DNA of 64,000 nucleotides from Pleionea litopenaei (lineage in GTDB: Bacteria > Pseudomonadota > Gammaproteobacteria > Enterobacterales > Kangiellaceae). Below are positions 1-64,000 of this stretch, piece by piece (positions within the stretch are counted from its first letter, which is position 1; every line of letters starts with the position of its first letter). The stretch covers positions 1,986,501 through 2,050,500 of the forward strand of contig NZ_CP133548.1 in the NCBI RefSeq assembly GCF_031198435.1. Reading direction: 5' to 3'. The position numbers were made by a program, and so were the translations under genes. The notes beneath the pieces are model-generated. The model had not been told where the DNA came from. It saw nothing but the letters and a program-made list of their open reading frames with translations, and ran no database searches.

Positions 1-107
1 GAATGCAAAAGTCAGAAAAAAGATGAGCTATTATTACAAAAAGCTGGCAAGATTCGTGGCCATGCCACTTAACAACCAAAACACTATTTTGTCAGTTCGA
101 ATTTAAA

Positions 108-252
108 CGACTACATCTCACAAGCCACACTCTTGTATTCCGTTTGCACGTCATCTACTCGCTCTATTTGTATTATCATATCTTAAGGACATTCATCCTT
201 CATCTTCACAACTACTCATGATGATAGTAATGTTTACCATGATGAGAAAGAT
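108..252 (-). pseudogene. Remnant of a Spy/CpxP-like gene 3' end (left flank of the integron)
   Basis: On the - strand this stretch encodes a C-terminal peptide NLSHHGKHYYHHE and a stop. It closely matches NPSQHGKHKHHHE, the end of the intact Spy-like gene at 14919-15488. The DNA downstream of the stop is also recognisably similar: positions about 108-250 align with about 14811-14957 at roughly 70 % by eye. Upstream in frame there is a stop codon near 285, so only a gene fragment remains. The rest of 1-364 shows no convincing gene and no attC site, so it is probably chromosomal DNA beyond the distal end of the cassette array. Confidence 0.6.
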
Positions 253-364
253 TAAATTTAAAGCATTGGACTAATCGCATACTTTACATTTCAGCTTTCG
301 CCAATTGCTGACCCAAGAAAAAGCAGCGCTTGCTTTCTTAATTCTTACAAAGCGGACATCTGGA

Positions 365-477
365 ATAACGCCCGGCTCAGCCGAGCACAACGCGGAAGTT
401 GCCTTGTGTTAAATTGGGAGCTCAGCGAAACACATGATTGTGGAACCTAGTTGGTTTCCGTGTACTGCATTGTTAGC
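365..477 (-). repeat. attC site, distal-most cassette
   Basis: R' box TAACGCC lies at 366-372 and R'' GTTAGCA at 472-478. The arms between them pair imperfectly: GCACAACGCGGAA near 385 matches TTCCGTGTACTGC near 457 in reverse complement. This is a long, VCR-like site and the last one before the left chromosomal flank. Confidence 0.75.
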
Positions 478-490
478 AGATGGTCGGAGA

Positions 491-859
491 TCAAAATATA
501 TCACTAAATTTTTCCAAGATTTCACCGTGAAATCTTGGTTCACTTGCATACTTTGCGACCCAGGGCACATATGGATGTTTTGAGCTTGAATATTTGGAAG
601 CCTCATCAATTGCTGGCGCACCAAGATTAATTATCAACGCGCTTATAAAGTCAATGAAGAGGAAAAAGCCCGCTACTGTTTTTTCGTCATAGTCATCTTG
701 GCAATACTCACTTGGATCATCAAGTATATTAACCGCATCTATTAGAGCTTCGACGTCATCACTACCAACTTCAGACGCTAAATTTCGAAGAGAATCCTTT
801 GATACATTAGACGAAATAAACTGCTCGAAAACTTGTTTTAATTCCTTAGAAAGACTCAC
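491..859 (-). CDS. Cassette protein of unknown function (122 aa)
   Basis: I do not recognise the family. The product is an acidic, soluble, mostly helical protein that starts MSLSKELKQVFEQ and has no signal peptide. A short hydrophobic stretch (FFLFIDFISALIINLG) at about residues 65-80 is probably buried rather than membrane-spanning. It is the last gene of the array and is followed directly by the attC at 365-477. The start ATG is preceded by AGGAAATATTG, a usable ribosome binding site. Its size and acidity resemble immunity proteins, but no motif proves that. Confidence 0.7.
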   Translation of the reverse strand: MSLSKELKQVFEQFISSNVSKDSLRNLASEVGSDDVEALIDAVNILDDPSEYCQDDYDEKTVAGFFLFIDFISALIINLGAPAIDEASKYSSSKHPYVPWVAKYASEPRFHGEILEKFSDIF

Positions 860-876
860 AATATTTCCTCTTGTAG

Positions 877-920
877 CTAACGCCTATAGCATTGAAAATT
901 AAGCGCGATCAGCGGTTAAG
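877..920 (-). repeat. Short attC-like site
   Basis: The R'-type box CTAACGCC is at 877-884 and a GGTTAAG box at 914-920. At about 44 bp it is short for attC. It resembles the equally short site at 1892-1938 (both contain AGCGGTTA), so it may be a reduced but real attC. Confidence 0.5.
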
Positions 921-963
921 CCAGATAATGATATTAGCAATATAATAAAGGTTGTGTATTTCA
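899..963 (-). CDS. Mini-ORF encoding little more than a signal peptide (21 aa)
   Basis: The ATG at 961-963 opens a 21-codon frame, MKYTTFIILLISLSGLTADRA, that ends inside the short attC-like site at 877-920. The sequence is a basic-hydrophobic-polar signal peptide with no mature domain. It occupies its own small cassette-like interval between two attC-like sites, 877-920 and 969-999. It is probably the 5' stub of a secreted or lipoprotein gene whose body was lost, though a true small peptide cannot be excluded. Confidence 0.35.
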
Positions 964-968
964 TATTT

Positions 969-999
969 CTATTAACTCCGTGCACAGAGGCTTGTTAAA
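969..999 (-). repeat. Minimal attC-like hairpin
   Basis: A TTAAC box (970-974) and a GTTAA box (993-997) are separated by about 18 bp containing the pairing arms CTCCGTGCACAGAG. This is far shorter than typical attC sites. It lies at the 3' end of the 1003-1347 gene, where an attC is expected, so it may be a deletion derivative. Confidence 0.3.
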
Positions 1000-1002
1000 T
1001 TT

Positions 1003-1347
1003 TTACTCAACTATTAGCTCCAGCCCCATAGAACCTAGCCCAAAAAGTTGCTCATGATCTATGGGCCTGATGCTGAACACAGAACTAACAGTAGTATCTG
1101 ATGGCATGGAAACTAAACTATATAGCTCGTTTTTAGATGCCTCTGAATATTGAATAGCAACCTTATCATGTGTGCAGGAAATCTCTACTTTCATGCCATT
1201 GCAAATAAGCTCGATAGTTCCTTGGTCAGTCCCTATCTCTTTAACGGTACCATGTTTAGACTTTTTGATATCTCTAGCCAACGCCGCAATTTCACTAGCA
1301 GAACCAGAGATATTTGTAGCTAGTTTATTAGAACTAACTTTCAACAT
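1003..1347 (-). CDS. Cassette protein of unknown function (114 aa)
   Basis: This soluble protein has no recognised family. It starts MLKVSSNKLATNISGSASE and lacks a signal peptide or membrane segment. The N-terminal third is helical and rich in Ala, Lys and Asp. The rest alternates hydrophobic and polar residues as in a beta-rich domain (TIELICNGMKVEISCTHDKV). The start codon lies only a few bases from the attC R' box at 1357, so the gene fills its cassette, as is typical. Confidence 0.65.
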   Translation of the reverse strand: MLKVSSNKLATNISGSASEIAALARDIKKSKHGTVKEIGTDQGTIELICNGMKVEISCTHDKVAIQYSEASKNELYSLVSMPSDTTVSSVFSIRPIDHEQLFGLGSMGLELIVE

Positions 1348-1356
1348 GATGAAATT

Positions 1357-1448
1357 TAACGCCCCTAAGCAGAGGCAAATTTGTTTTTAGCGCGCAGCGC
1401 GTTAATTTGTCCAGCCAGTTCGCTGGCGAACTGACTTGGTTTGTTATA
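1357..1448 (-). repeat. attC site
   Basis: R' TTAACGCC is at 1356-1363 and R'' GTTATAA at 1443-1449. The internal arms include the palindromic GCGCGCAGCGCG near 1390 and CCAGTTCGCTGG near 1413. Confidence 0.75.
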
Positions 1449-1881
1449 AGTCTTCAATGGTTGCCGAAATGTATGTTAATTTTAAAAGGTACTTCCGTGT
1501 AATTTCACTACCATCTTTTCGATAATTTATAGATTTAAGCGTTATTTCTGGCTCAGACTCATCCCAATTCAATACTTCCCACTTATGAGCTTCAGGAAGC
1601 TGATAGATTGACATTACAGGTGCTTCTTCTCCATCCGCTTCTGTTGTCACAACATAAATTTTTTCTAGCGCTCTACATTCGTAAAGAATTGCACATGAGT
1701 CCATGCTTGAGGTTTTGTAAAGACGTGCTTCGAAATCGTATTTCTCAAATCGCTGTCTTTCGCCAGTCCATACAAGTTTATTCAGGACAAATTCAAGCTC
1801 ACTATTTACTGCACGCTCAAGCGGACCCGAATGTACGGAAAACGAAATCAATACGATAGAAAATAGAATTAGCCTAATCAT
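1444..1881 (-). CDS. Secreted cassette protein of unknown function (145 aa)
   Basis: The N-terminus MIRLILFSIVLISFSVHSG is a clear signal peptide with cleavage likely near residue 18. The mature part (about 125 aa) is charged and beta-rich and has two cysteines (SCAILYEC) spaced for a disulfide, which suggests a periplasmic protein. Near the C-terminus is a repeated Thr/Lys/Leu pattern (EITLKSINYRKDG, EITRKYLLKLTYI). No family was recognised. The stop codon overlaps the R'' box of the attC at 1357-1448. Confidence 0.65.
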   Translation of the reverse strand: MIRLILFSIVLISFSVHSGPLERAVNSELEFVLNKLVWTGERQRFEKYDFEARLYKTSSMDSCAILYECRALEKIYVVTTEADGEEAPVMSIYQLPEAHKWEVLNWDESEPEITLKSINYRKDGSEITRKYLLKLTYISATIEDL

Positions 1882-1891
1882 TTAATTGCCT

Positions 1892-1938
1892 TATAACGCT
1901 TTTAAGCAGTGGTAATTGACCGCAATAAGCGGTTATTT
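1892..1938 (-). repeat. Short attC site
   Basis: R' ATAACGC is at 1893-1899 and R'' GGTTATT at 1931-1937. The total is about 46 bp, among the shortest in this array. The stop codon of the next cassette gene lies within R''. Confidence 0.55.
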
Positions 1939-2286
1939 GTCCTGCTGACTTTGATTGTTATGATTAACCAATTTGAACCATCTTGGTTCGTAACAATACT
2001 CTTTATTAGAACTTCCTATGAAATGAGTGGGGACGTTTTTACATTCAACCTCAGTAATAAATATCACTGATTGCTTACCTTCAAAATATACTTCTGCAAC
2101 ACAATTCGGATGCCGAATATCAGCTCTTAACTTGAGGATTCTTTTGTGTTCTTCACATTCGAGCGATGTACACTCACCCAAAAACTCGATGTCATAATTT
2201 ACAACTTTATGTCCGTCTCTAGGAATACTACAAGAGTAAGCACTGGAAGTAATTAATATTACTAAGGTTAAAACAAATATTCTCAA
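1933..2286 (-). CDS. Secreted Cys-rich cassette protein of unknown function (117 aa)
   Basis: I chose the TTG start at 2284-2286 because AAAGGAA lies eight bases upstream and the frame then opens with a signal peptide (LRIFVLTLVILITSSAYS). Longer in-frame starts would run back into the attC at 2306-2417. The mature part has at least seven cysteines, including ECTSLECEEH, so it is probably a disulfide-bonded periplasmic protein. No family was recognised. It could instead begin with the ATG at 2306-2308, which touches the attC R' box. Confidence 0.6.
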   Translation of the reverse strand: MRIFVLTLVILITSSAYSCSIPRDGHKVVNYDIEFLGECTSLECEEHKRILKLRADIRHPNCVAEVYFEGKQSVIFITEVECKNVPTHFIGSSNKEYCYEPRWFKLVNHNNQSQQDK

Positions 2287-2305
2287 CTTAAATTCCTTTA
2301 AAATC

Positions 2306-2417
2306 ATAACGCCCGCAGTCACGGGACCAGCGCAGTGGAACAAACATGTGATAAACTGAGCGCAGCGAAGCACATGTTTGTGGAGCGTACTTGGTTCCCG
2401 AGCACTACCTTGTTAGC
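2306..2417 (-). repeat. attC site
   Basis: R' ATAACGCC is at 2306-2313 and R'' TGTTAGCC at 2411-2418. The arms CAGCGCAGTGGAAC and GTTCCCGAGCACTAC pair imperfectly, and ACATGTGATAAA/ACATGTTTGTGG repeats lie between them. Confidence 0.8.
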
Positions 2418-2844
2418 CATTTGTTAGTTTTTGCCTTGAATTCTTGAACATATGGTAGATGTTGTAAGTAACAAGAATCATCCACATGACAATATTATCA
2501 AAGCGATTCTCATAGAATGCTCTTACAGCCATTGCAGAGCAAAGACCAATAATAACTGCCTGGAAGGTTAATGAAAAGGCCGCCACGTTAACCTTTGCTA
2601 CTTCACCATGTGCAGATTGGTACCTATCGATCATTCGATTGATTAATAGTGCTATGGCGTAGATTCCGGAAAATATTAAGGCGACATACCCAAGTAAAAC
2701 CCAACCTTCTGCGGTGATATTGAAAATACCCCTAAGAAATATGAAAGCAACATAAGAAAAGATAGCGAGCAAAAGTACCCCGCCTACACCTAAGAATCCA
2801 ATTCCACTTACTTTTACAAATTCACGTCTAGATTGATTGATCAT
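2413..2844 (-). CDS. Integral membrane cassette protein (143 aa)
   Basis: This is a predicted inner-membrane protein with about four hydrophobic segments, at about residues 13-37, 45-66, 85-105 and 113-127. It starts MINQSRREFVKVSG. I chose 2844 as start because the longer open frame to 2973 runs through the attC at 2854-2945. A family was not recognised. The pattern of alternating helices with a short basic tail (MFKNSRQKLTNG) gives no enzymatic clue. The stop lies in the attC at 2306-2417. Confidence 0.65.
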   Translation of the reverse strand: MINQSRREFVKVSGIGFLGVGGVLLLAIFSYVAFIFLRGIFNITAEGWVLLGYVALIFSGIYAIALLINRMIDRYQSAHGEVAKVNVAAFSLTFQAVIIGLCSAMAVRAFYENRFDNIVMWMILVTYNIYHMFKNSRQKLTNG

Positions 2845-2853
2845 GATCGTATA

Positions 2854-2945
2854 GCTAACGCTCCAATAAACGGTGACCGACACAGGAGAGAGTCCTTGCG
2901 CAATGCCGTAGGCATGGAGCAAATTGTTTGATTGACTTGTTAGGT
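2854..2945 (-). repeat. attC site
   Basis: R' GCTAACGC is at 2854-2861 and R'' TTGTTAGG at 2938-2945. The central part carries CAATGCCGTAGGCATGG, which forms a GCC-TA-GGC type apical hairpin. Confidence 0.75.
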
Positions 2946-2948
2946 GAA

Positions 2949-3381
2949 CTACTCTCCATACATTTTTACCCAAAACAACATTGTTTTGTATTTTTCCGTA
3001 AGCTTTTCATTACCAAGCTCGGAAATTAAGTCTGTAATAAAATCTCGAACTTGATCTTTTCCAAAGTTAGCGCAGAAATACCAAGGCAACTCTTTCACGG
3101 AAACTTCCAATAACCCTGGTGTTGCATATAATGCTCCGTCAATATTCAAAGGACACTTTGGCATAACTCTATATAGAATTTTTCCCGCCAATTCCTGCCT
3201 TGCAAAAAAGTTCTCTTGAAGGCTAGGGTCATAAAAAAAACGAGAACAAACCAAAAAACACTTCTGAATTATCAGACTTTCCGCAGAAAAACGCCAACTG
3301 CTTAAACTGTCGAGTGTTGCTATAGCCATACATGTCTGCCGACTGAAGTACACTCTCTTGTATTTTTTGACGATTCCACAT
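2949..3381 (-). pseudogene. Cassette gene with a probable one-base frameshift
   Basis: Two overlapping frames give one sensible protein if one T is removed from the T8 run (A8 on the + strand at 3233-3240). The upstream frame starts at 3381 with MWNRQKIQESVLQSADMYGY behind an AGGTGA ribosome binding site and ends FGLFSFF. The downstream frame continues YDPSLQENFFARQELAGK to the stop at 2949. The corrected product is 143 aa, soluble and unknown. The single-frame alternative, a GTG start at 3395, gives an odd basic Cys-rich N-terminus. The frameshift may be real decay or a homopolymer sequencing error. Confidence 0.55.
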
Positions 3382-3394
3382 ACTTGTTTTTTCA

Positions 3395-3488
3395 CCTACC
3401 GCCATGGTAAGGGGCAGACAAAGCGCAGCTTTGACTGTCCCGTGCTACTGGCTTTAGCCGCCAGAGCAAACTTGACCACCTTGTTATG
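3395..3488 (-). repeat. attC site with degenerate R' box
   Basis: The R'' box TTGTTATG is at 3481-3488. The expected R' TAACGCC is altered to CTACCGCC at 3396-3403. The body, with GGGGCAGAC...GACTGTCCC and GGCTTTAGCCGCC, resembles the other long sites. The damaged R' box may make the site poorly recombinogenic. Confidence 0.6.
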
Positions 3489-3489
3489 T

Positions 3490-3818
3490 TTAATTGTTAA
3501 CTGCATTGCTGATGACTTCCATGTGTTTGTCCGAGCAGTTTGCATCTTTGCACACTGATTCGGCATCGCTTTTGACTGTGCCTAGAAACTGACTGTTAGA
3601 ATTTATTTCTTCTTTTAGTTTTTCGAATTGTCCACTTTCGATTAGGACTAAGTATTCCGAATTTAGCTGCAATTGGTGTTTGTATTGTTGATGACTAGGG
3701 CAGAAAGCATTACTGCAATAGTCGTATCCGGCTCCCCGACAAGACGTTTATTTTCATAATACACACCTGCGTAGAATGCACCAAGAATAATCGAGATAAT
3801 CAAGAGATACTTCATCAT
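3490..3818 (-). pseudogene. Membrane-anchored Cys-rich cassette gene with a probable one-base frameshift
   Basis: The ATG at 3816-3818, preceded by AAGGTACCC, opens a frame with a signal anchor (MMKYLLIISIILGAFYAGVY) that is interrupted shortly afterwards. Adding one base to the G4 run (C4 on the + strand at 3734-3737) joins it to the frame DYCSNAFCPSHQQYKH and on to the stop at 3490. The corrected protein is 109 aa with one N-terminal membrane segment and four cysteines in CX4C and CX4C pairs. I do not recognise a family. A homopolymer sequencing error would explain the break equally well. Confidence 0.5.
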
Positions 3819-3831
3819 GGGTACCTTAAAC

Positions 3832-3898
3832 ATAACGCCTAAATTTGCGATTCATAGCGAGTGCGCGGGTGATGAATTCGCAATATTATTTGGTTAGT
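3832..3898 (-). repeat. attC site
   Basis: R' ATAACGCC is at 3832-3839 and R'' GGTTAGT at 3892-3898. The arms TTGCGATTCAT and ATGAATTCGCAA pair well, giving a compact 67-bp site. Confidence 0.8.
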
Positions 3899-4373
3899 TC
3901 TTTTCCTTAATCCAATCTTGGTAATCAACATTTTCGCAATCACTCCCCTTGTAATCATTATCAGAAATCATGACTGATTTACATTTTTTATTCCACTGCT
4001 GAGTAGCATCTACTCGTCCCAACATAACATCAAGAGTCACTAGCCAATAGTGTTTATCAGGCGTTAAGATTAGCACTTCGTACGCGTATGAGTCTGTTGG
4101 TATTCTTTTTGTACCGAACTTGAAAGGTAAGCCTTTTTCTGATGCTTCACGAGCACAACGATAACCCAACTTGCTTGCAGCAATACTACTTGGATTTCTC
4201 TCTGTTAAATCGAAGAAACCACAGTTGATCGCATCAACTCCAGATAGCTCATTTAGTTTATTCGAAAATCCGTCATATCCCATTGGATTCCAATTATTAT
4301 TTTTTTCTGAAAACAATAGTGAGCTAGAGCAACCAAAAAGAAATAGTATGATTGTGATATTGATAAATTTCAT
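3894..4373 (-). CDS. Cassette-encoded lipoprotein (159 aa)
   Basis: The N-terminus MKFINITIILFLFGCSSS contains a lipobox (LFGC), so the product is predicted to be lipidated at Cys15 and anchored in the envelope. The mature part is about 145 aa and polar. It has five further cysteines (NCGF, YRCAREA, KKCK, SDCENV) and ends in a charged WIKEKN tail. No family was recognised. Its stop overlaps the R'' box of the attC at 3832-3898, and its ATG lies just inside the next attC boundary at 4379. Confidence 0.7.
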   Translation of the reverse strand: MKFINITIILFLFGCSSSLLFSEKNNNWNPMGYDGFSNKLNELSGVDAINCGFFDLTERNPSSIAASKLGYRCAREASEKGLPFKFGTKRIPTDSYAYEVLILTPDKHYWLVTLDVMLGRVDATQQWNKKCKSVMISDNDYKGSDCENVDYQDWIKEKN

Positions 4374-4378
4374 AGTCT

Positions 4379-4439
4379 CTAACGCCTAAATGAGTTGAGC
4401 AGTGTCTTTTACTGCTTCAATCTTCGTTGCCTTGTTATA
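4379..4439 (-). repeat. attC site
   Basis: R' CTAACGCC is at 4379-4386 and R'' CTTGTTATA at 4431-4439. The inner arms GAGCAGTGTC and ACTGCTTC are partly complementary. Confidence 0.75.
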
Positions 4440-4443
4440 CATT

Positions 4444-4806
4444 CTAACTGATGCAACCATGACTCGCACCAATCGAAATTACGTTTCCAGACGGGTCTTT
4501 AATATCAATAAACTCCGCCATCATATTTGGCTCATTCTTAAACTAGATACCATTATCTTTAAGCCGACCAAGTAGATCTATCTTAATATCGTCTTCGTAA
4601 AAAATGGTGATAGAAGACATCATATGTGAGTCACTTCCGAAAACTCTAAAATGGTCTTCAGAACCAACTTCGAGTAAATCAATAATTAGCTTAGCTCCGG
4701 TTTCGCAGATTAGTCGATCGTAGCTCCCAGAAAAAAGACCAATTTTCTTTGAATAGAAATCTATGCTTTCTTCTAAGTTGTTAACTGATAGGTTTAAGTA
4801 AATCAA
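4444..4806 (-). pseudogene. VOC/glyoxalase-like cassette gene with an in-frame stop
   Basis: The frame starts at the TTG at 4804-4806, which has AAGGAG seven bases upstream. It reads IYLNLSVNNLEESIDFYSKK, a typical first beta-alpha unit of vicinal-oxygen-chelate (VOC) proteins. A TAG at 4543-4545 interrupts it, but the same frame continues through FIDIKDPSGNVISI, the classic last VOC motif, to a stop at 4444. Without the TAG the protein would be 120 aa, full length for a single-domain VOC enzyme or a bleomycin-resistance-like binder. It is therefore a recent nonsense pseudogene, or else a sequencing error or readthrough. Confidence 0.75.
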
Positions 4807-4825
4807 ACATTGCTCCTTGATAGTG

Positions 4826-4922
4826 CATAACGCCTTGCCAAGGGGCACACGAAGCAGCGCGTAGTGTGTCCCGAAGAGGCCACGCTTTTTGTGGCCGGAG
4901 TGTACTTAGGCAACTTGTTAAA
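4826..4922 (-). repeat. attC site
   Basis: R' ATAACGCC is at 4826-4833 and R'' TTGTTAAA at 4915-4922. The arms GGGGCACAC and GTGTGTCCC pair, with GGCCACG...GTGGCC inside. Confidence 0.8.
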
Positions 4923-5061
4923 TGTTTTCATACCACCCATCCTTGATTAAATCATTGAGGTTAGAATACCAGCCAGCATCCATTCCAAAGTAATTGTAGT
5001 GGTTTAATGACACCGGACACTTAAATAAGAGATAATTAGATTAACTTATTGAGGTGTACCG

Positions 5062-5352
5062 ATGAGCAAGAATAGGTCAAGACGACAGTTTGATCAAAGC
5101 TTTAAAGAAGATGCGGTAGCTCTGGTTACTGAGCAGGGATATTCGGTGTCAAAAGCAGCTGAATCGTTAGGAATTACGACGAATATGCTATATCGCTGGA
5201 AAGAAAAGCTAGAATCAGATGCAGGCGAAAGCTCTATTTCGGAAGATGAAAGAGCCGAACTATTACGTCTTCGAAAAGAAAATAAAGAATTGCGTATGGA
5301 AAAAGAGATTTTAAAAAAAGCCAGCCAATACTTTGCAAAAGAAATGAAGTGA
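5062..5352 (+). CDS. IS3-family transposase OrfA (96 aa)
   Basis: OrfA is the DNA-binding subunit of an IS3-family transposase. The N-terminal helix-turn-helix (YSVSKAAESLGITTNMLYRW, about residues 28-47) binds the inverted repeats. The C-terminal half is a leucine-zipper-like coiled coil (ELLRLRKENKELRMEKEIL). OrfA overlaps orfB by four bases. An A7 run at 5313-5319 near its 3' end is a likely slippery site for the -1 frameshift that makes the OrfAB fusion, because reading continues in the -1 frame into orfB without a stop. Confidence 0.92.
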   Translation: MSKNRSRRQFDQSFKEDAVALVTEQGYSVSKAAESLGITTNMLYRWKEKLESDAGESSISEDERAELLRLRKENKELRMEKEILKKASQYFAKEMK

Positions 5353-6222
5353 AGTATGAGTTTATTGAGTCAGAAGCCTGTCACTATCCTGTCAGAATGC
5401 TCTGTCGCTTGCTAAACGTCAGTAAATCAGCATTTTATGACTGGAAGCATCGAGAAAAGCCCGTATTTGATGTGGATGAATGGCGTATCAAGAATCGAAT
5501 GAAACGCTTATTTGAGCAGAGTAGGCAGAGTCTTGGGCGTCGAGAAATGACAAAAAAACTTCGCCAGGAAGGTTTTGAAATTGGCGAATGGCGAGTCAGT
5601 CGATTAATGAAAGAACTGTCTCTATTTGTGACGCAAAGATTGGCTTATAAGGTAACAACGAAAAGAAAACACAGCGATTCGGTTGCTGATAACTTGCTTA
5701 ATCAAAACTTCAATCCAGTTGCTCCGAACGAAGTTTGGGCCGGTGATGTGACATATTTGAAGACTGGTGAAGGCTGGATGTACTTGGCGGTTGTCATGGA
5801 TTTATATTCCAGACGAATTGTCGGCTGGCATATTGATAAACGCATGACGACTGACTTGGTGAGCAAGGCGTTAATGAAAGCCTATAACTTGAGGCAGCCG
5901 AGTAAAGGCTGCGTATTTCATAGTGACCGCGGCTCTCAATATACCAGCAATCACTATCGAAAATTGCTGGCCAGTTACAATATGAGGGGCTAGCATGGGT
6001 GACGTTGGCGCATGTTGGGACAATGCTGTGGTTGAGCGATTCTTTGGTAGTTTAAAGCACGACTGGATTTTAAAAGTCCATCAACCAACCAGAGAACACA
6101 TGAAAAAAGATGTCGCAGCTTACATGAAGTATTACAACCTCGAAAGGCTGCATTCTAGTAACGGTGATTTATCGCCAATTAACTATGAAAACTCTCTAAA
6201 GAAAGTGTCCGGTTGGACTTGA
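5349..6222 (+). pseudogene. IS3-family transposase OrfB, frameshifted
   Basis: OrfB carries the rve-type DDE integrase domain. The first Asp is in WAGDVTYLKT and the second in FHSDRGSQYTS. The glutamate lies in ACWDNAVVERFFGSLK, but a single extra T near 5991 (GGGGCTAGCATGG) shifts the frame. Translation from 5349 therefore stops at 5993 after NMRG, and the remaining 75 codons (5995-6222) are in the +1 frame. The two halves together would make a normal OrfB of about 290 aa. As it stands the catalytic triad is split, so the enzyme should be inactive. Confidence 0.85.
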
Positions 6223-6503
6223 CCAGTACAAATCGTCGTGGAAAAATATTAGTCCCCACACATCACCGTATCCTCCGTGCCCTCCTCGACAGTAGGCTAC
6301 ACCGACATCTTGTTCTTCTAAGTCTGCGAATACCCATGCAGGAAATTCTTCTTCGTCACCATACTCCCATTTTAAAGTTTTGGTTTTTAGTAGAATCAGT
6401 TTCTCTTGCAGGTATTCCTTCGGACCTGCATCCATTCGATCCATCTCATCTTTAAGAAGTTTCTCCATCTCACTTTTACTTGGGAAATTTTCCATAGTTA
6501 CAT

Positions 6504-6558
6504 TTAACGCTTAATTGAGACGCGCGTTTTTTGCGTCGATTCAAATGAATAGTTAAGG
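6504..6558 (-). repeat. Short attC site
   Basis: R' TTAACGC is at 6504-6510 and R'' AGTTAAG at 6551-6557. The arms GACGCGCG and TGCGTCG pair around a T-rich loop. Confidence 0.65.
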
Positions 6559-6564
6559 TGCATT

Positions 6565-6864
6565 TCACCTCCCTGCATAATTGATAAAGTGTCGAACGAA
6601 CGAGATTACTAATAGAGCGACTCCGCCTAACAATATAACAATTGGAACACCTAACATGATTCGAACTGACCTGGAGCGATTCTGAAAAAAAGTCGAACTA
6701 AGTGTAACTTCTCCCAGCCATTCAAGAAAGAGCCAAGCAGGAATACCTAGCATAAACAATGCGACCCACCCTAAAATTGAACGTGGAATTTCTGGATAAA
6801 AATGCAACACTAGATAAATAGCGATAAACCCAACAATTCCACAAAAACCAACTATTTTACGCAT
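6565..6864 (-). CDS. Small membrane cassette protein (99 aa)
   Basis: Three hydrophobic helices are predicted at about residues 4-22, 31-52 and 71-92, giving a small inner-membrane protein with a basic loop (QNRSRSVR) between helices 2 and 3. I chose the ATG at 6862-6864 because AAAGGGA lies six bases upstream. A GTG five codons earlier falls almost on the attC boundary. No family was recognised. The gene stops just outside the short attC at 6504-6558. Confidence 0.65.
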   Translation of the reverse strand: MRKIVGFCGIVGFIAIYLVLHFYPEIPRSILGWVALFMLGIPAWLFLEWLGEVTLSSTFFQNRSRSVRIMLGVPIVILLGGVALLVISFVRHFINYAGR

Positions 6865-6880
6865 TCTATCCCTTTGCACT

Positions 6881-6974
6881 TTAACGCCTTGCTAATTGGC
6901 AGCCGAAACGCAGCGTAGGCTGTTCATTGGAGGCCGCTGTTTTTGCGGCCAGAATGTAATTGAGCAACTTGTTA
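6881..6974 (-). repeat. attC site
   Basis: R' TTAACGCC is at 6881-6888 and R'' CTTGTTATG near 6969-6977. GGCCGCTGTTTTTGCGGCC forms a strong inner hairpin near 6932-6950, and the outer arm GCTAATTGGC partly pairs with AATTGAGC. Confidence 0.8.
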
Positions 6975-7295
6975 TGAGTTTTCAAACTCTTGCTCAAGTT
7001 TGATTTCTTTCACATCCATCATATATGGTTTTTCAAGTCCTTCAGACTGAAGTACTTTTTCGTACTGTAATAGGCTTCCTTGCAATCTTTCTGCAAGGCT
7101 TAATGCCTCATAGTACATATCTTCGTCTTTATACTCCTTGGCCTTATCCATAAAATAAGTAGCTGCAGACAACATTGTACTAAGAGTATCACCTTGTAGG
7201 GCTACCACAGGAAACTTACGACCAGGCATATGCACAATGCCACTATTGGAAACATGATCGTATAGCTTTACTTTTTCAGGATATTCTTCAGCCAT
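6972..7295 (-). CDS. Conserved small cassette protein, possibly DUF6959-like (107 aa)
   Basis: The N-terminal half reads VSNSGIVHMPGRKFPVVALQ followed by GDTLSTML. To me this recalls a family of small proteins with a PGR-x-FPG/V-x-x-QGDTL motif (named DUF6959 from memory, not verified). The C-terminal half is helical and charged, with an acidic EQEFENS tail. There is no signal peptide or membrane segment. The function is unknown. Its stop codon lies inside the R'' box of the attC at 6881-6974, and the ATG follows the next attC boundary closely. Confidence 0.7.
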   Translation of the reverse strand: MAEEYPEKVKLYDHVSNSGIVHMPGRKFPVVALQGDTLSTMLSAATYFMDKAKEYKDEDMYYEALSLAERLQGSLLQYEKVLQSEGLEKPYMMDVKEIKLEQEFENS

Positions 7296-7303
7296 ATTTA
7301 CTC

Positions 7304-7378
7304 ATAACGCTTGCCTCAATTGAGACGCTTTTTGTTTTAGCCTTCAATTGCTGGCTTTTTTTATGGCAGGACTAACGG
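7304..7378 (-). repeat. attC site with weak R'' box
   Basis: R' ATAACGC is at 7304-7310. Complementary arms are CCTCAATTGAGAC and CCTTCAATTG. The R'' side (GGACTAACGG at 7369-7378) does not match GTTRRRY well. Confidence 0.55.
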
Positions 7379-7764
7379 TAATCGAATTTAACCATTGCTG
7401 GCATCAATTCTTCGTTAATCGTATCTCTTAATATTTCTATTTCGTTCTTAAGCTCCACAACTCTATTGTTTAGGTCAGGAAAAGTAGACCAAAACTCTTT
7501 CGGTATTCTAAGAATACTTGCAAGTAAGTCGCCAGCATACATATCACCCGAAACGAGCGGGTTGTCTTCTAAGATATTTAGTGCCAAAGGCACAAGGTAG
7601 TCCAAACCAATGTTTTGCCCTATAAGCATTCGCAAATTTTCAGGCGTAAGCTCGGATATTGGAATAGCCTTAAGTGCATGACAGCTTTTAGCTAGGTTCG
7701 AGTCAAACTTGGGTTTTCCCCATTTGCTGTTCTCTAACTCTTCCAATGATTTAGATACGTCCAC
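7372..7764 (-). CDS. CdiI_3-like contact-dependent inhibition immunity protein (130 aa)
   Basis: The sequence has the hallmarks of the CdiI_3 family: an N-terminal KSLEELENSKWG, then CHALKAIPISELTPENLRML followed by IGQNIGLDYLVPLALNILED, and then GDMYAGDLLASIL. Members of this family neutralise the toxic tips of CdiA effectors delivered by neighbouring cells. No cdiA or cdiB gene is nearby, so this is an orphan immunity gene carried as a mobile cassette, presumably protecting the host from a competitor's toxin. Cytosolic; no signal peptide. The family assignment is from motif memory, without a profile search. Confidence 0.8.
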   Translation of the reverse strand: MDVSKSLEELENSKWGKPKFDSNLAKSCHALKAIPISELTPENLRMLIGQNIGLDYLVPLALNILEDNPLVSGDMYAGDLLASILRIPKEFWSTFPDLNNRVVELKNEIEILRDTINEELMPAMVKFDYR

Positions 7765-7775
7765 GTTGCTCCTTA

Positions 7776-7843
7776 GTAGCCATAAAGATTACTTCAAAAT
7801 TTCATGCGTTTTTTGCATAAATATTTTGCTAGTCCTTGTTATA
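7776..7843 (-). repeat. Degenerate attC site
   Basis: The R'' box CTTGTTATAC is at 7835-7844. Partial arms GCGTTTTTTGC lie near 7806. The R' side (GCCATAAAG near 7778) lacks the ACGCC core, so the boundary to the CdiI_3-like cassette is decayed. Confidence 0.4.
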
Positions 7844-7942
7844 CGTTCGGACATGCTACATCCCAACAATGTTGATAGACTTTCATGTTCTGAAAGTTAC
7901 ATCTTTCTTTGAGCTTAGTTTCAAGCTCAATAAAGAACGGGT
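7839..7942 (-). pseudogene. 5'-truncated cassette gene fragment
   Basis: An open frame entering from the attC boundary at about 7942 encodes FFIELETKLKERCNFQNMK and then VYQHCWDVACPNV with a stop at 7839 inside an R''-type box. It has no start codon of its own. It looks like the C-terminal end of a gene whose 5' part was lost when cassettes were rearranged. No family was recognised. Confidence 0.4.
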
Positions 7943-8059
7943 AACGCTGAGCTAAGTGGCTGCCAACGCCTAGATTACTAAAACCATTGCACCTTAACCA
8001 CAAAACTCACTGAAACTAAAAATGCCACGCGTTGGCAGTCCACTTGAGCGACTTGTTAT
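7942..8059 (-). repeat. attC site, long and well paired
   Basis: R' TAACGCT is at 7942-7948 and R'' CTTGTTATG at 8052-8060. The arms AAGTGGCTGCCAACGC (7963-7979) and GCGTTGGCAGTCCACTT (8029-8045) pair almost perfectly apart from one extra base, the typical unpaired extrahelical position of attC. Confidence 0.88.
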
Positions 8060-8068
8060 GTGTATTTA

Positions 8069-8518
8069 TTACGACTCTATCCAAGGTTTAAAGTATCCAG
8101 TTAGAAATTCTGGAAATGAGTTATACACAACTTTAGAGTTTCCGGATTCAAAACTGACAATTGCAAACTCCCCGTTTGAGGATTTCTCAGCTGTATCTAG
8201 GCAGTATGCGCCGTCCTCGTTTAATTGCAGTACCCAAAGGTTTTCACCTAAATTCGGATAGTCCTCTCTCAGAAAACACGTATCTGCATAAATATTACCT
8301 CCTGACAACGACAGGGGGTCTAATTCGCTAATGCCACTGAGAAAACAATCGTAAATGCCAAGTGCTCCAAACTCGAGGAGAAACTCCTTTAATAAAATCG
8401 GTAATTGAATACCCATTTTATCTTCCAAGGTCTCTATTGCATCAAGTGAAACACCACCACTAACCCATACTTCGTGCCCGTTTTTTCTCACTATATCGAT
8501 TTTATTTTGAATATCCAT
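8069..8518 (-). CDS. SMI1/KNR4 (SUKH) family protein, probable immunity protein (149 aa)
   Basis: The segment ETLEDKMGIQLPILLKEFLL plus EFGALGIYD is the characteristic N-terminal SUKH signature (helix, LP.....F...G). It is followed by LREDYPNLGENLWVLQLNED and the late WxPW-like end (FKPWIES). SUKH proteins often act as immunity proteins against nuclease or other toxin domains of polymorphic and contact-dependent systems. No cognate toxin is nearby. I chose the ATG at 8516-8518 (MDIQNKIDIV). Upstream in-frame ATGs run toward the insertion sequence whose left end begins at about 8551. Insertion of that element separated this gene from the upstream cassettes. Confidence 0.8.
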   Translation of the reverse strand: MDIQNKIDIVRKNGHEVWVSGGVSLDAIETLEDKMGIQLPILLKEFLLEFGALGIYDCFLSGISELDPLSLSGGNIYADTCFLREDYPNLGENLWVLQLNEDGAYCLDTAEKSSNGEFAIVSFESGNSKVVYNSFPEFLTGYFKPWIES

Positions 8519-8666
8519 TATTACACCATCGATCGTATGACACATAGACATAATGACTCCCTAGGAGTCTCAATTGAAATTCAGTGCTAGCCCCCTATCG
8601 TGGGTTAGCTTTTCAGCCAGTGCCATACTATATGAGTCATCACACACCATATAAACGGAGGCTAGC

Positions 8667-9821
8667 ATGAACAACGATACCATAACATTTATTGGCATGG
8701 ATACTCATAAAGAGTTCACAGAAATAGCGTATTCAGGTTATGCGAGAGAGACGGCAATCGAGCATTTTGGTCGAATCAAAACGACCAAACCAGCGATTAC
8801 TAAATTTGCTAAACAAATGCAATCTAAGTTCCCAAAAGCAACGCTGCATTTTGTTTACGAAGCAGGCCCTTGCGGCTATTGGGTTTACCGTTTGTTAACC
8901 AGCCTCGGGCATTGTTGCTATGTCGTAGCCCCCTCTCTTATTCCTAAAAAGCCAGGCGATAAAATAAAAACTGATAAACGTGATGCTATTAATCTCACCC
9001 GTCTTTTAAAGAATGCCGATATCATTCCGATTTACGTACCCGAACCAGAAGATGAAGCCATTCGTGATTTGTCTCGTGCAAGAGAGCGCGCCATGAATGA
9101 TTTGTGTGACGCGAAATATCAACTTAAAGCGCTGCTACTTCGCAATCATATTAATTATGAAGGCAAAGCCAATTGGTCATTAAAACATTTACGTTGGCTA
9201 ACAGAATTGGTATTGCCTCATCCCGCACAACAAATTGTACTTCAGGAAATGATTCAAACCGTCACGGAACGAATAGCGAGATTAAAAAGATTGGATAACG
9301 AGCTAGTTCATCAGGTGAAACACTGGCGTTACTACCCTGTTGTTAAAGCAATTCAAGCGATGCGTGGTGTGAGGCTTTTAGTTGCGGCTGGAGTCATTGC
9401 AGAACTAGGCGATCTCACTCGCTTCGACCATCCAAGAAAACTCATGAGTTATGTGGGTCTCATTCCGGGCGAGCATTCCAGTGGAGGGAGACGAAAAGTG
9501 GGTAGCATTACAAAGTGTGGTAATGGTCGAGCGCGACGACTGCTCACCGAGGGTGCTCATTGTTATCGCTATCCGGCTAACATTTCAACTGAATTACAAA
9601 TCAGGCAAGAAAGTTTAAGTAAAGAAATTATCGACATTGCCTGGAAGGCACAACTTCGTTTGTGCAAACGCTACCAACGCCTCATGAAACGAGGTAAACA
9701 TTACAATGTCGTGATTACTGCTGTCGCACGAGAAATGATTGCCTATATTTGGGCAATCAGTCGCGAAGTTGTTATAACAAAAGTTAATCCTAAACAGCGG
9801 CTGTCTCGCGTACCCGCATGA
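8667..9821 (+). CDS. IS110-family DEDD transposase, IS1111 type (384 aa)
   Basis: The RuvC-like N-terminal domain contains the DEDD residues: Asp in FIGMDTHKEF (about residue 11), Glu in VYEAGPCGYW, and two Asp in KTDKRDAINL. The C-terminal Transposase_20 domain includes RGVRLLVAAGVIAELGDL and PGEHSSGGRRKVG, with the serine region used as second active-site part in this family. Length is normal and the frame intact, so this copy is probably active. A GGAGG ribosome binding site precedes the ATG, and a hairpin (GCTAGCC...GGGTTAGC, 8585-8610) lies in the leader. Confidence 0.93.
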   Translation: MNNDTITFIGMDTHKEFTEIAYSGYARETAIEHFGRIKTTKPAITKFAKQMQSKFPKATLHFVYEAGPCGYWVYRLLTSLGHCCYVVAPSLIPKKPGDKIKTDKRDAINLTRLLKNADIIPIYVPEPEDEAIRDLSRARERAMNDLCDAKYQLKALLLRNHINYEGKANWSLKHLRWLTELVLPHPAQQIVLQEMIQTVTERIARLKRLDNELVHQVKHWRYYPVVKAIQAMRGVRLLVAAGVIAELGDLTRFDHPRKLMSYVGLIPGEHSSGGRRKVGSITKCGNGRARRLLTEGAHCYRYPANISTELQIRQESLSKEIIDIAWKAQLRLCKRYQRLMKRGKHYNVVITAVAREMIAYIWAISREVVITKVNPKQRLSRVPA

Positions 9822-10108
9822 ATAAAAAGTTTTGGATTCAATGGCAGATTAAACCACGGCAGGTGGTGCAATCTCCGACGGCGTTAGGATGGCTGATTAT
9901 GAAATTTAATTAGATCCACGAGCATAGACTGAAGACAGGCACCACGACGAAATAAGTAAGGTAGGTAAATCGCTTCGCGATAAAATCCACGGATACCAGC
10001 ATGAGAACCGTCGAAAGTTACTGGCTTTAATCTGTAATTGAATCCATTCAATTTTATACAATAGCGCTTTGTAAAAATAAGTGGGGATTAGTGCGTTTTA
10101 ATTGACAA
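9822..10108 (+). ncRNA. Candidate bridge RNA region of the IS1111-type element
   Basis: The 290-bp non-coding 3' end has no open frame but several potential stems, for example AAATCGCTTCGCGAT near 9967 and CCAGCATGAG...TTACTGG near 9997-10024. IS1111-group elements are reported to encode their guide (bridge) RNA in this end. At 9880-9887 it contains GGCGTTAG, followed by GAT. This matches the attC R' core (GGCGTTA) shared by nearly all sites in this array and could be the target-binding guide. The RNA boundaries and folding are inferred only. Confidence 0.55.
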
Positions 10109-10120
10109 AGGGAGTCATAC

Positions 10121-10175
10121 CAACGCCTAAAGCAGAGGCGCCGCTTGCGGCGTCCTGCTGGCTTTACTTGTTAGT
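10121..10175 (-). repeat. attC site, interrupted at its R' side by the IS1111-type element
   Basis: The remaining site runs from AACGCC at 10122-10127 to R'' TTGTTAG at 10169-10175. It contains strong arms GCCGCTTGCGGC (10139-10150) and AGCAGAGG...CCTGCT. The base next to the core (ACCAACGCC) comes from the inserted element. Confidence 0.75.
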
Positions 10176-10648
10176 TGCTCTATTTCTAGCCATACCATTG
10201 CATCAAAATGTTTACCGTTAATTAACATAAACTTCTCTGTAGAAACACCAACAACCTCGTAATTGTGGTCTCGAAGCACCTTTGCAATTGACTTTATATA
10301 GGAACAATTTAATAACGCCTCTTGAAATGGCTTACGAAGTGGCTTTACTTTTGGGTTATGCATATTGCCAGCAGATGTGTACGCTGCTTTCAGTTCATTT
10401 GGATAATGCTCGCTTAGATAGCCTTGAACTTCAACTTGCAAGCTACCTGAATTTAACTGAATTACTCGCCCTAAATTAATGCCAGACAGCTTGCGGCTTT
10501 CTTCGCCTATAATTTTCCCGAGATCGGAAATCTGGCCACCCCTTAATAAGAGGTTATATTTAGATTCATCCTTGTAATGATCCCTTACTTCCCAAGCTTG
10601 AACACTTAGAGAATAAATCAAAATCAATACTGAGAATATGGCACGCAT
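10127..10648 (-). CDS. Periplasmic cassette protein of unknown function (173 aa)
   Basis: The N-terminus MRAIFSVLILIYSLSVQA is a signal peptide with cleavage after VQA. The mature part has an N-terminal DHYKDESKYNLLLRGG segment and a conserved-looking C-terminal half (ALLNCSYIKSIAKVLRDHNY). It ends with AMVWLEIEQ and then reads on through the attC (LTSKASRTPQAAPLL) to a stop at 10127, so the last 15 residues are attC-derived. No family was recognised. It probably acts in the periplasm. Confidence 0.65.
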   Translation of the reverse strand: MRAIFSVLILIYSLSVQAWEVRDHYKDESKYNLLLRGGQISDLGKIIGEESRKLSGINLGRVIQLNSGSLQVEVQGYLSEHYPNELKAAYTSAGNMHNPKVKPLRKPFQEALLNCSYIKSIAKVLRDHNYEVVGVSTEKFMLINGKHFDAMVWLEIEQLTSKASRTPQAAPLL

Positions 10649-10668
10649 TCTAAATCCTTGAGGGCAAC

Positions 10669-10728
10669 TAACGCTTATTTAAATTGTGAGGCTTCTTTTT
10701 AGCCGAATCCATTTCTAATCCTTGTTAG
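10669..10728 (-). repeat. attC site
   Basis: R' CTAACGC is at 10669-10675 and R'' CTTGTTAGG at 10721-10729. The GAGGCTTC...TAGCCGAAT arms pair weakly. Confidence 0.7.
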
Positions 10729-11036
10729 GCACGTTTTCGACTGATTGAAAATGTACCAGACTCGTATACAAAACTGAGAGCGCTATCTGCACTTTGAAAT
10801 TCTAATTTTCCCGAATTATAGTCTATCTCTGTTACCGGTACAGAAACTCCATCAAGCGGACCAATTCCCTCTATCGTTCCATCATCTGGATATATCACTG
10901 AATAGTCTCGCGCAACTCGCTCGAACGAATCTAAGGAGAAAACTCCTCTTCCCGAATGGCTAACGGTTATCAGATACTCCATATTTGGATCGCAACCTGC
11001 TGCGACTACCCCACCGATTGAAATATGCTTAACCAT
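10725..11036 (-). CDS. Cassette protein of unknown function (103 aa)
   Basis: This small soluble, beta-rich protein starts MVKHISIGGVVAAGCDPNME. Segments include YLITVSHSGRGVFSLDSFER and a C-terminal SFVYESGTFSISRKRA. It has no signal peptide and no membrane helix. The alternating pattern would suit a compact beta-barrel or sandwich, but I cannot assign a family. Its stop lies in the attC at 10669-10728 and its start ATG is within ten bases of the next attC boundary. Confidence 0.6.
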   Translation of the reverse strand: MVKHISIGGVVAAGCDPNMEYLITVSHSGRGVFSLDSFERVARDYSVIYPDDGTIEGIGPLDGVSVPVTEIDYNSGKLEFQSADSALSFVYESGTFSISRKRA

Positions 11037-11045
11037 TTACATGCC

Positions 11046-11104
11046 TAACGCCCGCAACAACGGTGAGCAACTTGTTGCGAGTCCTGTTGCTTGCGCTTGT
11101 TATG
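11046..11104 (-). repeat. attC site
   Basis: R' CTAACGCC is at 11045-11052 and R'' CTTGTTATG at 11096-11104. The arms GCAACAACGG and TCCTGTTGC pair, with CAACTTGTTG as an inner palindrome. In cassette orientation the R' junction reads GGCGTTAGGCAT, close to the GGCGTTAGGAT in the candidate bridge RNA. Confidence 0.78.
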
Positions 11105-11792
11105 CGCCATATGCGGCCCGCCTTAACTGATTTTGTAATGTCGCTTGTTCACCATCAGAGCTATCAAATGTTTCATAAGGTGTATTAATTTCTACAACAT
11201 CACTGTTATTTAGCTCAGAAATGTTGGCAAAATCTCTTAGCTTGGCCAAATCTGTTATTAATGATTTAGCCAGCCACATTGGAGAGGACACTGTTTCTCG
11301 GTAACCATTCTTTAGAACAAACCTGCCGGGGTTGTTAGAGATATCCACCACCTCTTGTTCTAAAGGAAACGGTAAATTATTAGAGGCTTTAGGCAGTTGT
11401 GAATGATCTTTCCCTGCCGAATCATAGAGCAAAGTATCTTCTGCATTTTGCCAATAGTAATACTCTCGATTGTGAATAAAGGCTTGAGTTACTGGCAACT
11501 CTTGAATGAAAAGCTCCACTAACTCTTTTAGATAAGATATATGAACGCCTTGTGAATTTATAATCAAAAAGTCGTGCTCGTGGTTTGCGACTGAGCCTCC
11601 ATGAATATCTTTGAATAAATGCCCTGAAAGAGAAAGATAGCCTCCGCTCTCAATTTTTTGCACCTGATCAGCAGTTGAATAATCCTCTACCGAAAGTCCG
11701 ATCTTTGGGCACAGCTTATCGAGGGTGTATAGAACATCCTTGGCGTCTACTGTTTGGTATTCAAAAGTTAGCTCTATTTCGTACATAGCCAC
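11100..11792 (-). CDS. Cassette protein of unknown function (230 aa)
   Basis: This is the largest cassette product. It is acidic and soluble, starting MAMYEIELTFEYQTVDAKDV. An apparent ferredoxin-like N-terminal half runs to about residue 110. After that come HNREYYYWQNAEDTLLYD and a C-terminal region with SSPMWLAKSLITDLAKLRDF. There is no signal peptide, membrane helix or recognised catalytic motif. Its position as second cassette from attI suggests it is expressed if the cassette promoter is active. No family assignment. Confidence 0.65.
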   Translation of the reverse strand: MAMYEIELTFEYQTVDAKDVLYTLDKLCPKIGLSVEDYSTADQVQKIESGGYLSLSGHLFKDIHGGSVANHEHDFLIINSQGVHISYLKELVELFIQELPVTQAFIHNREYYYWQNAEDTLLYDSAGKDHSQLPKASNNLPFPLEQEVVDISNNPGRFVLKNGYRETVSSPMWLAKSLITDLAKLRDFANISELNNSDVVEINTPYETFDSSDGEQATLQNQLRRAAYGA

Positions 11793-11805
11793 TCAATCAA
11801 AGCGC

Positions 11806-11909
11806 ATAACGCTTTGCTAAGGGGCAGTTTTGTAGTTGATTTGCTTTTATGCTACACAGCATAAAAGTGAAGCGACGTAAAAACTGTCCCTGCTTGAGCA
11901 ACTTGTTAT
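11806..11909 (-). repeat. attC site
   Basis: R' ATAACGC is at 11807-11813 and R'' CTTGTTATG at 11902-11910. The arms GGGGCAGTTTT and AAAACTGTCCC pair, and TTTTATGCTACACAGCATAAAA forms a strong apical hairpin near 11847-11868. Confidence 0.85.
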
Positions 11910-12196
11910 GCATTGGCCATGACCAAAGCAACTAACTGTAGTGCAAATGCAAGAATAAAAAAGACAAACCCAGTAATTAGAAGCCCCTTCTTCTGAGCTG
12001 CTTCAACATGAGCTGTAGAATTACCAAGATGATGTATGTTTCCTTGGTGATTGGGCATTAACTGTTGAATATTTACTTCATGGCAGCCCGCCACCAAAGA
12101 TAAGGCGGAAAGTATTCCCGTGACTCTGTAGGCAAGAATACCTGAACCAATAATGCCCATTATTGCTGCGATAATTTTTATACTTTCTACAGTCAT
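11906..12196 (-). CDS. Membrane cassette protein next to attI (96 aa)
   Basis: The ATG at 12194-12196, with AAGGAAA upstream, opens a protein with an N-terminal hydrophobic segment (about residues 5-36, IIAAIMGIIGSGILAYRV) and a C-terminal one (about 70-92, GLLITGFVFFILAFALQL). Between them lies a His-rich polar loop (NHQGNIHHLGNSTAHVEAA). It is the first cassette after attI, so it should be the best expressed of the array. Its function is not recognised. Confidence 0.65.
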   Translation of the reverse strand: MTVESIKIIAAIMGIIGSGILAYRVTGILSALSLVAGCHEVNIQQLMPNHQGNIHHLGNSTAHVEAAQKKGLLITGFVFFILAFALQLVALVMANA

Positions 12197-12222
12197 AACT
12201 TTCCTTCGAATCTGATTGATGC

Positions 12223-12300
12223 ATAACAGTTGATTGTATTCAGTAAAACTCATTTTAATTCAAACGCTTGTTTAGATTTTACTGAATAATTTATTTAAAT
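12223..12300 (-). other. Probable attI region
   Basis: The junction GCATAACAGTTG at 12221-12232 has the TAAC core of the other cassette boundaries, but the sequence to its right lacks attC arms. This is therefore where the first cassette meets the integron platform, as expected for attI upstream of intI. The precise right limit cannot be read from sequence. Confidence 0.6.
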
Positions 12301-12321
12301 CTGATACTTACCTAACTTCAA
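12293..12321 (-). promoter_or_regulatory. Candidate cassette promoter Pc
   Basis: On the - strand TTGAAG (12316-12321) and TTAAAT (12293-12298) are 17 bases apart and would drive transcription through attI into the cassettes. TTGACT at 12327-12332 offers an alternative -35. Weak consensus match only. Confidence 0.35.
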
Positions 12322-12343
12322 TTTAAAGTCAATCCCGCAACTA

Positions 12344-12432
12344 TGTAACTTTACTGCGTACAATTCCTGACTCACTTTTTGACAGCCTTTAAAATCAATG
12401 AGTTACAAAAGTGAAGCGTCGTAGTTACATGA
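12344..12432. repeat. Imperfect inverted repeat between attI and intI
   Basis: CTATGTAACT near 12343 and AGTTACAT near 12423 are inverted, as are CACTTTTTG near 12375 and CAAAAGTG near 12407. The layout resembles an extended attC-like fold, and AAAGTGAAGCG is shared with the attC at 11806-11909. Its role is unknown; it may be part of attI or a fossil attC. Confidence 0.4.
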
Positions 12433-12435
12433 AGC

Positions 12436-12464
12436 TTGACAAATACTACTTATACAAGTAGCTT
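12436..12464 (+). promoter_or_regulatory. intI promoter with a palindromic operator candidate
   Basis: TTGACA (12436-12441) and TAGCTT (12459-12464) are spaced by 17 bases. A perfect 6-bp inverted repeat, CTACTTATACAAGTAG (12446-12461), fills the spacer and overlaps the -10. That is where a repressor such as LexA sits at other integrase genes, although the sequence is not the canonical CTGT-N8-ACAG box. Confidence 0.55.
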
Positions 12465-13393
12465 TATTTTAAGCATCAAGGAGGATGTAAAATGACGCAA
12501 AAGCCAAAATTCATGCGACTAGTCAGGGACAGGATCAGAACGATGCAGTACTCTTACTTCACCGAAAAGAGCTATGTTTATTGGATTAAGAGCTATATTC
12601 ATTTTCATCAGCTCAAACACCCGCAGGACATGTCTTCAACTCACGTCAACGATTTCCTGACCTACCTCGCAGTCACTCGTAAAGTTTCGCCAGCAACACA
12701 GAATCAAGCTTTATGTGCGCTAGTGTTCCTTTATAAAGAGGTTGTAAAACAACCGCTTGGAGAGAATAAAATCAATGCTGTACGGTCAAAATCTCATCGT
12801 AATTTACCAGTGGTCCTCTCTCCAGCAGAAGTAAAACGACTTCTCAATTCAATGCACGGTTTACCTCAATTAATGGCAAAACTGCTCTATGGTACTGGAT
12901 TGAGAAAAACAGAAATTCATCGAATTCGAGTGAAGGACATCGACTTTGATCGCAATCTAATCATTGTTAAACGCGGTAAAGGGAAAAAAGACAGACCTTT
13001 ACCATTGCCCGATGCATGTCGCAAAGAACTGCAAAATCAAATTGAATTTGTTAAGCAGCTTCATCTAAAAGACCGAAGAGAAAACGTTAATGGTGTAGAG
13101 ATGCCTTATGCACTAGAGCGAAAGGAACCTAATGCAGGAAAAGCGCTTGCGTGGCAATGGGTATTCCCGAGTCTTCGATTAAGTACTGATCCTCGAACAC
13201 TCATTGTACGCAGACACCATGTTCACCCCTCTGTTTTCGCTAAACATGTTAAAAATGCCGTTAAAAAAGCCGAAATTAATAAGAAAGTAACAGCCCACGT
13301 TTTTCGTCATTCTTTTGCAACACACTTATTAGAATCGGGAGCTGATATTAGAACGGTACAAGAACTATTAGGTCATACTGACGTTAGAACAAC

Positions 13394-14598
13394 TGTACTA
13401 GCTCAGACTTAATCTGACAGTTACCCGTTTTTCAATTGGTGTCTGTCAGTTTAGATTTGAGCTAGATTTTTGTCAGCCCAAATTCTCTTACCATCAATTA
13501 ATGTTTCATTGGGCGTTCGTCCACAACACATTTTTCCTTGATGGGTGCGTTCATTATTGTAGTAAACTATCCATTCGTCCAGATCCTTTTGAAGCTCATC
13601 CAGTGAACTGTATAATTTCTTCCGAAATGTAACCTGGTAGAACTCGTTCAATATCGTTTTATGGAATCGTTCGCAGATACCATTGGTTTGCGGTGACATT
13701 GCTTTAGTCTTTGTATGCTCGATGTCATTGATTGCTAAATACAGCTGATAGTCGTGATGTTCAACTTTTCCACAATACTCAGTGCCGCGATCCGTTAATA
13801 CTCGCAACATGGGTAACTCATGTTGCTGGAAGTAAGGTAGCACTTTGTCATTAAGTATGTCGGCTGCGGTAATAGGTGTTTTTGTGGTGTAGAGTTTGGC
13901 AAAGGCAACTTTGCTGTAAGTGTCGATGAAGGTTTGTTGGTAAATTCGTCCAACGCCCTTTAGGTTACCGACATAAAAGGTATCTTGTGAGCCTAAGTAG
14001 CCAGGGTGAGCTGTTTCAATCTCACCACAGGCTTCATCATCATTTTTCTTCTTCTCAAGTGCAGCTATTTGGCTATCGGTCAGTATGATGCCCTCTTTAG
14101 CAACCTTATCTTCCAGTGCCTTCAAGCGCTTCTTAAAGTTTTCTAGGTCATGCCTGAGCCATATCGACCGGACACCGCTCCCTGATACAAAGACTCCTTT
14201 CTTTCGCAACTCGTTACTGGTTCGGTGTTGGCCGTGTGCCGGAAACTCAATGGCATAATTGATAACCGCTGTTTCTGTGGCTTCATCAACGCGATTTTTA
14301 ACATTTGGGTTGCGACGGCTCTTGCTGATAAGGGCATCGATACCGCCTTCTTCGACCAGTTCTTGATAGCGATAAAATGTATCTCGTGATACGCCCATTA
14401 CCTTACAGGCTTTCGATACGTTCCCGAGTTCTTCTGCTAAGTTAAGTAAACCAGCTTTGTGTTTTATGATTGGGTTGTTAGTATGTAGCATGAGAGTTAC
14501 CTCTATAACGTTCTGATTTAAAGATTCGACACCTTTAATCAAAACGGGTAACTCTCACTTTTTCAAGTTGATGTGTCAGATTAAGTCGAGACTAATTC
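13394..14598 (-). mobile_element. IS481-family insertion sequence in intI, about 1.2 kb
   Basis: The element lies between two copies of AGAACAAC (13386-13393 and 14599-14606), an 8-bp target duplication. If the A at 14599 belongs to the element, the duplication is 7 bp. The ends are inverted repeats of about 27 bp (13394-13420 against 14573-14599) sharing ACTTAATCTGACA. The identical duplication and intact transposase point to a recent insertion. It carries one gene, on the - strand. Confidence 0.93.
13451..14491 (-). CDS. IS481-family transposase (346 aa)
   Basis: The N-terminal helix-turn-helix region (LAEELGNVSKACKVMGVSRD, followed by TFYRYQEL) binds the terminal repeats. The rve catalytic domain has Asp in TFIDTYSKVAF, Asp in VLTDRGTEYCG and Glu in NGICERFHKT, the DDE triad. 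The C-terminus YYNNERTHQGKMCCGRTP is typical of IS481 members. I prefer the ATG at 14489-14491 (MLHTNNPIIKHK), which lies inside the element, over the longer frame starting at 14542. The gene is intact. Confidence 0.93.
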   Translation of the reverse strand: MLHTNNPIIKHKAGLLNLAEELGNVSKACKVMGVSRDTFYRYQELVEEGGIDALISKSRRNPNVKNRVDEATETAVINYAIEFPAHGQHRTSNELRKKGVFVSGSGVRSIWLRHDLENFKKRLKALEDKVAKEGIILTDSQIAALEKKKNDDEACGEIETAHPGYLGSQDTFYVGNLKGVGRIYQQTFIDTYSKVAFAKLYTTKTPITAADILNDKVLPYFQQHELPMLRVLTDRGTEYCGKVEHHDYQLYLAINDIEHTKTKAMSPQTNGICERFHKTILNEFYQVTFRKKLYSSLDELQKDLDEWIVYYNNERTHQGKMCCGRTPNETLIDGKRIWADKNLAQI

Positions 14599-14673
14599 AG
14601 AACAACACAAATTTATACTCATGTTTTAAATCGAAATCCATCGGGGACATTGAGCCCTCTAGATAAGCTTTGA

Positions 14674-14918
14674 AACAGCTCAATAATGTCTGCTTTGCTT
14701 TGAATTTTCGCAAGGTCGGTGCTGGTTGCTTAGGTCTGCTTTAAGATACTACCCGAAGTCAGTCTTTCTGATGATATCAAACTATCAGTTACTGAAATGT
14801 AAGATTGATTCCAGACTAATCCACCAAACAAGCCACTCGCTTACGTTCCGTTTTTACGTCTTTTACCAACTCTATTTGTCTTGTTTATTTTTGCGACATT
14901 TATTTTTCGTCTTCGCAA
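14674..14918. other. Right flank of the integron, no gene seen
   Basis: About 245 bp between the end of intI and the Spy-like gene shows no convincing frame. From 14811 onward it is the partner of the diverged copy at 108-250. Confidence 0.5.
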
Positions 14919-15488
14919 CTACTCATGATGATGCTTATGCTTTCCATGCTGAGACGGATTAGAGTAGCCTCGAAGGCGATTATAAAGCTGAACTTGATGA
15001 GCGCTTAACAAATTCTTTTGAGTTAGATGAGCATTCACATGACAAGCTCGTAACTGCGCCTCTAATTGAACAATGTTTTCCAGTCGACTAATAACTTGCG
15101 CTTCTGTTACGCTTCCAACATTAAATAGCGTCTCTAACTCGCGCTCTGCATGAATCAACTGCTGACCAAGTTCGCGAGCTTGTTTGTTCATTTTAGAGAA
15201 GTTACTTTTTGTTTTAGCGAGTTGTTCCTCAGATAAGTCTAACTCTTCGGCTAACTCCAATACATGCTTAGGCCCTGGATAGCCATTCAGTTCAGCGACT
15301 TTGGCATAGCCCATTCCTTTGCCTTCGAGTAATCCTTCAATTCTATCTTTAGAAAGAGACTTAATCTCTCGTAATTCTTCACCTGAATAGTTTGTTTGTT
15401 CCGCCAATGTTGCTGAACAAAAAGTTGCTAGCATCAGATAAACTAGTACCGTATAAACTAATACCGGATAAACAAATAGTCGTTTCAT
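14919..15488 (-). CDS. Spy/CpxP/ZraP-like periplasmic protein with His-rich tail (189 aa)
   Basis: An N-terminal hydrophobic signal (VLVYLMLATFCSATLA, cleavage about residue 29) is followed by a helical domain with DLSEEQLAKTKSNFSKMNKQ and later RLENIVQLEAQLRACHVNAH. These paired helices with LT/SxxQ motifs are typical of the Spy/CpxP/ZraP periplasmic chaperone and metal-sensing family. The C-terminal tail HGKHKHHHE suggests zinc, copper or nickel binding. It probably acts in envelope stress or metal tolerance. A degenerate copy of its 3' end lies at 108-250. Confidence 0.75.
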   Translation of the reverse strand: MKRLFVYPVLVYTVLVYLMLATFCSATLAEQTNYSGEELREIKSLSKDRIEGLLEGKGMGYAKVAELNGYPGPKHVLELAEELDLSEEQLAKTKSNFSKMNKQARELGQQLIHAERELETLFNVGSVTEAQVISRLENIVQLEAQLRACHVNAHLTQKNLLSAHQVQLYNRLRGYSNPSQHGKHKHHHE

Positions 15489-15540
15489 ATTTTCACTCAG
15501 CTTGCGTCTTTTTCAGTTTTAGTTTCAGTTTCATAAAAAC

Positions 15541-15888
15541 TTATTTCGATGACGTTTTTTCTCGCCCAACAATCTTGATGAAGTAATAGTGAATAATAAA
15601 TACCAGAACAACAACGGGTACCAGTGCAAGTAAAATGTATTTAGGTTCTATAAATGGCTTCATTACAATGTAGGCAGCCATTCCGACAACGATTGGTATC
15701 ATAGAGGCCCAAGATACAGAAACACGCTTAGCACAGGATTGGCATTTGACTGACCGAGCAGGGCCTAACATAAACTTTCCCATGGCACTCATAGCCCGAT
15801 TGTTACAGTAAGGACATTGCACATACTTGGCATTTTTTTGCTTATCTACATTGCTATTTGGAGGCTGGTAGGGGTTTTCACTCGTCAT
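15541..15888 (-). CDS. Zinc-ribbon membrane protein of unknown function (115 aa)
   Basis: The cytoplasmic N-terminal part carries two CXXC knuckles (CPYCNNRAM and CQSCAKRVS, about residues 25-53) that would bind one zinc ion. Two membrane helices follow at about residues 60-77 and 85-105, and the tail is basic (KIVGREKTSSK). The layout of a proline-rich start (NPYQPPNSNVD), zinc ribbon and two helices is common in uncharacterised bacterial membrane proteins. Its function is unknown. It reads in the same direction as its neighbours, but with gaps that suggest its own expression. Confidence 0.7.
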   Translation of the reverse strand: MTSENPYQPPNSNVDKQKNAKYVQCPYCNNRAMSAMGKFMLGPARSVKCQSCAKRVSVSWASMIPIVVGMAAYIVMKPFIEPKYILLALVPVVVLVFIIHYYFIKIVGREKTSSK

Positions 15889-15926
15889 GTATTAAATGCT
15901 CTCTAAACTCAGTAAAATTACTATGC

Positions 15927-16151
15927 TTACTGTTCTTTTACTTCTACAACTTCAGGGTATTTTTCGCTAGCATGCTCATGATACATATCGTCTAAAAAGG
16001 TCACTAACTCACCTTCAGACAAATCATTTGGAATGACAATATCGGTTACTCTCGTTCGAACACCTGTGCCACTATCTAAAAATAAACGCCATTCTTCTGA
16101 ATTTCTCTGTACAACCATCTTTTTTCCAAAAACATTAAATTCAATTTCCAC
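15927..16151 (-). CDS. Small conserved hypothetical protein (74 aa)
   Basis: This is a soluble acidic protein, starting MEIEFNVFGKKMVVQRNSEEW. The motif DIVIPNDLSEGELVTFLDDM, followed by YHEHASEKYP, recalls a widespread family of about 70-aa proteins of unknown role (possibly DUF7661, from memory). It has a beta-rich N-terminal half and a C-terminal helix. There are no catalytic residues I can name. It lies directly downstream of the YidD-like gene on the same strand, 26 bp away, so the two may be cotranscribed. Confidence 0.65.
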   Translation of the reverse strand: MEIEFNVFGKKMVVQRNSEEWRLFLDSGTGVRTRVTDIVIPNDLSEGELVTFLDDMYHEHASEKYPEVVEVKEQ

Positions 16152-16177
16152 AAGCGTTCAAGTCCTTCTTCTACTTT

Positions 16178-16549
16178 TTAAAACCGCCACCAGAAAGAGC
16201 CGTCGCACGGTAAATCCATGTCACAGTTTTTCGCTTTGGAGCAAGAACCAATATCGCACATCCCCGATGGGTCACAATTGTTGTAGCATTTGTCCTTGTC
16301 TTTCTTTTTATCTTTCTTATTGTTTACTCTTTCTTCTTGCTTATGCTCTAAGTAAGCTAGTTTGCAGCGCTCAAATCGTCTTCTGATCAATCCGAATCCG
16401 CCGATAACACCCCGACGATTAATGATTTTTATTACCGCAGTGGAGCAAGAGTCAACACCATGCAGTGCGGCATGAGCACAACGAAATCCTTTGTATGGAG
16501 AAATCCATTTTTGATAAATTCGAATGAAATAAATAACAAGAAACTTCAA
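16178..16549 (-). CDS. YidD-like membrane insertion factor paralogue with Cys-rich tail (123 aa)
   Basis: The N-terminal 55 residues match YidD (IRIYQKWISPYKGFRCAHAA, later SCSTAVIKII), a small membrane-associated factor that assists YidC-dependent protein insertion. The canonical gene lies next to rpmH and rnpA, so this copy is a paralogue. After a basic linker (NNKKDKKKDKDK) comes a C-terminal stretch with six cysteines in about 28 residues (CYNNCDPSGMC, DIGSC, NCDMDLPC). Typical YidD lacks it. The tail might bind metal or form disulfides. Confidence 0.75.
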   Translation of the reverse strand: MKFLVIYFIRIYQKWISPYKGFRCAHAALHGVDSCSTAVIKIINRRGVIGGFGLIRRRFERCKLAYLEHKQEERVNNKKDKKKDKDKCYNNCDPSGMCDIGSCSKAKNCDMDLPCDGSFWWRF

Positions 16550-16634
16550 TCCAATTCCTTATGAGTTATCGATCGGCTTCTCTTAATAAAATAGATTACT
16601 AACGATTCATTTCAAATCATTTACAAGCGCATCC

Positions 16635-16664
16635 AGTCTCAATCTAATTGCTTAGACTGAGACT
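16635..16664. other. Inverted repeat hairpin
   Basis: A 13-bp stem with one mismatch (AGTCTCAATCTAA and TTAGACTGAGACT) encloses a TTGC loop, 19 bp downstream of the 16683-16907 gene. There is no T-run on the - strand side, so terminator function is uncertain. Confidence 0.45.
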
Positions 16665-16682
16665 TTATAGCGTTCAACCCGA

Positions 16683-16907
16683 CTAGGCTTCCGCTTGTGC
16701 TTCTTCTGCATTATCAGATGACATGCCTGCTTTAAACATAAGATACCCAATAAGCATCTCTATGTATGCAGAATACTTCCAAAGTAGATCCGGAAGATTT
16801 ACTCCTACATACTGACCCCAAAGGTCAAACTCCATAAAGCTACCAACGAGATCAACCGCGCCAAAGATAAAAAGAATAGCCCCTAAGATAATTAATACAT
16901 TTTTCAT
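16683..16907 (-). CDS. Small membrane protein (74 aa)
   Basis: The ATG at 16905-16907, behind AAGGAAATAACA, starts MKNVLIILGAILFIFGAVDL. Two hydrophobic helices lie at about residues 4-25 and 43-62, separated by a short periplasmic loop (WGQYVGVNLPD), and an acidic tail (DNAEEAQAEA) follows. I rejected the longer open frame to 17069 because it lacks a ribosome binding site and has unlikely composition. No family or function was recognised. Confidence 0.65.
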   Translation of the reverse strand: MKNVLIILGAILFIFGAVDLVGSFMEFDLWGQYVGVNLPDLLWKYSAYIEMLIGYLMFKAGMSSDNAEEAQAEA

Positions 16908-17140
16908 TGTTATTTCCTTGTTTTGTTTTCTAAACGTTTTATTTTTACAGAGTGCAGATCGCTTTTTGTCTTGAATATCAAAAAAGTCGTCTGTCTCAGA
17001 GGTCGAGATACAAAAAATATTCCTTAAAATTAATACGAATCCATTATCTCGATTATTTCGACTATACATTATCTCTAATCGTTATGAAAGCATCGGTTTT
17101 GCTGGTAGGAAACCTGCTGAACCTGATGAAAGGCTTATAC

Positions 17141-17989
17141 TTATGGTATTCCGCCTAGTGTATAAGAAACGGCATCTTCTAGGTCTTCTTCGTCGTACTC
17201 GCTTAATCCAAGAAAGCCGAGAACCGACAGCTTTATGATATCCCACTCATAATCCTTCGGAGCATCTCCTAAGCGCTGATACAACCGGACCATATGCTCA
17301 GAGATTTTTAATACCGACACGAGTGACTTCAACTTTGGATTTTCAATACTGGAATCATCCAGTAAGCGTTCAACACTGTGATGATTTTGCACCGCTTCCG
17401 AAATGAGTTTCGGAAGTTTCCAAACTCGGGTTAAACGATAGCCCGCAGCGGCATGATGCATGCCTATGTTTTTGAACTCTTCGCGAGTGATCTTACCGTC
17501 AGGACGGGCATAGGAGGCTTTGATAATCTCGCCGTAATTTTTTACTTTTTGAGCGATGATTGGCACTCCTGAATTATGGAAAAGGCCAAGCGTATAGGCT
17601 TCGTCGGTTAATCCGAGGTTTAATTGACGACATACAGCAGACGAAACAACTGCGACCGCTGAACTCGACTCCCAAAATTGCTCCATATTAATGGACGTAG
17701 AAATATCGGCCATTGAGGATTTTAGCAACATGGATTTAACAATATTGACCACTCGATCAATCCCCAACAGAATAACCGCTTGATTGATGGAGGCAATGCG
17801 AGCACTTAGACCAAAGTAAGGCGAGTTGACCGTTTTCATCACTGCCGCACTAACGCCAGGATCCGAGCTGATCTTTTGGGCGATCTCATCGAGATCGGTA
17901 CCCGCCATACGAATTTCATCAATGAGTTTTGGTTGCGGGGGAATGTAAACCCCTTTTAGGATATCGTCAGGCATAAGGAATAAATTCAA
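17141..17989 (-). CDS. HDOD domain signalling protein (282 aa)
   Basis: The protein is almost entirely an HDOD domain, a relative of HD phosphohydrolases that often lacks metal ligands and acts as a signalling scaffold. It contains IAQKISSDPGVSAAVMKTVN followed by SPYFGLSARIASINQAVILL, a classic HDOD start, then LGLFHNSGVPIIAQK and HHAAAGYRLTRVWKLP. Many HDOD proteins take part in cyclic-di-GMP, stress or virulence control. It stands alone between a small membrane gene and parC, so its target cannot be inferred. The start lies after a purine-rich region. Confidence 0.85.
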   Translation of the reverse strand: MNLFLMPDDILKGVYIPPQPKLIDEIRMAGTDLDEIAQKISSDPGVSAAVMKTVNSPYFGLSARIASINQAVILLGIDRVVNIVKSMLLKSSMADISTSINMEQFWESSSAVAVVSSAVCRQLNLGLTDEAYTLGLFHNSGVPIIAQKVKNYGEIIKASYARPDGKITREEFKNIGMHHAAAGYRLTRVWKLPKLISEAVQNHHSVERLLDDSSIENPKLKSLVSVLKISEHMVRLYQRLGDAPKDYEWDIIKLSVLGFLGLSEYDEEDLEDAVSYTLGGIP

Positions 17990-18049
17990 CGGACTAATTC
18001 ATTAAGAATAGAAGAATTTACTCATTTATCCACTTCGAATGGTCTGAAA

Positions 18050-18070
18050 AAGAGGAGGCAAGCCTCCTCG
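18050..18070 (-). terminator. Rho-independent terminator after parC
   Basis: The stem GAGGAGGC/GCCTCCTC (18052-18069) is followed on the - strand by TTTTTC. It ends the parE-parC transcription unit. Confidence 0.8.
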
Positions 18071-18118
18071 ATGCACCTAGAAAGATTTGAACACCATTGA
18101 TGGTCAGCAGTCGCTAAA

Positions 18119-20362
18119 CTAATTATTCTCTACTTCGAGTTTATCGACCTTCTGGAAGCCGCGAGGTAGTTTGTTACCACGACGTCCACGTTCTCCGCGA
18201 TAATGCTCGAGATCTTTCATTTTCATTCTCAGGTGTCGCTTGCCGCTGTGAACGATGAGTTCATCATTTTCTGATACAACAGAAATATCGACCACAAACT
18301 CTTCGCGTGTCATCACTCGAGCAGCAGGAATACTGATTATTTTGTTACCTTTACCTTTCGCTAAACATGGTAAGTCTCGTAATGGAAACACCAGTAATCG
18401 ACCTTCATTCGTCACCGCAACACAGTTTTGGGTTTCATAATCAAGTACCGGTTTCGGTGTAATGACTTTCGCGCCTTTTGGAAGATTAAGCAGTGCTTTA
18501 CCGTTCTTGTTTCGCGTGACGAAATCTTCAAACTTTGCCACAAAACCATAGCCTGCGTCTGAAGATACCAAGTAGAGGTCATCATTTTGACCCATCAAGG
18601 TCGTGGTAAAGATAGCACCAGCTATTGGGTTAAAGCGGCCCGACAGCGGCTCTCCTTGTCCTCTCGCAGAAGGTAGTGTATGCGCCGCTAATGCGTAACT
18701 ACGACCCGTTGAGTCAAAAAATACCGCTTGTTGATTACTCTTACCTTCGGCACTCGATAAATACTGATCACCTGACTTATAACTCAATTTTTCAGCATCA
18801 ATATCGTGGCCTTTTGCACAACGCACCCAACCTTTGTCTGACAGAACAACCGTCACCGGTTCGGTCGGCATTAAATCGGTTTCATCAAGTGCTTTTGCTT
18901 CTGCTCGAGCAACGATGGGTGAACGACGATCATCGCCGAACTCATCCGCGGCTTCTTGAATTTCTTTCTTCACTAAGGTTTTAAGACGACGCGCAGAACC
19001 TAAGGTTTTTTCAAGTTGCTCGCGCTCTTTCGCTAGCTCATCTTGCTCGCCACGAATTTTCATTTCTTCTAAACGAGCTAACTGTCTTAATTTGGTATCA
19101 AGAATGTAATTCGCTTGCAGTTCGGTCAGCTCAAAGCGCTTCATTAACTCTAGCTTAGGTTCATCTTCCGTACGAATAATGTGAATGACTTCGTCGATAT
19201 TTAAAAACGCTATCAACATCCCTTCTAAAAGATGCAGGCGCTCATTCACTTTATTTAAACGATGTTGCAAACGACGACGGGTTGTTTCCGTACGAAACTC
19301 TAGCCACTCACTGAGAAATCGATTGAGCGGTTTAACCTGAGGTTTGTTATCGATACCAATAACGTTCACATTAACGCGATAATTTTTTTCTAAATCGGTC
19401 GTTGCGAATAAATGATGCATTAACGCTTCTGTATCAATACGGTTAGAACGCGGAACAATGACAAACCGTGTTGGCGTTTCATGATCTGACTCATCTCGAA
19501 TATCACTGACCATGGGTAACTTCTTGGCTTGCATTTGTTGCGCAATTTGCTCCATCACGCGATTACCAGAAACTTGATGAGGTAATGCGGTAATCACCAC
19601 TTCACCATCTTCAGTGTGGTATTTCGCGCGCATTTTAATACTGCCGCGTCCAGTCTCATACACTTTTAAGATATCGTCTTTCGAAGTGATGATTTCAGCT
19701 TCAGTCGGAAAGTCAGGTCCCTTTACAATTTGATTTAAGTCCGACACCGATGCCTTTGGATTATCGAGCAAGTGAATACACGCATCAGCAACTTCTCGTA
19801 AATTGTGCGGAGGAATATCGGTCGCCATACCAACCGCAATTCCGGTCGTGCCATTTAACAACAAATTAGGCAGTCGAGCAGGAAGTATTTCTGGCTCGCG
19901 CATGGTTCCGTCGAAGTTTGGAACCCAGTCAACGGTACCTTGTCCCAACTCACTCAACAAAACTTCTGCATAAGGAGACAGTCGAGATTCGGTATATCGC
20001 ATCGCCGCGAACGACTTAGGATCATCAGGTGATCCCCAGTTGCCTTGACCATCAACCAAGGGATAGCGGTAAGAAAATGGCTGAGCCATTAACACCATCG
20101 CTTCGTAGCATGCAGAATCACCATGGGGATGAAACTTACCCAATACGTCACCCACCGTACGGGCAGACTTCTTGTATTTCGATGTCGCTTTTAAACCCAA
20201 CTCGCTCATGGCATAAACGATGCGCCGTTGTACTGGTTTAAGTCCGTCGCCAATATGGGGCAATGCACGATCCATAATGACGTACATCGAGTAGTTGAGA
20301 TAGGCCTTTTCAGTAAACTCGGCTAGCGACTGACGCTCAACACCTTCAAAGTTAAAATCCAT
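18119..20362 (-). CDS. parC: DNA topoisomerase IV subunit A (747 aa)
   Basis: ParC is the DNA-breaking subunit of topoisomerase IV, which unlinks daughter chromosomes. The winged-helix/tower domain includes [20 protein letters not shown], with the Ser and Glu of the quinolone-resistance region as in susceptible enzymes. The catalytic Tyr is in [12 protein letters not shown] (about residue 120). The C-terminal beta-propeller begins at about residue 490. The length equals that of E. coli ParC. It lies 17 bp downstream of parE on the same strand, so both subunits are made from one operon. Confidence 0.97.
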
Positions 20363-20379
20363 CGTTCTAATCTACCTCG

Positions 20380-22263
20380 TTATACTTCCGCCAAGTTGCC
20401 CTTGGTCTCTAACCAACTTTTTCGATCACTCGCTCGTTTTTTACCGAGCAACATGTCCATCATTTGTTCGGTTGCGGCAATGTCTTCGATTGAAAGCTGA
20501 ACCAATCGTCGAGTATCACGAGCCATGGTGGTCTCCCGTAATTGTCCAGGGTTCATCTCACCTAAACCTTTAAAGCGCTGAACATTGACCTTGCCACGTT
20601 TTTTCTCTGCCTCTATGCGGTCGAGAATGCCATTCTTTTCATCTTCATCTAGGGCGTAAAAAACTTCTTTACCAACATCGATACGATATAAAGGAGGCAT
20701 GGCCATATACAAGTGGCCTTGCTCAACCAGTGGTTGAAAATGCTTTACGAATAACGCGCATAACAAGGTTGCAATATGCAATCCATCTGAGTCAGCATCG
20801 GCCAAAATACAGACCTTACCGTAGCGTAACTTGCTTAAATCGTCGGAATTTGGATCTAAGCCTATCGCCACCGAAATATCGTGGACCTCTTGCGACGCTA
20901 AAATATCGTGGGCATCAACCTCCCAGGTGTTCAATATTTTCCCGCGTAGCGGCATAATGGCCTGATAATCTTTATCTCGAGCTTGTTTTGCACTACCTCC
21001 CGCTGAATCTCCCTCAACTAAAAATAATTCAGAGTTCATGGGCTCTTGGCCAATACAGTCGGCGAGTTTTCCAGGTAATGCAGGACCAGAAGTGACTTTC
21101 TTACGCGCAACTTTTTTTCCTGCTCGTAAACGTTTGTGCGCATTGCTGATTGCCAGCTCCGCCAACTTGTCACCCAAATCTGCGTGCTGGTTCAACCACA
21201 AACTGAAAGCATCTTTGACCACGCCAGAAACAAAGGCGGCACATTGTCGAGACGAAAGTCGCTCTTTCGTTTGCCCGCTAAACTGCGGATCTTCCAGTTT
21301 CACCGATAAGACGTAACTTAAGCGGTCCCACACATCTTCCGGCGCTAATTTCACACCACGAGGCAACAAATTTCGGAACTCGCAAAACTCGCGCATCGCT
21401 TCGAGTAATCCGGTTCTTAAGCCATTAACGTGCGTACCACCCAGCGCCGTAGGTATCAGGTTGACGTAGCTTTCGGCCAGCATCTCGCCACCTTCGGGTA
21501 ACCAATGCAATGCCCAATCAACGGCTTCAGACTGGCTCGAAAAGCTTCCGACAAAGGGCTCTTCAGGCAAAGTCTCAAAGCCTTCGGCTGACGCTGCGAC
21601 ATAGTCAGTTAAACCATTCTCATAAAACCATTCGAATGTTTCGCCATTGATATTGTCACTCAGCTTAACTTTTAAGCCTGGACACAAAACCGCTTTGGCT
21701 TTCAATAAATGCTTTAAGCGAGGAACTGAAAACTTTGCCGAATCAAAATACTTAGGATCAGGCCAAAAAGTGACGGTTGTGCCCGTATTGCGCTTACCAA
21801 CTTCACCGATAACTTTTAAATCAGAGGCCTTGTCGCCATGCTCAAACGCCATCATTTGCTCGACGCCATCACGTCTTACGCGAACTTCAACACGCTTAGA
21901 TAACGCATTAACAACACTAATCCCAACACCATGTAAGCCGCCCGAAAACTGGTAGTTCTTGTTTGAGAACTTTCCGCCGGCATGCAACTTGGTCAAAATC
22001 AGCTCGACGCCGGGAATCCCCTCTTCGGGATGAATATCGGTAGGCATGCCACGGCCATCATCAGCCACTGACATGGAGCCATCTTTTTCGATAGAAATAT
22101 GAATGACCTTACAGTGACCTGCCAGTGCTTCATCGACACTGTTATCGATAACCTCTTGGCCCAAGTGATTGGGTCGGGCGGTGTCTGTGTACATTCCAGG
22201 TCGCTTTTTAACCGGTTCTAAACCGTTTAAAACTTCAATGGAATCGGCTGTATATTGACTCAT
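20380..22263 (-). CDS. parE: DNA topoisomerase IV subunit B (627 aa)
   Basis: ParE is the ATPase subunit of topoisomerase IV. The GHKL ATP-binding fold shows VIDNSVDEALAG, VADDGRGMPTDIHPEEG and GGLHGVGISVVNALS. The TOPRIM domain has ELFLVEGDSAGGSAKQARD and the metal-binding ILADADSDGLHIATLL. The length is normal and the frame clean. It is upstream of parC in one unit. In E. coli yqiA lies between cpdA and parE. Here that interval (22264-22459) is non-coding, so yqiA is missing at this spot. Confidence 0.97.
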   Translation of the reverse strand: MSQYTADSIEVLNGLEPVKKRPGMYTDTARPNHLGQEVIDNSVDEALAGHCKVIHISIEKDGSMSVADDGRGMPTDIHPEEGIPGVELILTKLHAGGKFSNKNYQFSGGLHGVGISVVNALSKRVEVRVRRDGVEQMMAFEHGDKASDLKVIGEVGKRNTGTTVTFWPDPKYFDSAKFSVPRLKHLLKAKAVLCPGLKVKLSDNINGETFEWFYENGLTDYVAASAEGFETLPEEPFVGSFSSQSEAVDWALHWLPEGGEMLAESYVNLIPTALGGTHVNGLRTGLLEAMREFCEFRNLLPRGVKLAPEDVWDRLSYVLSVKLEDPQFSGQTKERLSSRQCAAFVSGVVKDAFSLWLNQHADLGDKLAELAISNAHKRLRAGKKVARKKVTSGPALPGKLADCIGQEPMNSELFLVEGDSAGGSAKQARDKDYQAIMPLRGKILNTWEVDAHDILASQEVHDISVAIGLDPNSDDLSKLRYGKVCILADADSDGLHIATLLCALFVKHFQPLVEQGHLYMAMPPLYRIDVGKEVFYALDEDEKNGILDRIEAEKKRGKVNVQRFKGLGEMNPGQLRETTMARDTRRLVQLSIEDIAATEQMMDMLLGKKRASDRKSWLETKGNLAEV

Positions 22264-22459
22264 ATTGATTGGCTTATTCTTAACTAGGTCTAGCGCCTAA
22301 TGTTGGCGATTTCATTTCGAGTTGGCAAGTCTTTCTGTGTGCTCAATTGCGGATAACTGCAGATTGCGGTGCGAATTGATTAGATAATCGACAATAGGCG
22401 AGCATATTTTAAACAGCTCTATCATAACTTATCGATTGAGGGGCTATCAAAGACCGCTA

Positions 22460-23290
22460 TTAATAGCCCTTAATTGAATAATCGACGGTGAAAGCAATGT
22501 CATGAATACGATGTAAAACACTGTCTACCCGCCCGTCTGGATAAAGCGTTAAGTAACGATAACCCGGCGCTTCGTCACCGGCAGAGAACTCGGTCGAGCC
22601 AGGCTTAAACTGAACGCAGGTTGATGGGGTCGAAATCAATTGCACTCCCGCTTGTTCACCGACAAAATCTTGGTGGACATGCCCCCATAAGAAACAGGTT
22701 TCTTTATCATTCGAGGCAACCGCATTAAACAGTTCAGGGGCATTTTTGATGCCCAGTCCATCTAACCACTGACTCCCAACGGCGACCGGTTGATGATGCA
22801 TCACAACCAGCGAATGTCGCTGCTGATTATTGCTTATACGCTGTTGTAAAAAGTCGAGCTGCGGCTCTGAGATGTTTCCATAAACTTTACCTGGTACCGA
22901 CGAATCGAGCATAACAATTTGCCAGTTTCCAGCAACAATATGCGGTTCGAACATCATATTGCCGTGATTCAAAATCTTTTGCATCACCTCCGGTTTATCA
23001 TGATTACCGGGGATCCAAAAGCAAGGAATGTTCAAAGGCTGAAGTTTTTCTAATAGGTACTGGTACGATTCCTCTGATGCGTCTTGAGAGAGATCGCCGG
23101 TTGCGAGAATCAAATCGGGCGCTATCTCTTCTTTCATGAGTCTCGCTAAAACCGCTTCAAAACTTTCTCGAGTATTCAGTCCTAATAATTTTCCTGCGTT
23201 CTCAGCAAAAATATGCGTATCTGTAAGCTGAATAATTCGCAAACAGTCTCGACTATTAGGATGGATTTGCTTTTCGCTGAAATCACTCAT
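22460..23290 (-). CDS. cpdA: 3',5'-cyclic-AMP phosphodiesterase (276 aa)
   Basis: CpdA hydrolyses cAMP to AMP and so tunes CRP-dependent transcription. All metallophosphoesterase motifs are visible: LTDTHIFA (D-x-H), ATGDLSQDA (GD), PGNHDKPEV (GNHD), VVMHHQPV and WGHVHQDF (GHxH). They form the two-metal active site. Its position between the DUF1249 gene and parE is the conserved gammaproteobacterial order. Length is normal. The 215 bp upstream (23291-23505) hold no gene, only short repeated AAGACGCTTTC-like stretches. Confidence 0.93.
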   Translation of the reverse strand: MSDFSEKQIHPNSRDCLRIIQLTDTHIFAENAGKLLGLNTRESFEAVLARLMKEEIAPDLILATGDLSQDASEESYQYLLEKLQPLNIPCFWIPGNHDKPEVMQKILNHGNMMFEPHIVAGNWQIVMLDSSVPGKVYGNISEPQLDFLQQRISNNQQRHSLVVMHHQPVAVGSQWLDGLGIKNAPELFNAVASNDKETCFLWGHVHQDFVGEQAGVQLISTPSTCVQFKPGSTEFSAGDEAPGYRYLTLYPDGRVDSVLHRIHDIAFTVDYSIKGY

Positions 23291-23505
23291 TCAATTTCTC
23301 AACAAACTAACGCTTTCTAAATTTGGAATTTAATTCGCGCTAAATTCTATCTTAAAAATCTAGCGGCTCTTTCTTTTTACCTAGGACTTATTCTTTTTAT
23401 CTAAGACGCTTTCTACTCTACCCAAAGACGCTTTCATTTCTAACTTAGATAAAAAGCAACTCCCATATTGCCTCTCCGAAATCTAACTTTATTGGTTAAA
23501 GTTCA

Positions 23506-24078
23506 TTAAGAAGCCGTAATGACCGGTCGGCATATTTTATGGCTCGAATCACTGAAACAATAATTCAAGAACTGCCGCAACAATGTATTTCGCTGCATTT
23601 TATCGTCTCGATAATGACGCACCTGAGTCGGATATCGATTATTGGGTTTCGGTGTATAGTTGCGATTGTCTTCAATCACTTCTGCCATCTGCGCATCATG
23701 GTAAAGTCTCACCGTTAAGCAAATATCGTCTACCCAAGAGCTTTCTGACAAGTTTAACTTCAATTTGACCGTTGTGGTATAACGAGCCTCATCAATGATC
23801 GTTACCAACAAAGGCTCAACGATCTGAGGATCTTCAGTCTGAGAGTCTCCGGTCTGAAGTTCATCCACCTCGGTATTATTGCTCACACGGCTCTTGACGA
23901 CACTGGTATTCTCTCGGCTTGAAAGAGAACGATTGGGTCGGAATTTAGCCTGTATTTCTTTAAACACCGATGGGTTATCGAGCGCTTGCATGCATCGCAT
24001 GACCAACGCATAGTTCAACTCGCACTGAGCCATATAACCCGATAAATCAGGGATGTATTTTCGCTTAACTACACTCAT
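23506..24078 (-). CDS. yqiB: DUF1249 family protein, YqiB-like (190 aa)
   Basis: The sequence has the DUF1249 pattern: YMAQCELNYALVMRCM near the N-terminus, then EARYTTTVKLKLNLSESSWV and LTVRLYHDAQMAEVIEDNRN, ending with DKMQRNTLLRQFLNYCFSDS. The function of this gammaproteobacterial family is unknown. A low-complexity insert rich in Ser, Asp and Glu (about residues 55-90) makes it longer than E. coli YqiB (about 140 aa). It sits between nudF and cpdA, as in E. coli, which supports the assignment. Confidence 0.88.
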   Translation of the reverse strand: MSVVKRKYIPDLSGYMAQCELNYALVMRCMQALDNPSVFKEIQAKFRPNRSLSSRENTSVVKSRVSNNTEVDELQTGDSQTEDPQIVEPLLVTIIDEARYTTTVKLKLNLSESSWVDDICLTVRLYHDAQMAEVIEDNRNYTPKPNNRYPTQVRHYRDDKMQRNTLLRQFLNYCFSDSSHKICRPVITAS

Positions 24079-24145
24079 AGCGTCCTAGACTACTTGCTAA
24101 AAACTTGAAACACCATACTTTATTTTAGAATCGAAGCTGCGAAAT

Positions 24146-24748
24146 TCACACTTTTCCACGATTTTCAGCAATAAGATGTGAACTATTTAACATAAGCCAC
24201 TGAATCCCAATCAATGTCATGGCATTGTTCAACTTGCCCGCCTGCAACCATTCAAAAGCCCGCTCCCAAGAGACCTTAACCACACGAATATCCTCATGTT
24301 CGCTTTCAAGCCCCGCATGCTCAAGCGCATCGCTTGCATCCGTGTAAGCTCCGTACAGGTGTATTTTCTCATCACTCCCCCCCGGACTCGACCAATAGCT
24401 ATGTATCGGGAACAGCTCAAACGGTGTACACCCGGTTTCTTCGAAACACTCTCGGCTTGCAACGTCTTCTAACGTTTCACCTGGCTCAACGATGCCTGCG
24501 ACTAATTCCAATAACCAGGGGTTTTCCTCCCCTGCAACAGCAGCTCCGACGCGAAACTGCTCAACCATTATCAATTCTCGAGATGTGCGATCCATCAATA
24601 AAACCCCCACAGCTTCGCCACGCTTGAACACTTCTCGGCGAACATTTTGTAGTCGCTCGCCGGAAAATGCCTCATGATCAATGGTCAACTCTTCGATTTT
24701 GAAAAAGCCTTGGAACAAGACGCGCTTCGCCGTTATCCAAAATTTCAT
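24146..24748 (-). CDS. nudF: ADP-ribose diphosphatase, Nudix family (200 aa)
   Basis: NudF cleaves ADP-ribose to AMP and ribose 5-phosphate, removing a reactive sugar nucleotide. The Nudix box (GIVEPGETLEDVASRECFEE followed by TG) carries the Mg-binding glutamates. YWSSPGGSDEKIHLYGAY downstream is typical of the ADPRase subgroup. It heads the nudF-yqiB-cpdA unit and is transcribed away from the PCMT-like gene and tolC. The intergenic region 24749-24956 must hold both divergent promoters, but I could not pick clear hexamers. Confidence 0.93.
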   Translation of the reverse strand: MKFWITAKRVLFQGFFKIEELTIDHEAFSGERLQNVRREVFKRGEAVGVLLMDRTSRELIMVEQFRVGAAVAGEENPWLLELVAGIVEPGETLEDVASRECFEETGCTPFELFPIHSYWSSPGGSDEKIHLYGAYTDASDALEHAGLESEHEDIRVVKVSWERAFEWLQAGKLNNAMTLIGIQWLMLNSSHLIAENRGKV

Positions 24749-24956
24749 AATTATCTCTGCTTACAGGTTAATCGAATCTCGCCATGACGCCGAAAACACG
24801 TCAATGTCATCCAGTCTCAGATTCAGCAATAAAAACGCCGCATCCCTTCGCACAAACATCCGTTTCAGAGTGGATGAATGTTCAGTAAATTGCCCCAAAA
24901 AGGCCAAAAATGCTTTACAATTATCCAACTACTTGGCTAAGGATGTCGTTTATACC

Positions 24957-25610
24957 ATGAATAAAGACAAAGCTCAGTTTCACATGATAGAACAACAAAT
25001 ACGGCCGTGGAATGTTTTCGACTCGAGCATTCTTAACCTAATGTCAGTAATACCACGCGAATTGTTCGTTCCCGAAGCCTTTCGAAACTTGGCATTTGCA
25101 GACTTTTCTATACCGCTTGCCCATCATCAAAGCATGTACGCTCCGCGCGAAGATGCTCGAATGTTACAGGCACTTGAGCTGTCGGAGTCATCCAGCGTAC
25201 TTGAAATTGGTACTGGTAGCGGATTTACCACGGCATTGCTCGCGAAACTGGCGCGTTCGGTTAACACACTAGATACGTTTCCAGAGTTTATCGATGAAGC
25301 TCAACAGCGTTTGCAACAGCTTGGTATTTCTAATGTTACCTACCATCATGAGACTGTTCATCAAGACTGGCTTCCAAACGATCGCTATTCGGCCATTGTA
25401 TGCTCACCCGCAATCAACTTTTCACCCATGAGGCTTCTTGAGAAACTTTCCACGAGTGGGCGTTTGTTTTGCGTTCACGGTGAGCTTGAGAACCAATACG
25501 CCTATATTTATCGTAAAAACTCGACAGGTGAAGTAACTCGAGAGCGGTTGTTCGAAATGTCCACTCCCTTAATCAAGCTAGAAACACCTCTCGAAGACTT
25601 TATATTCTAG
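24957..25610 (+). CDS. Protein-L-isoaspartate O-methyltransferase family protein (217 aa)
   Basis: PCMT-family fold: MIEQQIRPWNVFD near the start is the family entry motif. SSVLEIGTGSGFTTALLAKL is the S-adenosylmethionine binding motif I, and later motifs follow (AIVCSPAINFSP). The family repairs isoaspartyl residues. The divergent copy found next to tolC in many gammaproteobacteria may have another substrate. I chose the ATG at 24957 (MNKDKAQFHMIEQQ). The open frame extends upstream to 24681, but that part overlaps nudF and looks non-coding. It probably shares an operon with tolC. Confidence 0.88.
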   Translation: MNKDKAQFHMIEQQIRPWNVFDSSILNLMSVIPRELFVPEAFRNLAFADFSIPLAHHQSMYAPREDARMLQALELSESSSVLEIGTGSGFTTALLAKLARSVNTLDTFPEFIDEAQQRLQQLGISNVTYHHETVHQDWLPNDRYSAIVCSPAINFSPMRLLEKLSTSGRLFCVHGELENQYAYIYRKNSTGEVTRERLFEMSTPLIKLETPLEDFIF

Positions 25611-25748
25611 AGGTGTTAAACAACATTCGTTTACAATTAGACAAGAAACCATGACAACCTTTTTGCTACAGTAGACGTCATATTCGGAAATATATTGAAA
25701 ACTGATTTTTTTATTCAAACAAAACGTCAAAACCACGGGGATAACACC

Positions 25749-27092
25749 TTGAAGAACAAACTATCATGGCTAGCGGCTACCAGCCTGACATTGGTATCCA
25801 TTTGGCAACCAGTCTCCGCAGAAACCAACTTATGGGAAATTTATCAGCAAGCGCTTCGTAACGACCCGACACTTTTGGCCAGTGAAACGGGGTTGAAAGC
25901 GACTGAGGAGCGTGTCGACCAAAGCTTTTCAGCTTTGTTGCCTAAGTTATCTGCAAACCTAGACTACGCGAAAATTCAAAGCGAAGGGATTGGCTATTCA
26001 GAGCCACTGCAACAACTATTCCCTTACGAAACTGAAGACACAGAAAACACAGTGGCGGTCTCTTTAACCCAAGTTATCTATGATCACCGAGCATGGGTTG
26101 GTCTTGATATTCGAGAAAAGCAAGCGCTGAAAGCGGGTGCTGATCACGAAGCGCAGAAACAAACTTTGATCGTACGAGTAGCAGAAGCCTATTTTAATGT
26201 GTTAGCGGCTCAAGACGGCTTAGATTTTTCTAGCGCAGAAATGAAAGCGATTCAGCAAGAGCTAGAGCAAACGAATCAAAAATTTGAAGTTGGATTGATT
26301 GCCATTACCGACGTGCACGAAGCACAAGCTCGCTATGACCAAGCCGTTGCGGATAATATTCGCGCTCAAAACACCTTGGATAATACTAAAGAATCGCTTC
26401 GAGAAATCACTAATGAATATTATGCCTCGTTATCTCCACTGCAAGCGAAGTTTGAATTGCGTTCTCCTGAGCCAGTGAATGTTGATGAATGGATTAAAAC
26501 CGCTGAAGAGAAGAACTTAACCTTAAGCGCGAGAAAGATTGATAAAGACATTGCTCAGCAAACCATTAAGGTTAATTTTGCGGAACACTACCCCAACCTA
26601 TCGTTGATTGGTAGTTATCGAGATACTGACAACACCGACGAGTTCAAAGATATCGATACAGAAAACCAACGCACCTCATTGACATTGCGACTAAATCTTC
26701 CGATTTACTCTGGAGGAGAGACTCAGTCTAAAGTCAGAGAAGCTCAGCATTTATTCCAACAAGCCGTACACAATATGGAAAGTGCTTACCGCTCAGCCGT
26801 TCGTCAAACAAAGAGTGCGTTTTTGGGTATTCAAGCTTCCATCAGTTCTGTTAAAGCGTTGCAGCAGTCGACCGTTTCTAGTCAGGCGGCACTCGAAGCA
26901 ACACAAGCAGGATTCGAAGTCGGTACTCGTACCATCGTAGATGTACTAAACAGCACTCGTGTTTTATACAACGCTAAACAAAACCTAGCGCGAGCTCGCT
27001 ATGACTACATTTTAAACACTCTCAAACTTAAGCAAGCGGCCGGAACCTTAACCGAGCAAGACTTACGTCAAGTGAATGAGTTGTTGAAATAA
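25749..27092 (+). CDS. tolC: TolC family outer membrane efflux protein (447 aa)
   Basis: TolC forms the trimeric outer-membrane channel used by tripartite pumps and type I secretion. A signal peptide (LKNKLSWLAATSLTLVSIWQ, ending PVSA) precedes ETNLWEIYQQALRNDPTLLA, the typical mature start. The two repeated OEP domains contain long helices, for example VAEAYFNVLAAQDGLDF and VRQTKSAFLGIQASISSV. I chose the TTG at 25749-25751 because GGGGATAA precedes it and the signal peptide starts there. An upstream TTG at 25695 is less likely. Synteny with nudF agrees with E. coli. Confidence 0.93.
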   Translation: MKNKLSWLAATSLTLVSIWQPVSAETNLWEIYQQALRNDPTLLASETGLKATEERVDQSFSALLPKLSANLDYAKIQSEGIGYSEPLQQLFPYETEDTENTVAVSLTQVIYDHRAWVGLDIREKQALKAGADHEAQKQTLIVRVAEAYFNVLAAQDGLDFSSAEMKAIQQELEQTNQKFEVGLIAITDVHEAQARYDQAVADNIRAQNTLDNTKESLREITNEYYASLSPLQAKFELRSPEPVNVDEWIKTAEEKNLTLSARKIDKDIAQQTIKVNFAEHYPNLSLIGSYRDTDNTDEFKDIDTENQRTSLTLRLNLPIYSGGETQSKVREAQHLFQQAVHNMESAYRSAVRQTKSAFLGIQASISSVKALQQSTVSSQAALEATQAGFEVGTRTIVDVLNSTRVLYNAKQNLARARYDYILNTLKLKQAAGTLTEQDLRQVNELLK

Positions 27093-27108
27093 ACCATTAT
27101 AGGGTGTG

Positions 27109-27138
27109 AAAAAAGGAAGCATTCGCTTCCTTTTTTTA
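27109..27138. terminator. Bidirectional terminator between tolC and waaA
   Basis: AAAAAAGGAAGC, the loop ATTC, and GCTTCCTTTTTTT form a stem flanked by A and T runs, serving both converging genes. Confidence 0.9.
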
Positions 27139-28401
27139 CTTCAAATATTTATGAAGCAGTTTAACCGTTCGGCTAACGGCACCACGATTGGCTTCGACCA
27201 CGGCTTTACCAGCGACGCCCATTTTTTTGCATCGTTTTGAGTCTTGACTCAATTCAATCAGCACCGATACCAAATTGGACTCTTCAACCATACTTGCTGC
27301 GCCGGCTTGTTGCATGCTTCGAAAGACATCAGAGAAATTGAATACATGGGGTCCAGTAATCACGGGCTTCGCTAAAGCAGCTGGCTCTAAAGGGTTATGC
27401 CCGCCTCTATCGATAAGACTGCCGCCAATAAATGCCAAATCACCATGGTGATAGCAATACATTAGCTCACCCATAGAGTCACACAGAAACACTTGTTCGT
27501 CTTGCAGCTCTCGCTGACGGTCACTGCGTCGAAAGACCGAAAAACCGCGTTGAACAATCAGTTCAAAAACAGAATCAAATCGCTCTGGGTGTCGCGGCAC
27601 AATTATCAGCTTCGCATCTATGCCTTGTTCAATTAACCGCCGAAATGCAGATAATATAATTTCGTCCTCTCCAGCATGAGTACTGCCTGCGACTAAAATA
27701 AAATGTTTGGCTCCCCAATCACCAAATATTTTGCGTGTTTTCGTATCGATATTGTTGGGAAGTTGAAGATCAAACTTAATGCTTCCGGTCACCGACACCT
27801 TGTAATCTTCAGCTCCTAAAAGTTTAAAGCGCTCCGCATCGGCTACATTTTGACACGCCAAATGCGTCACAGGATCGAGCAAAAGGCGATTGGTAGGAAT
27901 CGGTAAGCGCGCATAAGAGTGAGCAGAGCGTGCAGAGAGCCGCGCATTAATTACAATCACTGGAACTTTTTGTTTGCGACTGTAGTGAATAAAGTTTGGC
28001 CAAAGCTCTGTTTCCATAATAATAGTGAGCTTTGGTTTGATTTTTCGAATAAATCGATTGACCACCCAAGGTAAGTCGTAGGGAGAATACAAATGAATGA
28101 CACTATCCCCCAACAAGGATTGCACTCTCTCTGCACCGGTCGGAGTAGTCGTAGTTACGATGATTGAATATTGAGGGTACTCTTTTAACAACCGCTTAAT
28201 TACCGGTATAGCAGCAAGTGACTCACCAACTGAAACCGCATGCACCCATATCGAATTCTCAATAGGTGGAATCTCAAACAAGCTAAAATGTTCTTTCCAG
28301 CGAGTTCGATAACTTGGATACTGTCGACCCTTGAGATACAAATTGATCAGAGCCATGGGTAACGCAAGCAGAAATATGAGCGAATATAGTAGCCTAAACA
28401 A
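27136..28401 (-). CDS. waaA: 3-deoxy-D-manno-octulosonic acid transferase (421 aa)
   Basis: WaaA (KdtA) transfers Kdo from CMP-Kdo to lipid IVA in lipopolysaccharide inner-core synthesis at the inner membrane. The N-terminus has a membrane anchor (LLYSLIFLLALPMALINLYL). The enzyme motifs IWVHAVSVGESLAAIPVIKR, IIMETELWPNFIHYSRK and FIGGSLIDRGGHNPLEPAAL (CMP-Kdo site) are intact. Length is typical. It converges on tolC with a shared terminator and is divergent from the 28533 gene. Confidence 0.96.
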   Translation of the reverse strand: MFRLLYSLIFLLALPMALINLYLKGRQYPSYRTRWKEHFSLFEIPPIENSIWVHAVSVGESLAAIPVIKRLLKEYPQYSIIVTTTTPTGAERVQSLLGDSVIHLYSPYDLPWVVNRFIRKIKPKLTIIMETELWPNFIHYSRKQKVPVIVINARLSARSAHSYARLPIPTNRLLLDPVTHLACQNVADAERFKLLGAEDYKVSVTGSIKFDLQLPNNIDTKTRKIFGDWGAKHFILVAGSTHAGEDEIILSAFRRLIEQGIDAKLIIVPRHPERFDSVFELIVQRGFSVFRRSDRQRELQDEQVFLCDSMGELMYCYHHGDLAFIGGSLIDRGGHNPLEPAALAKPVITGPHVFNFSDVFRSMQQAGAASMVEESNLVSVLIELSQDSKRCKKMGVAGKAVVEANRGAVSRTVKLLHKYLK

Positions 28402-28532
28402 CGGGCCTCCCTGTTCTGACCGTGTGATTTTCTAAATTCTTGTGGCTATAGTAGACTGGGATACACAAGTTTGCGAGCATCCAGACTGCGCAGATGATAA
28501 AGAAAAAATAACTGTGGGTATACACTGACCTT

Positions 28533-29186
28533 ATGATAGAAACCGTTGAAAGCTACCAAACTCCAGTATTAATGGGCTTAAGCCTGTTATTTTTTGGTTT
28601 AGGTTTTACCTACTTGTGGCAAGCGCTAGGTTCTATAAAGCGAGTTCGGATGTTGCGAGCAATGAGAAAACTCGTCTTATCATTAATTTTTGTCCCGCTC
28701 GCTCTGACAACCAGCTTTGTTTTAATCGGAATTCAAGGGTTTGAGACTCTCACCAAAGAAGAAGAAATTGCACGGTTACGAATTGAGCCTGAAAGTGGCC
28801 GAGAATTCTACGCCACGTTAACCTTCGCAGATGGCCGAGAACAACGTTTCTTGTTGACTGGAGATGAAGTTCAAGTGGATGCAGACATTCTAAAATGGCG
28901 TCCTTATGCCCATTATTTAGGCCTACACACCCACTATGATCTGAATCGAATATCAGGACGCTTTCGTAACGTTTCCGATGTGCAACGCTATCCGCCATCC
29001 GTGTACTCTCTGTCCAGTGAACGCTATCTTGATTTAGTCAAATTTCGCAATCAATACAGCACGCTTAGCTATTTGTTTGATGCAGAGTATGGCTCAGCGA
29101 CCTTTATTAAAGCCGATCAACCCGCAACTTATAGCCTTCGAGTATCAACCACCGGATTACTACTGAGACCCGTTAAGACGCCTTAA
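28533..29186 (+). CDS. Membrane protein of unknown function (217 aa)
   Basis: Two membrane helices (about residues 12-31 and 47-68) are followed by a soluble domain of about 145 residues with FYATLTFADGREQRFLLTGD, DILKWRPYAHYLGLHTHYDL and RISGRF. The soluble part is beta-rich and probably periplasmic. I recall similar proteins near waaA or ratA in marine gammaproteobacteria but no named family. It ends a few bases past the start of the convergent rnfH end, overlapping it by four bases. Confidence 0.7.
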   Translation: MIETVESYQTPVLMGLSLLFFGLGFTYLWQALGSIKRVRMLRAMRKLVLSLIFVPLALTTSFVLIGIQGFETLTKEEEIARLRIEPESGREFYATLTFADGREQRFLLTGDEVQVDADILKWRPYAHYLGLHTHYDLNRISGRFRNVSDVQRYPPSVYSLSSERYLDLVKFRNQYSTLSYLFDAEYGSATFIKADQPATYSLRVSTTGLLLRPVKTP

Positions 29187-29464
29187 GTCTTTTTGGCTTT
29201 CTGTTCGGCTTTTTTTCGTCTGACTTCTTTCGGGTCGGCGATTAATGGTCGGTAAATTTCGACTCTATCATTTTCTCGTAGAGGCTGATCGAGGGTTGTA
29301 GCCTTTGAAAAGATACCGACTTTGGCGGTCTGTAAGTCAATTTCAGGATACTTTTTTAAGACTCCGGACGCGACGATTGCTGACTCAACCGTCGCAGCGT
29401 CGGGTAAATCTACCATTAAAATTTCTTGCTCGTCTGGAGTGGCGTAGATGACTTCAACGATCAT
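29183..29464 (-). CDS. rnfH: RnfH family ubiquitin-like protein (93 aa)
   Basis: A beta-grasp fold of the RnfH/UPF0125 family: VEVIYATPDEQEILMVDLPD at the start, VGIFSKATTLDQPLRENDRV and EIYRPLIADPKEVRRKKAEQ, the conserved family ending. The precise role is unknown. The name comes from association with the Rnf complex in some bacteria. It follows ratA by two bases on the same strand, the conserved ratA-rnfH pair opposite smpB. Confidence 0.93.
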   Translation of the reverse strand: MIVEVIYATPDEQEILMVDLPDAATVESAIVASGVLKKYPEIDLQTAKVGIFSKATTLDQPLRENDRVEIYRPLIADPKEVRRKKAEQKAKKT

Positions 29465-29466
29465 AG

Positions 29467-29904
29467 CTAACCCTGCTCACTCAGTTGTTTTGCTCGATTA
29501 ATAAACGATTGCATCATTGATTCAGCGACTTGCTTAAATGCACCATTAAAGGCCATACCCATCAACTTACTTTTAAACTCAAACTCCAGATTAAATATCA
29601 CTTTACATGCATCGTCGTTTAGCGCTTCAAAACGCCACTCTCCACGTAAAAACTTGAAAGGCCCATCAACCAAGTTCAGGTGAATGCTTTGATTAGGCAC
29701 AAGTTCATTTTCTGTTGTGAAAGTTTGACTAAAGCCCGCTTTTTCAACCGCTATTTGAGCTACCATTCTAGTCTCTGATTCCTCTAAAACCTTTGAGCCA
29801 GAGCAGCCTTCGACAAACTCAGGATAAGCTGAGACGGTGTTTACAACCTGATACATTGTCTCTGTCGGTACTGAAACTAAGGACGTTTTGTTAATAGAGG
29901 GCAT
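29467..29904 (-). CDS. ratA: RatA-type START domain protein (145 aa)
   Basis: This is a START/polyketide-cyclase-like fold of the RatA/Coq10 family. It opens SLVSVPTETMYQVVNTVSAY followed by PEFVEGC, and later shows FKFLRGEWRFEAL and FNLEFEFKSKLMGMAFN. RatA is described as blocking 70S formation in E. coli, while Coq10 relatives bind ubiquinone; either role is possible here. The pair ratA-rnfH is divergent from smpB, as in most gammaproteobacteria. Confidence 0.92.
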   Translation of the reverse strand: MPSINKTSLVSVPTETMYQVVNTVSAYPEFVEGCSGSKVLEESETRMVAQIAVEKAGFSQTFTTENELVPNQSIHLNLVDGPFKFLRGEWRFEALNDDACKVIFNLEFEFKSKLMGMAFNGAFKQVAESMMQSFINRAKQLSEQG

Positions 29905-29988
29905 ATTCTAACTCTCAACTTAAAAGTATGTAGGGGATATATATTTGGACTATTTTACCACTTTTCAATCGCTTTACACTGTGCACGC

Positions 29989-30017
29989 TTTATACCTTGC
30001 GTCTAGGGCCTTATAAT
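29989..30017 (+). promoter_or_regulatory. Candidate smpB promoter
   Basis: TTTATA (29989-29994) and a consensus TATAAT (30012-30017) are separated by 17 bases, 26 bp before the smpB start codon. Confidence 0.6.
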
Positions 30018-30042
30018 AGCGTCTGCGAATTAGGATTGAATC

Positions 30043-30513
30043 ATGGCAAAGAAAAAGAAAACGCCCGACAACGTTATAGTACAAAATAAGAAAGCTCGTC
30101 ACGACTACTTCATTGAAGATACCTTTGAAGCGGGGCTGGTATTAGAGGGCTGGGAGGTTAAAAGTTTGCGAGCAAGCAAAGTTAATCTCAGTGACAGCTA
30201 TATTTTTTTAAAAGATGGCGAAGCTTGGCTTCTCGGCTGTCATATTAGTCCTTTGCAAACCGTATCAAGCCATATTACGCCCAACCCAACCCGTTATCGA
30301 AAACTATTGCTTCACAACCGAGAGCTTGCCAAATTATTTGGAGCCCATCAACGACAAGGGTATACCATTGCAGCACTAAAGCTCTATTGGGTAAAAAATC
30401 GAGTCAAACTTGAAATCGGTTTAGCTAAAGGTAAGAAGCTCCACGATAAACGAGCGACTGAAAAAGAACGTGAATGGAATCGAGCAAAACAAAGAGTTTT
30501 AAAGAATGCGTAA
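30043..30513 (+). CDS. smpB: SsrA-binding protein SmpB (156 aa)
   Basis: SmpB binds tmRNA and delivers it to stalled ribosomes for trans-translation. The OB-fold core shows [20 protein letters not shown] and [20 protein letters not shown]. The C-terminal tail [20 protein letters not shown] is the conserved helix that enters the mRNA channel. Length is normal. The tmRNA gene itself is not in this window. It overlaps the downstream LysM lipoprotein gene by eight bases. Confidence 0.97.
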
Positions 30514-31534
30514 ACTGACACTACTAACACTGGCTGTTACAGTCTTCTTATCAGGATGCCAGTCACTGATCAATCAGCAGCCGCCAGCACCTGTTAGCTC
30601 CGCTGGCACCAGTGAACAAGCATTGAAACAAGTTAATTCGGCCATTAGATTACTCGAGCAAGGTCGCGAGAATGATGCTGAGCAGCTTTTAATGAATGTT
30701 CTGCAAGACCACCCAAATCATGCAACCGCAAAATTACTGATTGCTCAAATTAAAGTGCCGCCTGCCAAGCGCTATGGCAACGATGCATTTACTTATACCG
30801 TAAAAAGAGGCGATACATTCGGCCTGCTCGCTAAACGCTATTTAGGGCACTCCTTAGAGTTTTACGGATTAGCGAAGTACAATAAAATCACCAAGCCAGA
30901 AAATTTAAGAGTTGGTCAAAAGCTGCGTATTCCTAAACTGAAAAAGCAACTGGCTTCAGGCGATACAAGCTTCAAAGAAATTGCCTCATTGAGTCAATCA
31001 AATCCGCTAAAAGCTTTAGAAGATTTGGTTAATACACCGATGACGTCAGCAAACCGAGCGGCGTATCGTGACACCTTAAATCAAGTGTTAAGCAACTTAA
31101 AAAGTAACGCGAATGATACCAATACAGAAGGGTACGTAGAGTACCTAGATCGGCTTTTAGAGTCTAACCGAGTGACCGATGCAACCTCGATACGCCGCAT
31201 TAAGAACAGCTTCCAAAGCCTTAAGTATCAACACTCAATGCATCAAGCAAGAAATGCCTATTACACAAGTAACGACCGACAGAAAGCCTATCAATATATT
31301 GCCATGGCAACTAAGTTACCCAGCAATGTGCAAAGTGACAATGATACTGCGTTCATTTCAAGCGTTAGCGAAGACCTGCATGGAGAGGCCTTTGTGCAGT
31401 TTCGCCAACAGAACCTCAAAAAGGCGATCACTATTTGGGAACAGGTTTTAGAAATAAACCCGACTCATGAAGCAGCACTAACTTACAAAGCGCGAGCAGA
31501 AAAGTTACTTGAACAATTAAATAATATTAAATAG
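30506..31534 (+). CDS. LysM and TPR lipoprotein (342 aa)
   Basis: The start [20 protein letters not shown] carries a lipobox (LSGC), so the protein is probably lipid-anchored in the envelope. A TPR-like segment (residues about 40-90, [20 protein letters not shown]) precedes a LysM domain ([20 protein letters not shown] to [10 protein letters not shown], about 98-147) that should bind peptidoglycan. Further helical repeats with a final TPR ([20 protein letters not shown]) follow. A role in envelope assembly or cell-wall remodelling is likely but unspecified. It is coupled to smpB by an eight-base overlap. Confidence 0.85.
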
Positions 31535-31594
31535 TCTCGGTTTTAAATAGTCACCGTTTTAAAATTAGCTCATCGTTTTAAAACACATTGAAAT

Positions 31595-31627
31595 GAAAAA
31601 GGGCGGTATCACACCGCCCTTTCTTTT
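31595..31627. terminator. Bidirectional terminator
   Basis: AAAAAGGGCGGT and ACCGCCCTTTCTTTT form a strong stem between the LysM lipoprotein gene and the convergent DUF1338 gene. TTTTAAA repeats precede it. Confidence 0.85.
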
Positions 31628-31648
31628 GAGTATCAAAATATCAAGGTT

Positions 31649-32446
31649 CTAAGCTGCCACGTTAGTCGACTCGAATATCTTGTCTGCCGAAGCTGCGACG
31701 AATCCTCGGTATTGTTGATTCGTACCGGGAATATTAAATCGCTCAGCAAACTCATAAAAACAGCTACGAATTTTTAGCGGCTGATCGGAAAACTTCCAGT
31801 TTACAAAGTTAGCCATTGTTGAACTCTGTTTCAACGATACCTCTTCTGAGCCCTTTACTTCACCACCGCTTTGGTTCAATGAAAAGTCATGCGACTTAAC
31901 AAATTGATTAACGTCTTCAAGCGTACTCAAGTGAGTTAAATGGTTAACAGAAACCGTAAAGTGGTTTGCTCTTAACCCAAAGGTTGCAAGCCATGCCGCA
32001 TATTCACTATGTTTTAATAAGGTCTCATACTCATTTGAAGAGATGGTTCGCCAAGGTAACATTGGTAAAGAGATACCATCCTTTGCGATCACTTTATCGG
32101 CTTCCGCGATCAAATCTTCACAGATGTCGATCACTTCTTTAGGCATTTGCTCGAGTAATAATTCACTAACAAATATTTTAGGAGCATCTAGATCACTTTT
32201 AATTTCGAAATGATAAGCTCTCAATTTCTTTTCTTCGAAATGGTACTCATCAACGGCTTCATAATTGAACTGAGCCAAATAATCCTTTATTGCTTCTAAA
32301 GACAGAGCGCCTTTATTAAACGTTCTCAAAGCAATGTGATCATTTACTATGGTTTCACCGTTTTTGGCAAAAAGATCATGTATTCTTTTCGCATCTGGCG
32401 TTAACGTTAAATAATCATCCCATAAGTCTTGTAACAGCTTGTGCAT
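31649..32446 (-). CDS. DUF1338 family protein, possible 2-oxoadipate dioxygenase-like (265 aa)
   Basis: This matches the short DUF1338 group: ITNDHIALRTF-like segment (VNDHIALRTFNKGALSLEAI), YHFEEKKLRAYHFE and LRANHFTVSVNHLTHLSTLE. Larger members (YdcJ/HglS) convert 2-oxoadipate to 2-hydroxyglutarate using a VOC-like metal site of His, His and Glu. The His residues here fit such a site, but the substrate is unproven for the short form. I chose the ATG at 32444-32446, which has GGAG upstream. It is transcribed toward the smpB-LysM unit and is monocistronic. Confidence 0.8.
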   Translation of the reverse strand: MHKLLQDLWDDYLTLTPDAKRIHDLFAKNGETIVNDHIALRTFNKGALSLEAIKDYLAQFNYEAVDEYHFEEKKLRAYHFEIKSDLDAPKIFVSELLLEQMPKEVIDICEDLIAEADKVIAKDGISLPMLPWRTISSNEYETLLKHSEYAAWLATFGLRANHFTVSVNHLTHLSTLEDVNQFVKSHDFSLNQSGGEVKGSEEVSLKQSSTMANFVNWKFSDQPLKIRSCFYEFAERFNIPGTNQQYRGFVAASADKIFESTNVAA

Positions 32447-32545
32447 AAATACTCCAAACATCATTTATTGCAGCGCACAATATAATCAATTCGCCAATAT
32501 CTCGCAACCGTTAAACTGTTAAGTACTTGGTATTTTTAACAAACA

Positions 32546-32574
32546 TAAAAAAAGCCGGTGCAAAGACCGGCTTT
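32546..32574 (-). terminator. Terminator of the alpha ribosomal operon
   Basis: The stem AAAGCCGGT/ACCGGCTTT is followed on the - strand by a T7 run, 18 bp after the rplQ stop. Confidence 0.92.
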
Positions 32575-32591
32575 AAAAATAAGAATTTGAA

Positions 32592-32999
32592 TTACTCTTC
32601 AGTTTCTTCAACTTCTTCTACAATATCTTCTTCTTCGATTTCTGGACGGTCTACTAATTCAACAATCGCCATTGGAGCATTGTCACCAGTACGGAAACCT
32701 GCTTTGATGATACGTAAGTAACCACCAGGACGATCTTGATAACGAGGACCTAATTCTTCGAATAAAATACCAACCGCTTCTTTAGAACGAGTTCTAGAGA
32801 AAGCTAAACGACGATTAGCTACAGAATCTGTTTTCGCTAAAGTAATTAACGGCTCAGCAACTCGACGTAACTCTTTTGCTTTTGGCAAAGTCGTTTTAAT
32901 CACTTGATGCTTGAACAAAGAAACAGACATGTTACGGAACATGGCTTGACGATGTGAACTGTTACGGTTCAACTGACGTCCACTTTTGCGATGACGCAT
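32592..32999 (-). CDS. rplQ: Ribosomal protein L17 (135 aa)
   Basis: L17 is a large-subunit protein near the exit tunnel. It begins [20 protein letters not shown], the invariant L17 start, and includes [18 protein letters not shown]. The C-terminus is extended by a strongly acidic tail ([16 protein letters not shown]) beyond the E. coli core. It is the last gene of the alpha operon. A 114-bp gap separates it from rpoA, with a strong hairpin inside. Confidence 0.97.
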
Positions 33000-33068
33000 G
33001 GTAAATACCTCTTGAATTTAAGCAGCCTGCTATAGTACTGCCTTTATTTTGTTTCTCTTATATAACAA

Positions 33069-33098
33069 AATCACCGACCCTTGGGTCGGTGATTTCTA
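33069..33098. other. Strong hairpin between rpoA and rplQ
   Basis: AATCACCGACCC and GGGTCGGTGATT pair perfectly over 12 bp with a TT loop. On the - strand it is followed by TTGTTATAT rather than a pure T-run. It may partly terminate transcription or protect the 3' end of the upstream message. Confidence 0.6.
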
Positions 33099-33113
33099 TT
33101 CGATTAACTCGAA

Positions 33114-34097
33114 TTATTTGTCGTCTAGTAAACTCGCTGGAGGCCAGTTTTCTAAACGCATGCCTAGTGATAAACCACGAGAAGCAAGAACGTCTTTAAT
33201 CTCAGTTAATGACTTCTTACCTAAGTTCGGGGTTTTAAGCAATTCAACTTCAGTACGCTGGATTAAGTCTCCAATGTAATGAATATTTTCTGTCTTCAAA
33301 CAGTTCGCTGAACGAACAGTTAACTCTAAATCGTCAACTGGACGCAACAAGATAGGATCGATTTCTGGCTCTCGACTTTCTGGCTCAGACTCTTTCTCAT
33401 CTTTTAAATCTACGAAAGCAGCTAATTGCTCTTGAAGAATAGTTGCACTTCGACGAATCGCTTCTTCTGGATCAATCGTTCCATTAGTTTCGATTTCAAG
33501 TACTAACTTATCAAGGTTAGTTCGCTGCTCAACACGAGCTGCTTCTACAACGTAAGAAACTCGTCTTACTGGACTGAATGAAGCGTCAACTTGTAAACGA
33601 CCAATTGGCGCATCTTCTTCAGCACTGTGACGGTTTGCAGCTGACTCATATCCGCGTCCTTTCGCTACTTTAATATTCATAGCGATCGAACCGTTTTTGG
33701 TCAATGTTGCAATTTTGTGTTCAGGATTGATGATTTCAACACCTGATAACCCTGCAATATCTGCAGCGGTGACGTCTCCTTCACCACTTTTTTGCAAAGT
33801 CAAAATAGCTTCGTCTTTGTCTTCCAAACTCACTGCTAAGCCTTTTAGGTTTAACAGGATTTCGATGACGTCTTCTTGCACACCCTCAATGGTGGTGTAT
33901 TCGTGAAGCACGCCGTCGATCTCTACTTCTACTACTGCTGCGCCTGGCATTGACGAAAGCAAAATACGACGCAAAGAGTTGCCCAAAGTATGACCAAAAC
34001 CGCGCTCAAATGGTTCTAAAACCACTTTCGCGCGATTGTCATTAATCTGCTCAACTTTTATTTGTCGTGGTGTCAAAAATTCGTTGACATTACCCAT
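33114..34097 (-). CDS. rpoA: RNA polymerase alpha subunit (327 aa)
   Basis: RpoA dimerises to nucleate RNA polymerase assembly, and its C-terminal domain contacts UP elements and activators. The N-terminal domain shows [20 protein letters not shown] and the beta-contact region. The C-terminal domain includes [20 protein letters not shown] and [19 protein letters not shown]. Length is close to the E. coli 329 aa. It lies 31 bp downstream of rpsD in the alpha operon, as in most bacteria. Confidence 0.98.
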
Positions 34098-34128
34098 ACA
34101 AATCCTGTCCTCTTTAAAGAATTAGGCT

Positions 34129-34749
34129 TTACTTGGAGTACAGCTCCACAATCAGATTTTCGTTGATTTCTGAAGGTAAGTCACTGCGCTCAGGAACGCT
34201 TTTAAATGTGCCTTCCATTTTCGTCTCATCAACTTCAACCCAGGTAGGCTTGTCTCTTTGAGCAGCTAATTCTAAAGCAGCTTTAATTCGAGCCTGCCCT
34301 TTAGACTTCTCACGAATAGTGATTACGTCTTCAGGTTTAACTTGGTAAGACGGAATGTTTACTACCACTCCATTAACCATCAACGATTTGTGGCTGACTA
34401 ATTGACGTGCTTCAGCGCGAGTTGCCCCAAATCCCATGCGATAAACTACGTTATCAAGACGAGATTCTAATAGTTGCAACAAGTTTTCGCCAGTAGCGCC
34501 TTTCAGACGTGCCGCTTGCTTGTAGTAGTTACGGAATTGCTTTTCTAACACACCGTAAATACGACGTACTTTTTGTTTTTCACGTAACTGCACACCGTAA
34601 TCAGACAAACGTGGGCGCTTAGCTCCATGTTGTCCAGGTGTTTGGTCGATCTTACATTTGCTTTCAATTGCTCGAACGCCGCTTTTCAGCATCAAATCTG
34701 TGCCTTCACGACGTGCAAGTTTTAACTTAGGACCACGATATCTAGCCAT
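34129..34749 (-). CDS. rpsD: Ribosomal protein S4 (206 aa)
   Basis: S4 is a primary 16S rRNA binder and small-subunit assembly factor. In E. coli it also represses the alpha operon translationally. It begins [20 protein letters not shown]. The S4 RNA-binding domain ([20 protein letters not shown] followed by [14 protein letters not shown]) is complete. There is no N-terminal zinc cluster. It is the third gene of the alpha operon, 19 bp after rpsK. Confidence 0.97.
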
Positions 34750-34768
34750 CTTTCGTCTCCGTTAGTAA

Positions 34769-35158
34769 TTACACGCGTCGCTTTTTAGGCGGACGACAAC
34801 CATTGTGCGGAATTGGGGTAACATCAGTGATGTTAGTAATCTTGAAACCAGCTGCGCCAAAGGCACGAACTGCTGATTCGCGACCTGGTCCAGGACCTTT
34901 CACGAATACTTCAAGATTTTTCATTCCCATTTCTTTGATCATAGTCGCGACTCGGTCAGCGGCTACTTGCGCAGCAAAGGGTGTAGATTTACGAGAACCA
35001 CGGAAACCAGAACCGCCTGCAGTTGCCCAAGCTAGAGCATTACCTTGACGATCGGTGACAGTTACAATGGTGTTATTAAATGAGGCATGGATATGAGCCA
35101 TGCCATCAACTACATGCTTTTTGACCTTTTTACGGGCCTTAGTAGGTGTCTTAGCCAT
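34769..35158 (-). CDS. rpsK: Ribosomal protein S11 (129 aa)
   Basis: S11 forms part of the platform of the small subunit near the mRNA exit. Landmarks are [40 protein letters not shown] and the C-terminal [17 protein letters not shown]. Length matches E. coli (129 aa). It lies 16 bp from rpsM and 19 bp from rpsD in the alpha operon. Confidence 0.97.
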
Positions 35159-35174
35159 AATTCAAATCCTAGCG

Positions 35175-35531
35175 TTAGTTTTTAATAGGCTTACGAGGGC
35201 CTTTACGAGTACGCGCATTAGTCTTAGTACGTTGACCACGCACTGGAAGACCACGACGATGACGAATACCACGGAAACAACCAAGGTCCATCAAACGTTT
35301 AATGTTCATACTCACTTCTCGACGTAAGTCACCTTCTACAGTGAACTTGGCCACTTCTGAACGCAAAGTTTCAATTTGGGCTTCGTCAAGATCTTTAATT
35401 TTAACACTAGGCTCGATTCCCGCGGCTTCACAAATTTTCAAAGCGCGTGGGCGGCCGACACCGTAAATTGCCGTTAAGGCAACTTCAGCATGCTTATGTA
35501 CAGGAATGTTAATGCCAGCTATACGGGCCAT
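35175..35531 (-). CDS. rpsM: Ribosomal protein S13 (118 aa)
   Basis: S13 is in the small-subunit head and contacts the P-site tRNA and L5. It begins [20 protein letters not shown]. The middle shows the helix-hairpin-helix ([16 protein letters not shown]), and the C-terminal basic tail ([18 protein letters not shown]) reaches the decoding centre. It is the first gene of the alpha operon, preceded by its own candidate promoter. Confidence 0.97.
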
Positions 35532-35584
35532 TTAATCAAACTCCACTTAATTTAATCGGCTAAACCTAGCCAAAAAGGCGCAAT

Positions 35585-35613
35585 AGGATAGCCATAAAAC
35601 GGGTATATATCAA
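35585..35613 (-). promoter_or_regulatory. Candidate alpha operon promoter
   Basis: On the - strand TTGATA (35608-35613) and TATCCT (35585-35590) are 17 bases apart, 54 bp upstream of rpsM. E. coli also starts the alpha operon here. Confidence 0.6.
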
Positions 35614-35636
35614 CCAGTTTTTAATTTAACTTACGA

Positions 35637-35750
35637 TTAACCCTGACGCTGCTTGTGTCGTGGGTCTTCACAAATAACCCGAACACTACCATGACGACGG
35701 ATTACTTTGCAGTTACGGCAAATCTTTTTTACCGAAGCACGAACTTTCAT
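35637..35750 (-). CDS. rpmJ: Ribosomal protein L36 (37 aa)
   Basis: A 37-codon frame starts [20 protein letters not shown] and ends [11 protein letters not shown]. The Cys-X2-Cys, Cys and His ligands make this the zinc-binding form of L36. The location between secY and rpsM is the usual one at the end of the spc operon. It is 36 bp downstream of secY. It is easily missed because of its size. Confidence 0.97.
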
Positions 35751-35786
35751 AACCTACTCCAAAAGTCTCTCGCTTACCGCGATTCG

Positions 35787-37121
35787 TTACCGAATCTGAC
35801 CGGCAGCGCCATAATTCTTAAAATTCGCCTTTTTCAAAACTGACTCGTAGTTTCTAGACATCAAATGGCTTTGTACTTGCGCCATAAAGTCCATAACAAC
35901 AACAACGATAATCAGCAATGAGGTACCACCGAAGTAGAAAGGCACCTGAGTAAACAAGATTAGAAACTCTGGTAACAAGCACACGATAGTTACATAAAGT
36001 GCACCCGCCAAAGTAAGCCGCGTCATAACCTTGTCAATGTATTTGGAGGTTTGCTCACCAGGACGAATTCCAGGAATAAACGCTCCAGACTTCTTCAGAT
36101 TATCTGCTGTCTCACGAGGGTTCATGGTCAAAGCAGTGTAGAAGAAGCAGAAGAATATAATGCCTACCGCGTAGAGTAGAATGTACAAGGGATTACCTGG
36201 TTGCAATTGAGCAGAGATGTCACGCAACCAACCCAAGCTTTCATTTCCCTGGCCGATCCATTGCAAGATAGAGCCTGGGAACATGATGATTGCTGTTGCA
36301 AAGATAGCTGGAATAACGCCTGCCATGTTCACCTTTAATGGCAAATGGCTACTTTGCGCAGCAAATACTTTTCGTCCTTGTTGACGTTTCGCATAGTTAA
36401 CAACGATACGACGTTGACCACGCTCAACCCACACAACAAAGAACGTAACAATGATAATTAACGCAGCGATACCCATTAACGCTAAGGTATGGATTTCACC
36501 TTTGTAAGCTTGGTCGAAAGTCGTTCCGATAGCACTTGGAAGACCGGCGACGATGCCTGCGAAAATCAACATTGAAATACCGTTACCAATACCTCGTTCG
36601 GTTATTTGCTCACCTAACCACATCAAGAACATGGTGCCAGTAACCAAAGAAACGACCGCACCAAAATAGAATGCGAAACCAGGGTTAGCCACGATGCCAG
36701 GCAGCATATTTGGTAAGTTCATAGAAATACCAATTGCTTGCACTGTCGCTAAGGCTAATGTTAGATAACGAGTGTATTGATTAAGCTTACGACGTCCAGC
36801 TTCGCCTTCTTTCTTGAGCTGTTTCATGCGGTCATCTACAAAGCCCATGATTTGTATAATAATCGAGGCAGAGATGTAGGGCATAATCCCTAACGCAAAA
36901 ACACTGGCTCTTTCTAATGCACCACCAGAAAACATATTGAACATTGCCAATAAGTTACCTGATTGTTGTTCTAGCATTTGCTGCAAAACACTTGAGTCAA
37001 TGCCAGGAACCGGTACGAAAGAACCAATACGAAACACAATAAGAGCGCCGAGCAAAAACAGCAAACGCTGTTTTAGCTCGGACATTCCGCTATTGCTTGA
37101 GAGAGCAGGACCTTTGGCCAT
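35787..37121 (-). CDS. secY: Protein translocase subunit SecY (444 aa)
   Basis: SecY is the channel of the Sec translocon in the inner membrane. Ten hydrophobic helices are evident. The plug and lateral-gate region follows [20 protein letters not shown], and cytoplasmic loop motifs include [20 protein letters not shown] and [20 protein letters not shown]. Length matches E. coli SecY (443 aa). It overlaps the rplO stop by one base (TAATG), indicating translational coupling. In the spc operon it follows rplO and precedes rpmJ. Confidence 0.97.
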
Positions 37122-37558
37122 TAGCTTTCAACCTTTCCGCCTGCAGCTTCGATGGCTTCCTTTGCACCTTTAGATACACGGATACCAGCCGCTACAGTAA
37201 CAGATTTTTTAATTTCACCAGACAGCATTACTTTCACGTTTTCGATGCTGTTATTGATTACGCCAGCCGCTTTCAAGCTCAACATATCAACAACTTCACC
37301 TTCAACTTTGTTCAGCTCAGAAAGACGAACTTCTGCTGACACCAAAGATTTACGAGAAGTAAAACCGAACTTTGGTAGACGTTGTTTCAAAGGCATTTGA
37401 CCGCCTTCAAAACCTGCCTTAACTTTACCGCCAGAGCGCGACTTCAAACCTTTATGACCACGACCACCGGTTTTACCTAAAGTACTACCGATACCACGAC
37501 CAACACGTTTGCGAGATTTTTTCGCGCCGTCAGCTGGGCTAAGAGTATTTAATCGCAT
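37121..37558 (-). CDS. rplO: Ribosomal protein L15 (145 aa)
   Basis: L15 is a late-assembly large-subunit protein. The N-terminal basic extension [20 protein letters not shown] is followed by [20 protein letters not shown], which threads into 23S rRNA. The globular C-terminal domain ends [15 protein letters not shown]. Length is typical. It is coupled to secY by a one-base overlap and lies one base downstream of rpmD. Confidence 0.97.
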
Positions 37559-37559
37559 T

Positions 37560-37742
37560 TTAGTCCTCCACGCTTACCATGTAGTAGACCTTATTTGCCA
37601 TACCGCGATTTTCTGGAGTATCCAAAACTTCAACAGTGTGGCCGATCTTGCGTAAACCCAAGCCTGCTAAACACGCTTTATGCGCCTTTAAGCGGCCAAT
37701 GCTAGAACGCGTTTGCGTTACTTTAAATGTTTTATTCGCCAT
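37560..37742 (-). CDS. rpmD: Ribosomal protein L30 (60 aa)
   Basis: L30 is a small large-subunit protein with a ferredoxin-like fold. The sequence [20 protein letters not shown] followed by [15 protein letters not shown] is the whole family signature. Length is near the E. coli 59 aa. It lies four bases after rpsE and one base before rplO in the spc operon. Confidence 0.96.
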
Positions 37743-37746
37743 GACA

Positions 37747-38256
37747 CTACTCCAGAATATCTTCTACAGTTTTGCCACGCTTAGCGGCGACCGACTCTGG
37801 AGTAGCCATGTTCGCTAAACCTTTGATTGTCGCGCGGACAATGTTAATCGGATTAGTAGAACCGTTACTCTTTGCCAGTACATTCTGTACACCAAGTACT
37901 TCGAATACAGCACGCATCGCACCACCGGCAATAATACCAGTACCTTCAGATGCAGGCTGCATGAACACTTTAGAGGCACCGTGAGCAGCATTTATAGGAT
38001 GCTGTAACGTGTGTCCGTCTTTTAGTTCGACCTGGACCATATTGCGACGAGCTTGCTCCATCGCCTTTTGAATCGCTGCTGGAACTTCGCGGGCTTTACC
38101 GCGACCAAAGCCAACCTTACCTTTACCATCGCCGACAACAGTTAAAGCGGTGAAAGAGAAAATACGACCACCTTTAACCACTTTGGCGACACGGTTAACG
38201 TTGACTAATTTTTCCACCAGACCTTCGGTGTTGTTCACTTCTTGTCTAGCCATCAT
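37747..38256 (-). CDS. rpsE: Ribosomal protein S5 (169 aa)
   Basis: S5 helps decoding fidelity and mRNA unwinding at the entry channel. The N-terminal double-stranded RNA-binding domain has [20 protein letters not shown] and the loop [20 protein letters not shown]. The C-terminal domain has [20 protein letters not shown]. Residues of the 20-28 loop, where spectinomycin resistance mutations occur, look wild type ([10 protein letters not shown]). It lies between rplR and rpmD. Confidence 0.97.
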
Positions 38257-38263
38257 TCAACCC

Positions 38264-38617
38264 TTAAAACTGGAGACCTTTCTCTCGAGCCGCATCCGCC
38301 AATGCTTTAACTCGACCATGGTATTTAAAACCGGAACGATCAAACGCAACATTCAATACGCCAGCTTCTAGTGCTCTTTCAGCAACTAAATTACCGACTT
38401 TCTTCGCTGCATCAACGTTTCCAGTACTTTTAAGTTCGCTTTTAACTGCTTTCTCAAGTGATGAGGCAGCAGCCAAAACACGTCCATCTTCTGCAGAAAT
38501 TACTTGAGCGTAAATATGCTGAGCAGTACGGTTGACTACTAAGCGGTTTACACCAAGCTCTTTCATGTGATAGCGCCCAGAAGCGGCGCGACGAATTCTT
38601 GCTTGCTTCTTACTCAT
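38264..38617 (-). CDS. rplR: Ribosomal protein L18 (117 aa)
   Basis: L18 binds 5S rRNA together with L5 and L25. It begins with the basic [20 protein letters not shown]. The family core [19 protein letters not shown] and the conserved ending [20 protein letters not shown] (then EKGLQF) are present. Length equals the E. coli protein. It lies seven bases upstream of rpsE and nine downstream of rplF. Confidence 0.97.
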
Positions 38618-38626
38618 GACGACGCC

Positions 38627-39160
38627 CTACTTTTTCTTCGCTTCTTTACGACGAATATGCTCATCAGCATAACGAACACCTTTACCTTTATAAGGCTCTG
38701 GCGGACGATACGCGCGAATATTCGCTGCAACTTGACCGACTAATTGCTTGTCGGCGCCCTTGACAACTACGTCAGTATTTGACGGAGTTTCAACAGTAAT
38801 ACCCTCTGGTACTTCGTAATCAACAGGATGCGAAAAACCTAGGGTCAGGCTTAATGTTTTACCTTTTGCTTGCGCACGGTAACCAACACCAACCAGCTGC
38901 AATTTCTTCTCAAAGCCGTCGCTTACACCGATAACCATGCCGTTAATTAAAGAACGCATAGTTCCAGCAAATGCACTTGCATTAGCAACACCTTCGCGAG
39001 GAGCAAAAGTTAGTAGGTTGTCATCTTGTTTAACTTCAACAGCATCGTGTACTGTTCTTTTTAACTCACCTTTACTGCCTTTGACAGTAACTTCTTGACC
39101 ACTGATAGTTACAGTGACACCAGAAGGGATAGTTACAGGATTTTTAGCTACTCGAGACAT
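38627..39160 (-). CDS. rplF: Ribosomal protein L6 (177 aa)
   Basis: L6 sits near the factor-binding centre of the large subunit. Two tandem L6 domains are seen: [20 protein letters not shown] with [12 protein letters not shown], and [20 protein letters not shown] with [20 protein letters not shown]. The ending [20 protein letters not shown] is the typical signature. Length equals E. coli. It is nine bases upstream of rplR. Confidence 0.97.
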
Positions 39161-39171
39161 GATACTACTCC

Positions 39172-39570
39172 TTAACTTACGGTGCAGATCACTTCACCAC
39201 CGAAACCGGCAGCGCGTGCAGCTTTATCTGTCATTACACCTTTAGAAGTAGAGATGATTGCGATACCAAGACCGCCTTCCACTTTAGGAAGCTCATCTAC
39301 TTTCTTATAAATGCGTAAACCTGGACGACTAACTCGCTTCAAGACGTCGATAACTGGACGACCTTGATAGTACTTTAACTGTACTGACAAAGTGCGCTTG
39401 TTACCTTCTTCTTCTGAAACAGAGTAGTCAAGGATATAACCTTCTTCTTTAAGCACGTTACAAACGTTAACTTTTTGCTTAGAAGACGGCATATTTACTG
39501 ATTTTTTGCCTGCCATTTGACCGTTACGAACACGGGTCAATAAATCGGCAATTGGATCTTGCAAACTCAT
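39172..39570 (-). CDS. rpsH: Ribosomal protein S8 (132 aa)
   Basis: S8 binds the central domain of 16S rRNA and in E. coli represses the spc operon by binding the L5 message region. It starts [20 protein letters not shown]. The C-terminal RNA-binding motif [20 protein letters not shown] is intact. It is two residues longer than E. coli S8. It lies 17 bp after rpsN and 11 bp before rplF. Confidence 0.97.
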
Positions 39571-39587
39571 GACGATTCTCCCAAGAA

Positions 39588-39893
39588 TTACCAGCTAGCT
39601 TTAACCAAGCCTGGAACATCGCCTTTCATTGCATGCTCACGTAATTTGTTACGGCACAAGCCGAACTTACGTAAGTAGCCATGAGGACGCCCAGTAACTC
39701 GGCATCGATTGTGTTGACGTACAGGACTCGCATTACGAGGCAACTTTTGTAATTGAAGTTGCGCTTCCCATTTCTCGTCTTCACTAGCTTTGGGATCACG
39801 GATAATCGCTTTTAACTCTGCACGTTTTTCAGCGTATTTCGCAACGGTGCGAGCACGCTTTTTCTCGCGCTGAATCATTGATACTTTAGCCAT
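39588..39893 (-). CDS. rpsN: Ribosomal protein S14, zinc-independent form (101 aa)
   Basis: S14 is a head protein of the small subunit. At 101 aa, with [20 protein letters not shown] but without the paired CXXC motifs, it is the long, zinc-free type usual in Gammaproteobacteria. It begins [20 protein letters not shown]. It lies ten bases after rplE and 17 before rpsH in the spc operon. Confidence 0.97.
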
Positions 39894-39903
39894 TTCTCGT
39901 TCC

Positions 39904-40443
39904 TTAACTCTTTAAAGGGAAGTTAAAGGCGTCTAATAACGCTCGAGCTTCTTCGTTAGATTCCGCAGTGGTTGTGATAGTAATATCTAAACCACGCACT
40001 TTATCGACTTTATCGTAGTCGATTTCTGGGAATACGATTTGCTCTTTAATTCCTAAAGAGTAGTTTCCACGTCCGTCAAATGACTTAGGGTTCAAGCCAC
40101 GGAAGTCACGGATACGAGGAATAGCAATAGAAATCAATCGCTCGAAGAATTCCCACATTTTTTCGCCACGCAATGTTACTTTACATCCAATGGGATATCC
40201 TTCACGGATTTTAAAACCTGCAACAGACTTTCGAGCTCGGGTAACTACCGGCTTTTGGCCTGAGATTGCGGTCATATCGCTCATTGCATGTTCGATAACT
40301 TTCTTGTCGCCAACCGCTTCACCCAGACCCATGTTCAATGTGATCTTTGTAATGCGTGGGACTTGCATGACAGATTTGTAGTCGAACTTCTCTTGAAGTT
40401 GCTTGACTACATTGTCTTTGTATAAGTCGTGCAGTTTCGCCAT
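39904..40443 (-). CDS. rplE: Ribosomal protein L5 (179 aa)
   Basis: L5 binds 5S rRNA in the central protuberance and contacts P-site tRNA. Motifs are [40 protein letters not shown] and [20 protein letters not shown]. Length equals E. coli L5. In E. coli the S8 repressor site lies at the start of this gene. I did not model it here. It lies 20 bp downstream of rplX. Confidence 0.97.
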
Positions 40444-40463
40444 CTTTAATTCACCAAATTAGA

Positions 40464-40784
40464 TTAAATATCAATCTGTTCACCAGAAGACTTGAATACG
40501 CGAACTTTCGCGCCATCTTCTAGCGTTTTGATACCAACACGATCAGCCTTACCAGTAGCCGCATTGAAAATCGCAATATTTGAGATGTGAAGCGGAGCTT
40601 CTTTCTCAATAATGCCGCCTTCAATACCTGCTTGAGGATTGGCGCGCTGGTGTTTTTTCACTAAGTTCGCGCCTTCCACGATAACTTTATCGTGTTCAAC
40701 AAGAATCTTAGTGACTTTGCCACGCTGACCTTTACTTTTGCCTGCGATTACAATGACTTCATCGCCGCTTTTGATCTTACGCAT
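40464..40784 (-). CDS. rplX: Ribosomal protein L24 (106 aa)
   Basis: L24 initiates large-subunit assembly. The KOW motif is clear at the start ([20 protein letters not shown], then KVTKIL), and [20 protein letters not shown] follows. Length is as usual (E. coli 104 aa). It lies 13 bp downstream of rplN. Confidence 0.97.
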
Positions 40785-40797
40785 GCCTCAAGTCTCC

Positions 40798-41166
40798 TTA
40801 TAGCACTTCAGGAGCCAGTGATACGATCTTCATGAACTTGTCACCACGTAATTCACGAGTAACAGGTCCGAAAATACGAGTACCAATCGGCTGCAAGTTA
40901 TTGTTAAGAAGAACCGCTGCGTTACCGTCGAAACGAATAATGGAACCGTCAGGACGGCGAACACCTTTACGAGTACGCACTACAACTGCGTTCACGATGT
41001 CACCTTTCTTAACTTTTCCGCGTGGAATCGCTTCTTTCACGCTCACCTTAATTACGTCACCAATGTGGGCGTAACGTCGGTGCGATCCTCCCAAGACCTT
41101 TATACACATTACTTGACGCGCACCACTATTATCAGCCACATCAAGCATCGATTGCATCTGGATCAT
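40798..41166 (-). CDS. rplN: Ribosomal protein L14 (122 aa)
   Basis: L14 lies at the subunit interface, where the silencing factor RsfS binds. It begins [20 protein letters not shown] and has the conserved [20 protein letters not shown]. The C-terminus is [20 protein letters not shown]. It is the first gene of the spc operon, preceded by a 111-bp gap with a candidate promoter and a hairpin. Confidence 0.97.
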
Positions 41167-41224
41167 CGGTTATCTCCGCATTCAACCCGCACATTTACCG
41201 ATAGTCCGGCAAAAAGGACGCGGG

Positions 41225-41253
41225 AGTATACATTAAAATTATCGTTAAGTCAC
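41225..41253 (-). promoter_or_regulatory. Candidate spc operon promoter
   Basis: On the - strand GTGACT (41248-41253) and TATACT (41225-41230) have 17-base spacing, 59 bp upstream of rplN. Its location between S17 and L14 matches the E. coli spc promoter. Confidence 0.55.
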
Positions 41254-41269
41254 AGCCTTTAGCTGTGAC
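41249..41269. terminator. Hairpin after rpsQ, possible partial terminator of the S10 operon
   Basis: GTCACAGC, a five-base loop and GCTGTGAC form a perfect 8-bp stem just after the rpsQ stop. On the - strand it is followed by TTAACGATAATTTT, a weak T-tract. It overlaps the candidate spc promoter. Confidence 0.5.
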
Positions 41270-41277
41270 TCAGTCAA

Positions 41278-41538
41278 TTAGTTTGCTTTTTCGACAATCT
41301 CAACAAGTTGCCAGGTTTTTGATTTTGAAAGAGGACGGCTCTCAACCACTCTTACAAGATCACCCATGTTGCACTCGTTGTTCTCATCATGAGCATGTAC
41401 TTTTGTAGAACGCTTAATAAATTTTCCGTACAAAGGATGCTTTACCTGGCGCTCGATTAGCACAGTGATGGTTTTATCCATCTTGTCACTCACTACTTTA
41501 CCAAGGAGAGTGCGCTTTACAGTTGCTTGCTCGCTCAT
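41278..41538 (-). CDS. rpsQ: Ribosomal protein S17 (86 aa)
   Basis: S17 is an OB-fold primary binder of 16S rRNA. The sequence [40 protein letters not shown] and [20 protein letters not shown] is typical. It is the last gene of the S10 operon and its start overlaps the rpmC stop by one base, suggesting coupled translation. Confidence 0.97.
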
Positions 41539-41729
41539 TACGAATCTGCCTTCTGGTTAAGTACAGTTTTAACACGCGCGATGTTTCGGCGTACCTGCTT
41601 CAGCTGATGAGTTTGGTTCAGCTGGCCAGTTGCATGCTGCATACGCAGATTGAACTGTTCTTTGCTTAGCTCGATTAGCTCTGCATTCAGCTCATCAACG
41701 CTTTTTTCACGTAAATCAGTTGCTTTCAT
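41538..41729 (-). CDS. rpmC: Ribosomal protein L29 (63 aa)
   Basis: L29 lies at the tunnel exit and helps dock trigger factor and SRP. The helical hairpin is [20 protein letters not shown] followed by [20 protein letters not shown]. Length equals E. coli. It overlaps rplP and rpsQ by one base at each end, a tightly coupled trio. Confidence 0.97.
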
Positions 41730-42142
41730 TACATTACCGTCCGAGTTACAAAGGTGGTTCTTACTGGCAACTTAGCAGCCGCTAATTGGAATGCTTCACG
41801 CGCCAGCGCTTCAGGTACCCCTTCAACCTCGTATAAAACACGACCTGGCTGAATTTGAGCTACCCAGTACTCCACACTACCTTTACCTTTACCCATACGT
41901 ACTTCTAATGGCTTCTGAGTAATTGGCTTGTCTGGAAATACCCGAATGTATACTTTTCCCGCACGTTTCATATGACGAGTCATAGCACGACGTGCCGCTT
42001 CGATTTGACGAGAAGTTAAACGACCGCGAGTAGTAGCTTTTAAGCCAAACTCACCGAAACTAACTTTACCGCCGGCAATCGCAACACCGCGGTTACGACC
42101 TTTCTGAACCTTACGGAACTTCGTTCTTTTTGGTAATAACAT
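41729..42142 (-). CDS. rplP: Ribosomal protein L16 (137 aa)
   Basis: L16 organises the A-site region of the large subunit. It begins [20 protein letters not shown] and contains the conserved [20 protein letters not shown] and [20 protein letters not shown]. The Arg residue in the last motif is the usual hydroxylation site in E. coli. It lies 11 bp downstream of rpsC. Confidence 0.97.
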
Positions 42143-42153
42143 GGTCGATACCC

Positions 42154-42852
42154 CTACTTCTTCTTAGCACGGGGGCCTTTCTTTTTAGGAGCTGGAGCTT
42201 CGACTTCTGTCTGTTGCTCTTCACCACCTAAAACTTCGCCCTTGAAGATCCATACTTTCACACCAATTACACCGTAAGTAGTGTGAGCTTCGGCTGTTGC
42301 ATAGTCGATATCAGCACGTAGTGTGTGCAAAGGTACACGACCTTCACGGTACCACTCGGTACGTGCAATCTCTGCGCCGCCTAAACGACCAGAAACTTGA
42401 ATTTTGATACCGCCAGCGCCTAAACGCATTGAGTTTTGAACAGCACGCTTCATTGCACGACGGAACATAACACGACGTTCCAACTGCTGAGCGACGCTGT
42501 CACCGACTAATTGCGCGTCTAATTCTGGCTTACGAACTTGCTCGATATTAACTTGAGTAGCAAGGCCAGTAAGGTTTGATAACTTCTTACGAAGCTTCTC
42601 AATGTCTTCACCTTTCTTACCAATCACAATACCAGGGCGAGCTGTGTGAATCGTAACGCGTAAAGCTTTAGCTGGACGCTCAATTTCAATGCGAGAAACT
42701 GACGCAGATGCTAATTCTTTCTTTAACCAGTTACGAATCTGAATATCGCTTTCCAGGTTATCGGCGTAATCTCCACGCTCGGCATACCAAGTTGCATTGT
42801 GCTGCTTAACAATCCCTAAACGGATGCCGGTTGGATGTACTTTTTGACCCAT
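42154..42852 (-). CDS. rpsC: Ribosomal protein S3 (232 aa)
   Basis: S3 lines the mRNA entry channel and supports helicase activity. The N-terminal segment [20 protein letters not shown], the KH domain ([20 protein letters not shown], with the GxxG loop) and the C-terminal [18 protein letters not shown] are complete. The tail is Lys-rich ([10 protein letters not shown]). It lies ten bases after rplV. Confidence 0.97.
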
Positions 42853-42862
42853 TACCTATCTC

Positions 42863-43195
42863 CTACTTTTCCGCGACTTTGACGGTGATGTGGCATGAAC
42901 GCTTAAAAATGCGGTCAGCTCTGCCTTTCGCTCGCGGTTTAATACGCTTAAGCGTTGGGCCTTCGTCAACGAAAACGGTTGAAACTGTTAATTCGTCAAT
43001 ATCAGCACCGTCGTTATGCTCGGCATTTGCGATGGCAGACTCCAAGACTTTCTTCATTAAGCCAGCGGCTTTCTTGGGGCTGAATTGGAGAATTTGTAAT
43101 GCTCTTTCTACTGGTAAACCACGAATTTGATCAGCAACCAAACGTGCTTTTTGAGCAGAGATGCGAGCATGTCTTAAAACTGCTTGAGTTTCCAT
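42863..43195 (-). CDS. rplV: Ribosomal protein L22 (110 aa)
   Basis: L22 lines the exit tunnel. Its beta-hairpin ([20 protein letters not shown]) reaches the constriction near the macrolide site and shows no obvious resistance insertion. The ATG at 43193-43195 ([20 protein letters not shown]) gives the usual 110 aa. The longer frame to 43270 overlaps rpsS. It lies 13 bp downstream of rpsS. Confidence 0.97.
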
Positions 43196-43208
43196 GATGA
43201 CCTCCGCC

Positions 43209-43484
43209 TTATCGCTTCGATGATTTATCAGCAACATGGCCTTTGTAAGTACGAGTTGGTGCAAACTCACCTAACTTGTGACCTACCATGTCTTCGGTAA
43301 CGAAAACAGGCACATGTTGACGACCATTGTGAACCGCGATGGTAAGGCCTACCATTTCTGGAGAAACCATTGAGCGGCGAGACCAAGTTTTAATTGGCTT
43401 CTTACTGTTACTTTCAAGAGCCTCGTCGACTTTCTTCATTAAATGAAGGTCGATAAATGGGCCTTTCTTTAGTGAACGTGGCAC
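43209..43484 (-). CDS. rpsS: Ribosomal protein S19 (91 aa)
   Basis: S19 is a head protein next to the A site. It begins [20 protein letters not shown]. The motif [20 protein letters not shown] followed by [15 protein letters not shown] is the family signature. Length is as in E. coli (92 aa). It lies 14 bp after rplB and 13 bp before rplV. Confidence 0.97.
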
Positions 43485-43498
43485 AGTTCTACCCTCTG

Positions 43499-44326
43499 TT
43501 ATTTCTTATTACGACGACGAACGATTAGTTTGTCGGTACGTTTGTTACTACGAGTCTTCTTGCCCTTAGTTGGTACACCCCATGGAGTTACAGGATGACG
43601 GCCACCTGAGGTACGTCCCTCACCACCACCGTGTGGATGGTCGACTGGGTTCATAGCAACGCCTCGAACAGTAGGACGAACTCCACGCCAACGTGATGCA
43701 CCGGCTTTACCCAGTGAACGTAGCATATGTTCGGCGTTACCAACTTCACCAACAGTTGCACGGCAATCCGCTAGAACTTTACGCATTTCGCCAGAGCGTA
43801 AACGTAAGGTCACATAAGCGCCATCACGAGCAACGATTTGCACGTAAGTACCAGCACTTCGAGCGATTTGCGCGCCTTTACCCGGTTTCATTTCAACACA
43901 ATGAACGGTTGAACCAACTGGGATATTACGCATTGGTAAAGTGTTACCTGCTTTAATTGGAGCATGGTCGCCAGAAATTACCTGGTCACCTGCCTGCAGG
44001 CCTTTAGGTGCAATGATATAACGACGCTCACCATCTTTATAAAGAACAAGAGCGATGTTTGCACTGCGGTTAGGATCGTATTCCAAACGCTCTACAGTCG
44101 CTGGGATACCATCTTTATTTCGTTTAAAGTCAACTAAACGGTAGTGTTGACGATGACCGCCACCAATGTGACGAACCGTAATACGACCATTATTGTTACG
44201 ACCACCTTTCTTGCTCTTCTTATCTAGAAGTGCGGCGTGTGGCTTGCCTTTGTGTAAATCAGGGTTAACCACTTTAACGACAAAGCGACGCCCTGCAGAA
44301 GTTGGTTTAGCTTTAACGATAGCCAT
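43499..44326 (-). CDS. rplB: Ribosomal protein L2 (275 aa)
   Basis: L2 is needed for subunit association and peptidyl transfer. The RNA-binding core includes [20 protein letters not shown] and, near the C-terminus, [20 protein letters not shown], which carries the conserved His close to the catalytic centre. Length is typical. It lies between rplW (18 bp) and rpsS (14 bp) in the S10 operon. Confidence 0.97.
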
Positions 44327-44344
44327 CTTAATTCACCTCTTCGC

Positions 44345-44638
44345 TTATTCGGCGCCTACAAAGTCGATGTCCTGACCTTCTTTCAGAGACACGTAGGCTT
44401 TTTTCCAATTCTTACGACGGCCGGTCATCGCACCAACGCGTTTAGTTTTACCTTTCACGTTAAGTGTGCTGACTGATTCCACTTCTACTTCGAACATGGC
44501 TTCAACAGCTTTTTTGATTTCCAGCTTATTCGCATCTTTTGCAACTTTGAAAACGAACTGTCCGTTTTCTGCGTTCACTGTTGCTTTCTCAGAAATATGA
44601 GGTGCCAAAAGCACTTTTGCTAAACGTTCTTGGTTCAT
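44345..44638 (-). CDS. rplW: Ribosomal protein L23 (97 aa)
   Basis: L23 is the main docking site for trigger factor and SRP at the tunnel exit. The sequence [20 protein letters not shown] and [20 protein letters not shown] with [20 protein letters not shown] is typical. Its start overlaps the rplD stop by four bases (ATGA), so it is translationally coupled to rplD. Confidence 0.97.
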
Positions 44639-45252
44639 CCTAGCATCTCCTCAAATTTCTTAACCGCACCAACAGTCATTAAGACTTTGTCGTAAGCGAT
44701 CAAGCTAACAGGATCAACACCTTGCGGGTCACGTACGTCTACTTTATGTAGGTTACGCGCTGCAAGATATAAATTCTCTTCAACGTCTTCGGTCACAACT
44801 AAAACGTCTTTTAGCTCAAGCTCTTTAAGCTTGCTCACTAATTCTTTGGTTTTTGGTGCAGATACTGCAAACTCTTCAACCACTACCAAACGCTCTTGAC
44901 GTACTAGCTCAGACAAAATCGCTTGCATCGCACCGCGATACATTTTGCGATTTACTTTTTGCGAGTAATCTTGAGGCTTAGCAGCAAATGTTACACCACC
45001 GGCACGCCAAATTGGGCTACGGATAGTACCCGCACGAGCGCGGCCAGTACCCTTTTGACGCCAAGGCTTTTTACCGCCACCGCTTACTTCAGCACGAGTT
45101 TTTTGAGCGCGAGTACCAGAACGTGAAGCAGCCATATAAGCAACAACAACCTGGTGAACTAATGCTTCGTTAAACTCACGGCCGAAAGCAGTTTCAGAAA
45201 CTTGCAAAGCGCCACTTGCGTTATTGCCGGGAACAGATAAATTAATTTCCAT
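44635..45252 (-). CDS. rplD: Ribosomal protein L4 (205 aa)
   Basis: L4 lines the exit tunnel and in E. coli is the autogenous repressor of the S10 operon, acting at the leader by attenuation and translation block. The tunnel loop is recognisable ([20 protein letters not shown] followed by [13 protein letters not shown]). Length is near the E. coli 201 aa. An attenuator-like hairpin is present in this operon's leader, consistent with such control here. Confidence 0.97.
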
Positions 45253-45263
45253 TCGTCTTCCCC

Positions 45264-45899
45264 TTAGCCTACCTTAACTGCTGGTCGAACGATTACATCG
45301 CCGCCAACGGCACCTGGAACAGCGCCTTTGATTAAAATAATGTTGCGTTCAGCGTCAACTCGCACGACTTCTAGAGTCTGTGTAGTTACTCGCTCAGCAC
45401 CCATGTGTCCAGACATCTTTTTGCCTTTGAAAACACGACCTGGCGTTTGGTTTTGACCAATCGAACCAGGAACACGGTGAGAGATAGAGTTACCGTGAGT
45501 TGCGTCTTGACCACGGAAGTTCCAACGCTTGATGGTACCGGCGTAACCTTTACCTTTTGAGGTACCAGTTACGTCAACTTTTTGGCCAGCTTCGAAGATA
45601 TCAACTTTGATTTCTCCGCCAAGCTCAAGACCATCAATTGCGTCTACGCGGAATTCCCATAATCCGCGACCTGCTTCAACACCAGCTTTCTTGAAGTGGC
45701 CTGCAGCAGCTTTAGTTACACGAGAAGCTTTTTTACTACCCGTAGTCACCTGAACAGCAGTGTAGCCGTCAGTTTCTTGTGTCTTAACCTGAGTAATGCG
45801 ATTAGCTTCTACCTCAACCACAGTTACAGGAATAGATTCACCATTCTCTGTAAATACTCGGGTCATTCCGCATTTGCGGCCTACGATTCCGATTGTCAT
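45264..45899 (-). CDS. rplC: Ribosomal protein L3 (211 aa)
   Basis: L3 reaches the peptidyl transferase centre and starts large-subunit assembly. It begins [20 protein letters not shown]. The extended loop [20 protein letters not shown] with [14 protein letters not shown] contains the Gln methylated by PrmB in E. coli. Length is typical. It is separated from rpsJ by 76 bp. Confidence 0.97.
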
Positions 45900-45975
45900 G
45901 TTACGGCCCTCTAAATGACGTTGGATTTGCCAACATCTCTAGTCATCAATCTTTCAGTTACTAACTGCTTTCTAC

Positions 45976-46478
<503 letters not shown>

Positions 46479-46484
46479 CGCGCT

Positions 46485-46513
46485 ATTATATGAGAAGTTC
46501 AATTTATAAGCAA
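46485..46513 (-). promoter_or_regulatory. S10 operon promoter
   Basis: On the - strand TTGCTT (46508-46513), 17 bases, and consensus TATAAT (46485-46490), with a GC-rich GCGCGCC discriminator just downstream, as in stringently controlled ribosomal promoters. Confidence 0.75.
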
Positions 46514-46720
46514 GCCATAATCTGACTTTATCTGACGGGGTTGTGCGGACAGGTCAACGGAACAACGCCGACAATTAGCTAAAGGCACTGGCCAACCGCA
46601 TATAACGCTAATTTATCGTGCACTGTTTTATTATAAATCAATAACTTACTGTGCAACCGCTCAACTATAGGTCTACTCGATTCATTAAGACATGATCAAC
46701 ATTTAACTAGGATTAAATAG

Positions 46721-47209
46721 TTAAAGAGACAATAGTTGATAAGACATAAGGCCAACCGTCACAGCGCAGACCAACAGCATCAGCCGCCAAAATAAGGCTC
46801 TTCCGGCAAAATACGATTGATCCAAGTGTTTTTGGCGAATCCAGGAAAAATAGGCGGCCACGGCCATCATGATGATCAAGAGCACATCGACCACCATGCC
46901 TTGGCGCAAAAAGAATCGTGGAACTAACACCAAGGTTAGGGCAATAAATGCCTCATACTTAAAACGTTGCCATAATCCCCAGGCAACTAAGGTTTTCCGA
47001 TAGGGAATGGCATGATTACTATTAACATGGTTGCTATTAACATGGTTACCATTAACATGAGTACCATTAAAGAAAGCGCTAGCACCTTCGCTAGAACCGG
47101 TTTCTTTCGCTTTGTCATTAGCTTCAGCGGTCTCACGGCAGGAAGTCGAGCTTGTTGCTCCTCGATTGGTCGAGTTCGAATTGTCTGACGGATTATCCAT
47201 ATTTTTCAT
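46721..47209 (-). CDS. Membrane protein of unknown function with an NHVNS repeat (162 aa)
   Basis: The N-terminal 65 residues are polar and low-complexity, with a tandem NHVNS repeat (GNHVNSNHVNSNHA, encoded by about 15-bp DNA repeats at 47005-47065). Three hydrophobic helices follow (about residues 90-106, 110-125 and 140-160). The start could be further downstream near RKTLVAWGLWQRF, because the repeat region looks poorly constrained. No family was recognised. It stands alone between the S10 leader and the EF-G gene. Confidence 0.5.
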   Translation of the reverse strand: MKNMDNPSDNSNSTNRGATSSTSCRETAEANDKAKETGSSEGASAFFNGTHVNGNHVNSNHVNSNHAIPYRKTLVAWGLWQRFKYEAFIALTLVLVPRFFLRQGMVVDVLLIIMMAVAAYFSWIRQKHLDQSYFAGRALFWRLMLLVCAVTVGLMSYQLLSL

Positions 47210-47860
47210 ATACGGGGGGTCATTTATGTTTCGAGTAACGTATTGACCTACAAGTTACCGAACAGCGTGTCACCCAGCTGCAAGGTATCGATGCTACGGA
47301 TATCAAAGCTTCTCGAGCATACAGCCTCTTCTTTATACTCTATCACGACTGTTTATCGCCCCTTTTACTATTTATCGCCCCTTTTATAGTATCGACTGCC
47401 ACCGAAAACAAATGGATACCCCACAGAGGCACATTAAAGCCGCAATCGTTTAGCCGACAGATTACCTTAGCTGACAGATTAACTTCGCAGGCATTTTAAC
47501 AATGTCATTGATAAAAGTCGCTTTAAACCCGCTCATGCTGGCTAAGATACTTTCCTTCAATGTTTCTTGCTTGCGCGGTAGTTTGCATCGCGATTGTTTA
47601 GCGTCTTGAAGCGGCACGCAACCACCAATTCCATCAATATTGAAGCTGAGTTTGCTTTTCAACCCACAAAAGATTATATCGCCAAATCGTAATATAAACC
47701 CTGTAAAATCAAATAAATAGCAAAGTAAACTCGTCAAATGAATGCTCCCCATGCAACCCGACATTTATCTTCTACTCGCTGTGTGCGGATGATTGCTTCA
47801 TAAATCGTGCCTTTTGGCCGAAATTTATTCAATAAGGGATAACTCTTAGCAAACAACTAG
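47210..47860. other. Intergenic region without a convincing gene
   Basis: About 650 bp upstream of the EF-G promoter. It contains a short direct repeat TTTATCGCCCCTTTTA (twice within 47352-47390). A 100-codon frame at 47462-47764 has unlikely composition and no clear ribosome binding site, so I do not call it. Confidence 0.5.
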
Positions 47861-47862
47861 TG

Positions 47863-47868
47863 TATAAT
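47863..47868 (+). promoter_or_regulatory. -10 element of the EF-G promoter
   Basis: A consensus TATAAT followed by a GC-rich GCGCGCC discriminator, 80 bp before the EF-G start codon. No good -35 at 17 bases was seen. Confidence 0.55.
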
Positions 47869-47947
47869 GCGCGCCTTTTCGCGATTAACGCCCCGAAACA
47901 GGTTTAATTTTTAAACAATTTTTTTAATTGCAACATAGAGTAGAAAC

Positions 47948-50032
47948 ATGGCTGACTTATCTAAATACAGAAACATAGGCATTTTCGCTCACGTGGACGC
48001 GGGTAAAACCACCACTACCGAGCGTATTTTGAAGCTTACCGGTAAAATTCATAAAACCGGTGAAGTTCATGACGGCGAATCAACCACTGACTTCATGGAA
48101 CAGGAAGCCGAGCGTGGAATTACAATCCAGTCAGCTGCGACAACCTGTTTCTGGAAAGATCACCGCCTTAACATCATCGATACTCCTGGACACGTTGACT
48201 TCACCGTTGAAGTTTACCGTTCATTGAAAGTACTTGATGGTGGTGTTGGCGTATTCTGTGGTTCTGGTGGTGTTGAGCCACAATCAGAAACCAACTGGCG
48301 TTATGCGAACGAATCAGAAGTTGCGCGTATCATCTTCGTAAACAAACTCGACCGTATGGGTGCCGACTTCTATCGCGTTGTTAAGCAAGTAGAAGATGTA
48401 TTGGCGGCACGTCCATTAGTAATGACGTTACCAATCGGTATCGAAGACGACTTCAAAGGCGTTGTCGACGTACTTGAGCAAAAAGCTTACGTATGGGATG
48501 ACTCAGGTCTTCCAGAAAACTACGAAGTGATCGATATTCCAGCTGACATGCAAGACAAAGCTGCGGAATACCGTGAAATGTTAGTTGAAACAGCGGTTGA
48601 GCAAGACGATGACTTGATGGAAAAATACTTAGAAGGTGAAGAGCCTTCTATCGAAGACATCAAGCGTTGTATCCGTAAAGGTACTCGTGACTTAGCGTTC
48701 TTCCCGACTTTCTGTGGTTCAGCATTCAAAAACAAAGGTGTTCAAAACGTTCTTGACGCCGTTGTTGACTACTTACCGTCTCCAACCGAAGTTGACCCAC
48801 AACCGTTGACTGACGAAGAAGGTAACGAAACTGGTGAAGTAGCGACCGTTTCAGTTGATGAGCCATTACGTGCGTTAGCGTTTAAAATTATGGATGACCG
48901 TTTCGGCGCGTTAACCTTTATCCGTATTTACTCAGGTAAAATGACTAAAGGTATGACCGTTCTTAACTCATTCACTGGTAAAACTGAGCGTATCGGCCGT
49001 ATGGTAGAGATGCACGCTGATCAACGTACTGAGTTAGAAGGTGCGCAAGCGGGTGACATTCTTGCGGTTGTTGGTATGAAGAACGTTCAAACCGGTCACA
49101 CCTTATGTGATCCAAACAACCCATGTACACTTGAGCCAATGGTATTCCCGGATCCAGTTATCTCGATTGCGGTTGCACCTCGTGACAAAGGCGCTTCTGA
49201 GAAGCTAGGTGTTGCGCTTTCTAAAATGGTTGCAGAAGATCCTTCATTCCAAGTTGAAACGGATCAAGATTCTGGTGAAACCATCCTTAAAGGTATGGGT
49301 GAACTTCACTTAGACATCAAAGTTGACATCTTAAAGCGTACACATGGTGTTGAACTAGACGTAGGTAAACCACAGGTTGCTTACCGTGAAACTATCACTC
49401 AACGTGTTGAAGATAGCTACACGCATAAGAAACAATCAGGTGGTTCTGGTCAGTTCGGTAAAATCGACTACATCATTGAGCCAGGCGAGCAAAACAGCGG
49501 CTTTACTTTCGAGTCAAAAGTTGTTGGTGGTAACGTACCAAAAGAATTCTGGCCGGCAATTGAGAAAGGCTTTAAAGGTATGATGCAAGAAGGTGTTCTT
49601 GCTGGCTACCCAGTACTTGACGTTCAAATTACCTTAGTGGACGGTGCTTACCACGCCGTTGACTCATCTGCGGTTGCATTTGAAATCGCTGCTAAAGGTG
49701 CTTTCCGTCAATCAATTCCGAAAGCTTCACCACAAATTCTTGAGCCGATCATGAAAGTTGACGTGTTCACTCCAGAAGATCACGTTGGTGACGTTATCGG
49801 TGACTTAAACCGTCGTCGTGGCATGATCAGTGGCCAAGAAGCAGGTCCTACTGGTGTACGTATTAAAGGTGAAGTACCGCTTTCTGAAATGTTCGGATAC
49901 ATCGGTCACCTACGTACTATGACTTCTGGTCGTGGTCAGTTCTCAATGGAATTTGCACACTACTCTCCATGTCCTAACAACGTGGCAGAGCAAGTTATCG
50001 CAGAAGCCAAAGAGCGCAAAGAAAAGAAATAA
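47948..50032 (+). CDS. Elongation factor G, EF-G2 type (694 aa)
   Basis: EF-G is the ribosome translocase GTPase. The G1 motif is [16 protein letters not shown], followed by [20 protein letters not shown] (G2), DTPGHVDF (G3) and NKLD (G4). The sequence [20 protein letters not shown] and the solitary location, away from rpsL-rpsG-tuf, fit the second EF-G found in many gammaproteobacteria. The main fusA is then expected elsewhere. Codon choice is strongly biased, suggesting high expression. A strong terminator follows. Confidence 0.9.
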
Positions 50033-50057
50033 TTGCTTTTCTAATGAGCGACTCAAA

Positions 50058-50090
50058 AACCCCGAACGGTTCGCCGCTCGGGGTTTTTTA
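50058..50090 (+). terminator. Terminator after the EF-G gene
   Basis: The stem CCCCGA...TCGGGG with an inner CGG/CCG pair is followed by TTTTTT. Confidence 0.92.
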
Positions 50091-50118
50091 TGACCACCGA
50101 AAAAAGTATACTTAATTT

Positions 50119-51057
50119 ATGTCGACGATCCTGTTAGCCATAGTTCCAATCCTTTGCATTATTGCCCTAGGTTATTGCTGCCGACGCTTTAATGTATTCA
50201 ACGATGGATTTCTCGATGGACTAAGTCGCTTAACCTTTACGGTATTTATCCCCTGCTTGCTGTTCACCAGTATTTACAACAGCGAAGATCTGTCTTCAAT
50301 TTCCTCGAACCTTCTTTTAAGCTTTTACATTCCTGTTATTGGTTGGTATGTGTTGAGCTATATTTATTTTCGAGCGGTATTCAAAGCCTCTTTTCGAAAA
50401 ACCGAATTACTTTCACTAGCGGCAACTTTTTCTAATAATGTGTTAATCGGTATTCCGGTTTTACTAACGCTGATTGGAGACTCTGTATTACTGCCCGGCT
50501 TTGTGATTGTTTCGATTCATAGTCTCATTCTATTCACACTAACGTCTCTGTTTGCAGAGAATCAAGAAGCCGATAAAAAGTGGTACCGCTCACTCGCCAC
50601 CAGTATTTGGATCACTACGCGCAGTCCTATCGTTATTAGCTTGCTTCTTGGACTTTCGGCGAAGCTTTTGGCGTTACCTTTGCACTCGATTGTTCAACAC
50701 ACCCTAGATTACTTAAAGGGTGCCGCTTTACCCTGTGCGCTCATTGTTCTAGGAGCTACCTTAGCGCGCTACAAGTCAACACACCAACTGCCCTTATCCA
50801 TTTCGGTCAACACGATAAAGCTGTTACTGCTTCCTCTCGCCGTTTATTGTTGTGGGCAATACTGGTTTAATCTTTCACCAACGTTAATTGCTGTTACCGT
50901 CATCATGTCGGCCTCTCCTGTTGGCATCAATGTCTTTATGTTTGCAGCCCAAGATCCGAAATCCTCTCCCTATCTTGCTTCAGCCATTTTAAACTCAACC
51001 CTAGTGGCGATTGCGACGATACCAGCTTGGATCTACTTTCTCGATCTAGCTCCTTAG
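50119..51057 (+). CDS. AEC family transporter (312 aa)
   Basis: A membrane protein with about ten hydrophobic helices of the auxin efflux carrier (AEC) family. Motifs include IVPILCIIALGYCCRRFNVF at the start, TFSNNVLIGIPVLLTL and the final MSASPVGINVFMFAAQ (N-x-F), typical of bacterial AEC permeases. Some relatives export malonate or malate; the substrate here is unknown. It is probably monocistronic, between the EF-G terminator and the trhO promoter. Confidence 0.88.
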   Translation: MSTILLAIVPILCIIALGYCCRRFNVFNDGFLDGLSRLTFTVFIPCLLFTSIYNSEDLSSISSNLLLSFYIPVIGWYVLSYIYFRAVFKASFRKTELLSLAATFSNNVLIGIPVLLTLIGDSVLLPGFVIVSIHSLILFTLTSLFAENQEADKKWYRSLATSIWITTRSPIVISLLLGLSAKLLALPLHSIVQHTLDYLKGAALPCALIVLGATLARYKSTHQLPLSISVNTIKLLLLPLAVYCCGQYWFNLSPTLIAVTVIMSASPVGINVFMFAAQDPKSSPYLASAILNSTLVAIATIPAWIYFLDLAP

Positions 51058-51095
51058 CCGAGAGTGATTCAACCCATTTTTATCTCTAACGGTTC

Positions 51096-51124
51096 TTGGA
51101 CTCGCGTTTCGAATCCACTATAAT
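51096..51124 (+). promoter_or_regulatory. trhO promoter
   Basis: TTGGAC (51096-51101), 17 bases, then consensus TATAAT (51119-51124), about 79 bp before the trhO start codon. Confidence 0.75.
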
Positions 51125-51202
51125 ACCCCTCCCTTTAAAGGGGTTAATTATTCACATTCAAACGAGCACCGAATTTACGATTCGGCAAGCAGGAGAATTT
51201 AT

Positions 51203-52195
51203 ATGCAATACGTAGTATGCGCGCTTTACAAATTTGTAAAGTTAAGCGACTTCGAGGCCATTCGTGCGCCTCTTCTCAAAGAAATGACCGAGCACAATGT
51301 CGTGGGTACTCTACTTCTCGCTCATGAAGGCATTAACGGCACCGTCGCAGGTTCTCGTGCTGCCATCGATCACTTATTGGCTTGGCTAAACAGTCACGAG
51401 CAATTAAATCCTATCGAGTATAAAGAGTCGTTTACCGATATTTGTCCATTCAAACGCACCAAAGTGAAGTTGAAAAAAGAAATCGTCACCATGGGTGTTG
51501 AAGATGTCGATCCCAATCGAACGGTTGGAACCTACGTTGCTCCAGAAGACTGGAACGCATTAATAAGTGATCCGGAAGTTATACTCATCGACACTCGAAA
51601 TGATTACGAAGTCGAAGTTGGTACCTTTAAAAATGCCGTAAATCCGCATACCGAAACATTCCGAGAGTTTCCAAAATACGTCGAAGATCATTTAGATCCG
51701 AAACAGCACAAAAAAGTAGCTATGTTTTGCACTGGCGGAATTCGATGTGAAAAATCAACCGCTTACTTAAAAGAGCAAGGTTTCGAAGAGGTTTATCATC
51801 TAAAAGGTGGTATTTTGAAATACCTCGAAGACGTACCCAAAGAGCAGTCTATGTGGGAAGGTGAGTGTTTTGTTTTCGATGACCGCGTTACTGTTAATCA
51901 CGATTTAGAGCGTGGTGGCTACGATCAATGCAACGCTTGTCGGTTACCTATAACAGAAGAAGACAAAGCCAGTGAATTATTTGAGCAAGGCGTTAGTTGC
52001 CCTCACTGCTTTGACAAAACCACACCGGAACAAAAAGAACGCTACGCGCAGCGAGAGCTACAAATCAAACTAGCCAAACAACGTGGAGAACAGCATATCG
52101 GCAATGAAGCTGCCACTATGTTAGCTCAAAAGCAAAAGAAAAAAAGAGAGCTCATCGCGAAGCAACGAGAACAAGCTAAACAAAAAGCTTCTTAA
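51203..52195 (+). CDS. trhO: tRNA uridine(34) hydroxylase, rhodanese family (330 aa)
   Basis: TrhO (YceA) hydroxylates wobble uridine 34 of some tRNAs, a step towards 5-methoxyuridine and cmo5U. The N-terminal acylphosphatase-like domain includes [20 protein letters not shown]. The rhodanese domain (about residues 125-220) has the catalytic cysteine loop [16 protein letters not shown]. The C-terminal region carries CNACRLP and CPHC, a likely zinc site. A charged coiled tail ends the protein. Six 13-bp repeats follow the stop directly. Confidence 0.95.
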
Positions 52196-52273
52196 GCAAA
52201 TTGTCCAAGCAAATCATCCGAGCAAATCATCCGAGCAAATCATCCGAGCAAATCATCCGAGCAAATCATCCGA
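52196..52273. repeat. 13-bp tandem repeat after trhO
   Basis: Five perfect copies of GCAAATCATCCGA (52209-52273) are preceded by one diverged copy (52196-52208). The array begins right after the trhO stop codon and ends just before the terminator, so it is transcribed as the 3' untranslated region. Confidence 0.95.
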
Positions 52274-52275
52274 GC

Positions 52276-52308
52276 ATAAAAAAAGCCGCTTTCGCGGCTT
52301 TTTTTATT
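52276..52308. terminator. Bidirectional terminator of trhO and the DUF6491-like gene
   Basis: AAAAAAAGCCGC, the loop TTTC, and GCGGCTTTTTTT. A and T runs on both sides serve the two converging genes. Confidence 0.93.
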
Positions 52309-52720
52309 CTAGATTTTCGAGCTCTTTGGCTTGCTCTTTAGTGAGCGGATAAATAGCTTTGATGTAGCAGCTTGGAAATGCCGAGTCTAAAATTTTAATC
52401 GAATCAAAATTTGCATTCAGCGACGAGCCCGTATTATTCACTTTGATTTTATGGCTGAATCTTAAATCATAGCATGGCGTTTTAAACTCGATTAAATGAG
52501 GTTTACTCATGGTCGTCGATAGAATGATGTAGTCTTCACTCAAATATGACCAGGAATAAAATCGAAAGCTAGTAATACGATCAACGGGCTCATAACTTTG
52601 TTTTGCGACAAAAGTTTTGTATTTTTCATTAACCTCTGAGGTTACTCGGCTGGGTTTTCCGGCACAGGCCGCTAAATAAAAGCTTAGAACAATAAAAAGT
52701 GCGCCTTTTACTGATCGCAT
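52304..52720 (-). CDS. Lipoprotein, DUF6491-like (138 aa)
   Basis: The N-terminus MRSVKGALFIVLSFYLAACA contains a lipobox (LAAC), so the mature protein is lipid-anchored. The mature part follows a DUF6491-like pattern from memory: DRITSFRFYSWSYLSEDYII, HLIEFKTPCYDLRFSHKIK and CYIKAIYPLTKEQAKEL, with two cysteines likely to form a disulfide. The function is unknown. It converges on trhO and stands alone. Confidence 0.75.
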   Translation of the reverse strand: MRSVKGALFIVLSFYLAACAGKPSRVTSEVNEKYKTFVAKQSYEPVDRITSFRFYSWSYLSEDYIILSTTMSKPHLIEFKTPCYDLRFSHKIKVNNTGSSLNANFDSIKILDSAFPSCYIKAIYPLTKEQAKELENLE

Positions 52721-52846
52721 GATTATCTCTCCTTAAATGGTCTCTACCCCCTTCTAACGACTAACGCCTACAAAGGTTGACCTAGATACATACATTGAAA
52801 CATTTAAAGTGACAAGAATTCAAACTATCTCCTCGAAAACTGCGTC

Positions 52847-52875
52847 TTGCCTATAACTAAGCTATCACATTTAAA
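52847..52875 (+). promoter_or_regulatory. Candidate promoter of the export operon
   Basis: TTGCCT (52847-52852), 17 bases, then TTTAAA (52870-52875), 15 bp before the adaptor gene. A moderate match only. Confidence 0.4.
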
Positions 52876-52889
52876 ATTGGGGGGATGCT

Positions 52890-54164
52890 TTGAAAATAAG
52901 TGATACTTCAGGTCAAGATACGATTATCGCGTCAAATAGTGGACATCGTCGTTGGTGGTACATAGGAGGAATGTCAGCCGTTGTCATTACGCTCATTGTA
53001 CTTGCCACACCGTTTATTTCGCGCTGGGCGAAAGCCGAACACAGCGTCTCTATGGAGCGAATACGAATTGCTAGCGTTACTCGAGGCGATTTCGTTCGAG
53101 ACATTTCTGTGCAAGGAAAAGTCGTCGCGGCAGTCAGTCCAACGCTTTACGCCACCAGTGATGGCACCGTCCAATTCCATGTACAAGCAGGCGAAAGCGT
53201 AAAATTAGCACAGCCACTAGCAACCGTCGACAGCCCCGAGCTATCTAATCAACTCGAGCAAGAACAAGCTTCCCTTGAAAGTATGGAAATTGATGAAGAG
53301 CGACAATCAATTCAAACTAAAAAGCAAGCACTCGAAAACCAAAAGACCGTTGATCTAGCCAAAGTAACCCTCAATGCAGCAGAACGCGAAATGCGACGAG
53401 CAGAACAAGCGTGGCAACGCAAAGCGATTTCAACCATCGATTATGAAAAAGCCAAAGATGATTTACAAAATGCTCAACTCGCTCACCAGCATGCGATTGC
53501 CGATGCCAAACTCAATCAAGAAAGCCTAGCATTCGAGCTAAAGACCAAACGCTTAGCGGTACAGCGTCAGCAATTATTGGTAGCAGAATTGCAACGTCAA
53601 AAGGCATCGTTGCAGTTGTTATCTCCAGTTGAAGGCATTGTCGGCCAACTGATTGTTGAACAGCGCACCGCGGTCAGTAAAAATCAGCCAATCATTTCTG
53701 TGGTTGATTTGAGTCAGTTTGAAGTTGAAGTTCAGATACCTGAATCTTACGCCGACGACTTAGCCATTGGAATGGACGCAGAAGTTCAAAACAGTGGTCA
53801 AGTGTTCAATGCACAGCTGGTTTCAATTTCACCCGAAATTCAAGACAACCAAGTGGTTGGCCGTATTCGCTTTCATAATCAGATTCCACAAGGGTTACGA
53901 CAAAATCAAAGGTTAACCACTCGCATTCTTCTTGAGTTAAAGAAAGACGTATTAATGGTTCAGCGAGGACCATTTTTAGATGCCGGTGGTGGCCGTTTAG
54001 CTTATCGAGTCAACAACGATATTGCTGAGAAAGTATCTATTGAGACCGGTGCTCGTAGCTTGTCGCAAGTTGAAGTGCTGAGCGGCTTAAGCGCTGGCGA
54101 AAGCATTATTATTTCAAACACAGAATCTTTTGAAGGCGCAGAAAACGTCTTGATCAACCGATAA
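52890..54164 (+). CDS. HlyD/MacA-like periplasmic adaptor (424 aa)
   Basis: The adaptor subunit of an ABC-type tripartite export system. One N-terminal membrane anchor (GGMSAVVITLIVLATPFIS, about residues 27-45) is followed by a lipoyl half-motif (GTVQFHVQAGESVKLAQPLA), a long coiled-coil hairpin (residues about 125-235) and the second lipoyl half (LLSPVEGIVGQLIVEQRTAV), then a beta-barrel. The start is TTG behind GGGGGGA. The neighbouring ATPase and two FtsX-type permeases complete the complex, and TolC could be the outer channel. Confidence 0.88.
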   Translation: MKISDTSGQDTIIASNSGHRRWWYIGGMSAVVITLIVLATPFISRWAKAEHSVSMERIRIASVTRGDFVRDISVQGKVVAAVSPTLYATSDGTVQFHVQAGESVKLAQPLATVDSPELSNQLEQEQASLESMEIDEERQSIQTKKQALENQKTVDLAKVTLNAAEREMRRAEQAWQRKAISTIDYEKAKDDLQNAQLAHQHAIADAKLNQESLAFELKTKRLAVQRQQLLVAELQRQKASLQLLSPVEGIVGQLIVEQRTAVSKNQPIISVVDLSQFEVEVQIPESYADDLAIGMDAEVQNSGQVFNAQLVSISPEIQDNQVVGRIRFHNQIPQGLRQNQRLTTRILLELKKDVLMVQRGPFLDAGGGRLAYRVNNDIAEKVSIETGARSLSQVEVLSGLSAGESIIISNTESFEGAENVLINR

Positions 54165-54180
54165 ATTAGAGGAATTTAAC

Positions 54181-54894
54181 ATGCTAAAAATGACCAATAT
54201 CAAGAAAGTATTCCGAACGGAAATCGTTGAGACACATGCGCTTAGAGACTTTTCACTTACCGTTAACGAGGGCGACTTTGTAGCCGTTACAGGACCTTCA
54301 GGAAGCGGAAAGACAACCTTTCTAAATATCGCGGGTTTACTCGAAACATTTTCCTCAGGGCAATATTTTCTCGACAATGTCGATGTAAGTAACCTTAATG
54401 ATAACCAACGTTCGAAACTTCGAAATGAGAAAATCGGATTTATCTTTCAAAGTTTCAACCTGATTCCAGACTTAAACCTTTTCGATAACGTTGATGTTCC
54501 ACTCCGTTATCGAAAAATGAATCGTCAAGAGCGCAAAGAGCGTATAGAGCACGCATTAGAAACGGTTGGTTTAGCGGCACGTATGAAACACCTTCCAATG
54601 CAACTCTCTGGCGGCCAACAACAGAGGGTGGCCATAGCACGCGCACTTGCCGGGGAGCCGCGTTTTTTACTGGCAGACGAACCAACCGGAAATCTAGACT
54701 CAGCGATGGCTGAGAGTGTTATGCAGCTTCTCGAGTCAATCAATCAATCTGGAACCACCATTATTATGGTAACCCATGATCCAAAGCTTGCAGAGCGAGC
54801 ACCTCGCAATATTTTCGTTAAAGATGGAGAAGTTTCAGAAAAATTAAAGTCATCTCCAAAACCCACTAAAGAAGCTGTATCGGCTTTAGCATAA
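54181..54894 (+). CDS. ABC transporter ATP-binding protein, MacB/LolD type (237 aa)
   Basis: The cytoplasmic ATPase of the export complex. It has Walker A (GPSGSGKTTFLNIAG, about residue 40), signature LSGGQQQRVAIARALAGEPR, Walker B (FLLADEPTGNLDS) and the switch His (IIMVTHDP). Members of this group power MacAB- or LolCDE-like mechanotransmission rather than substrate passage through their own pore. It is 16 bp downstream of the adaptor gene and ten bases upstream of the first permease. Confidence 0.95.
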   Translation: MLKMTNIKKVFRTEIVETHALRDFSLTVNEGDFVAVTGPSGSGKTTFLNIAGLLETFSSGQYFLDNVDVSNLNDNQRSKLRNEKIGFIFQSFNLIPDLNLFDNVDVPLRYRKMNRQERKERIEHALETVGLAARMKHLPMQLSGGQQQRVAIARALAGEPRFLLADEPTGNLDSAMAESVMQLLESINQSGTTIIMVTHDPKLAERAPRNIFVKDGEVSEKLKSSPKPTKEAVSALA

Positions 54895-54904
54895 GGACAA
54901 CTAA

Positions 54905-56218
54905 ATGTTTAAATACTATTTAAAGTTAGCCCTGCTCTCGATTAAACGCACACCGATACTTACCTTACTAATGGTCTCTGCAATTGGTGTGGGTATTGGA
55001 GCGTCTATGACTACGATCACGGTCAACTATGCGATGTCAGGCAATCCGATCCCTGAAAAAAGTGACCAGTTGTTTGCGATTCAATTAGATACATGGGATC
55101 CAAACGACCCCTTTCGTGAACCCAATTTACCACCGGATCAATTAACCTACCTCGATGCAACGGCTTTGATGAGAAGTGCTCCTGCAGAAAAGCAGACGGC
55201 CATGACCAAAGTCTACGGCGTTATTGAGCCTGAAGGCGAAGACACACTACCAATAGAAGCAACCGGCCGCGCAGCTTTTGGGGATTTTTTTAGCATGTTC
55301 AAAACGCCTTTTCTTTTTGGTGGAGCATGGAATCGTGATGTCGATAATAATGAACAAATGGTGACGGTTTTAAGTCGAGAAATGAATGATAAAGTTTTCG
55401 GCGGCGAAAATTCAGTTGGAAAATACGTAACTATCGGCGGTCAAAGTTATCAAGTTGTTGGTGTCTTGGATGACTTTTCCCCTGTACCCAAATACTACGA
55501 CGTAACCAATGGACCATTTAACGATCCTGAAGATTATTATATCCCTTTTAACCTCGTTGCCTCACAGCAGCTCGATCGCTCAGGTAATACTAACTGTTGG
55601 AAACCGAACTCTGAAGAAGGCTGGCAGGGTTTCTTAAACTCTGAATGTGTATGGATTCAGTTTTGGGCCGAGCTACCCACCAAAGCCGATCAAGAAAACT
55701 ACTTATCCTTTTTAAATGATTACGCGAAGCAGCAAAAAGAACTGGGGCGTTTTCCACGACCTCTTAATAATAAAATAAATAACGTAATGGAGTGGTTAGA
55801 GCAACAAGAAGTCGTCTCAGAAAATGCGCAAGTGGTTATGTGGCTTTCGGTTATGTTTCTTGTTGTTTGTTTGTTAAATACGATTGGAATTCTATTAACG
55901 AAGTTCTCGACGAAAGCTGCAGAAATCGGTTTGCGTCGTGCGTTGGGTGCGAGTAAGTCAGCTTTGTTTATTCAACACTTGTTCGAGTCAGCGATGGTTG
56001 GATTTGCCGGGGGACTGCTCGGTTTGGCTCTCGCTTTTGGCGGGCTGCAAGGCGTTCATGCACTGTTCGGTGATGATTTTGACCAACTCGTGCAACTCGA
56101 TTTTGTAATGGTCACCAGCGCCATTGTTCTGGCGATTATTTCAGCGTTGCTTGCCGGCATCTACCCTACCTGGCGCGCCTGTAATATTCAGCCAGCAGTT
56201 CAACTTAAGACTCAATAA
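54905..56218 (+). CDS. ABC permease, MacB/FtsX type, first subunit (437 aa)
   Basis: One N-terminal membrane helix (residues about 18-40, ILTLLMVSAIGVGIGASMTT) is followed by a large periplasmic MacB_PCD-like domain to about residue 310. Three C-terminal FtsX helices (VMWLSVMFLVVCLLNTIGIL, MVGFAGGLLGLALAFGG, VMVTSAIVLAIISALLAG) and the LRRALGASKSALF motif follow. It pairs with the next gene to form a heterodimeric permease. The exported substrate is unknown. Confidence 0.9.
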   Translation: MFKYYLKLALLSIKRTPILTLLMVSAIGVGIGASMTTITVNYAMSGNPIPEKSDQLFAIQLDTWDPNDPFREPNLPPDQLTYLDATALMRSAPAEKQTAMTKVYGVIEPEGEDTLPIEATGRAAFGDFFSMFKTPFLFGGAWNRDVDNNEQMVTVLSREMNDKVFGGENSVGKYVTIGGQSYQVVGVLDDFSPVPKYYDVTNGPFNDPEDYYIPFNLVASQQLDRSGNTNCWKPNSEEGWQGFLNSECVWIQFWAELPTKADQENYLSFLNDYAKQQKELGRFPRPLNNKINNVMEWLEQQEVVSENAQVVMWLSVMFLVVCLLNTIGILLTKFSTKAAEIGLRRALGASKSALFIQHLFESAMVGFAGGLLGLALAFGGLQGVHALFGDDFDQLVQLDFVMVTSAIVLAIISALLAGIYPTWRACNIQPAVQLKTQ

Positions 56219-56227
56219 GGATTGACC

Positions 56228-57439
56228 ATGGAATTTAGACCTATTTTAAGCGCCCTAAAGCGCAATAAAACCGGGGCAATTTTAATTGCAGCGCAAATGG
56301 CATTAACCATGACCATTATTGTGAATGCGGTTTTCATGATTAATGAACGACAATCGCAAATGGATCGACCGAGCGGTCTTGATGAGAGTAATGTTTTTGT
56401 TTTTGGATACAGTGGCTTTGCCAAAGACTTTAATGAAAGAGTTCAACTGCAAGAAGACTTAAACTACATTCGAGGGTTGCCAGGCGTGGTTGATGCCGTT
56501 CAAAGTAATTCAGCACCACTGATTGGCGGTGGTTGGTCAATGAGCCTTAACACTGAAAGTAACAGCGATACCAATGGCACTGGAACGGCGATTTACTTTG
56601 CCGATCACCATGGTATGGATGCATTTGGTTTAAAACTCATTGCCGGTCGAAACTTTGAGCCCAATGAAATCACCTGGCGTGGCAGAACATCCACCAGTTG
56701 GCCGGGGCAAGGTATCATTACTCAAGAACTAGCCAAACAATTGTTCAAAGACGATTGGCAAAATGCCATTGATAAGACGGTCTATATTTCTGACGATCAA
56801 CCGATAAAAATAATTGGCATTATTGAAAAAATGCAAGCTCCTTGGAATGGTTGGCGTGGTCTAGAGCGTAGCTTATTAGTACCACAGCAGACGGAATTTG
56901 GCGGAGCAAGAATCATCGTTAGAACTGAGCCTGGGCAACGCGATCGTTTAATGCGCGAAGTCGAAGAAGGGTTGTTAGCTAATTATAAAGGCCGGTTGAT
57001 CCGTCGAGTTCAAAGTATGGACGATATTCGAGAGCGAAGTTACCGATCACATAATGGTATGAATACGATATTATCGACCTTGGTTATTGCCCTGATTGTG
57101 GTAACGGCTTTAGGCATTGTTGGTCTCGCCAGCTTCAGCGTTAATCGCCGTAGAAAACAAATTGGGACTCGTCGTGCATTGGGTGCTACTAAAATTGATA
57201 TCATGCGCTATTTTTTACTTGAGAACTTTATCATTTCGAGCTTTGGTATCGTTTTAGGTGTAGGAATGACATTAGGCTTAAACATGCTTTTGGTATCGGC
57301 ACTCGATCTGCCACGCATTGATTGGTACTACATTCCCATCGGAATGCTCGCGCTTTGGGTGATTGGGCTTGTTGCCGTTTACGGGCCAGCTCGAAAAGCT
57401 TGCGCAATCTCGCCAGCTATCGCGACTCGGAGTGTGTAA
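56228..57439 (+). CDS. ABC permease, MacB/FtsX type, second subunit (403 aa)
   Basis: Same architecture as the upstream permease: an N-terminal helix (AILIAAQMALTMTIIVNAVF-like segment, about residues 18-38), a periplasmic domain and three C-terminal helices after the RRKQIGTRRALGATKIDIMR motif. I chose the ATG at 56228 with AAGGA upstream, although a TTG two codons earlier is possible. It ends the four-gene operon, followed by a terminator at 57464-57493. Confidence 0.9.
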   Translation: MEFRPILSALKRNKTGAILIAAQMALTMTIIVNAVFMINERQSQMDRPSGLDESNVFVFGYSGFAKDFNERVQLQEDLNYIRGLPGVVDAVQSNSAPLIGGGWSMSLNTESNSDTNGTGTAIYFADHHGMDAFGLKLIAGRNFEPNEITWRGRTSTSWPGQGIITQELAKQLFKDDWQNAIDKTVYISDDQPIKIIGIIEKMQAPWNGWRGLERSLLVPQQTEFGGARIIVRTEPGQRDRLMREVEEGLLANYKGRLIRRVQSMDDIRERSYRSHNGMNTILSTLVIALIVVTALGIVGLASFSVNRRRKQIGTRRALGATKIDIMRYFLLENFIISSFGIVLGVGMTLGLNMLLVSALDLPRIDWYYIPIGMLALWVIGLVAVYGPARKACAISPAIATRSV

Positions 57440-57463
57440 TTGGTCTTTGACGACATACAGTAA

Positions 57464-57493
57464 CAAAAAAGGCCTCATATGAGGCCCTTTTTA
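57464..57493. terminator. Bidirectional terminator
   Basis: AAAAAAGGCCTCA and TGAGGCCCTTTTT around a TA loop form a strong stem between the export operon and the convergent receiver gene. Confidence 0.9.
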
Positions 57494-57512
57494 ACGCTTT
57501 CAGTTAAAGCAA

Positions 57513-58769
57513 CTACCTTACTTGCAAAGCAACATCGCTGACACCGGTAATATCGTAATTATTAGCGAACAAAGGAACCGCAACAACACTCATTTCTGTT
57601 TCAACACAGTTACCTTCTTTATCGAACATAGAATACACATCTTTATACTGAGGTTTATAATCATCCGGCGTGTACATCAGCTCTCCATTACTTGAAGTAA
57701 AAATATACCCAGCTTCGCTTTCTACAAAACGCGTACCAAAACATCCTTGAGCAGCGAAATACAAAGGCCCAATATAGGCTTCTATTTCGCCTTCATTTAA
57801 ATTAAAAAAGTAACCTGTGTTGGTTCGAGCTCGCAATGAAGATTTATCCATTGAAAAGCTAACAATTTTCGCCACTGGCTGACCACTTTGATCATAAATT
57901 TGAGTCGGTCGATTTGGTGACTCAGTTATCTTTTCACTTATTTCTACATTGTCTTTAACCAACTCACTCTGCTTTTGAGTCAAATCAATTAATTGCGCTA
58001 ACATACTTTGCTGTTTAGATTCTAATTGAGTAGCAAAGTGTTTGATTGAATACCACTGTGTTGCAAAAAATCCACAGACTATCAACAGAACGACACTTAA
58101 ACTGATGGTCAGTCGTCGATGAAATTGAATTCGACTCCACTCATAAGATGCCGCTAGAGCATCTTTTTCAGCTTGTAGCTGATTGACCAATTGCTTTTGT
58201 TGTTGCATGTGAAAGCTCAAACTGTCGCGATACAACTTTTGACTGTTTTGCAGCATTTCTTCACGTGTTTCACGCGTTGAATGATCGAGTCGATAAGCCA
58301 AACTTGGCATTATCTTATTTTCTAGAAATGACTCGAGCCACATTTGCATGCGCTGCTCTTGCATAACATCGTCACTGGTCTCTTGTGTACTTTTATCAGC
58401 CACCAAACGATGTTGAGATAAGACTTGCTTCAACGCTTGCAGTTCGAGTGTTTTAGAAACCACGCCGTTAGCACCAGCCTTCGCGACTTGTTCTTGATAT
58501 TCGTTGCCACTCTTTGCCGTAAACATATAAATTGGCGTCGCAGCAAAATTCGGCTGTTCCTTAATGATCTCTACGGCCTCTAAACCATCCATATCGGGCA
58601 TCGAATGATCCATAAAGATAATGTCTGGTGTATGACTCTCTAAATAGGCAAGACCTTCTTGTGCGCTATGAACTGACTGACTACTTATACCGAAGCGCTT
58701 CAATAGCCGTCCTAAAACCGCACAAGCCGCCTTTGAGTCATCCACGATTAATGCGATGATTTCGTCCAT
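57513..58769 (-). CDS. Membrane-anchored receiver-domain protein (418 aa)
   Basis: The N-terminal receiver domain (residues about 4-120) has the acidic pocket ALIVDDSK, the phospho-acceptor Asp54 in IIFMDHSMPDMDG and the Thr and Lys switch residues (MFTAKSG, VSKTLE). A coiled-coil region leads to one membrane helix (about 221-245, ISLSVVLLIVCGFFATQW). About 170 predicted periplasmic residues (TGYFFNLNEGEIEAY, QGCFGTRFVESEAGYIF) follow, with no kinase or DNA-binding domain. I chose the ATG at 58767-58769. Its partner is unknown. Confidence 0.85.
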   Translation of the reverse strand: MDEIIALIVDDSKAACAVLGRLLKRFGISSQSVHSAQEGLAYLESHTPDIIFMDHSMPDMDGLEAVEIIKEQPNFAATPIYMFTAKSGNEYQEQVAKAGANGVVSKTLELQALKQVLSQHRLVADKSTQETSDDVMQEQRMQMWLESFLENKIMPSLAYRLDHSTRETREEMLQNSQKLYRDSLSFHMQQQKQLVNQLQAEKDALAASYEWSRIQFHRRLTISLSVVLLIVCGFFATQWYSIKHFATQLESKQQSMLAQLIDLTQKQSELVKDNVEISEKITESPNRPTQIYDQSGQPVAKIVSFSMDKSSLRARTNTGYFFNLNEGEIEAYIGPLYFAAQGCFGTRFVESEAGYIFTSSNGELMYTPDDYKPQYKDVYSMFDKEGNCVETEMSVVAVPLFANNYDITGVSDVALQVR

Positions 58770-58956
58770 GATAGACATCCCTATCGGGTTATCGAGTGAT
58801 ACGATGGATTTTGAAGCTTAAAGGCGGTGTTGTTTGAGAACCAGTTAACACAACCGATGTAAATTTAACCAATTGCATTTTTTCTTCTCTCTTAGAACCG
58901 AAAGATATACTATCAATAGCACCGCTACTTTATGTCATATTTTATGGAAGAAAATT

Positions 58957-60134
58957 ATGTCGAAATACTGCATTAGCATTCAAGCATCCAACTGTTTTCT
59001 AAATAACGATCGCTTGGCATCGTTGCCTGTGAAACCTCAAGATTCATCCGATGGGTACTTTTTTACAGTAAATTTAACCGTCTCTGCAAATACGGATGAA
59101 GAGGCACAAGATGTAGCTTTACAGCTACTGCAAGACGATCAAACATTGATTGACTTGGTTATTAATCCGTTAGATATTGAGTTTGAAATTACCGGCATTG
59201 ATACCTTCGCAGATACGGCACCCATTGATGAACTTCCCTTGAATATTAATCGTTATACATTTCGTCCGATGGAACTGTTGCACACTAAACCTAAAAAGCC
59301 ACCAAGACCCTTTGGCGATGTTTCAATAAAAGATTTAAAAATATGTTTGAACAGTTTAGTCAAGAGTTTGAAAGTATGGCGGCTGAGTTCGATCCCAGCG
59401 AGTTTGAAGATGACTACGAACATGAAGCGTTCGATTTTGATCAATCAAAACCGGTTAAGCAACATCTTCATGAAGCGCAGAAGCCTGCTTTTATTTTTAG
59501 TGCACAAAAGCAACAATCAGTTCAAGACTACTCGACTAAACTTCGAGGAACGCCTTGGTGGCCCATAGGCACAAGTCGTCCATTAGACTCAAATGCAGAG
59601 CCTATGCAGTTTATCGGACAAATTAACCTTTCCGATCTATCGGATTTTGCCAGTACTTCGGGAACTCTAGTCATCCATATGGCAGACCAACCTTACGCTC
59701 CAAACGGCGATCTCAATGTATTAGTTAATTTCTTTGCGCATTCGATCGAACCAGACAATATTATTAGCGATGCCGAATCTCATTGTCTCAATAAAATTCC
59801 ACTAAAATCATTGCTTGATTTAAGTTCATCATGGGCTGATGGGCTTTCTCGAGCCTATTACGGCGATGATGACAATGATGAGTTCTACCCCATTTACCAA
59901 CGTTATCAGCAGATAGATTTTGAAAGTGGTCCGTGTGGCGGTTCTTTTCTTGGCGTTTATCCACAGTGGTGGCAAGATCCAGAAGAGCCATTATCGTCAG
60001 ACGGAGAGCCGATGAAGTTTGTTGGCTATTTAGGCATGCTAGAAGATGGAGTGCCGGTTGAAAATATGTATATTTTTGCCGATGACTCGAACCCATCTGC
60101 TCCGTTATTTTCTATTGTTTTCCAAGGTACTTGA
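58957..60134 (+). pseudogene. DUF1963-like gene with a probable one-base frameshift
   Basis: Two overlapping frames form one product if one A is added to the A5 run at 59337-59341. The first frame (MSKYCISIQASNCFLNNDRL) runs to SIKDLK. The second continues MFEQFSQEFESMAAEFDPSE to the stop at 60134. The C-terminal part (GTPWWPIGTSRPLDSNAEPM, QFIGQINLSDLSDF, later DGEPMKFVGYLGML) resembles DUF1963/YwqG proteins. The corrected length is 392 aa. GGAAG precedes the ATG at 58957, and no ribosome binding site precedes the second ATG. Real decay or a homopolymer sequencing error is possible. Confidence 0.65.
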
Positions 60135-60286
60135 CATCACCAATTCGAGCTTTTTTTTAACCGCGGCAACTTGTAAGTTGCCGATAACCCTTTCGTTTTT
60201 ATCACATCTCTATTAGTCTATGCTTATGATTGAAATATGCACTATAAATTGCTGAATGCTTTCAGCATAATTAGCAGGTAGAGGTT

Positions 60287-61219
60287 ATGGAAATACTTAT
60301 CGCCTTGGTCGGCTGGTTTGCTTACGCTTCGGTCGCGATTGGTTTTATCAAGTCGTACTTAACCGTGAATAAGATTTGGTCTCGCAAACATGACCAGAAT
60401 GTCGCAGAAAGTATCTCAGTTTATGCAGCCATATTAGGTCTTATCTCGGCTCTGCCTTTCTTCATAAAATATTTAATCATTGACCAAGATTATGCCAGTG
60501 CCTTACAAACCGGAATTGGTCTCTTAGTCGGCTCATTCTTTTTCTTAGTAGGCATCGGCTTTTGGACGAAGCAAAAATCTGAGAAGCGCAGTATTTGGCA
60601 ACGATTTATTAGGGCGATCAAGAAAGAGAATGACGAAGCAACGGACCTAATTAAAGCTTTAGTAAAGCCCAAACATGCGGAGCGAATAAGTAAAATATTT
60701 GTTCAATTAGCCCTAATTGACGGCCGTATCGATGATGCTGAAAAAGAGTTGTTAGAGTCATTTCACAAACTATGGAAGTTAGACATTGATATAACAAACC
60801 TAAAATCAACGAATCAAACCTTAAGCTTCATGGAATTGCGGGATTCTGTTGTGGACTATTTAGACTATGCGCCACCGGTTGAACAAGCCGCTGAGGTTAA
60901 AGCGTTGCTCGAGACCATTGCAAAAGCTGACAATCAAGTTTCCGATGATGAAAAGTTCATCTTAGATGAAATTTATAATGTGTTTGAAGATTACTTGAAC
61001 GGTGAGGAAGATCTGCCAAAATATGAAGTCTTAATTGCACCTCAGAATCAAGATCAAGAAACCATGATCGAGCGGTTAATTCCTGACTTTACTAAAGTCA
61101 CGGATAAAGGCGGCGTTTGTTACCGAGTCGGTGAATATTATTCTTTGAACTATGCGCAGATGATTTGCCAAAAATACCGCAGCATGAATATCTTTACAGC
61201 CATTGAGCAAGCAAACTAA
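60287..61219 (+). CDS. Membrane protein with TerB-like domain (310 aa)
   Basis: Three hydrophobic helices in the first 95 residues (about 3-20, 45-63 and 75-95) are followed by a cytoplasmic helical domain. Its LVKPKHAERISKIFVQLALI followed by DGRIDDAEKELLESF, and later IAKADNQVSDDEKFILDEIY, are the two paired acidic motifs of TerB/DUF533-like proteins (D-G/D-N...E). Such domains are linked to tellurite resistance, metal sensing or stress. The function here is unknown. It stands alone on the + strand. Confidence 0.78.
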   Translation: MEILIALVGWFAYASVAIGFIKSYLTVNKIWSRKHDQNVAESISVYAAILGLISALPFFIKYLIIDQDYASALQTGIGLLVGSFFFLVGIGFWTKQKSEKRSIWQRFIRAIKKENDEATDLIKALVKPKHAERISKIFVQLALIDGRIDDAEKELLESFHKLWKLDIDITNLKSTNQTLSFMELRDSVVDYLDYAPPVEQAAEVKALLETIAKADNQVSDDEKFILDEIYNVFEDYLNGEEDLPKYEVLIAPQNQDQETMIERLIPDFTKVTDKGGVCYRVGEYYSLNYAQMICQKYRSMNIFTAIEQAN

Positions 61220-61394
61220 TATTTTACCTCACAAGGTAATAAACAAGAATTGAGTGATAGACAATGTTGGGTGATAGACAAAAAAATTCACGCTAGCGAG
61301 AAAGCTCACATTAAATGTCAAAATAGCTCTCTCGCTTTTAGTCATTAAAGCCAAGACTTAGAAGCTAACATACGTTATTAGCAATCATTCCTTC

Positions 61395-62255
61395 TTAGCA
61401 ATCATGCTGCTCAAATACTTGTTTTTTACTTGCGGGAGCTTTTGGAGATTCCCGTTCAGTCGTTACTTTTCCTTTTTGACTGGCCACTTCAAATAACGGT
61501 TCGAAATCGCCTAATTCGATTGCTTGCTCAATCTCATCAAAGATTGACTCATTCATACTTTCGAATAATTGCTCGAACGAATCTATAACAAAATATTGCG
61601 GCTGAAGAATGTCGATTCGATAGGGAGTACGCAATGCTCGTTGCAAACTAAAGGGTACCCGTTTAGCCTTAGAATCCTCTAAAGAGTAAACCGTTTCTGA
61701 TGGCGAGCTTAAAATACCTGCGCCATAGATTCTTTGCTCTTGTTGGTTTTGAATAAGACCAAACTCGACCGTGAACCAAAATACTCGCGCTAAATAACGA
61801 CGTTGGATCGGTGAAGCTTTCACTCCCATCTTGCCATAGTTATGAACGAAATTAGCGAACACAGGATCGGTCAATAATGGGCAATGTCCAAAGATTTCAT
61901 GAAAAATGTCCGGTTCTTGTAAATAGTCTATTTCGTTTGGTGTTCGTATAAAAGTTGCCGCGGGAAACTTTCGGTCAGCGAGTAGTTGAAAAAACTCAGC
62001 AAAAGGAATCAGGGCAGGTACAGCGGCTACTTCCCAGCCGGACGCATTTCTCAGGGCCTTATTAACATCTGGCAATTGAGGAACAGCAAATCGATTTAAT
62101 CCTAAAACATCTAAGCCGTTTAAGTATTCAGCACATGCTCGCTGCTGAATTAAATTCATTTGCCTTGAATACAAAAATGACCAAGTATCATTCTCTATTT
62201 CGTCGTAACTGACCATTCCATTCGCATCAGGGAGCTTAGCAACATAAGCAGTCAT
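61395..62255 (-). CDS. phhA: Phenylalanine 4-monooxygenase (286 aa)
   Basis: PhhA hydroxylates phenylalanine to tyrosine using O2 and a pterin cofactor. The iron ligands are HEIFGHCPLL (two His) and the Glu in FWFTVEFGLI. PNEIDYLQEPDIFHEIF and YGAGILSSPSE support the aromatic amino-acid hydroxylase family. The ATG at 62253-62255 with GGAGGT upstream overlaps the VOC gene stop by four bases. The C-terminal tail (ESPKAPASKKQVFEQ) is longer than usual. It is the last gene of the hppD-VOC-phhA operon. Confidence 0.95.
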   Translation of the reverse strand: MTAYVAKLPDANGMVSYDEIENDTWSFLYSRQMNLIQQRACAEYLNGLDVLGLNRFAVPQLPDVNKALRNASGWEVAAVPALIPFAEFFQLLADRKFPAATFIRTPNEIDYLQEPDIFHEIFGHCPLLTDPVFANFVHNYGKMGVKASPIQRRYLARVFWFTVEFGLIQNQQEQRIYGAGILSSPSETVYSLEDSKAKRVPFSLQRALRTPYRIDILQPQYFVIDSFEQLFESMNESIFDEIEQAIELGDFEPLFEVASQKGKVTTERESPKAPASKKQVFEQHDC

Positions 62256-62824
62256 GTGCTTACCTCCTCTTCGAGACGATCGTCTTTTTGTTCTGTAAAC
62301 TCTTGGCTGTGCAACCAAGCAGCCTGCTTGGGTGCTCGTTTTGTTTTAGACCACTCTTCAAGCATATCCCACTTTACAGCATCGAGTTTATTCATCATTT
62401 CTGCCGTTGCAGTGACCGTCGTTAGTTCAAGGCGATGGCCGTTCGGATCGAAAAAGTAAATGGACTGGATAATTTCATGATTCGTTGGCCCTATGACTTC
62501 AATACCTTTTTCTTCTAATTCTTTTTTCGCCTGAATTAAAGCATCGGTATCTTTCACTTGCAAAGCAATGTGCTGAACCCACTGGGGTGTATTGCGGTCA
62601 CGGTCCATATCAGGCGAGTTGGGCAACTCAAAAAAAGCCAAAATATTGCCCATGCCCGCATCTAAAAAGATATGCATGTAGGGATCGGGTTCCTTGGTGC
62701 TCGGCACTCGGTCTTCTGCAATGGCCAAAATAAAGTTCATGTTCAATACACTGGTGTAGAACTCGACCGTCTCTTTTGCGTCTTTACAACGATAAGCCAC
62801 ATGATGAATTTGTTGAATGTACAT
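62252..62824 (-). CDS. VOC family protein in the tyrosine degradation operon (190 aa)
   Basis: A vicinal-oxygen-chelate fold with IHHVAYRCKDAKETVEFYTS at the start and VQHIALQVKDTDALIQAKKE plus YFFDPNGHRLELTTV in the second half. Each His and the final Glu fit a metal site. The role in aromatic amino-acid breakdown is unproven; a ring-cleavage or isomerase-like step is possible. It overlaps hppD by one base and phhA by four, so all three are coupled. The C-terminal 50 residues are an additional helical tail. Confidence 0.85.
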   Translation of the reverse strand: MYIQQIHHVAYRCKDAKETVEFYTSVLNMNFILAIAEDRVPSTKEPDPYMHIFLDAGMGNILAFFELPNSPDMDRDRNTPQWVQHIALQVKDTDALIQAKKELEEKGIEVIGPTNHEIIQSIYFFDPNGHRLELTTVTATAEMMNKLDAVKWDMLEEWSKTKRAPKQAAWLHSQEFTEQKDDRLEEEVST

Positions 62825-63852
62825 TAGAGCACTCCACGCTTTTTCTGGTCTCGCTCAATTGACTCAAACAGAGCTTGAAAATTACCTTCGCCAAAACCTT
62901 GGTTGTTCTGACGTTGAATAATTTCAATAAAGATCGGCCCAAAAAGATTTTTGGTGAAAATCTGTAATAAATAGGAATTTTCATCGCCATCGACGAGCAC
63001 TTGATGATCTTTAATCCGTTGATGATCTTCTGTCACATTCGGTACGCGGTCGAACACAGTTTCGTAATAATCATCATGAATATCGAGGGTGTCAATGACA
63101 CTATGATCGAGCTTGTCTAACGACGATAAAATATCCGCCGTTTCAAATGCAATGTGTTGTACACCTGGGCCATTGTATTCACGTAAATATTCATCGATTT
63201 GATTTCGCTCATCGCCTTTGCCTTCATTAATTGGAATACAAAAGCTACCGTCCGGAGAACGCAATGCATAAGACAGTAAAGCGGTTTCTTTCCCTTTAAT
63301 ATCAAAATAACGAACTTCACTAAAGCCAAAAATATTTTTATAAAAATCCGCCCAGTGAGTCATGGTGCCTTTTTTAACATTATTGGTTAAATGATCAATT
63401 CTTAGAAAGCCTTTATTTTCAGCAATTTTAGGCGTCTCTACTGCAATAAAGTCATTTTCATAAATAGAGCCCTTCTCGCCAAATTGATCGATAAAATAAA
63501 TCAAGCTATCTCCGATGCCATAAATCGCTGGATAGGGTAAGTCTTTGTCGGTCGCTTCTGTCGCGCCCCGCTCGATCGCAATCGCCAATGCTTGTTGCGC
63601 ATTATCGACCCGCCAACCCATGGAAGTAATGGCAGGGCCATGTTGTTTTGCAAACTCAGCCGAGAAGCCTTGACGCTCTTGGTTGAGTAAGAAATGAATA
63701 TCATTCTGGTTGTAATAGATAATATCTTTGTCTTTAAAACGCTTTAGTTTTGAAAACCCAAAGGCATCAAACACTTGGTCCATAAACTCTGCGCTTGGGC
63801 TCGCAAACTCGGTAAACTCTATGCCTCTCAAACCTAAGTAATTATCTGTCAT
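62824..63852 (-). CDS. hppD: 4-hydroxyphenylpyruvate dioxygenase (342 aa)
   Basis: HppD converts 4-hydroxyphenylpyruvate to homogentisate, the committing step of tyrosine degradation. The two VOC-like halves carry the iron ligands: His in FLRIDHLTNNV, His in GPGVQHIAFET and Glu in FGPIFIEIIQRQ. Length is typical of the bacterial enzyme. It is the first gene of the operon with the VOC protein and phhA. The 148 bp upstream to the window end hold no gene, and I found no clear TyrR-type box there. Confidence 0.95.
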   Translation of the reverse strand: MTDNYLGLRGIEFTEFASPSAEFMDQVFDAFGFSKLKRFKDKDIIYYNQNDIHFLLNQERQGFSAEFAKQHGPAITSMGWRVDNAQQALAIAIERGATEATDKDLPYPAIYGIGDSLIYFIDQFGEKGSIYENDFIAVETPKIAENKGFLRIDHLTNNVKKGTMTHWADFYKNIFGFSEVRYFDIKGKETALLSYALRSPDGSFCIPINEGKGDERNQIDEYLREYNGPGVQHIAFETADILSSLDKLDHSVIDTLDIHDDYYETVFDRVPNVTEDHQRIKDHQVLVDGDENSYLLQIFTKNLFGPIFIEIIQRQNNQGFGEGNFQALFESIERDQKKRGVL

Positions 63853-64000
63853 TTCGTTGTCCTCGTATTAACACCCTGATCACACGACGCTTTCAAAACA
63901 AAACTAGCTCGGCAAGTGCAGTCGCTTCTAGGGCCAAAGTCTTTGTAATGCAGCAAAATTAAAGGGACTTGAGTTCGGTAATATTGATCTGGATCAAGCG

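Follow-up and report, generated by a model that had tools for sequence, protein, structure and literature searches.

Toxin-less immunity-family genes as single-gene cassettes of a chromosomal integron in Pleionea litopenaei

Orphan-immunity arrays (the rAID arrays and the tails of T6SS and CDI loci) and integrons serving as phage-defence stores are known already, and the immunity-family attC cassettes reported here are a variation on these. Proteins of the CdiI, SUKH and Imm kinds act by binding and blocking the tips of CDI, RHS and T6SS toxins, and an orphan immunity gene can give protection against non-kin. Most integron cassettes are without known function. For the recombinase-linked arrays of Bacteroidales it has been demonstrated experimentally that orphan SUKH immunity genes protect against T6SS effectors (PMC12247911). 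Like the locus described below, these rAID arrays have a tyrosine recombinase adjoining short co-oriented genes, with conserved intergenic motifs and orphan immunity genes including SUKH (PMC12247911). The orphan immunity arrays of the T6SS of V. cholerae (PMC5361080) and of the cdi loci of P. aeruginosa (PMC9086364) are toxin-less too and presumed to protect against non-kin. They form in place through displacement at the secretion locus and involve no integrase; the T6SS immunity arrays have been compared with integrons as an analogy only (PMC5361080). Finally, sedentary chromosomal integrons have been described as antiphage stores (PMC12409362), with the same platform, the same stock-and-shuffle logic and small defence cassettes. 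Our literature search found no report of CDI/RHS immunity families as attC cassettes; most subscription journals lay outside this search, and a prior mention is possible.

We analyzed 64,000 nucleotides of the Pleionea litopenaei genome (NZ_CP133548.1, positions 1,986,501 to 2,050,500), in the following called the window. The window contains a chromosomal integron with about 18 attC-bounded cassettes adjoining an integron integrase gene (Table 1). The two cassettes treated below each have a single open reading frame between attC sites, in the common orientation of the array, and the array adjoins a divergent intI. We located the attC sites by pattern, folding and a scoring script with the R''/L''/L'/R' layout. 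With this script all 13 sites of the window that score 13.3 or more fall within the array. As background, scanning both strands of 80 kb of flanking chromosome gave a single match of at least 13, and scanning 140 kb next to other integrases, on the side away from their arrays, gave a single match of at least 13.3. No attC cluster is present in the 80 kb upstream of the array (L002-L005). A 76-nt direct repeat, 78% identical, lies on either side of the whole integron (window 179-254 and 14886-14961) and is perhaps the scar of an integron duplication or transposition.

Table 1. Features of the integron region, with positions counted in the window
Feature	Position	Strand	Remarks
Integron cassette array	363..12253	-	genes lead away from intI; attC scan and folding, ORFs
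attC of the CdiI_3 cassette	7302..7366	-	degenerate (R'' CCATAAA, not ..TAAC); score 11.9, within the background range of the script, called on position and pairing
CdiI_3 immunity-family gene	7372..7764	-	PF18616; 130 aa, GTG start, AAGGAG close upstream
Leader of the CdiI_3 cassette	7766..7940	-	without gene; no sigma-70 site above chance
attC of the SUKH cassette	7939..8061	-	Vibrio-repeat (VCR) type, 123 nt; score 13.4
SUKH gene (SMI1/KNR4, SUKH_5-like)	8069..8551	-	160 aa from ATG 8551, or 149 aa from ATG 8518
IS110/IS1111-type insertion sequence	8555..10117 (approximate)	+	transposase 8667-9821; PF02371, PF01548; ends from sequence
attC of the preceding cassette (gene 10127-10648)	10118..10176	-	5' boundary of the SUKH cassette; score 17.4
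intI, 5' part	12492..13412	+	TIGR02249 E = 2e-117, model 2-295 of 315; without the YTHV segment (catalytic tyrosine)
rve-type insertion sequence splitting intI	13410..14607		transposase 13451-14542 (-); Pfam rve/HTH; junctions mapped
intI, 3' remainder QIYTHVLNRNPSGTLSPLDKL	14608..14673	+	junctions mapped

Three IS elements are present in the integron region. The IS110-type element separates the SUKH gene from the preceding attC and is inserted exactly at the core-site end of this attC; attC targeting is a known habit of some IS1111 members. An IS3-type element (window 4925-6495) splits the open reading frame of another cassette, for which no known family was matched; the orfB of the element is itself broken by a stop (5991-5993). 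As to the neighbouring cassettes, a glyoxalase/VOC-like gene (window 4440-4812) has an in-frame stop near 4543, and a DUF6959 cassette (PF22281, E = 7e-18; window 6972-7295) lies directly behind the CdiI_3 cassette.

The CdiI_3 gene is present in a single copy in the 4.42-Mb genome. Its product matches PF18616 over model positions 1-94 of 95, with 106.5 bits (cut-off 28) and an E-value of 7.3e-31. The only confident PDB match, by sequence as well as by fold, is the immunity chain of 5J5V (E. coli CdiA-CT/CdiI/CysK). Searching with phmmer gave an E-value of 3e-7 against 5j5v_C, and the fold model (pLDDT 76, built from two sequences) has its best Foldseek matches in 5j5v_C/F with a probability of 1.00, a TM score of 0.61 and an E-value of 0.006. 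Thus, the CdiI of uropathogenic E. coli 536 is of the same family and fold as the cassette protein. The CdiA-CT toxin of E. coli 536 is a tRNase activated by CysK (PMC9086364). The two immunity proteins are about 27% identical, and the toxin that pairs with the cassette protein may be of another kind. The leader of the cassette possibly holds a decayed attC at about 7790-7845. A paired CDI/RHS toxin, as is usual for the family, is found neither in the same nor in the neighbouring cassettes.

The SUKH gene is recognized by PF14567 (3e-13), PF09346 (4e-11) and PF14568 (4e-10), in all three cases above the curated cut-off, and its product matches YobK (PDB 2prv) with an E-value of 1e-4. Over about 120 nt the attC of this cassette shares 72-76% identity with sequences of Vibrio plasmids, and it shares as much with the repeats of superintegrons in another family of the order (f21). 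This suggests that the SUKH cassette may have come from a Vibrio-type superintegron. After comparison with the Vibrio repeats, a core site at 7963 was dropped for one at 7941.

A previous sequence-only reading had placed a CdiI_3-like and an SMI1/KNR4-like gene next to each other in the array and without toxin genes, and had proposed profile searches for both families. The profiles are positive above their curated cut-offs and both genes lie in attC-bounded cassettes. The two genes are indeed neighbours since the IS110-type element lies beyond the SUKH gene. Neither the CdiI_3 nor the SUKH cassette contains a second gene or a toxin domain. These are two single-gene cassettes, each encoding an immunity-family protein without its toxin, and we consider it moderately probable that they are kept because the proteins block the toxin tips of competitors. 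The further idea, that the array may stock such protection, is partly supported: toxin-less immunity-family cassettes do recur in integrons, but at most two of the about 18 cassettes here belong to known immunity families. Two more products had been thought to be of like character, that of the IS3-split cassette (6225-6495 / 4925-5008) and that of 491-859. This likeness was not borne out, as neither open reading frame gave an immunity family in Pfam, PADLOC or the plasmids; the predicted fold of the 491-859 product is too poor for use (pLDDT 59).

CdiI_3 is seldom met with in the class: a search of about 765 genomes gave five genes in four genomes. Three of these genes are cassettes and one is in the expected toxin/immunity place. 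Outside the window, two of the four gammaproteobacterial genes are found in attC arrays. In a congener (G304, locus L011) the gene has attC sites on both sides, one at 8867-8924 and a non-canonical one at 8374-8457. In a genome of another family (L013) the gene has its own attC with a score of 16.3 and three more attC sites behind it; no integrase was found near this array. At L012 and L010 the gene stands solo. The gene in the toxin/immunity place (L014, genome G632), a close relative, follows directly behind an RHS protein with a gap of 66 nt, and the RHS tip adjoining it gave no match to a Pfam model. In this region (L014:132-12203) two RHS proteins which differ in their C-terminal tips enclose the CdiI_3 gene together with a large repeat protein. 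The congener G304 has, close to its attC cluster, a pair of reverse-transcriptase-like genes (L011:1731-4951, minus strand), possibly a defence reverse transcriptase. In viral contigs no CdiI_3 relatives were detected. On plasmids the family was found only in Streptomyces, Kitasatospora and Bacteroidota, with an attC cluster in none of the four regions opened, and a scan of genome contigs gave one Bacteroidetes orphan only.

SUKH genes are more numerous. PF14567 finds 77 of them in 198 genomes of the order. About 36 of these are strong matches and apparently single-copy, and some 40 are divergent like the gene of the window. The strong single-copy genes resemble core genes that serve other purposes, and none of the five checked lies in an attC array. 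Divergent SUKH genes are found in attC arrays of five other genomes. Three (L129, L130 and L131) lie between attC sites which score 16-17 on both sides, a fourth is the last cassette of its array (L156) and the fifth is the second cassette of the intI array of the congener G274 (L024/L029). No convincing attC was present at the SUKH loci L020-L023, and L160 was not counted as a cassette because its nearest attC is 0.9 kb off. The cassettes L129 and L131, which are from different families (f6/f2), can be aligned over the stretch which begins at the core site and ends with their own attC; their flanks are unrelated. Homology ending exactly at the cassette boundaries is the mark of movement as a cassette; such movement as a unit is seen for this related SUKH cassette (L129/L130/L131), not for the two cassettes of the window. 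The coding differences between L129 and L131 are distributed 26/15/58 over first, second and third codon positions, and three methods give a dN/dS of 0.09-0.14. Thus, the protein of the shared cassette is kept by purifying selection. L130 and L131 differ by three bases, one of which is a nonsense change.

For a wider view we collected 381 non-redundant cassette ORFs from about 45 integrons of the order and scanned 314 representatives with Pfam. Among the matches listed, SUKH has at least two members in one batch and at least one in another. Imm8 was found in the intI array of the congener G304 (L026:2809-3150) and Imm58 in a distant integron (L089:6153-6473). The question how often such families occur in other integrons, raised by the sequence-only reading, can thus be answered with two further CdiI_3 cassettes, SUKH cassettes in five genomes and the Imm8 and Imm58 cases. 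Including the CdiI_3 and SUKH cases, immunity families make up at least roughly 2-3% of the cassettes. They are a few per cent of the cassettes and not the bulk; other families found include GNAT, glyoxalase, TIR/ThsB, AbiU2, ParDE/RelE and the like, which are usual contents of integrons. The genus of the window is conspicuous, with CdiI_3 and SUKH in the window, SUKH in G274, and Imm8 and CdiI_3 in G304. Arrays within 20 kb of intI average 4.9 kb, and intI is present in 157 of 395 genomes. Arrays are then probably less than 0.5% of the genome, longer arrays and arrays without intI being left out of this count. If the arrays are given a generous 0.5%, the post hoc probability of finding two of the four other CdiI_3 genes in arrays is 1.5e-4, and that of finding three of 38 SUKH lineages there is 9e-4. 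These chance tests are set against the genome fraction and not against size-matched accessory genes; cassettes favour small genes, and any family of small accessory genes should be somewhat enriched in them.

The integrase gene of the window is broken. The break falls between HTDVRTT and QIYTHVLNR (window 13410-14673), and the catalytic tyrosine of tyrosine recombinases lies in the QIYTHV segment. The local intI being split by the insertion sequence before the YTHV segment, this is not a complete, self-sufficient integron, and the array lacks an enzyme of its own to reshuffle it. The same genome has a second, full-length intI (G000:C1:1007984-1008922; L028, L052) with at least one adjoining attC. 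The 3' flank of this second intI resembles that of the intI in the window. To judge from the sequences, there are two related integron platforms on one chromosome. Both the CdiI_3 and the SUKH gene lie mid-array with the IS110-type element between them and the array front, and a scan for sigma-70 promoters upstream of the two genes gave no site above chance. Together with the degenerate attC of the CdiI_3 cassette, the broken local intI means that the array of the window may be frozen.

These observations bear on the alternative that survives best, namely that the two cassettes are passive or decaying cargo. Abundant small immunity genes would be caught at random and mostly lost, and both cassettes would be idle. 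The mid-array position without a promoter above chance, the broken intI, the three IS elements, the degenerate attC and the nonsense mutation in L130 all speak for such decay. However, the open reading frames are intact here, the SUKH cassette common to two families is under purifying selection, and CdiI_3, uncommon as it is in the class, recurs in the attC arrays of three genomes. We regard idle cargo as unlikely.

Still less likely, in our estimate, is a role in phage defence or in a toxin-antitoxin pair, in which the SUKH and CdiI_3 folds would serve as antitoxin or as part of a phage-defence system, as do many Vibrio cassettes. On expression, about 10% of the cassettes in V. cholerae integrons confer protection from phage (PMC12409362), and the surveyed arrays do carry the TIR/ThsB, AbiU2 and ParDE/RelE cassettes listed above. 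On the other hand, PADLOC gave no match on ten cassettes of the window, neither cassette has a partner gene, and for CdiI_3 both the solved member of the family and the genomic pairing point to contact-delivered toxins.

Several RHS loci are present in the genome of the window. At one of them (L146, G000:C1:3522600-3533000) RHS core fragments and alternative C-terminal tips are accompanied by a protein of unknown function, with a SUKH gene in between. Contact-dependent toxins thus appear to be part of the life of this organism, and the position of CdiI_3 behind the RHS protein of L014 and of SUKH within the tip array of L146 indicates that both families act in toxin/immunity loci. That the cassette proteins neutralize the RHS tips of their own genome, the integron being merely a new address, could be read from these loci but is the least likely of the alternatives; the Vibrio-type attC of the SUKH cassette points to import, and the C-terminal 180 aa of the L014 RHS protein have no match in the genome of the window, in a search run without a positive control. 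The missing match is consistent with a protection which would be directed against a foreign toxin.

We return to the preferred reading, that the cassettes encode immunity proteins kept against competitors, and suggest the following steps. Immunity genes would be shed from toxin/immunity loci such as RHS, CDI and T6SS tips and then captured as cassettes. These could be retained as the predicted proteins bind and block the toxin tips delivered by competitors, CdiI_3 presumably acting on nuclease-type CDI/RHS tips and SUKH on nuclease tips in general. Expression might come about by read-through or by recombination to the array front, as in other integrons. Since the local integrase is broken, such recombination would require the second, intact integrase, encoded elsewhere in the genome, to work in trans. 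SUKH and CdiI_3 are also found as solo genes outside integrons. The data suggest that the protection stored in integrons may be directed not only against drugs and phages but also against competitors. More doubtful, though possible, is the general form of this idea, that chromosomal integrons are a horizontally shared bank of immunity genes against contact-delivered toxins in which the integrase reshuffles the protection as competitors change. If a share of the cassettes indeed encodes immunity proteins against injected toxins, integrons would store protection against phages and rivals alike, and small cassette genes would become testable by simple co-expression with toxin tips.

Compared with the antiphage integrons, the predicted threat is here the injected toxin of a rival and not a phage. 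From the orphan arrays of the T6SS and cdi loci the present genes differ in being movable cassettes away from any secretion locus. In contrast to the rAID arrays, we find an integron integrase (above the TIGR02249 cut-off), attC spacers and immunity genes in the minority, in another phylum; the window array has neither a rAID-type tyrosine recombinase nor the conserved intergenic motif. In our proposal the integron would play here the role of the rAID. If this is true, the likeness to the recombinase-linked arrays of gut Bacteroidales would amount to convergence on one design.

Follow-up and report, generated by a model that had tools for sequence, protein, structure and literature searches.

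A receiver domain joined by a single membrane span to a predicted periplasmic two-cysteine domain in Pleionea litopenaei: a possible outward-signalling response regulator

Sequence and structural model together show that a 418-residue protein of Pleionea litopenaei begins with an intact receiver, from which a flexible linker leads into a long helix that holds a single membrane span, and that it ends in a folded domain containing two invariant cysteines. Its gene occupies 57513..58769 on the minus strand of the window, the whole stretch of 64,000 nucleotides that was analysed (NZ_CP133548.1, positions 1,986,501 to 2,050,500), and has homologues in 20 of 149 relatives, its own genome included. 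The reading that we favour, at somewhat less than even confidence, is that of an orphan transmembrane response regulator signalling outwards across the inner membrane. The sequence-only reading of this DNA had proposed a one-helix membrane protein with a receiver and no kinase; in this it was right, and Pfam, hydropathy and the alignment of homologues agree. The layout is a conserved architecture and is not peculiar to one genome.

A single open frame fills positions 57513-58769 of the minus strand, and the plus strand there is crowded with stops. In-frame ATG codons lie at 58778 and 58769, the former adding three residues; the start at 58769 is preferred because it is preceded, at a distance of 9 nt, by AGGG. 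A weak terminator-like hairpin (57471..57486, no strand assigned) lies between the response regulator gene and a convergent exporter permease gene; the scan returned two such hairpins in the region against 1.5 expected by chance. In the convergent segment, 52890-57439, genes for an RND/HlyD-type adaptor and an ABC ATPase stand in a row with two frames of permease type, of which the second is MacB/FtsX by Pfam. Divergent from the response regulator gene are two plus-strand frames that overlap, 58873-59568 and, with DUF1963 at E 7e-6, 59343-60134; they look like one frameshift-split gene or like a short upstream gene. The protein encoded at 60287-61219 has hydrophobic segments at its N-terminus and a domain that is TerB-like (E 1.2e-5).

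The receiver domain (residues 4-120; 58410..58760, on the minus strand like all protein features given below) matches PF00072 at E 2.4e-25 over residues 7-117, and in Foldseek it matches CheY-type structures, the best being CheY4 of Vibrio cholerae (E 1e-9). D10, D11, D54, T84 and K106 are invariant in the alignment of 20 homologues; the protein has what marks a response regulator, namely PF00072 with an acidic pair, a phosphoacceptor aspartate, a threonine or serine and a lysine. Asp54 (codon 58608..58610) is the predicted phosphoacceptor, invariant in the 20 homologues and in 21/21 receivers of the type B and type C relatives described below. It is from these invariant catalytic residues that support comes for a protein that can be phosphorylated. 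None of the five Pfam families listed for the protein (E up to 1) is a kinase family, and the listing contains no HAMP, GGDEF, EAL or DNA-binding family. No family besides PF00072 reaches the cut-off, which leaves no catalogued output domain, whether DNA-binding, enzymatic or other. A HisKA/HATPase_c kinase core is absent from the chain according to Pfam and the full-length alignment of 20 homologues.

The unusual layout, and nothing else, could speak for the remnant or misassembly of a hybrid histidine kinase, through a frameshift or a lost kinase, or for a chance fusion, and we consider this highly improbable. A frameshift hiding a kinase domain, which the sequence-only reading had named as a way in which it could be wrong, was looked for, and 20/20 aligned homologues end with the same domain. 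The hidden kinase was rejected on the stops that fill the plus strand, on the lack of a Pfam kinase family and on the 20 homologues that align without such a region. The full-length layout is moreover identical in 21 genomes, the receiver is N-terminal here whereas that of hybrid kinases is usually C-terminal, and in one close homologue pair (L018/L019) a pN of 0.046 against a pS of 0.475 indicates purifying selection on the gene.

Hydropathy scanning finds one strong span at residues 220-238 (58056..58112; hydropathy 2.09), followed by 180 residues; the next separate window (1.39) is at residue 4, within the receiver. The top window falls at the same place in the 20 aligned homologues and reaches at least 1.69 in 19 of them, L027 having only 1.28. 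In the 15 residues on each side of the span, lysine and arginine are more frequent on the N side in 20/21 homologues, with one tie (totals of 74 on the N side vs 26 on the C side; the 21 are the 20 aligned homologues and L050). The topology that had been supposed is upheld, in that the single span, the charge bias and the exported relatives of the outer domain indicate an N-in/C-out orientation; bias and exported relatives support a predicted placement of the receiver inside, and of the C-terminal domain outside, the inner membrane.

The full-length AlphaFold2 model, built on 20 homologues (mean pLDDT 84.1), consists of the receiver, a disordered linker at about 125-137, a helix at 135-273, a loop at 273-285 and a beta domain. 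Since its pTM is 0.33, the relative placement of these parts and the oligomeric state are not fixed by the model. In the flexible linker (residues 121-134, 58368..58409) pLDDT is below 50 at 125-137, and the continuous helix (residues 135-273, 57951..58367), which would begin in the cytoplasm, cross the membrane and reach the periplasm, has block pLDDT values of 88-94 over 161-250. Among the 20 homologues the length between the alignment columns of L117 and P155 ranges from 37 to 88 residues; the stretch from receiver to helix is constant, at 37-39 residues, in the protein itself and its four nearest homologues. The earlier claim of a coiled coil between receiver and membrane stands as far as a long helix is predicted, but not as to heptads: the score of the cytoplasmic part is reached by 920/1000 shuffles, which is no heptad signal, and that of the periplasmic part by 37/1000, which is borderline. 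Dimerisation through the cytoplasmic helix is therefore unsupported, and the variable linker and the missing heptad signal together leave rigid transmission through a coiled coil without support. It is possible that receiver dimerisation or partner binding affects the pairing of the helices.

Modelled alone with AlphaFold2, the outer part of 131 residues (288-418, 57516..57908) gives a confident beta domain with a pLDDT of 95.2 and a pTM of 0.86, which fills in the C-terminal region for which structure prediction had been proposed. Exactly two cysteines lie beyond the span in 21/21 homologues, spaced 44 or 45 residues apart. In the alignment of homologues they are the invariant Cys343 (codon 57741..57743) and, 45 residues on, the invariant Cys388 (codon 57606..57608), which we predict to be disulfide partners; C343, S380, C388 and T408 are the invariant residues of the outer domain among 20 homologues. 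Comparison of the fold gave no confident match, with best Foldseek E values of 0.23 (PDB) and 0.054 (BFVD) and a best VIA-align Z of 3.6 over 47 residues at 2.7 A, and a missing match is no proof that the fold is new. Pfam searches with the outer domain of 20 members returned stray matches only, at E 0.032 or worse, and the domain as a single sequence had no match in plasmid or phage collections. A match of the outer-domain profile to an nvBagel4 chain (E 0.00057) was taken as chance, as it spans 25 profile positions and related cell-surface chains score 0.02-0.37.

The distribution of the layout, which we call type A, was traced with the region after the receiver as query among the 149 relatives. 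This region was found in 20 of them, its own genome included, and all 20 have the full layout; with one case from a survey of the class, the architecture that the sequence-only reading had suggested searching for is present in 21 genomes. With the outer-domain profile, 394 genomes of the order gave the same 20 and a lipoprotein (G095); 369 genomes of the class gave the own genome, another full-length protein (G162) and two that are exported; and 398 genomes of the phylum gave the own genome and three exported proteins. A scan of genome contigs gave five loci, of which L029-L031 belong to genomes already counted; L032 and L033 were dropped as matching through the receiver only, L032 being a multi-domain sensor kinase by sequence. 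The gene is patchy, and is absent from one complete genome of the same genus (G002) and from many genomes of the same family.

The surveys of class, order and phylum thus hold outer-domain matches in receiver-less proteins of six other genomes. By eye, all six begin with a signal sequence or a lipobox, and they keep both cysteine motifs; four match at E 6.1e-6 to 5.5e-10, and the weak ones, from the 369-genome search, are L051 at E 1.8e-4 and L052 at E 0.00165 per genome. These small exported proteins or lipoproteins with a match to the type A outer domain are encoded at L051, L052 and L074-L077. Receiver-less exported matches with both cysteine motifs make the outer domain look like an independent exported module.

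A wider family was sought with profile A4, which represents the receiver alone, in 229 genomes of the class at E 1e-22, and 67 genomes had a match. A line at 100 bits, drawn after the scores had been seen, left 31 rows above it, of which 29 were fetched and read (L078-L106). In 28 of these 29 loci one hydrophobic span (at least 1.61) follows the receiver, in 2 of type A, 14 of type B and 12 of type C; L093 (222 aa) is the only one that has no span. The sole locus fetched below the line, L107 (91 bits), is a 1900-aa frame that does not have such a layout. We propose that a membrane-anchored receiver subfamily be defined by an A4 score above 100 bits and one span, both of which the present protein has: it scores 179.2 bits, and the best of the 52 other receiver matches in its genome scores 80.2. 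As a control, 29 of those 52 were fetched, and none has a span after the receiver, although 15/29 have at least 19 residues there; the highest hydropathy after the receiver among them is 1.28, equal to that of L027.

Type B proteins (L079, L080, L082-L092 and L097, L081 not being among them, with L080 cut by a contig end) carry a different region of 200-228 residues after the span, in which two cysteines are exactly 21 apart in 14/14. Their outer domain, of about 150 residues with a W-N...N-R motif near the end, has no significant match in Pfam or among PDB sequences. Its pattern resembles that of OmpA-like domains and such a fold was suspected, for which Pfam and PDB sequences offer nothing in support. 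The lysine and arginine bias of type B is N-in in 8/11 and the reverse in 3/11, weaker than in type A. In type C proteins (L094-L096 and L098-L106) the receiver is followed by a long region rich in charges and then by a tail anchor, and the chain ends 0-8 residues past the span. The 11 type B and 10 type C sequences tested keep the catalytic residues of the receiver, with one serine for threonine (L102). Compared as profiles, the outer domains of types A and B are not similar (hhalign probability 0.1%). A tree of 68 receivers (123 columns, 20 forks open, arbitrary root) has type A as one clade (99/99) and joins A and B on one supported branch (99/87), outside which lie type C and the receivers of the own genome. 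The outputs of response regulators evolve by exchange of the modules attached to a conserved receiver. With caution, the receiver tree and the dissimilar outer domains may be read as an exchange of the outer domain while receiver and span stayed.

These relatives bear on a reading that we regard as a serious contender, though still clearly below even probability, in which the protein is a membrane-tethered docking switch. Phosphorylation would cause a cytoplasmic partner to be recruited or released, the helix would be a spacer, the outer domain would only fix the protein to an envelope structure or to a site in the cell, and nothing would pass outwards. The common core of the three kinds is indeed receiver, spacer and span, and 12/29 fetched loci have a tail anchor only; it follows that not all members of the wider subfamily have an output in the periplasm. 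Linker length varies and the linkers are flexible, and the tail-anchored receivers fall outside the branch that holds both kinds of outer domain. Yet a span alone would be enough for tethering, and the outer domain of type A is conserved (C343, S380, C388, T408), has its own fold and is found elsewhere as an exported module. The conservation of the outer domain, its separate export and its exchangeability make us favour inside-out signalling, and the docking role is given nearly equal weight because type C has no outer domain. Outward signalling or anchoring, the alternatives offered from the sequence, are still the right pair of hypotheses; the variable linkers (37-88) and the tail-anchored relatives would favour a tethering component.

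The proposed search for the architecture and its neighbours found the layout elsewhere, but no orthologous neighbour that is common across genera. None is common to most of the 18 type A loci or of 17 loci from the receiver survey, mostly of types B and C, and in the same two sets no orthologous periplasmic partner gene recurs across genera beside the response regulator gene. A conserved operon was rejected, since recurrent neighbours in the 18 type A loci are limited to single genera, the GGDEF group aside. Exporter permeases are near the gene in 3/18 type A loci, all of the same genus (the others being L029 and L034), and aldolase and phosphoglycerate kinase genes in 5/18, again of one genus (named for L036). 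Pairs of type A loci share S8 peptidases (L030, L048), M13-type peptidases (L034, L044) and other groups. The only function that recurs across genera is that of a single-linkage group, taken to be GGDEF or GGDEF-EAL proteins, which has a member no more than about 9 kb away in 7/18 type A loci (L030, L031, L036, L038, L040, L041 and L048). Five members tested by Pfam are GGDEF or GGDEF-EAL proteins with differing PAS, TPR or no other domains, in differing places. As such proteins are common and may occur there by chance, their nearness is kept as a lead only. In the 17 receiver-survey loci (the receiver gene not being called in L115) non-receiver groups recur in at most two; one such group, whose member in L110 is a GGDEF-EAL protein, adjoins the type B gene in L110 and is near it in L112.

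The HATPase match closest to the gene in its own genome is about 35 kb away, among 50 HATPase matches that are not all kinases. With this distance and no common neighbour, the phosphodonor probably acts in trans. Orphan two-component genes are numerous according to the accessible part of a marine bacterial survey (PMC6365647), in keeping with the missing neighbouring kinase. The nearest other receivers of the genome are the ChpA receiver (80.2 bits), that of a 921-aa hybrid-type frame (80.1) and a PilH-like receiver (79.4). As the 921-aa frame scores the same as the ChpA and PilH-like receivers, no pairing follows. A ChpA-type cluster in the genome is confirmed by Hpt, HATPase, CheW, CheR and PilJ families; we take its genes to be PilG, PilH and ChpA from families and gene order. 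PilJ (PF13675) is found in 39/40 genomes of the family, with or without the response regulator, and in view of the tied receiver scores and this near-universal presence the Pil-Chp link is only a lead. The PilG/PilH-like genes lie in a separate cluster (G000:C1:2609385-2610156), so that our regulator is not located with pil-chp. Pil-Chp receivers (PilG, PilH, the ChpA receiver) resemble it in being among its nearest in the genome, but each is either a soluble receiver without other domains or belongs to a CheA-type kinase.

Possible donors also enter into a second alternative, which seems to us unlikely, that the protein is an outside-in modulator or phosphate sink whose periplasmic domain senses redox state or, through its cysteine domain, a ligand and tunes the uptake of phosphate by the receiver from membrane kinases. 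A disulfide-capable outer domain would suit a sensor, the receiver is intact with no classical output domain, and some of the 50 HATPase matches could feed it. Sensors, however, are usually on kinases, the flexible linker hampers conformational control of the receiver by the outer domain, and the simplest account of a conserved cysteine pair in an exported domain is a structural disulfide.

Under the inside-out signalling that we prefer, kinases or phosphotransfer proteins encoded elsewhere would phosphorylate Asp54, and phosphorylation would alter self-association of the receiver or its binding of partners at the membrane face. The pairing of the transmembrane helices would then shift and change binding by the putatively disulfide-bonded periplasmic domain. 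The output would lie outside the inner membrane, and the periplasmic domain would be the exchangeable output module of the family.

Searches of the literature for membrane-anchored, membrane-bound or transmembrane response regulators, covering few subscription journals, returned only the archaeal MetOD3 case. A search on two-component systems in Kangiella turned up no paper with this subject in its title. The accessible part of its source describes the MetOD3-REC-MetOD2 response regulators of Methanoregula as membrane-anchored receiver proteins (PMC5847659). They are like ours in joining a receiver to a membrane-anchored extra domain and in their narrow lineage distribution. They differ in being archaeal, with MetOD3 N-terminal and MetOD2 C-terminal to the receiver, and that part of the description mentions no periplasmic cysteine domain (PMC5847659); MetOD2 (PF18548) is not in the Pfam listing for our protein. 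A precedent for outward signalling is LapD, which the accessible part of its source describes as an inner-membrane inside-out receptor for c-di-GMP, which receives its signal on the cytoplasmic side and has its output in the periplasm (PMC3032545). LapD reads c-di-GMP, whereas our protein is a phospho-receiver, and HAMP and degenerate GGDEF-EAL domains of the LapD type are not in its Pfam listing. With soluble CheY-type response regulators it shares the receiver fold and catalytic residues, but it differs from them by its membrane-crossing helix and by a domain placed outside the cytoplasm.

The usual view of response regulators, with few exceptions, is of soluble proteins whose targets are DNA, enzymes or partners in the cytoplasm. 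If the proposal is true, two-component phosphorylation could be spent directly in the periplasm, or phospho-switches would be deliberately fixed at the envelope, and proteins known to domain libraries by the receiver alone would gain a searchable function. The modular layout, with one receiver subfamily and a varied or no outer domain, makes phospho-dependent output directly testable. The related loci suggest a broader, little-studied family of membrane-spanning switches. It is conceivable, though we would put it well short of even, that there exists in Gammaproteobacteria an as yet undescribed class of two-component outputs, in which transmembrane regulators would send a phospho-signal outwards through exchangeable disulfide-stabilised modules, with their kinases encoded elsewhere and tail-anchored members acting at the membrane.
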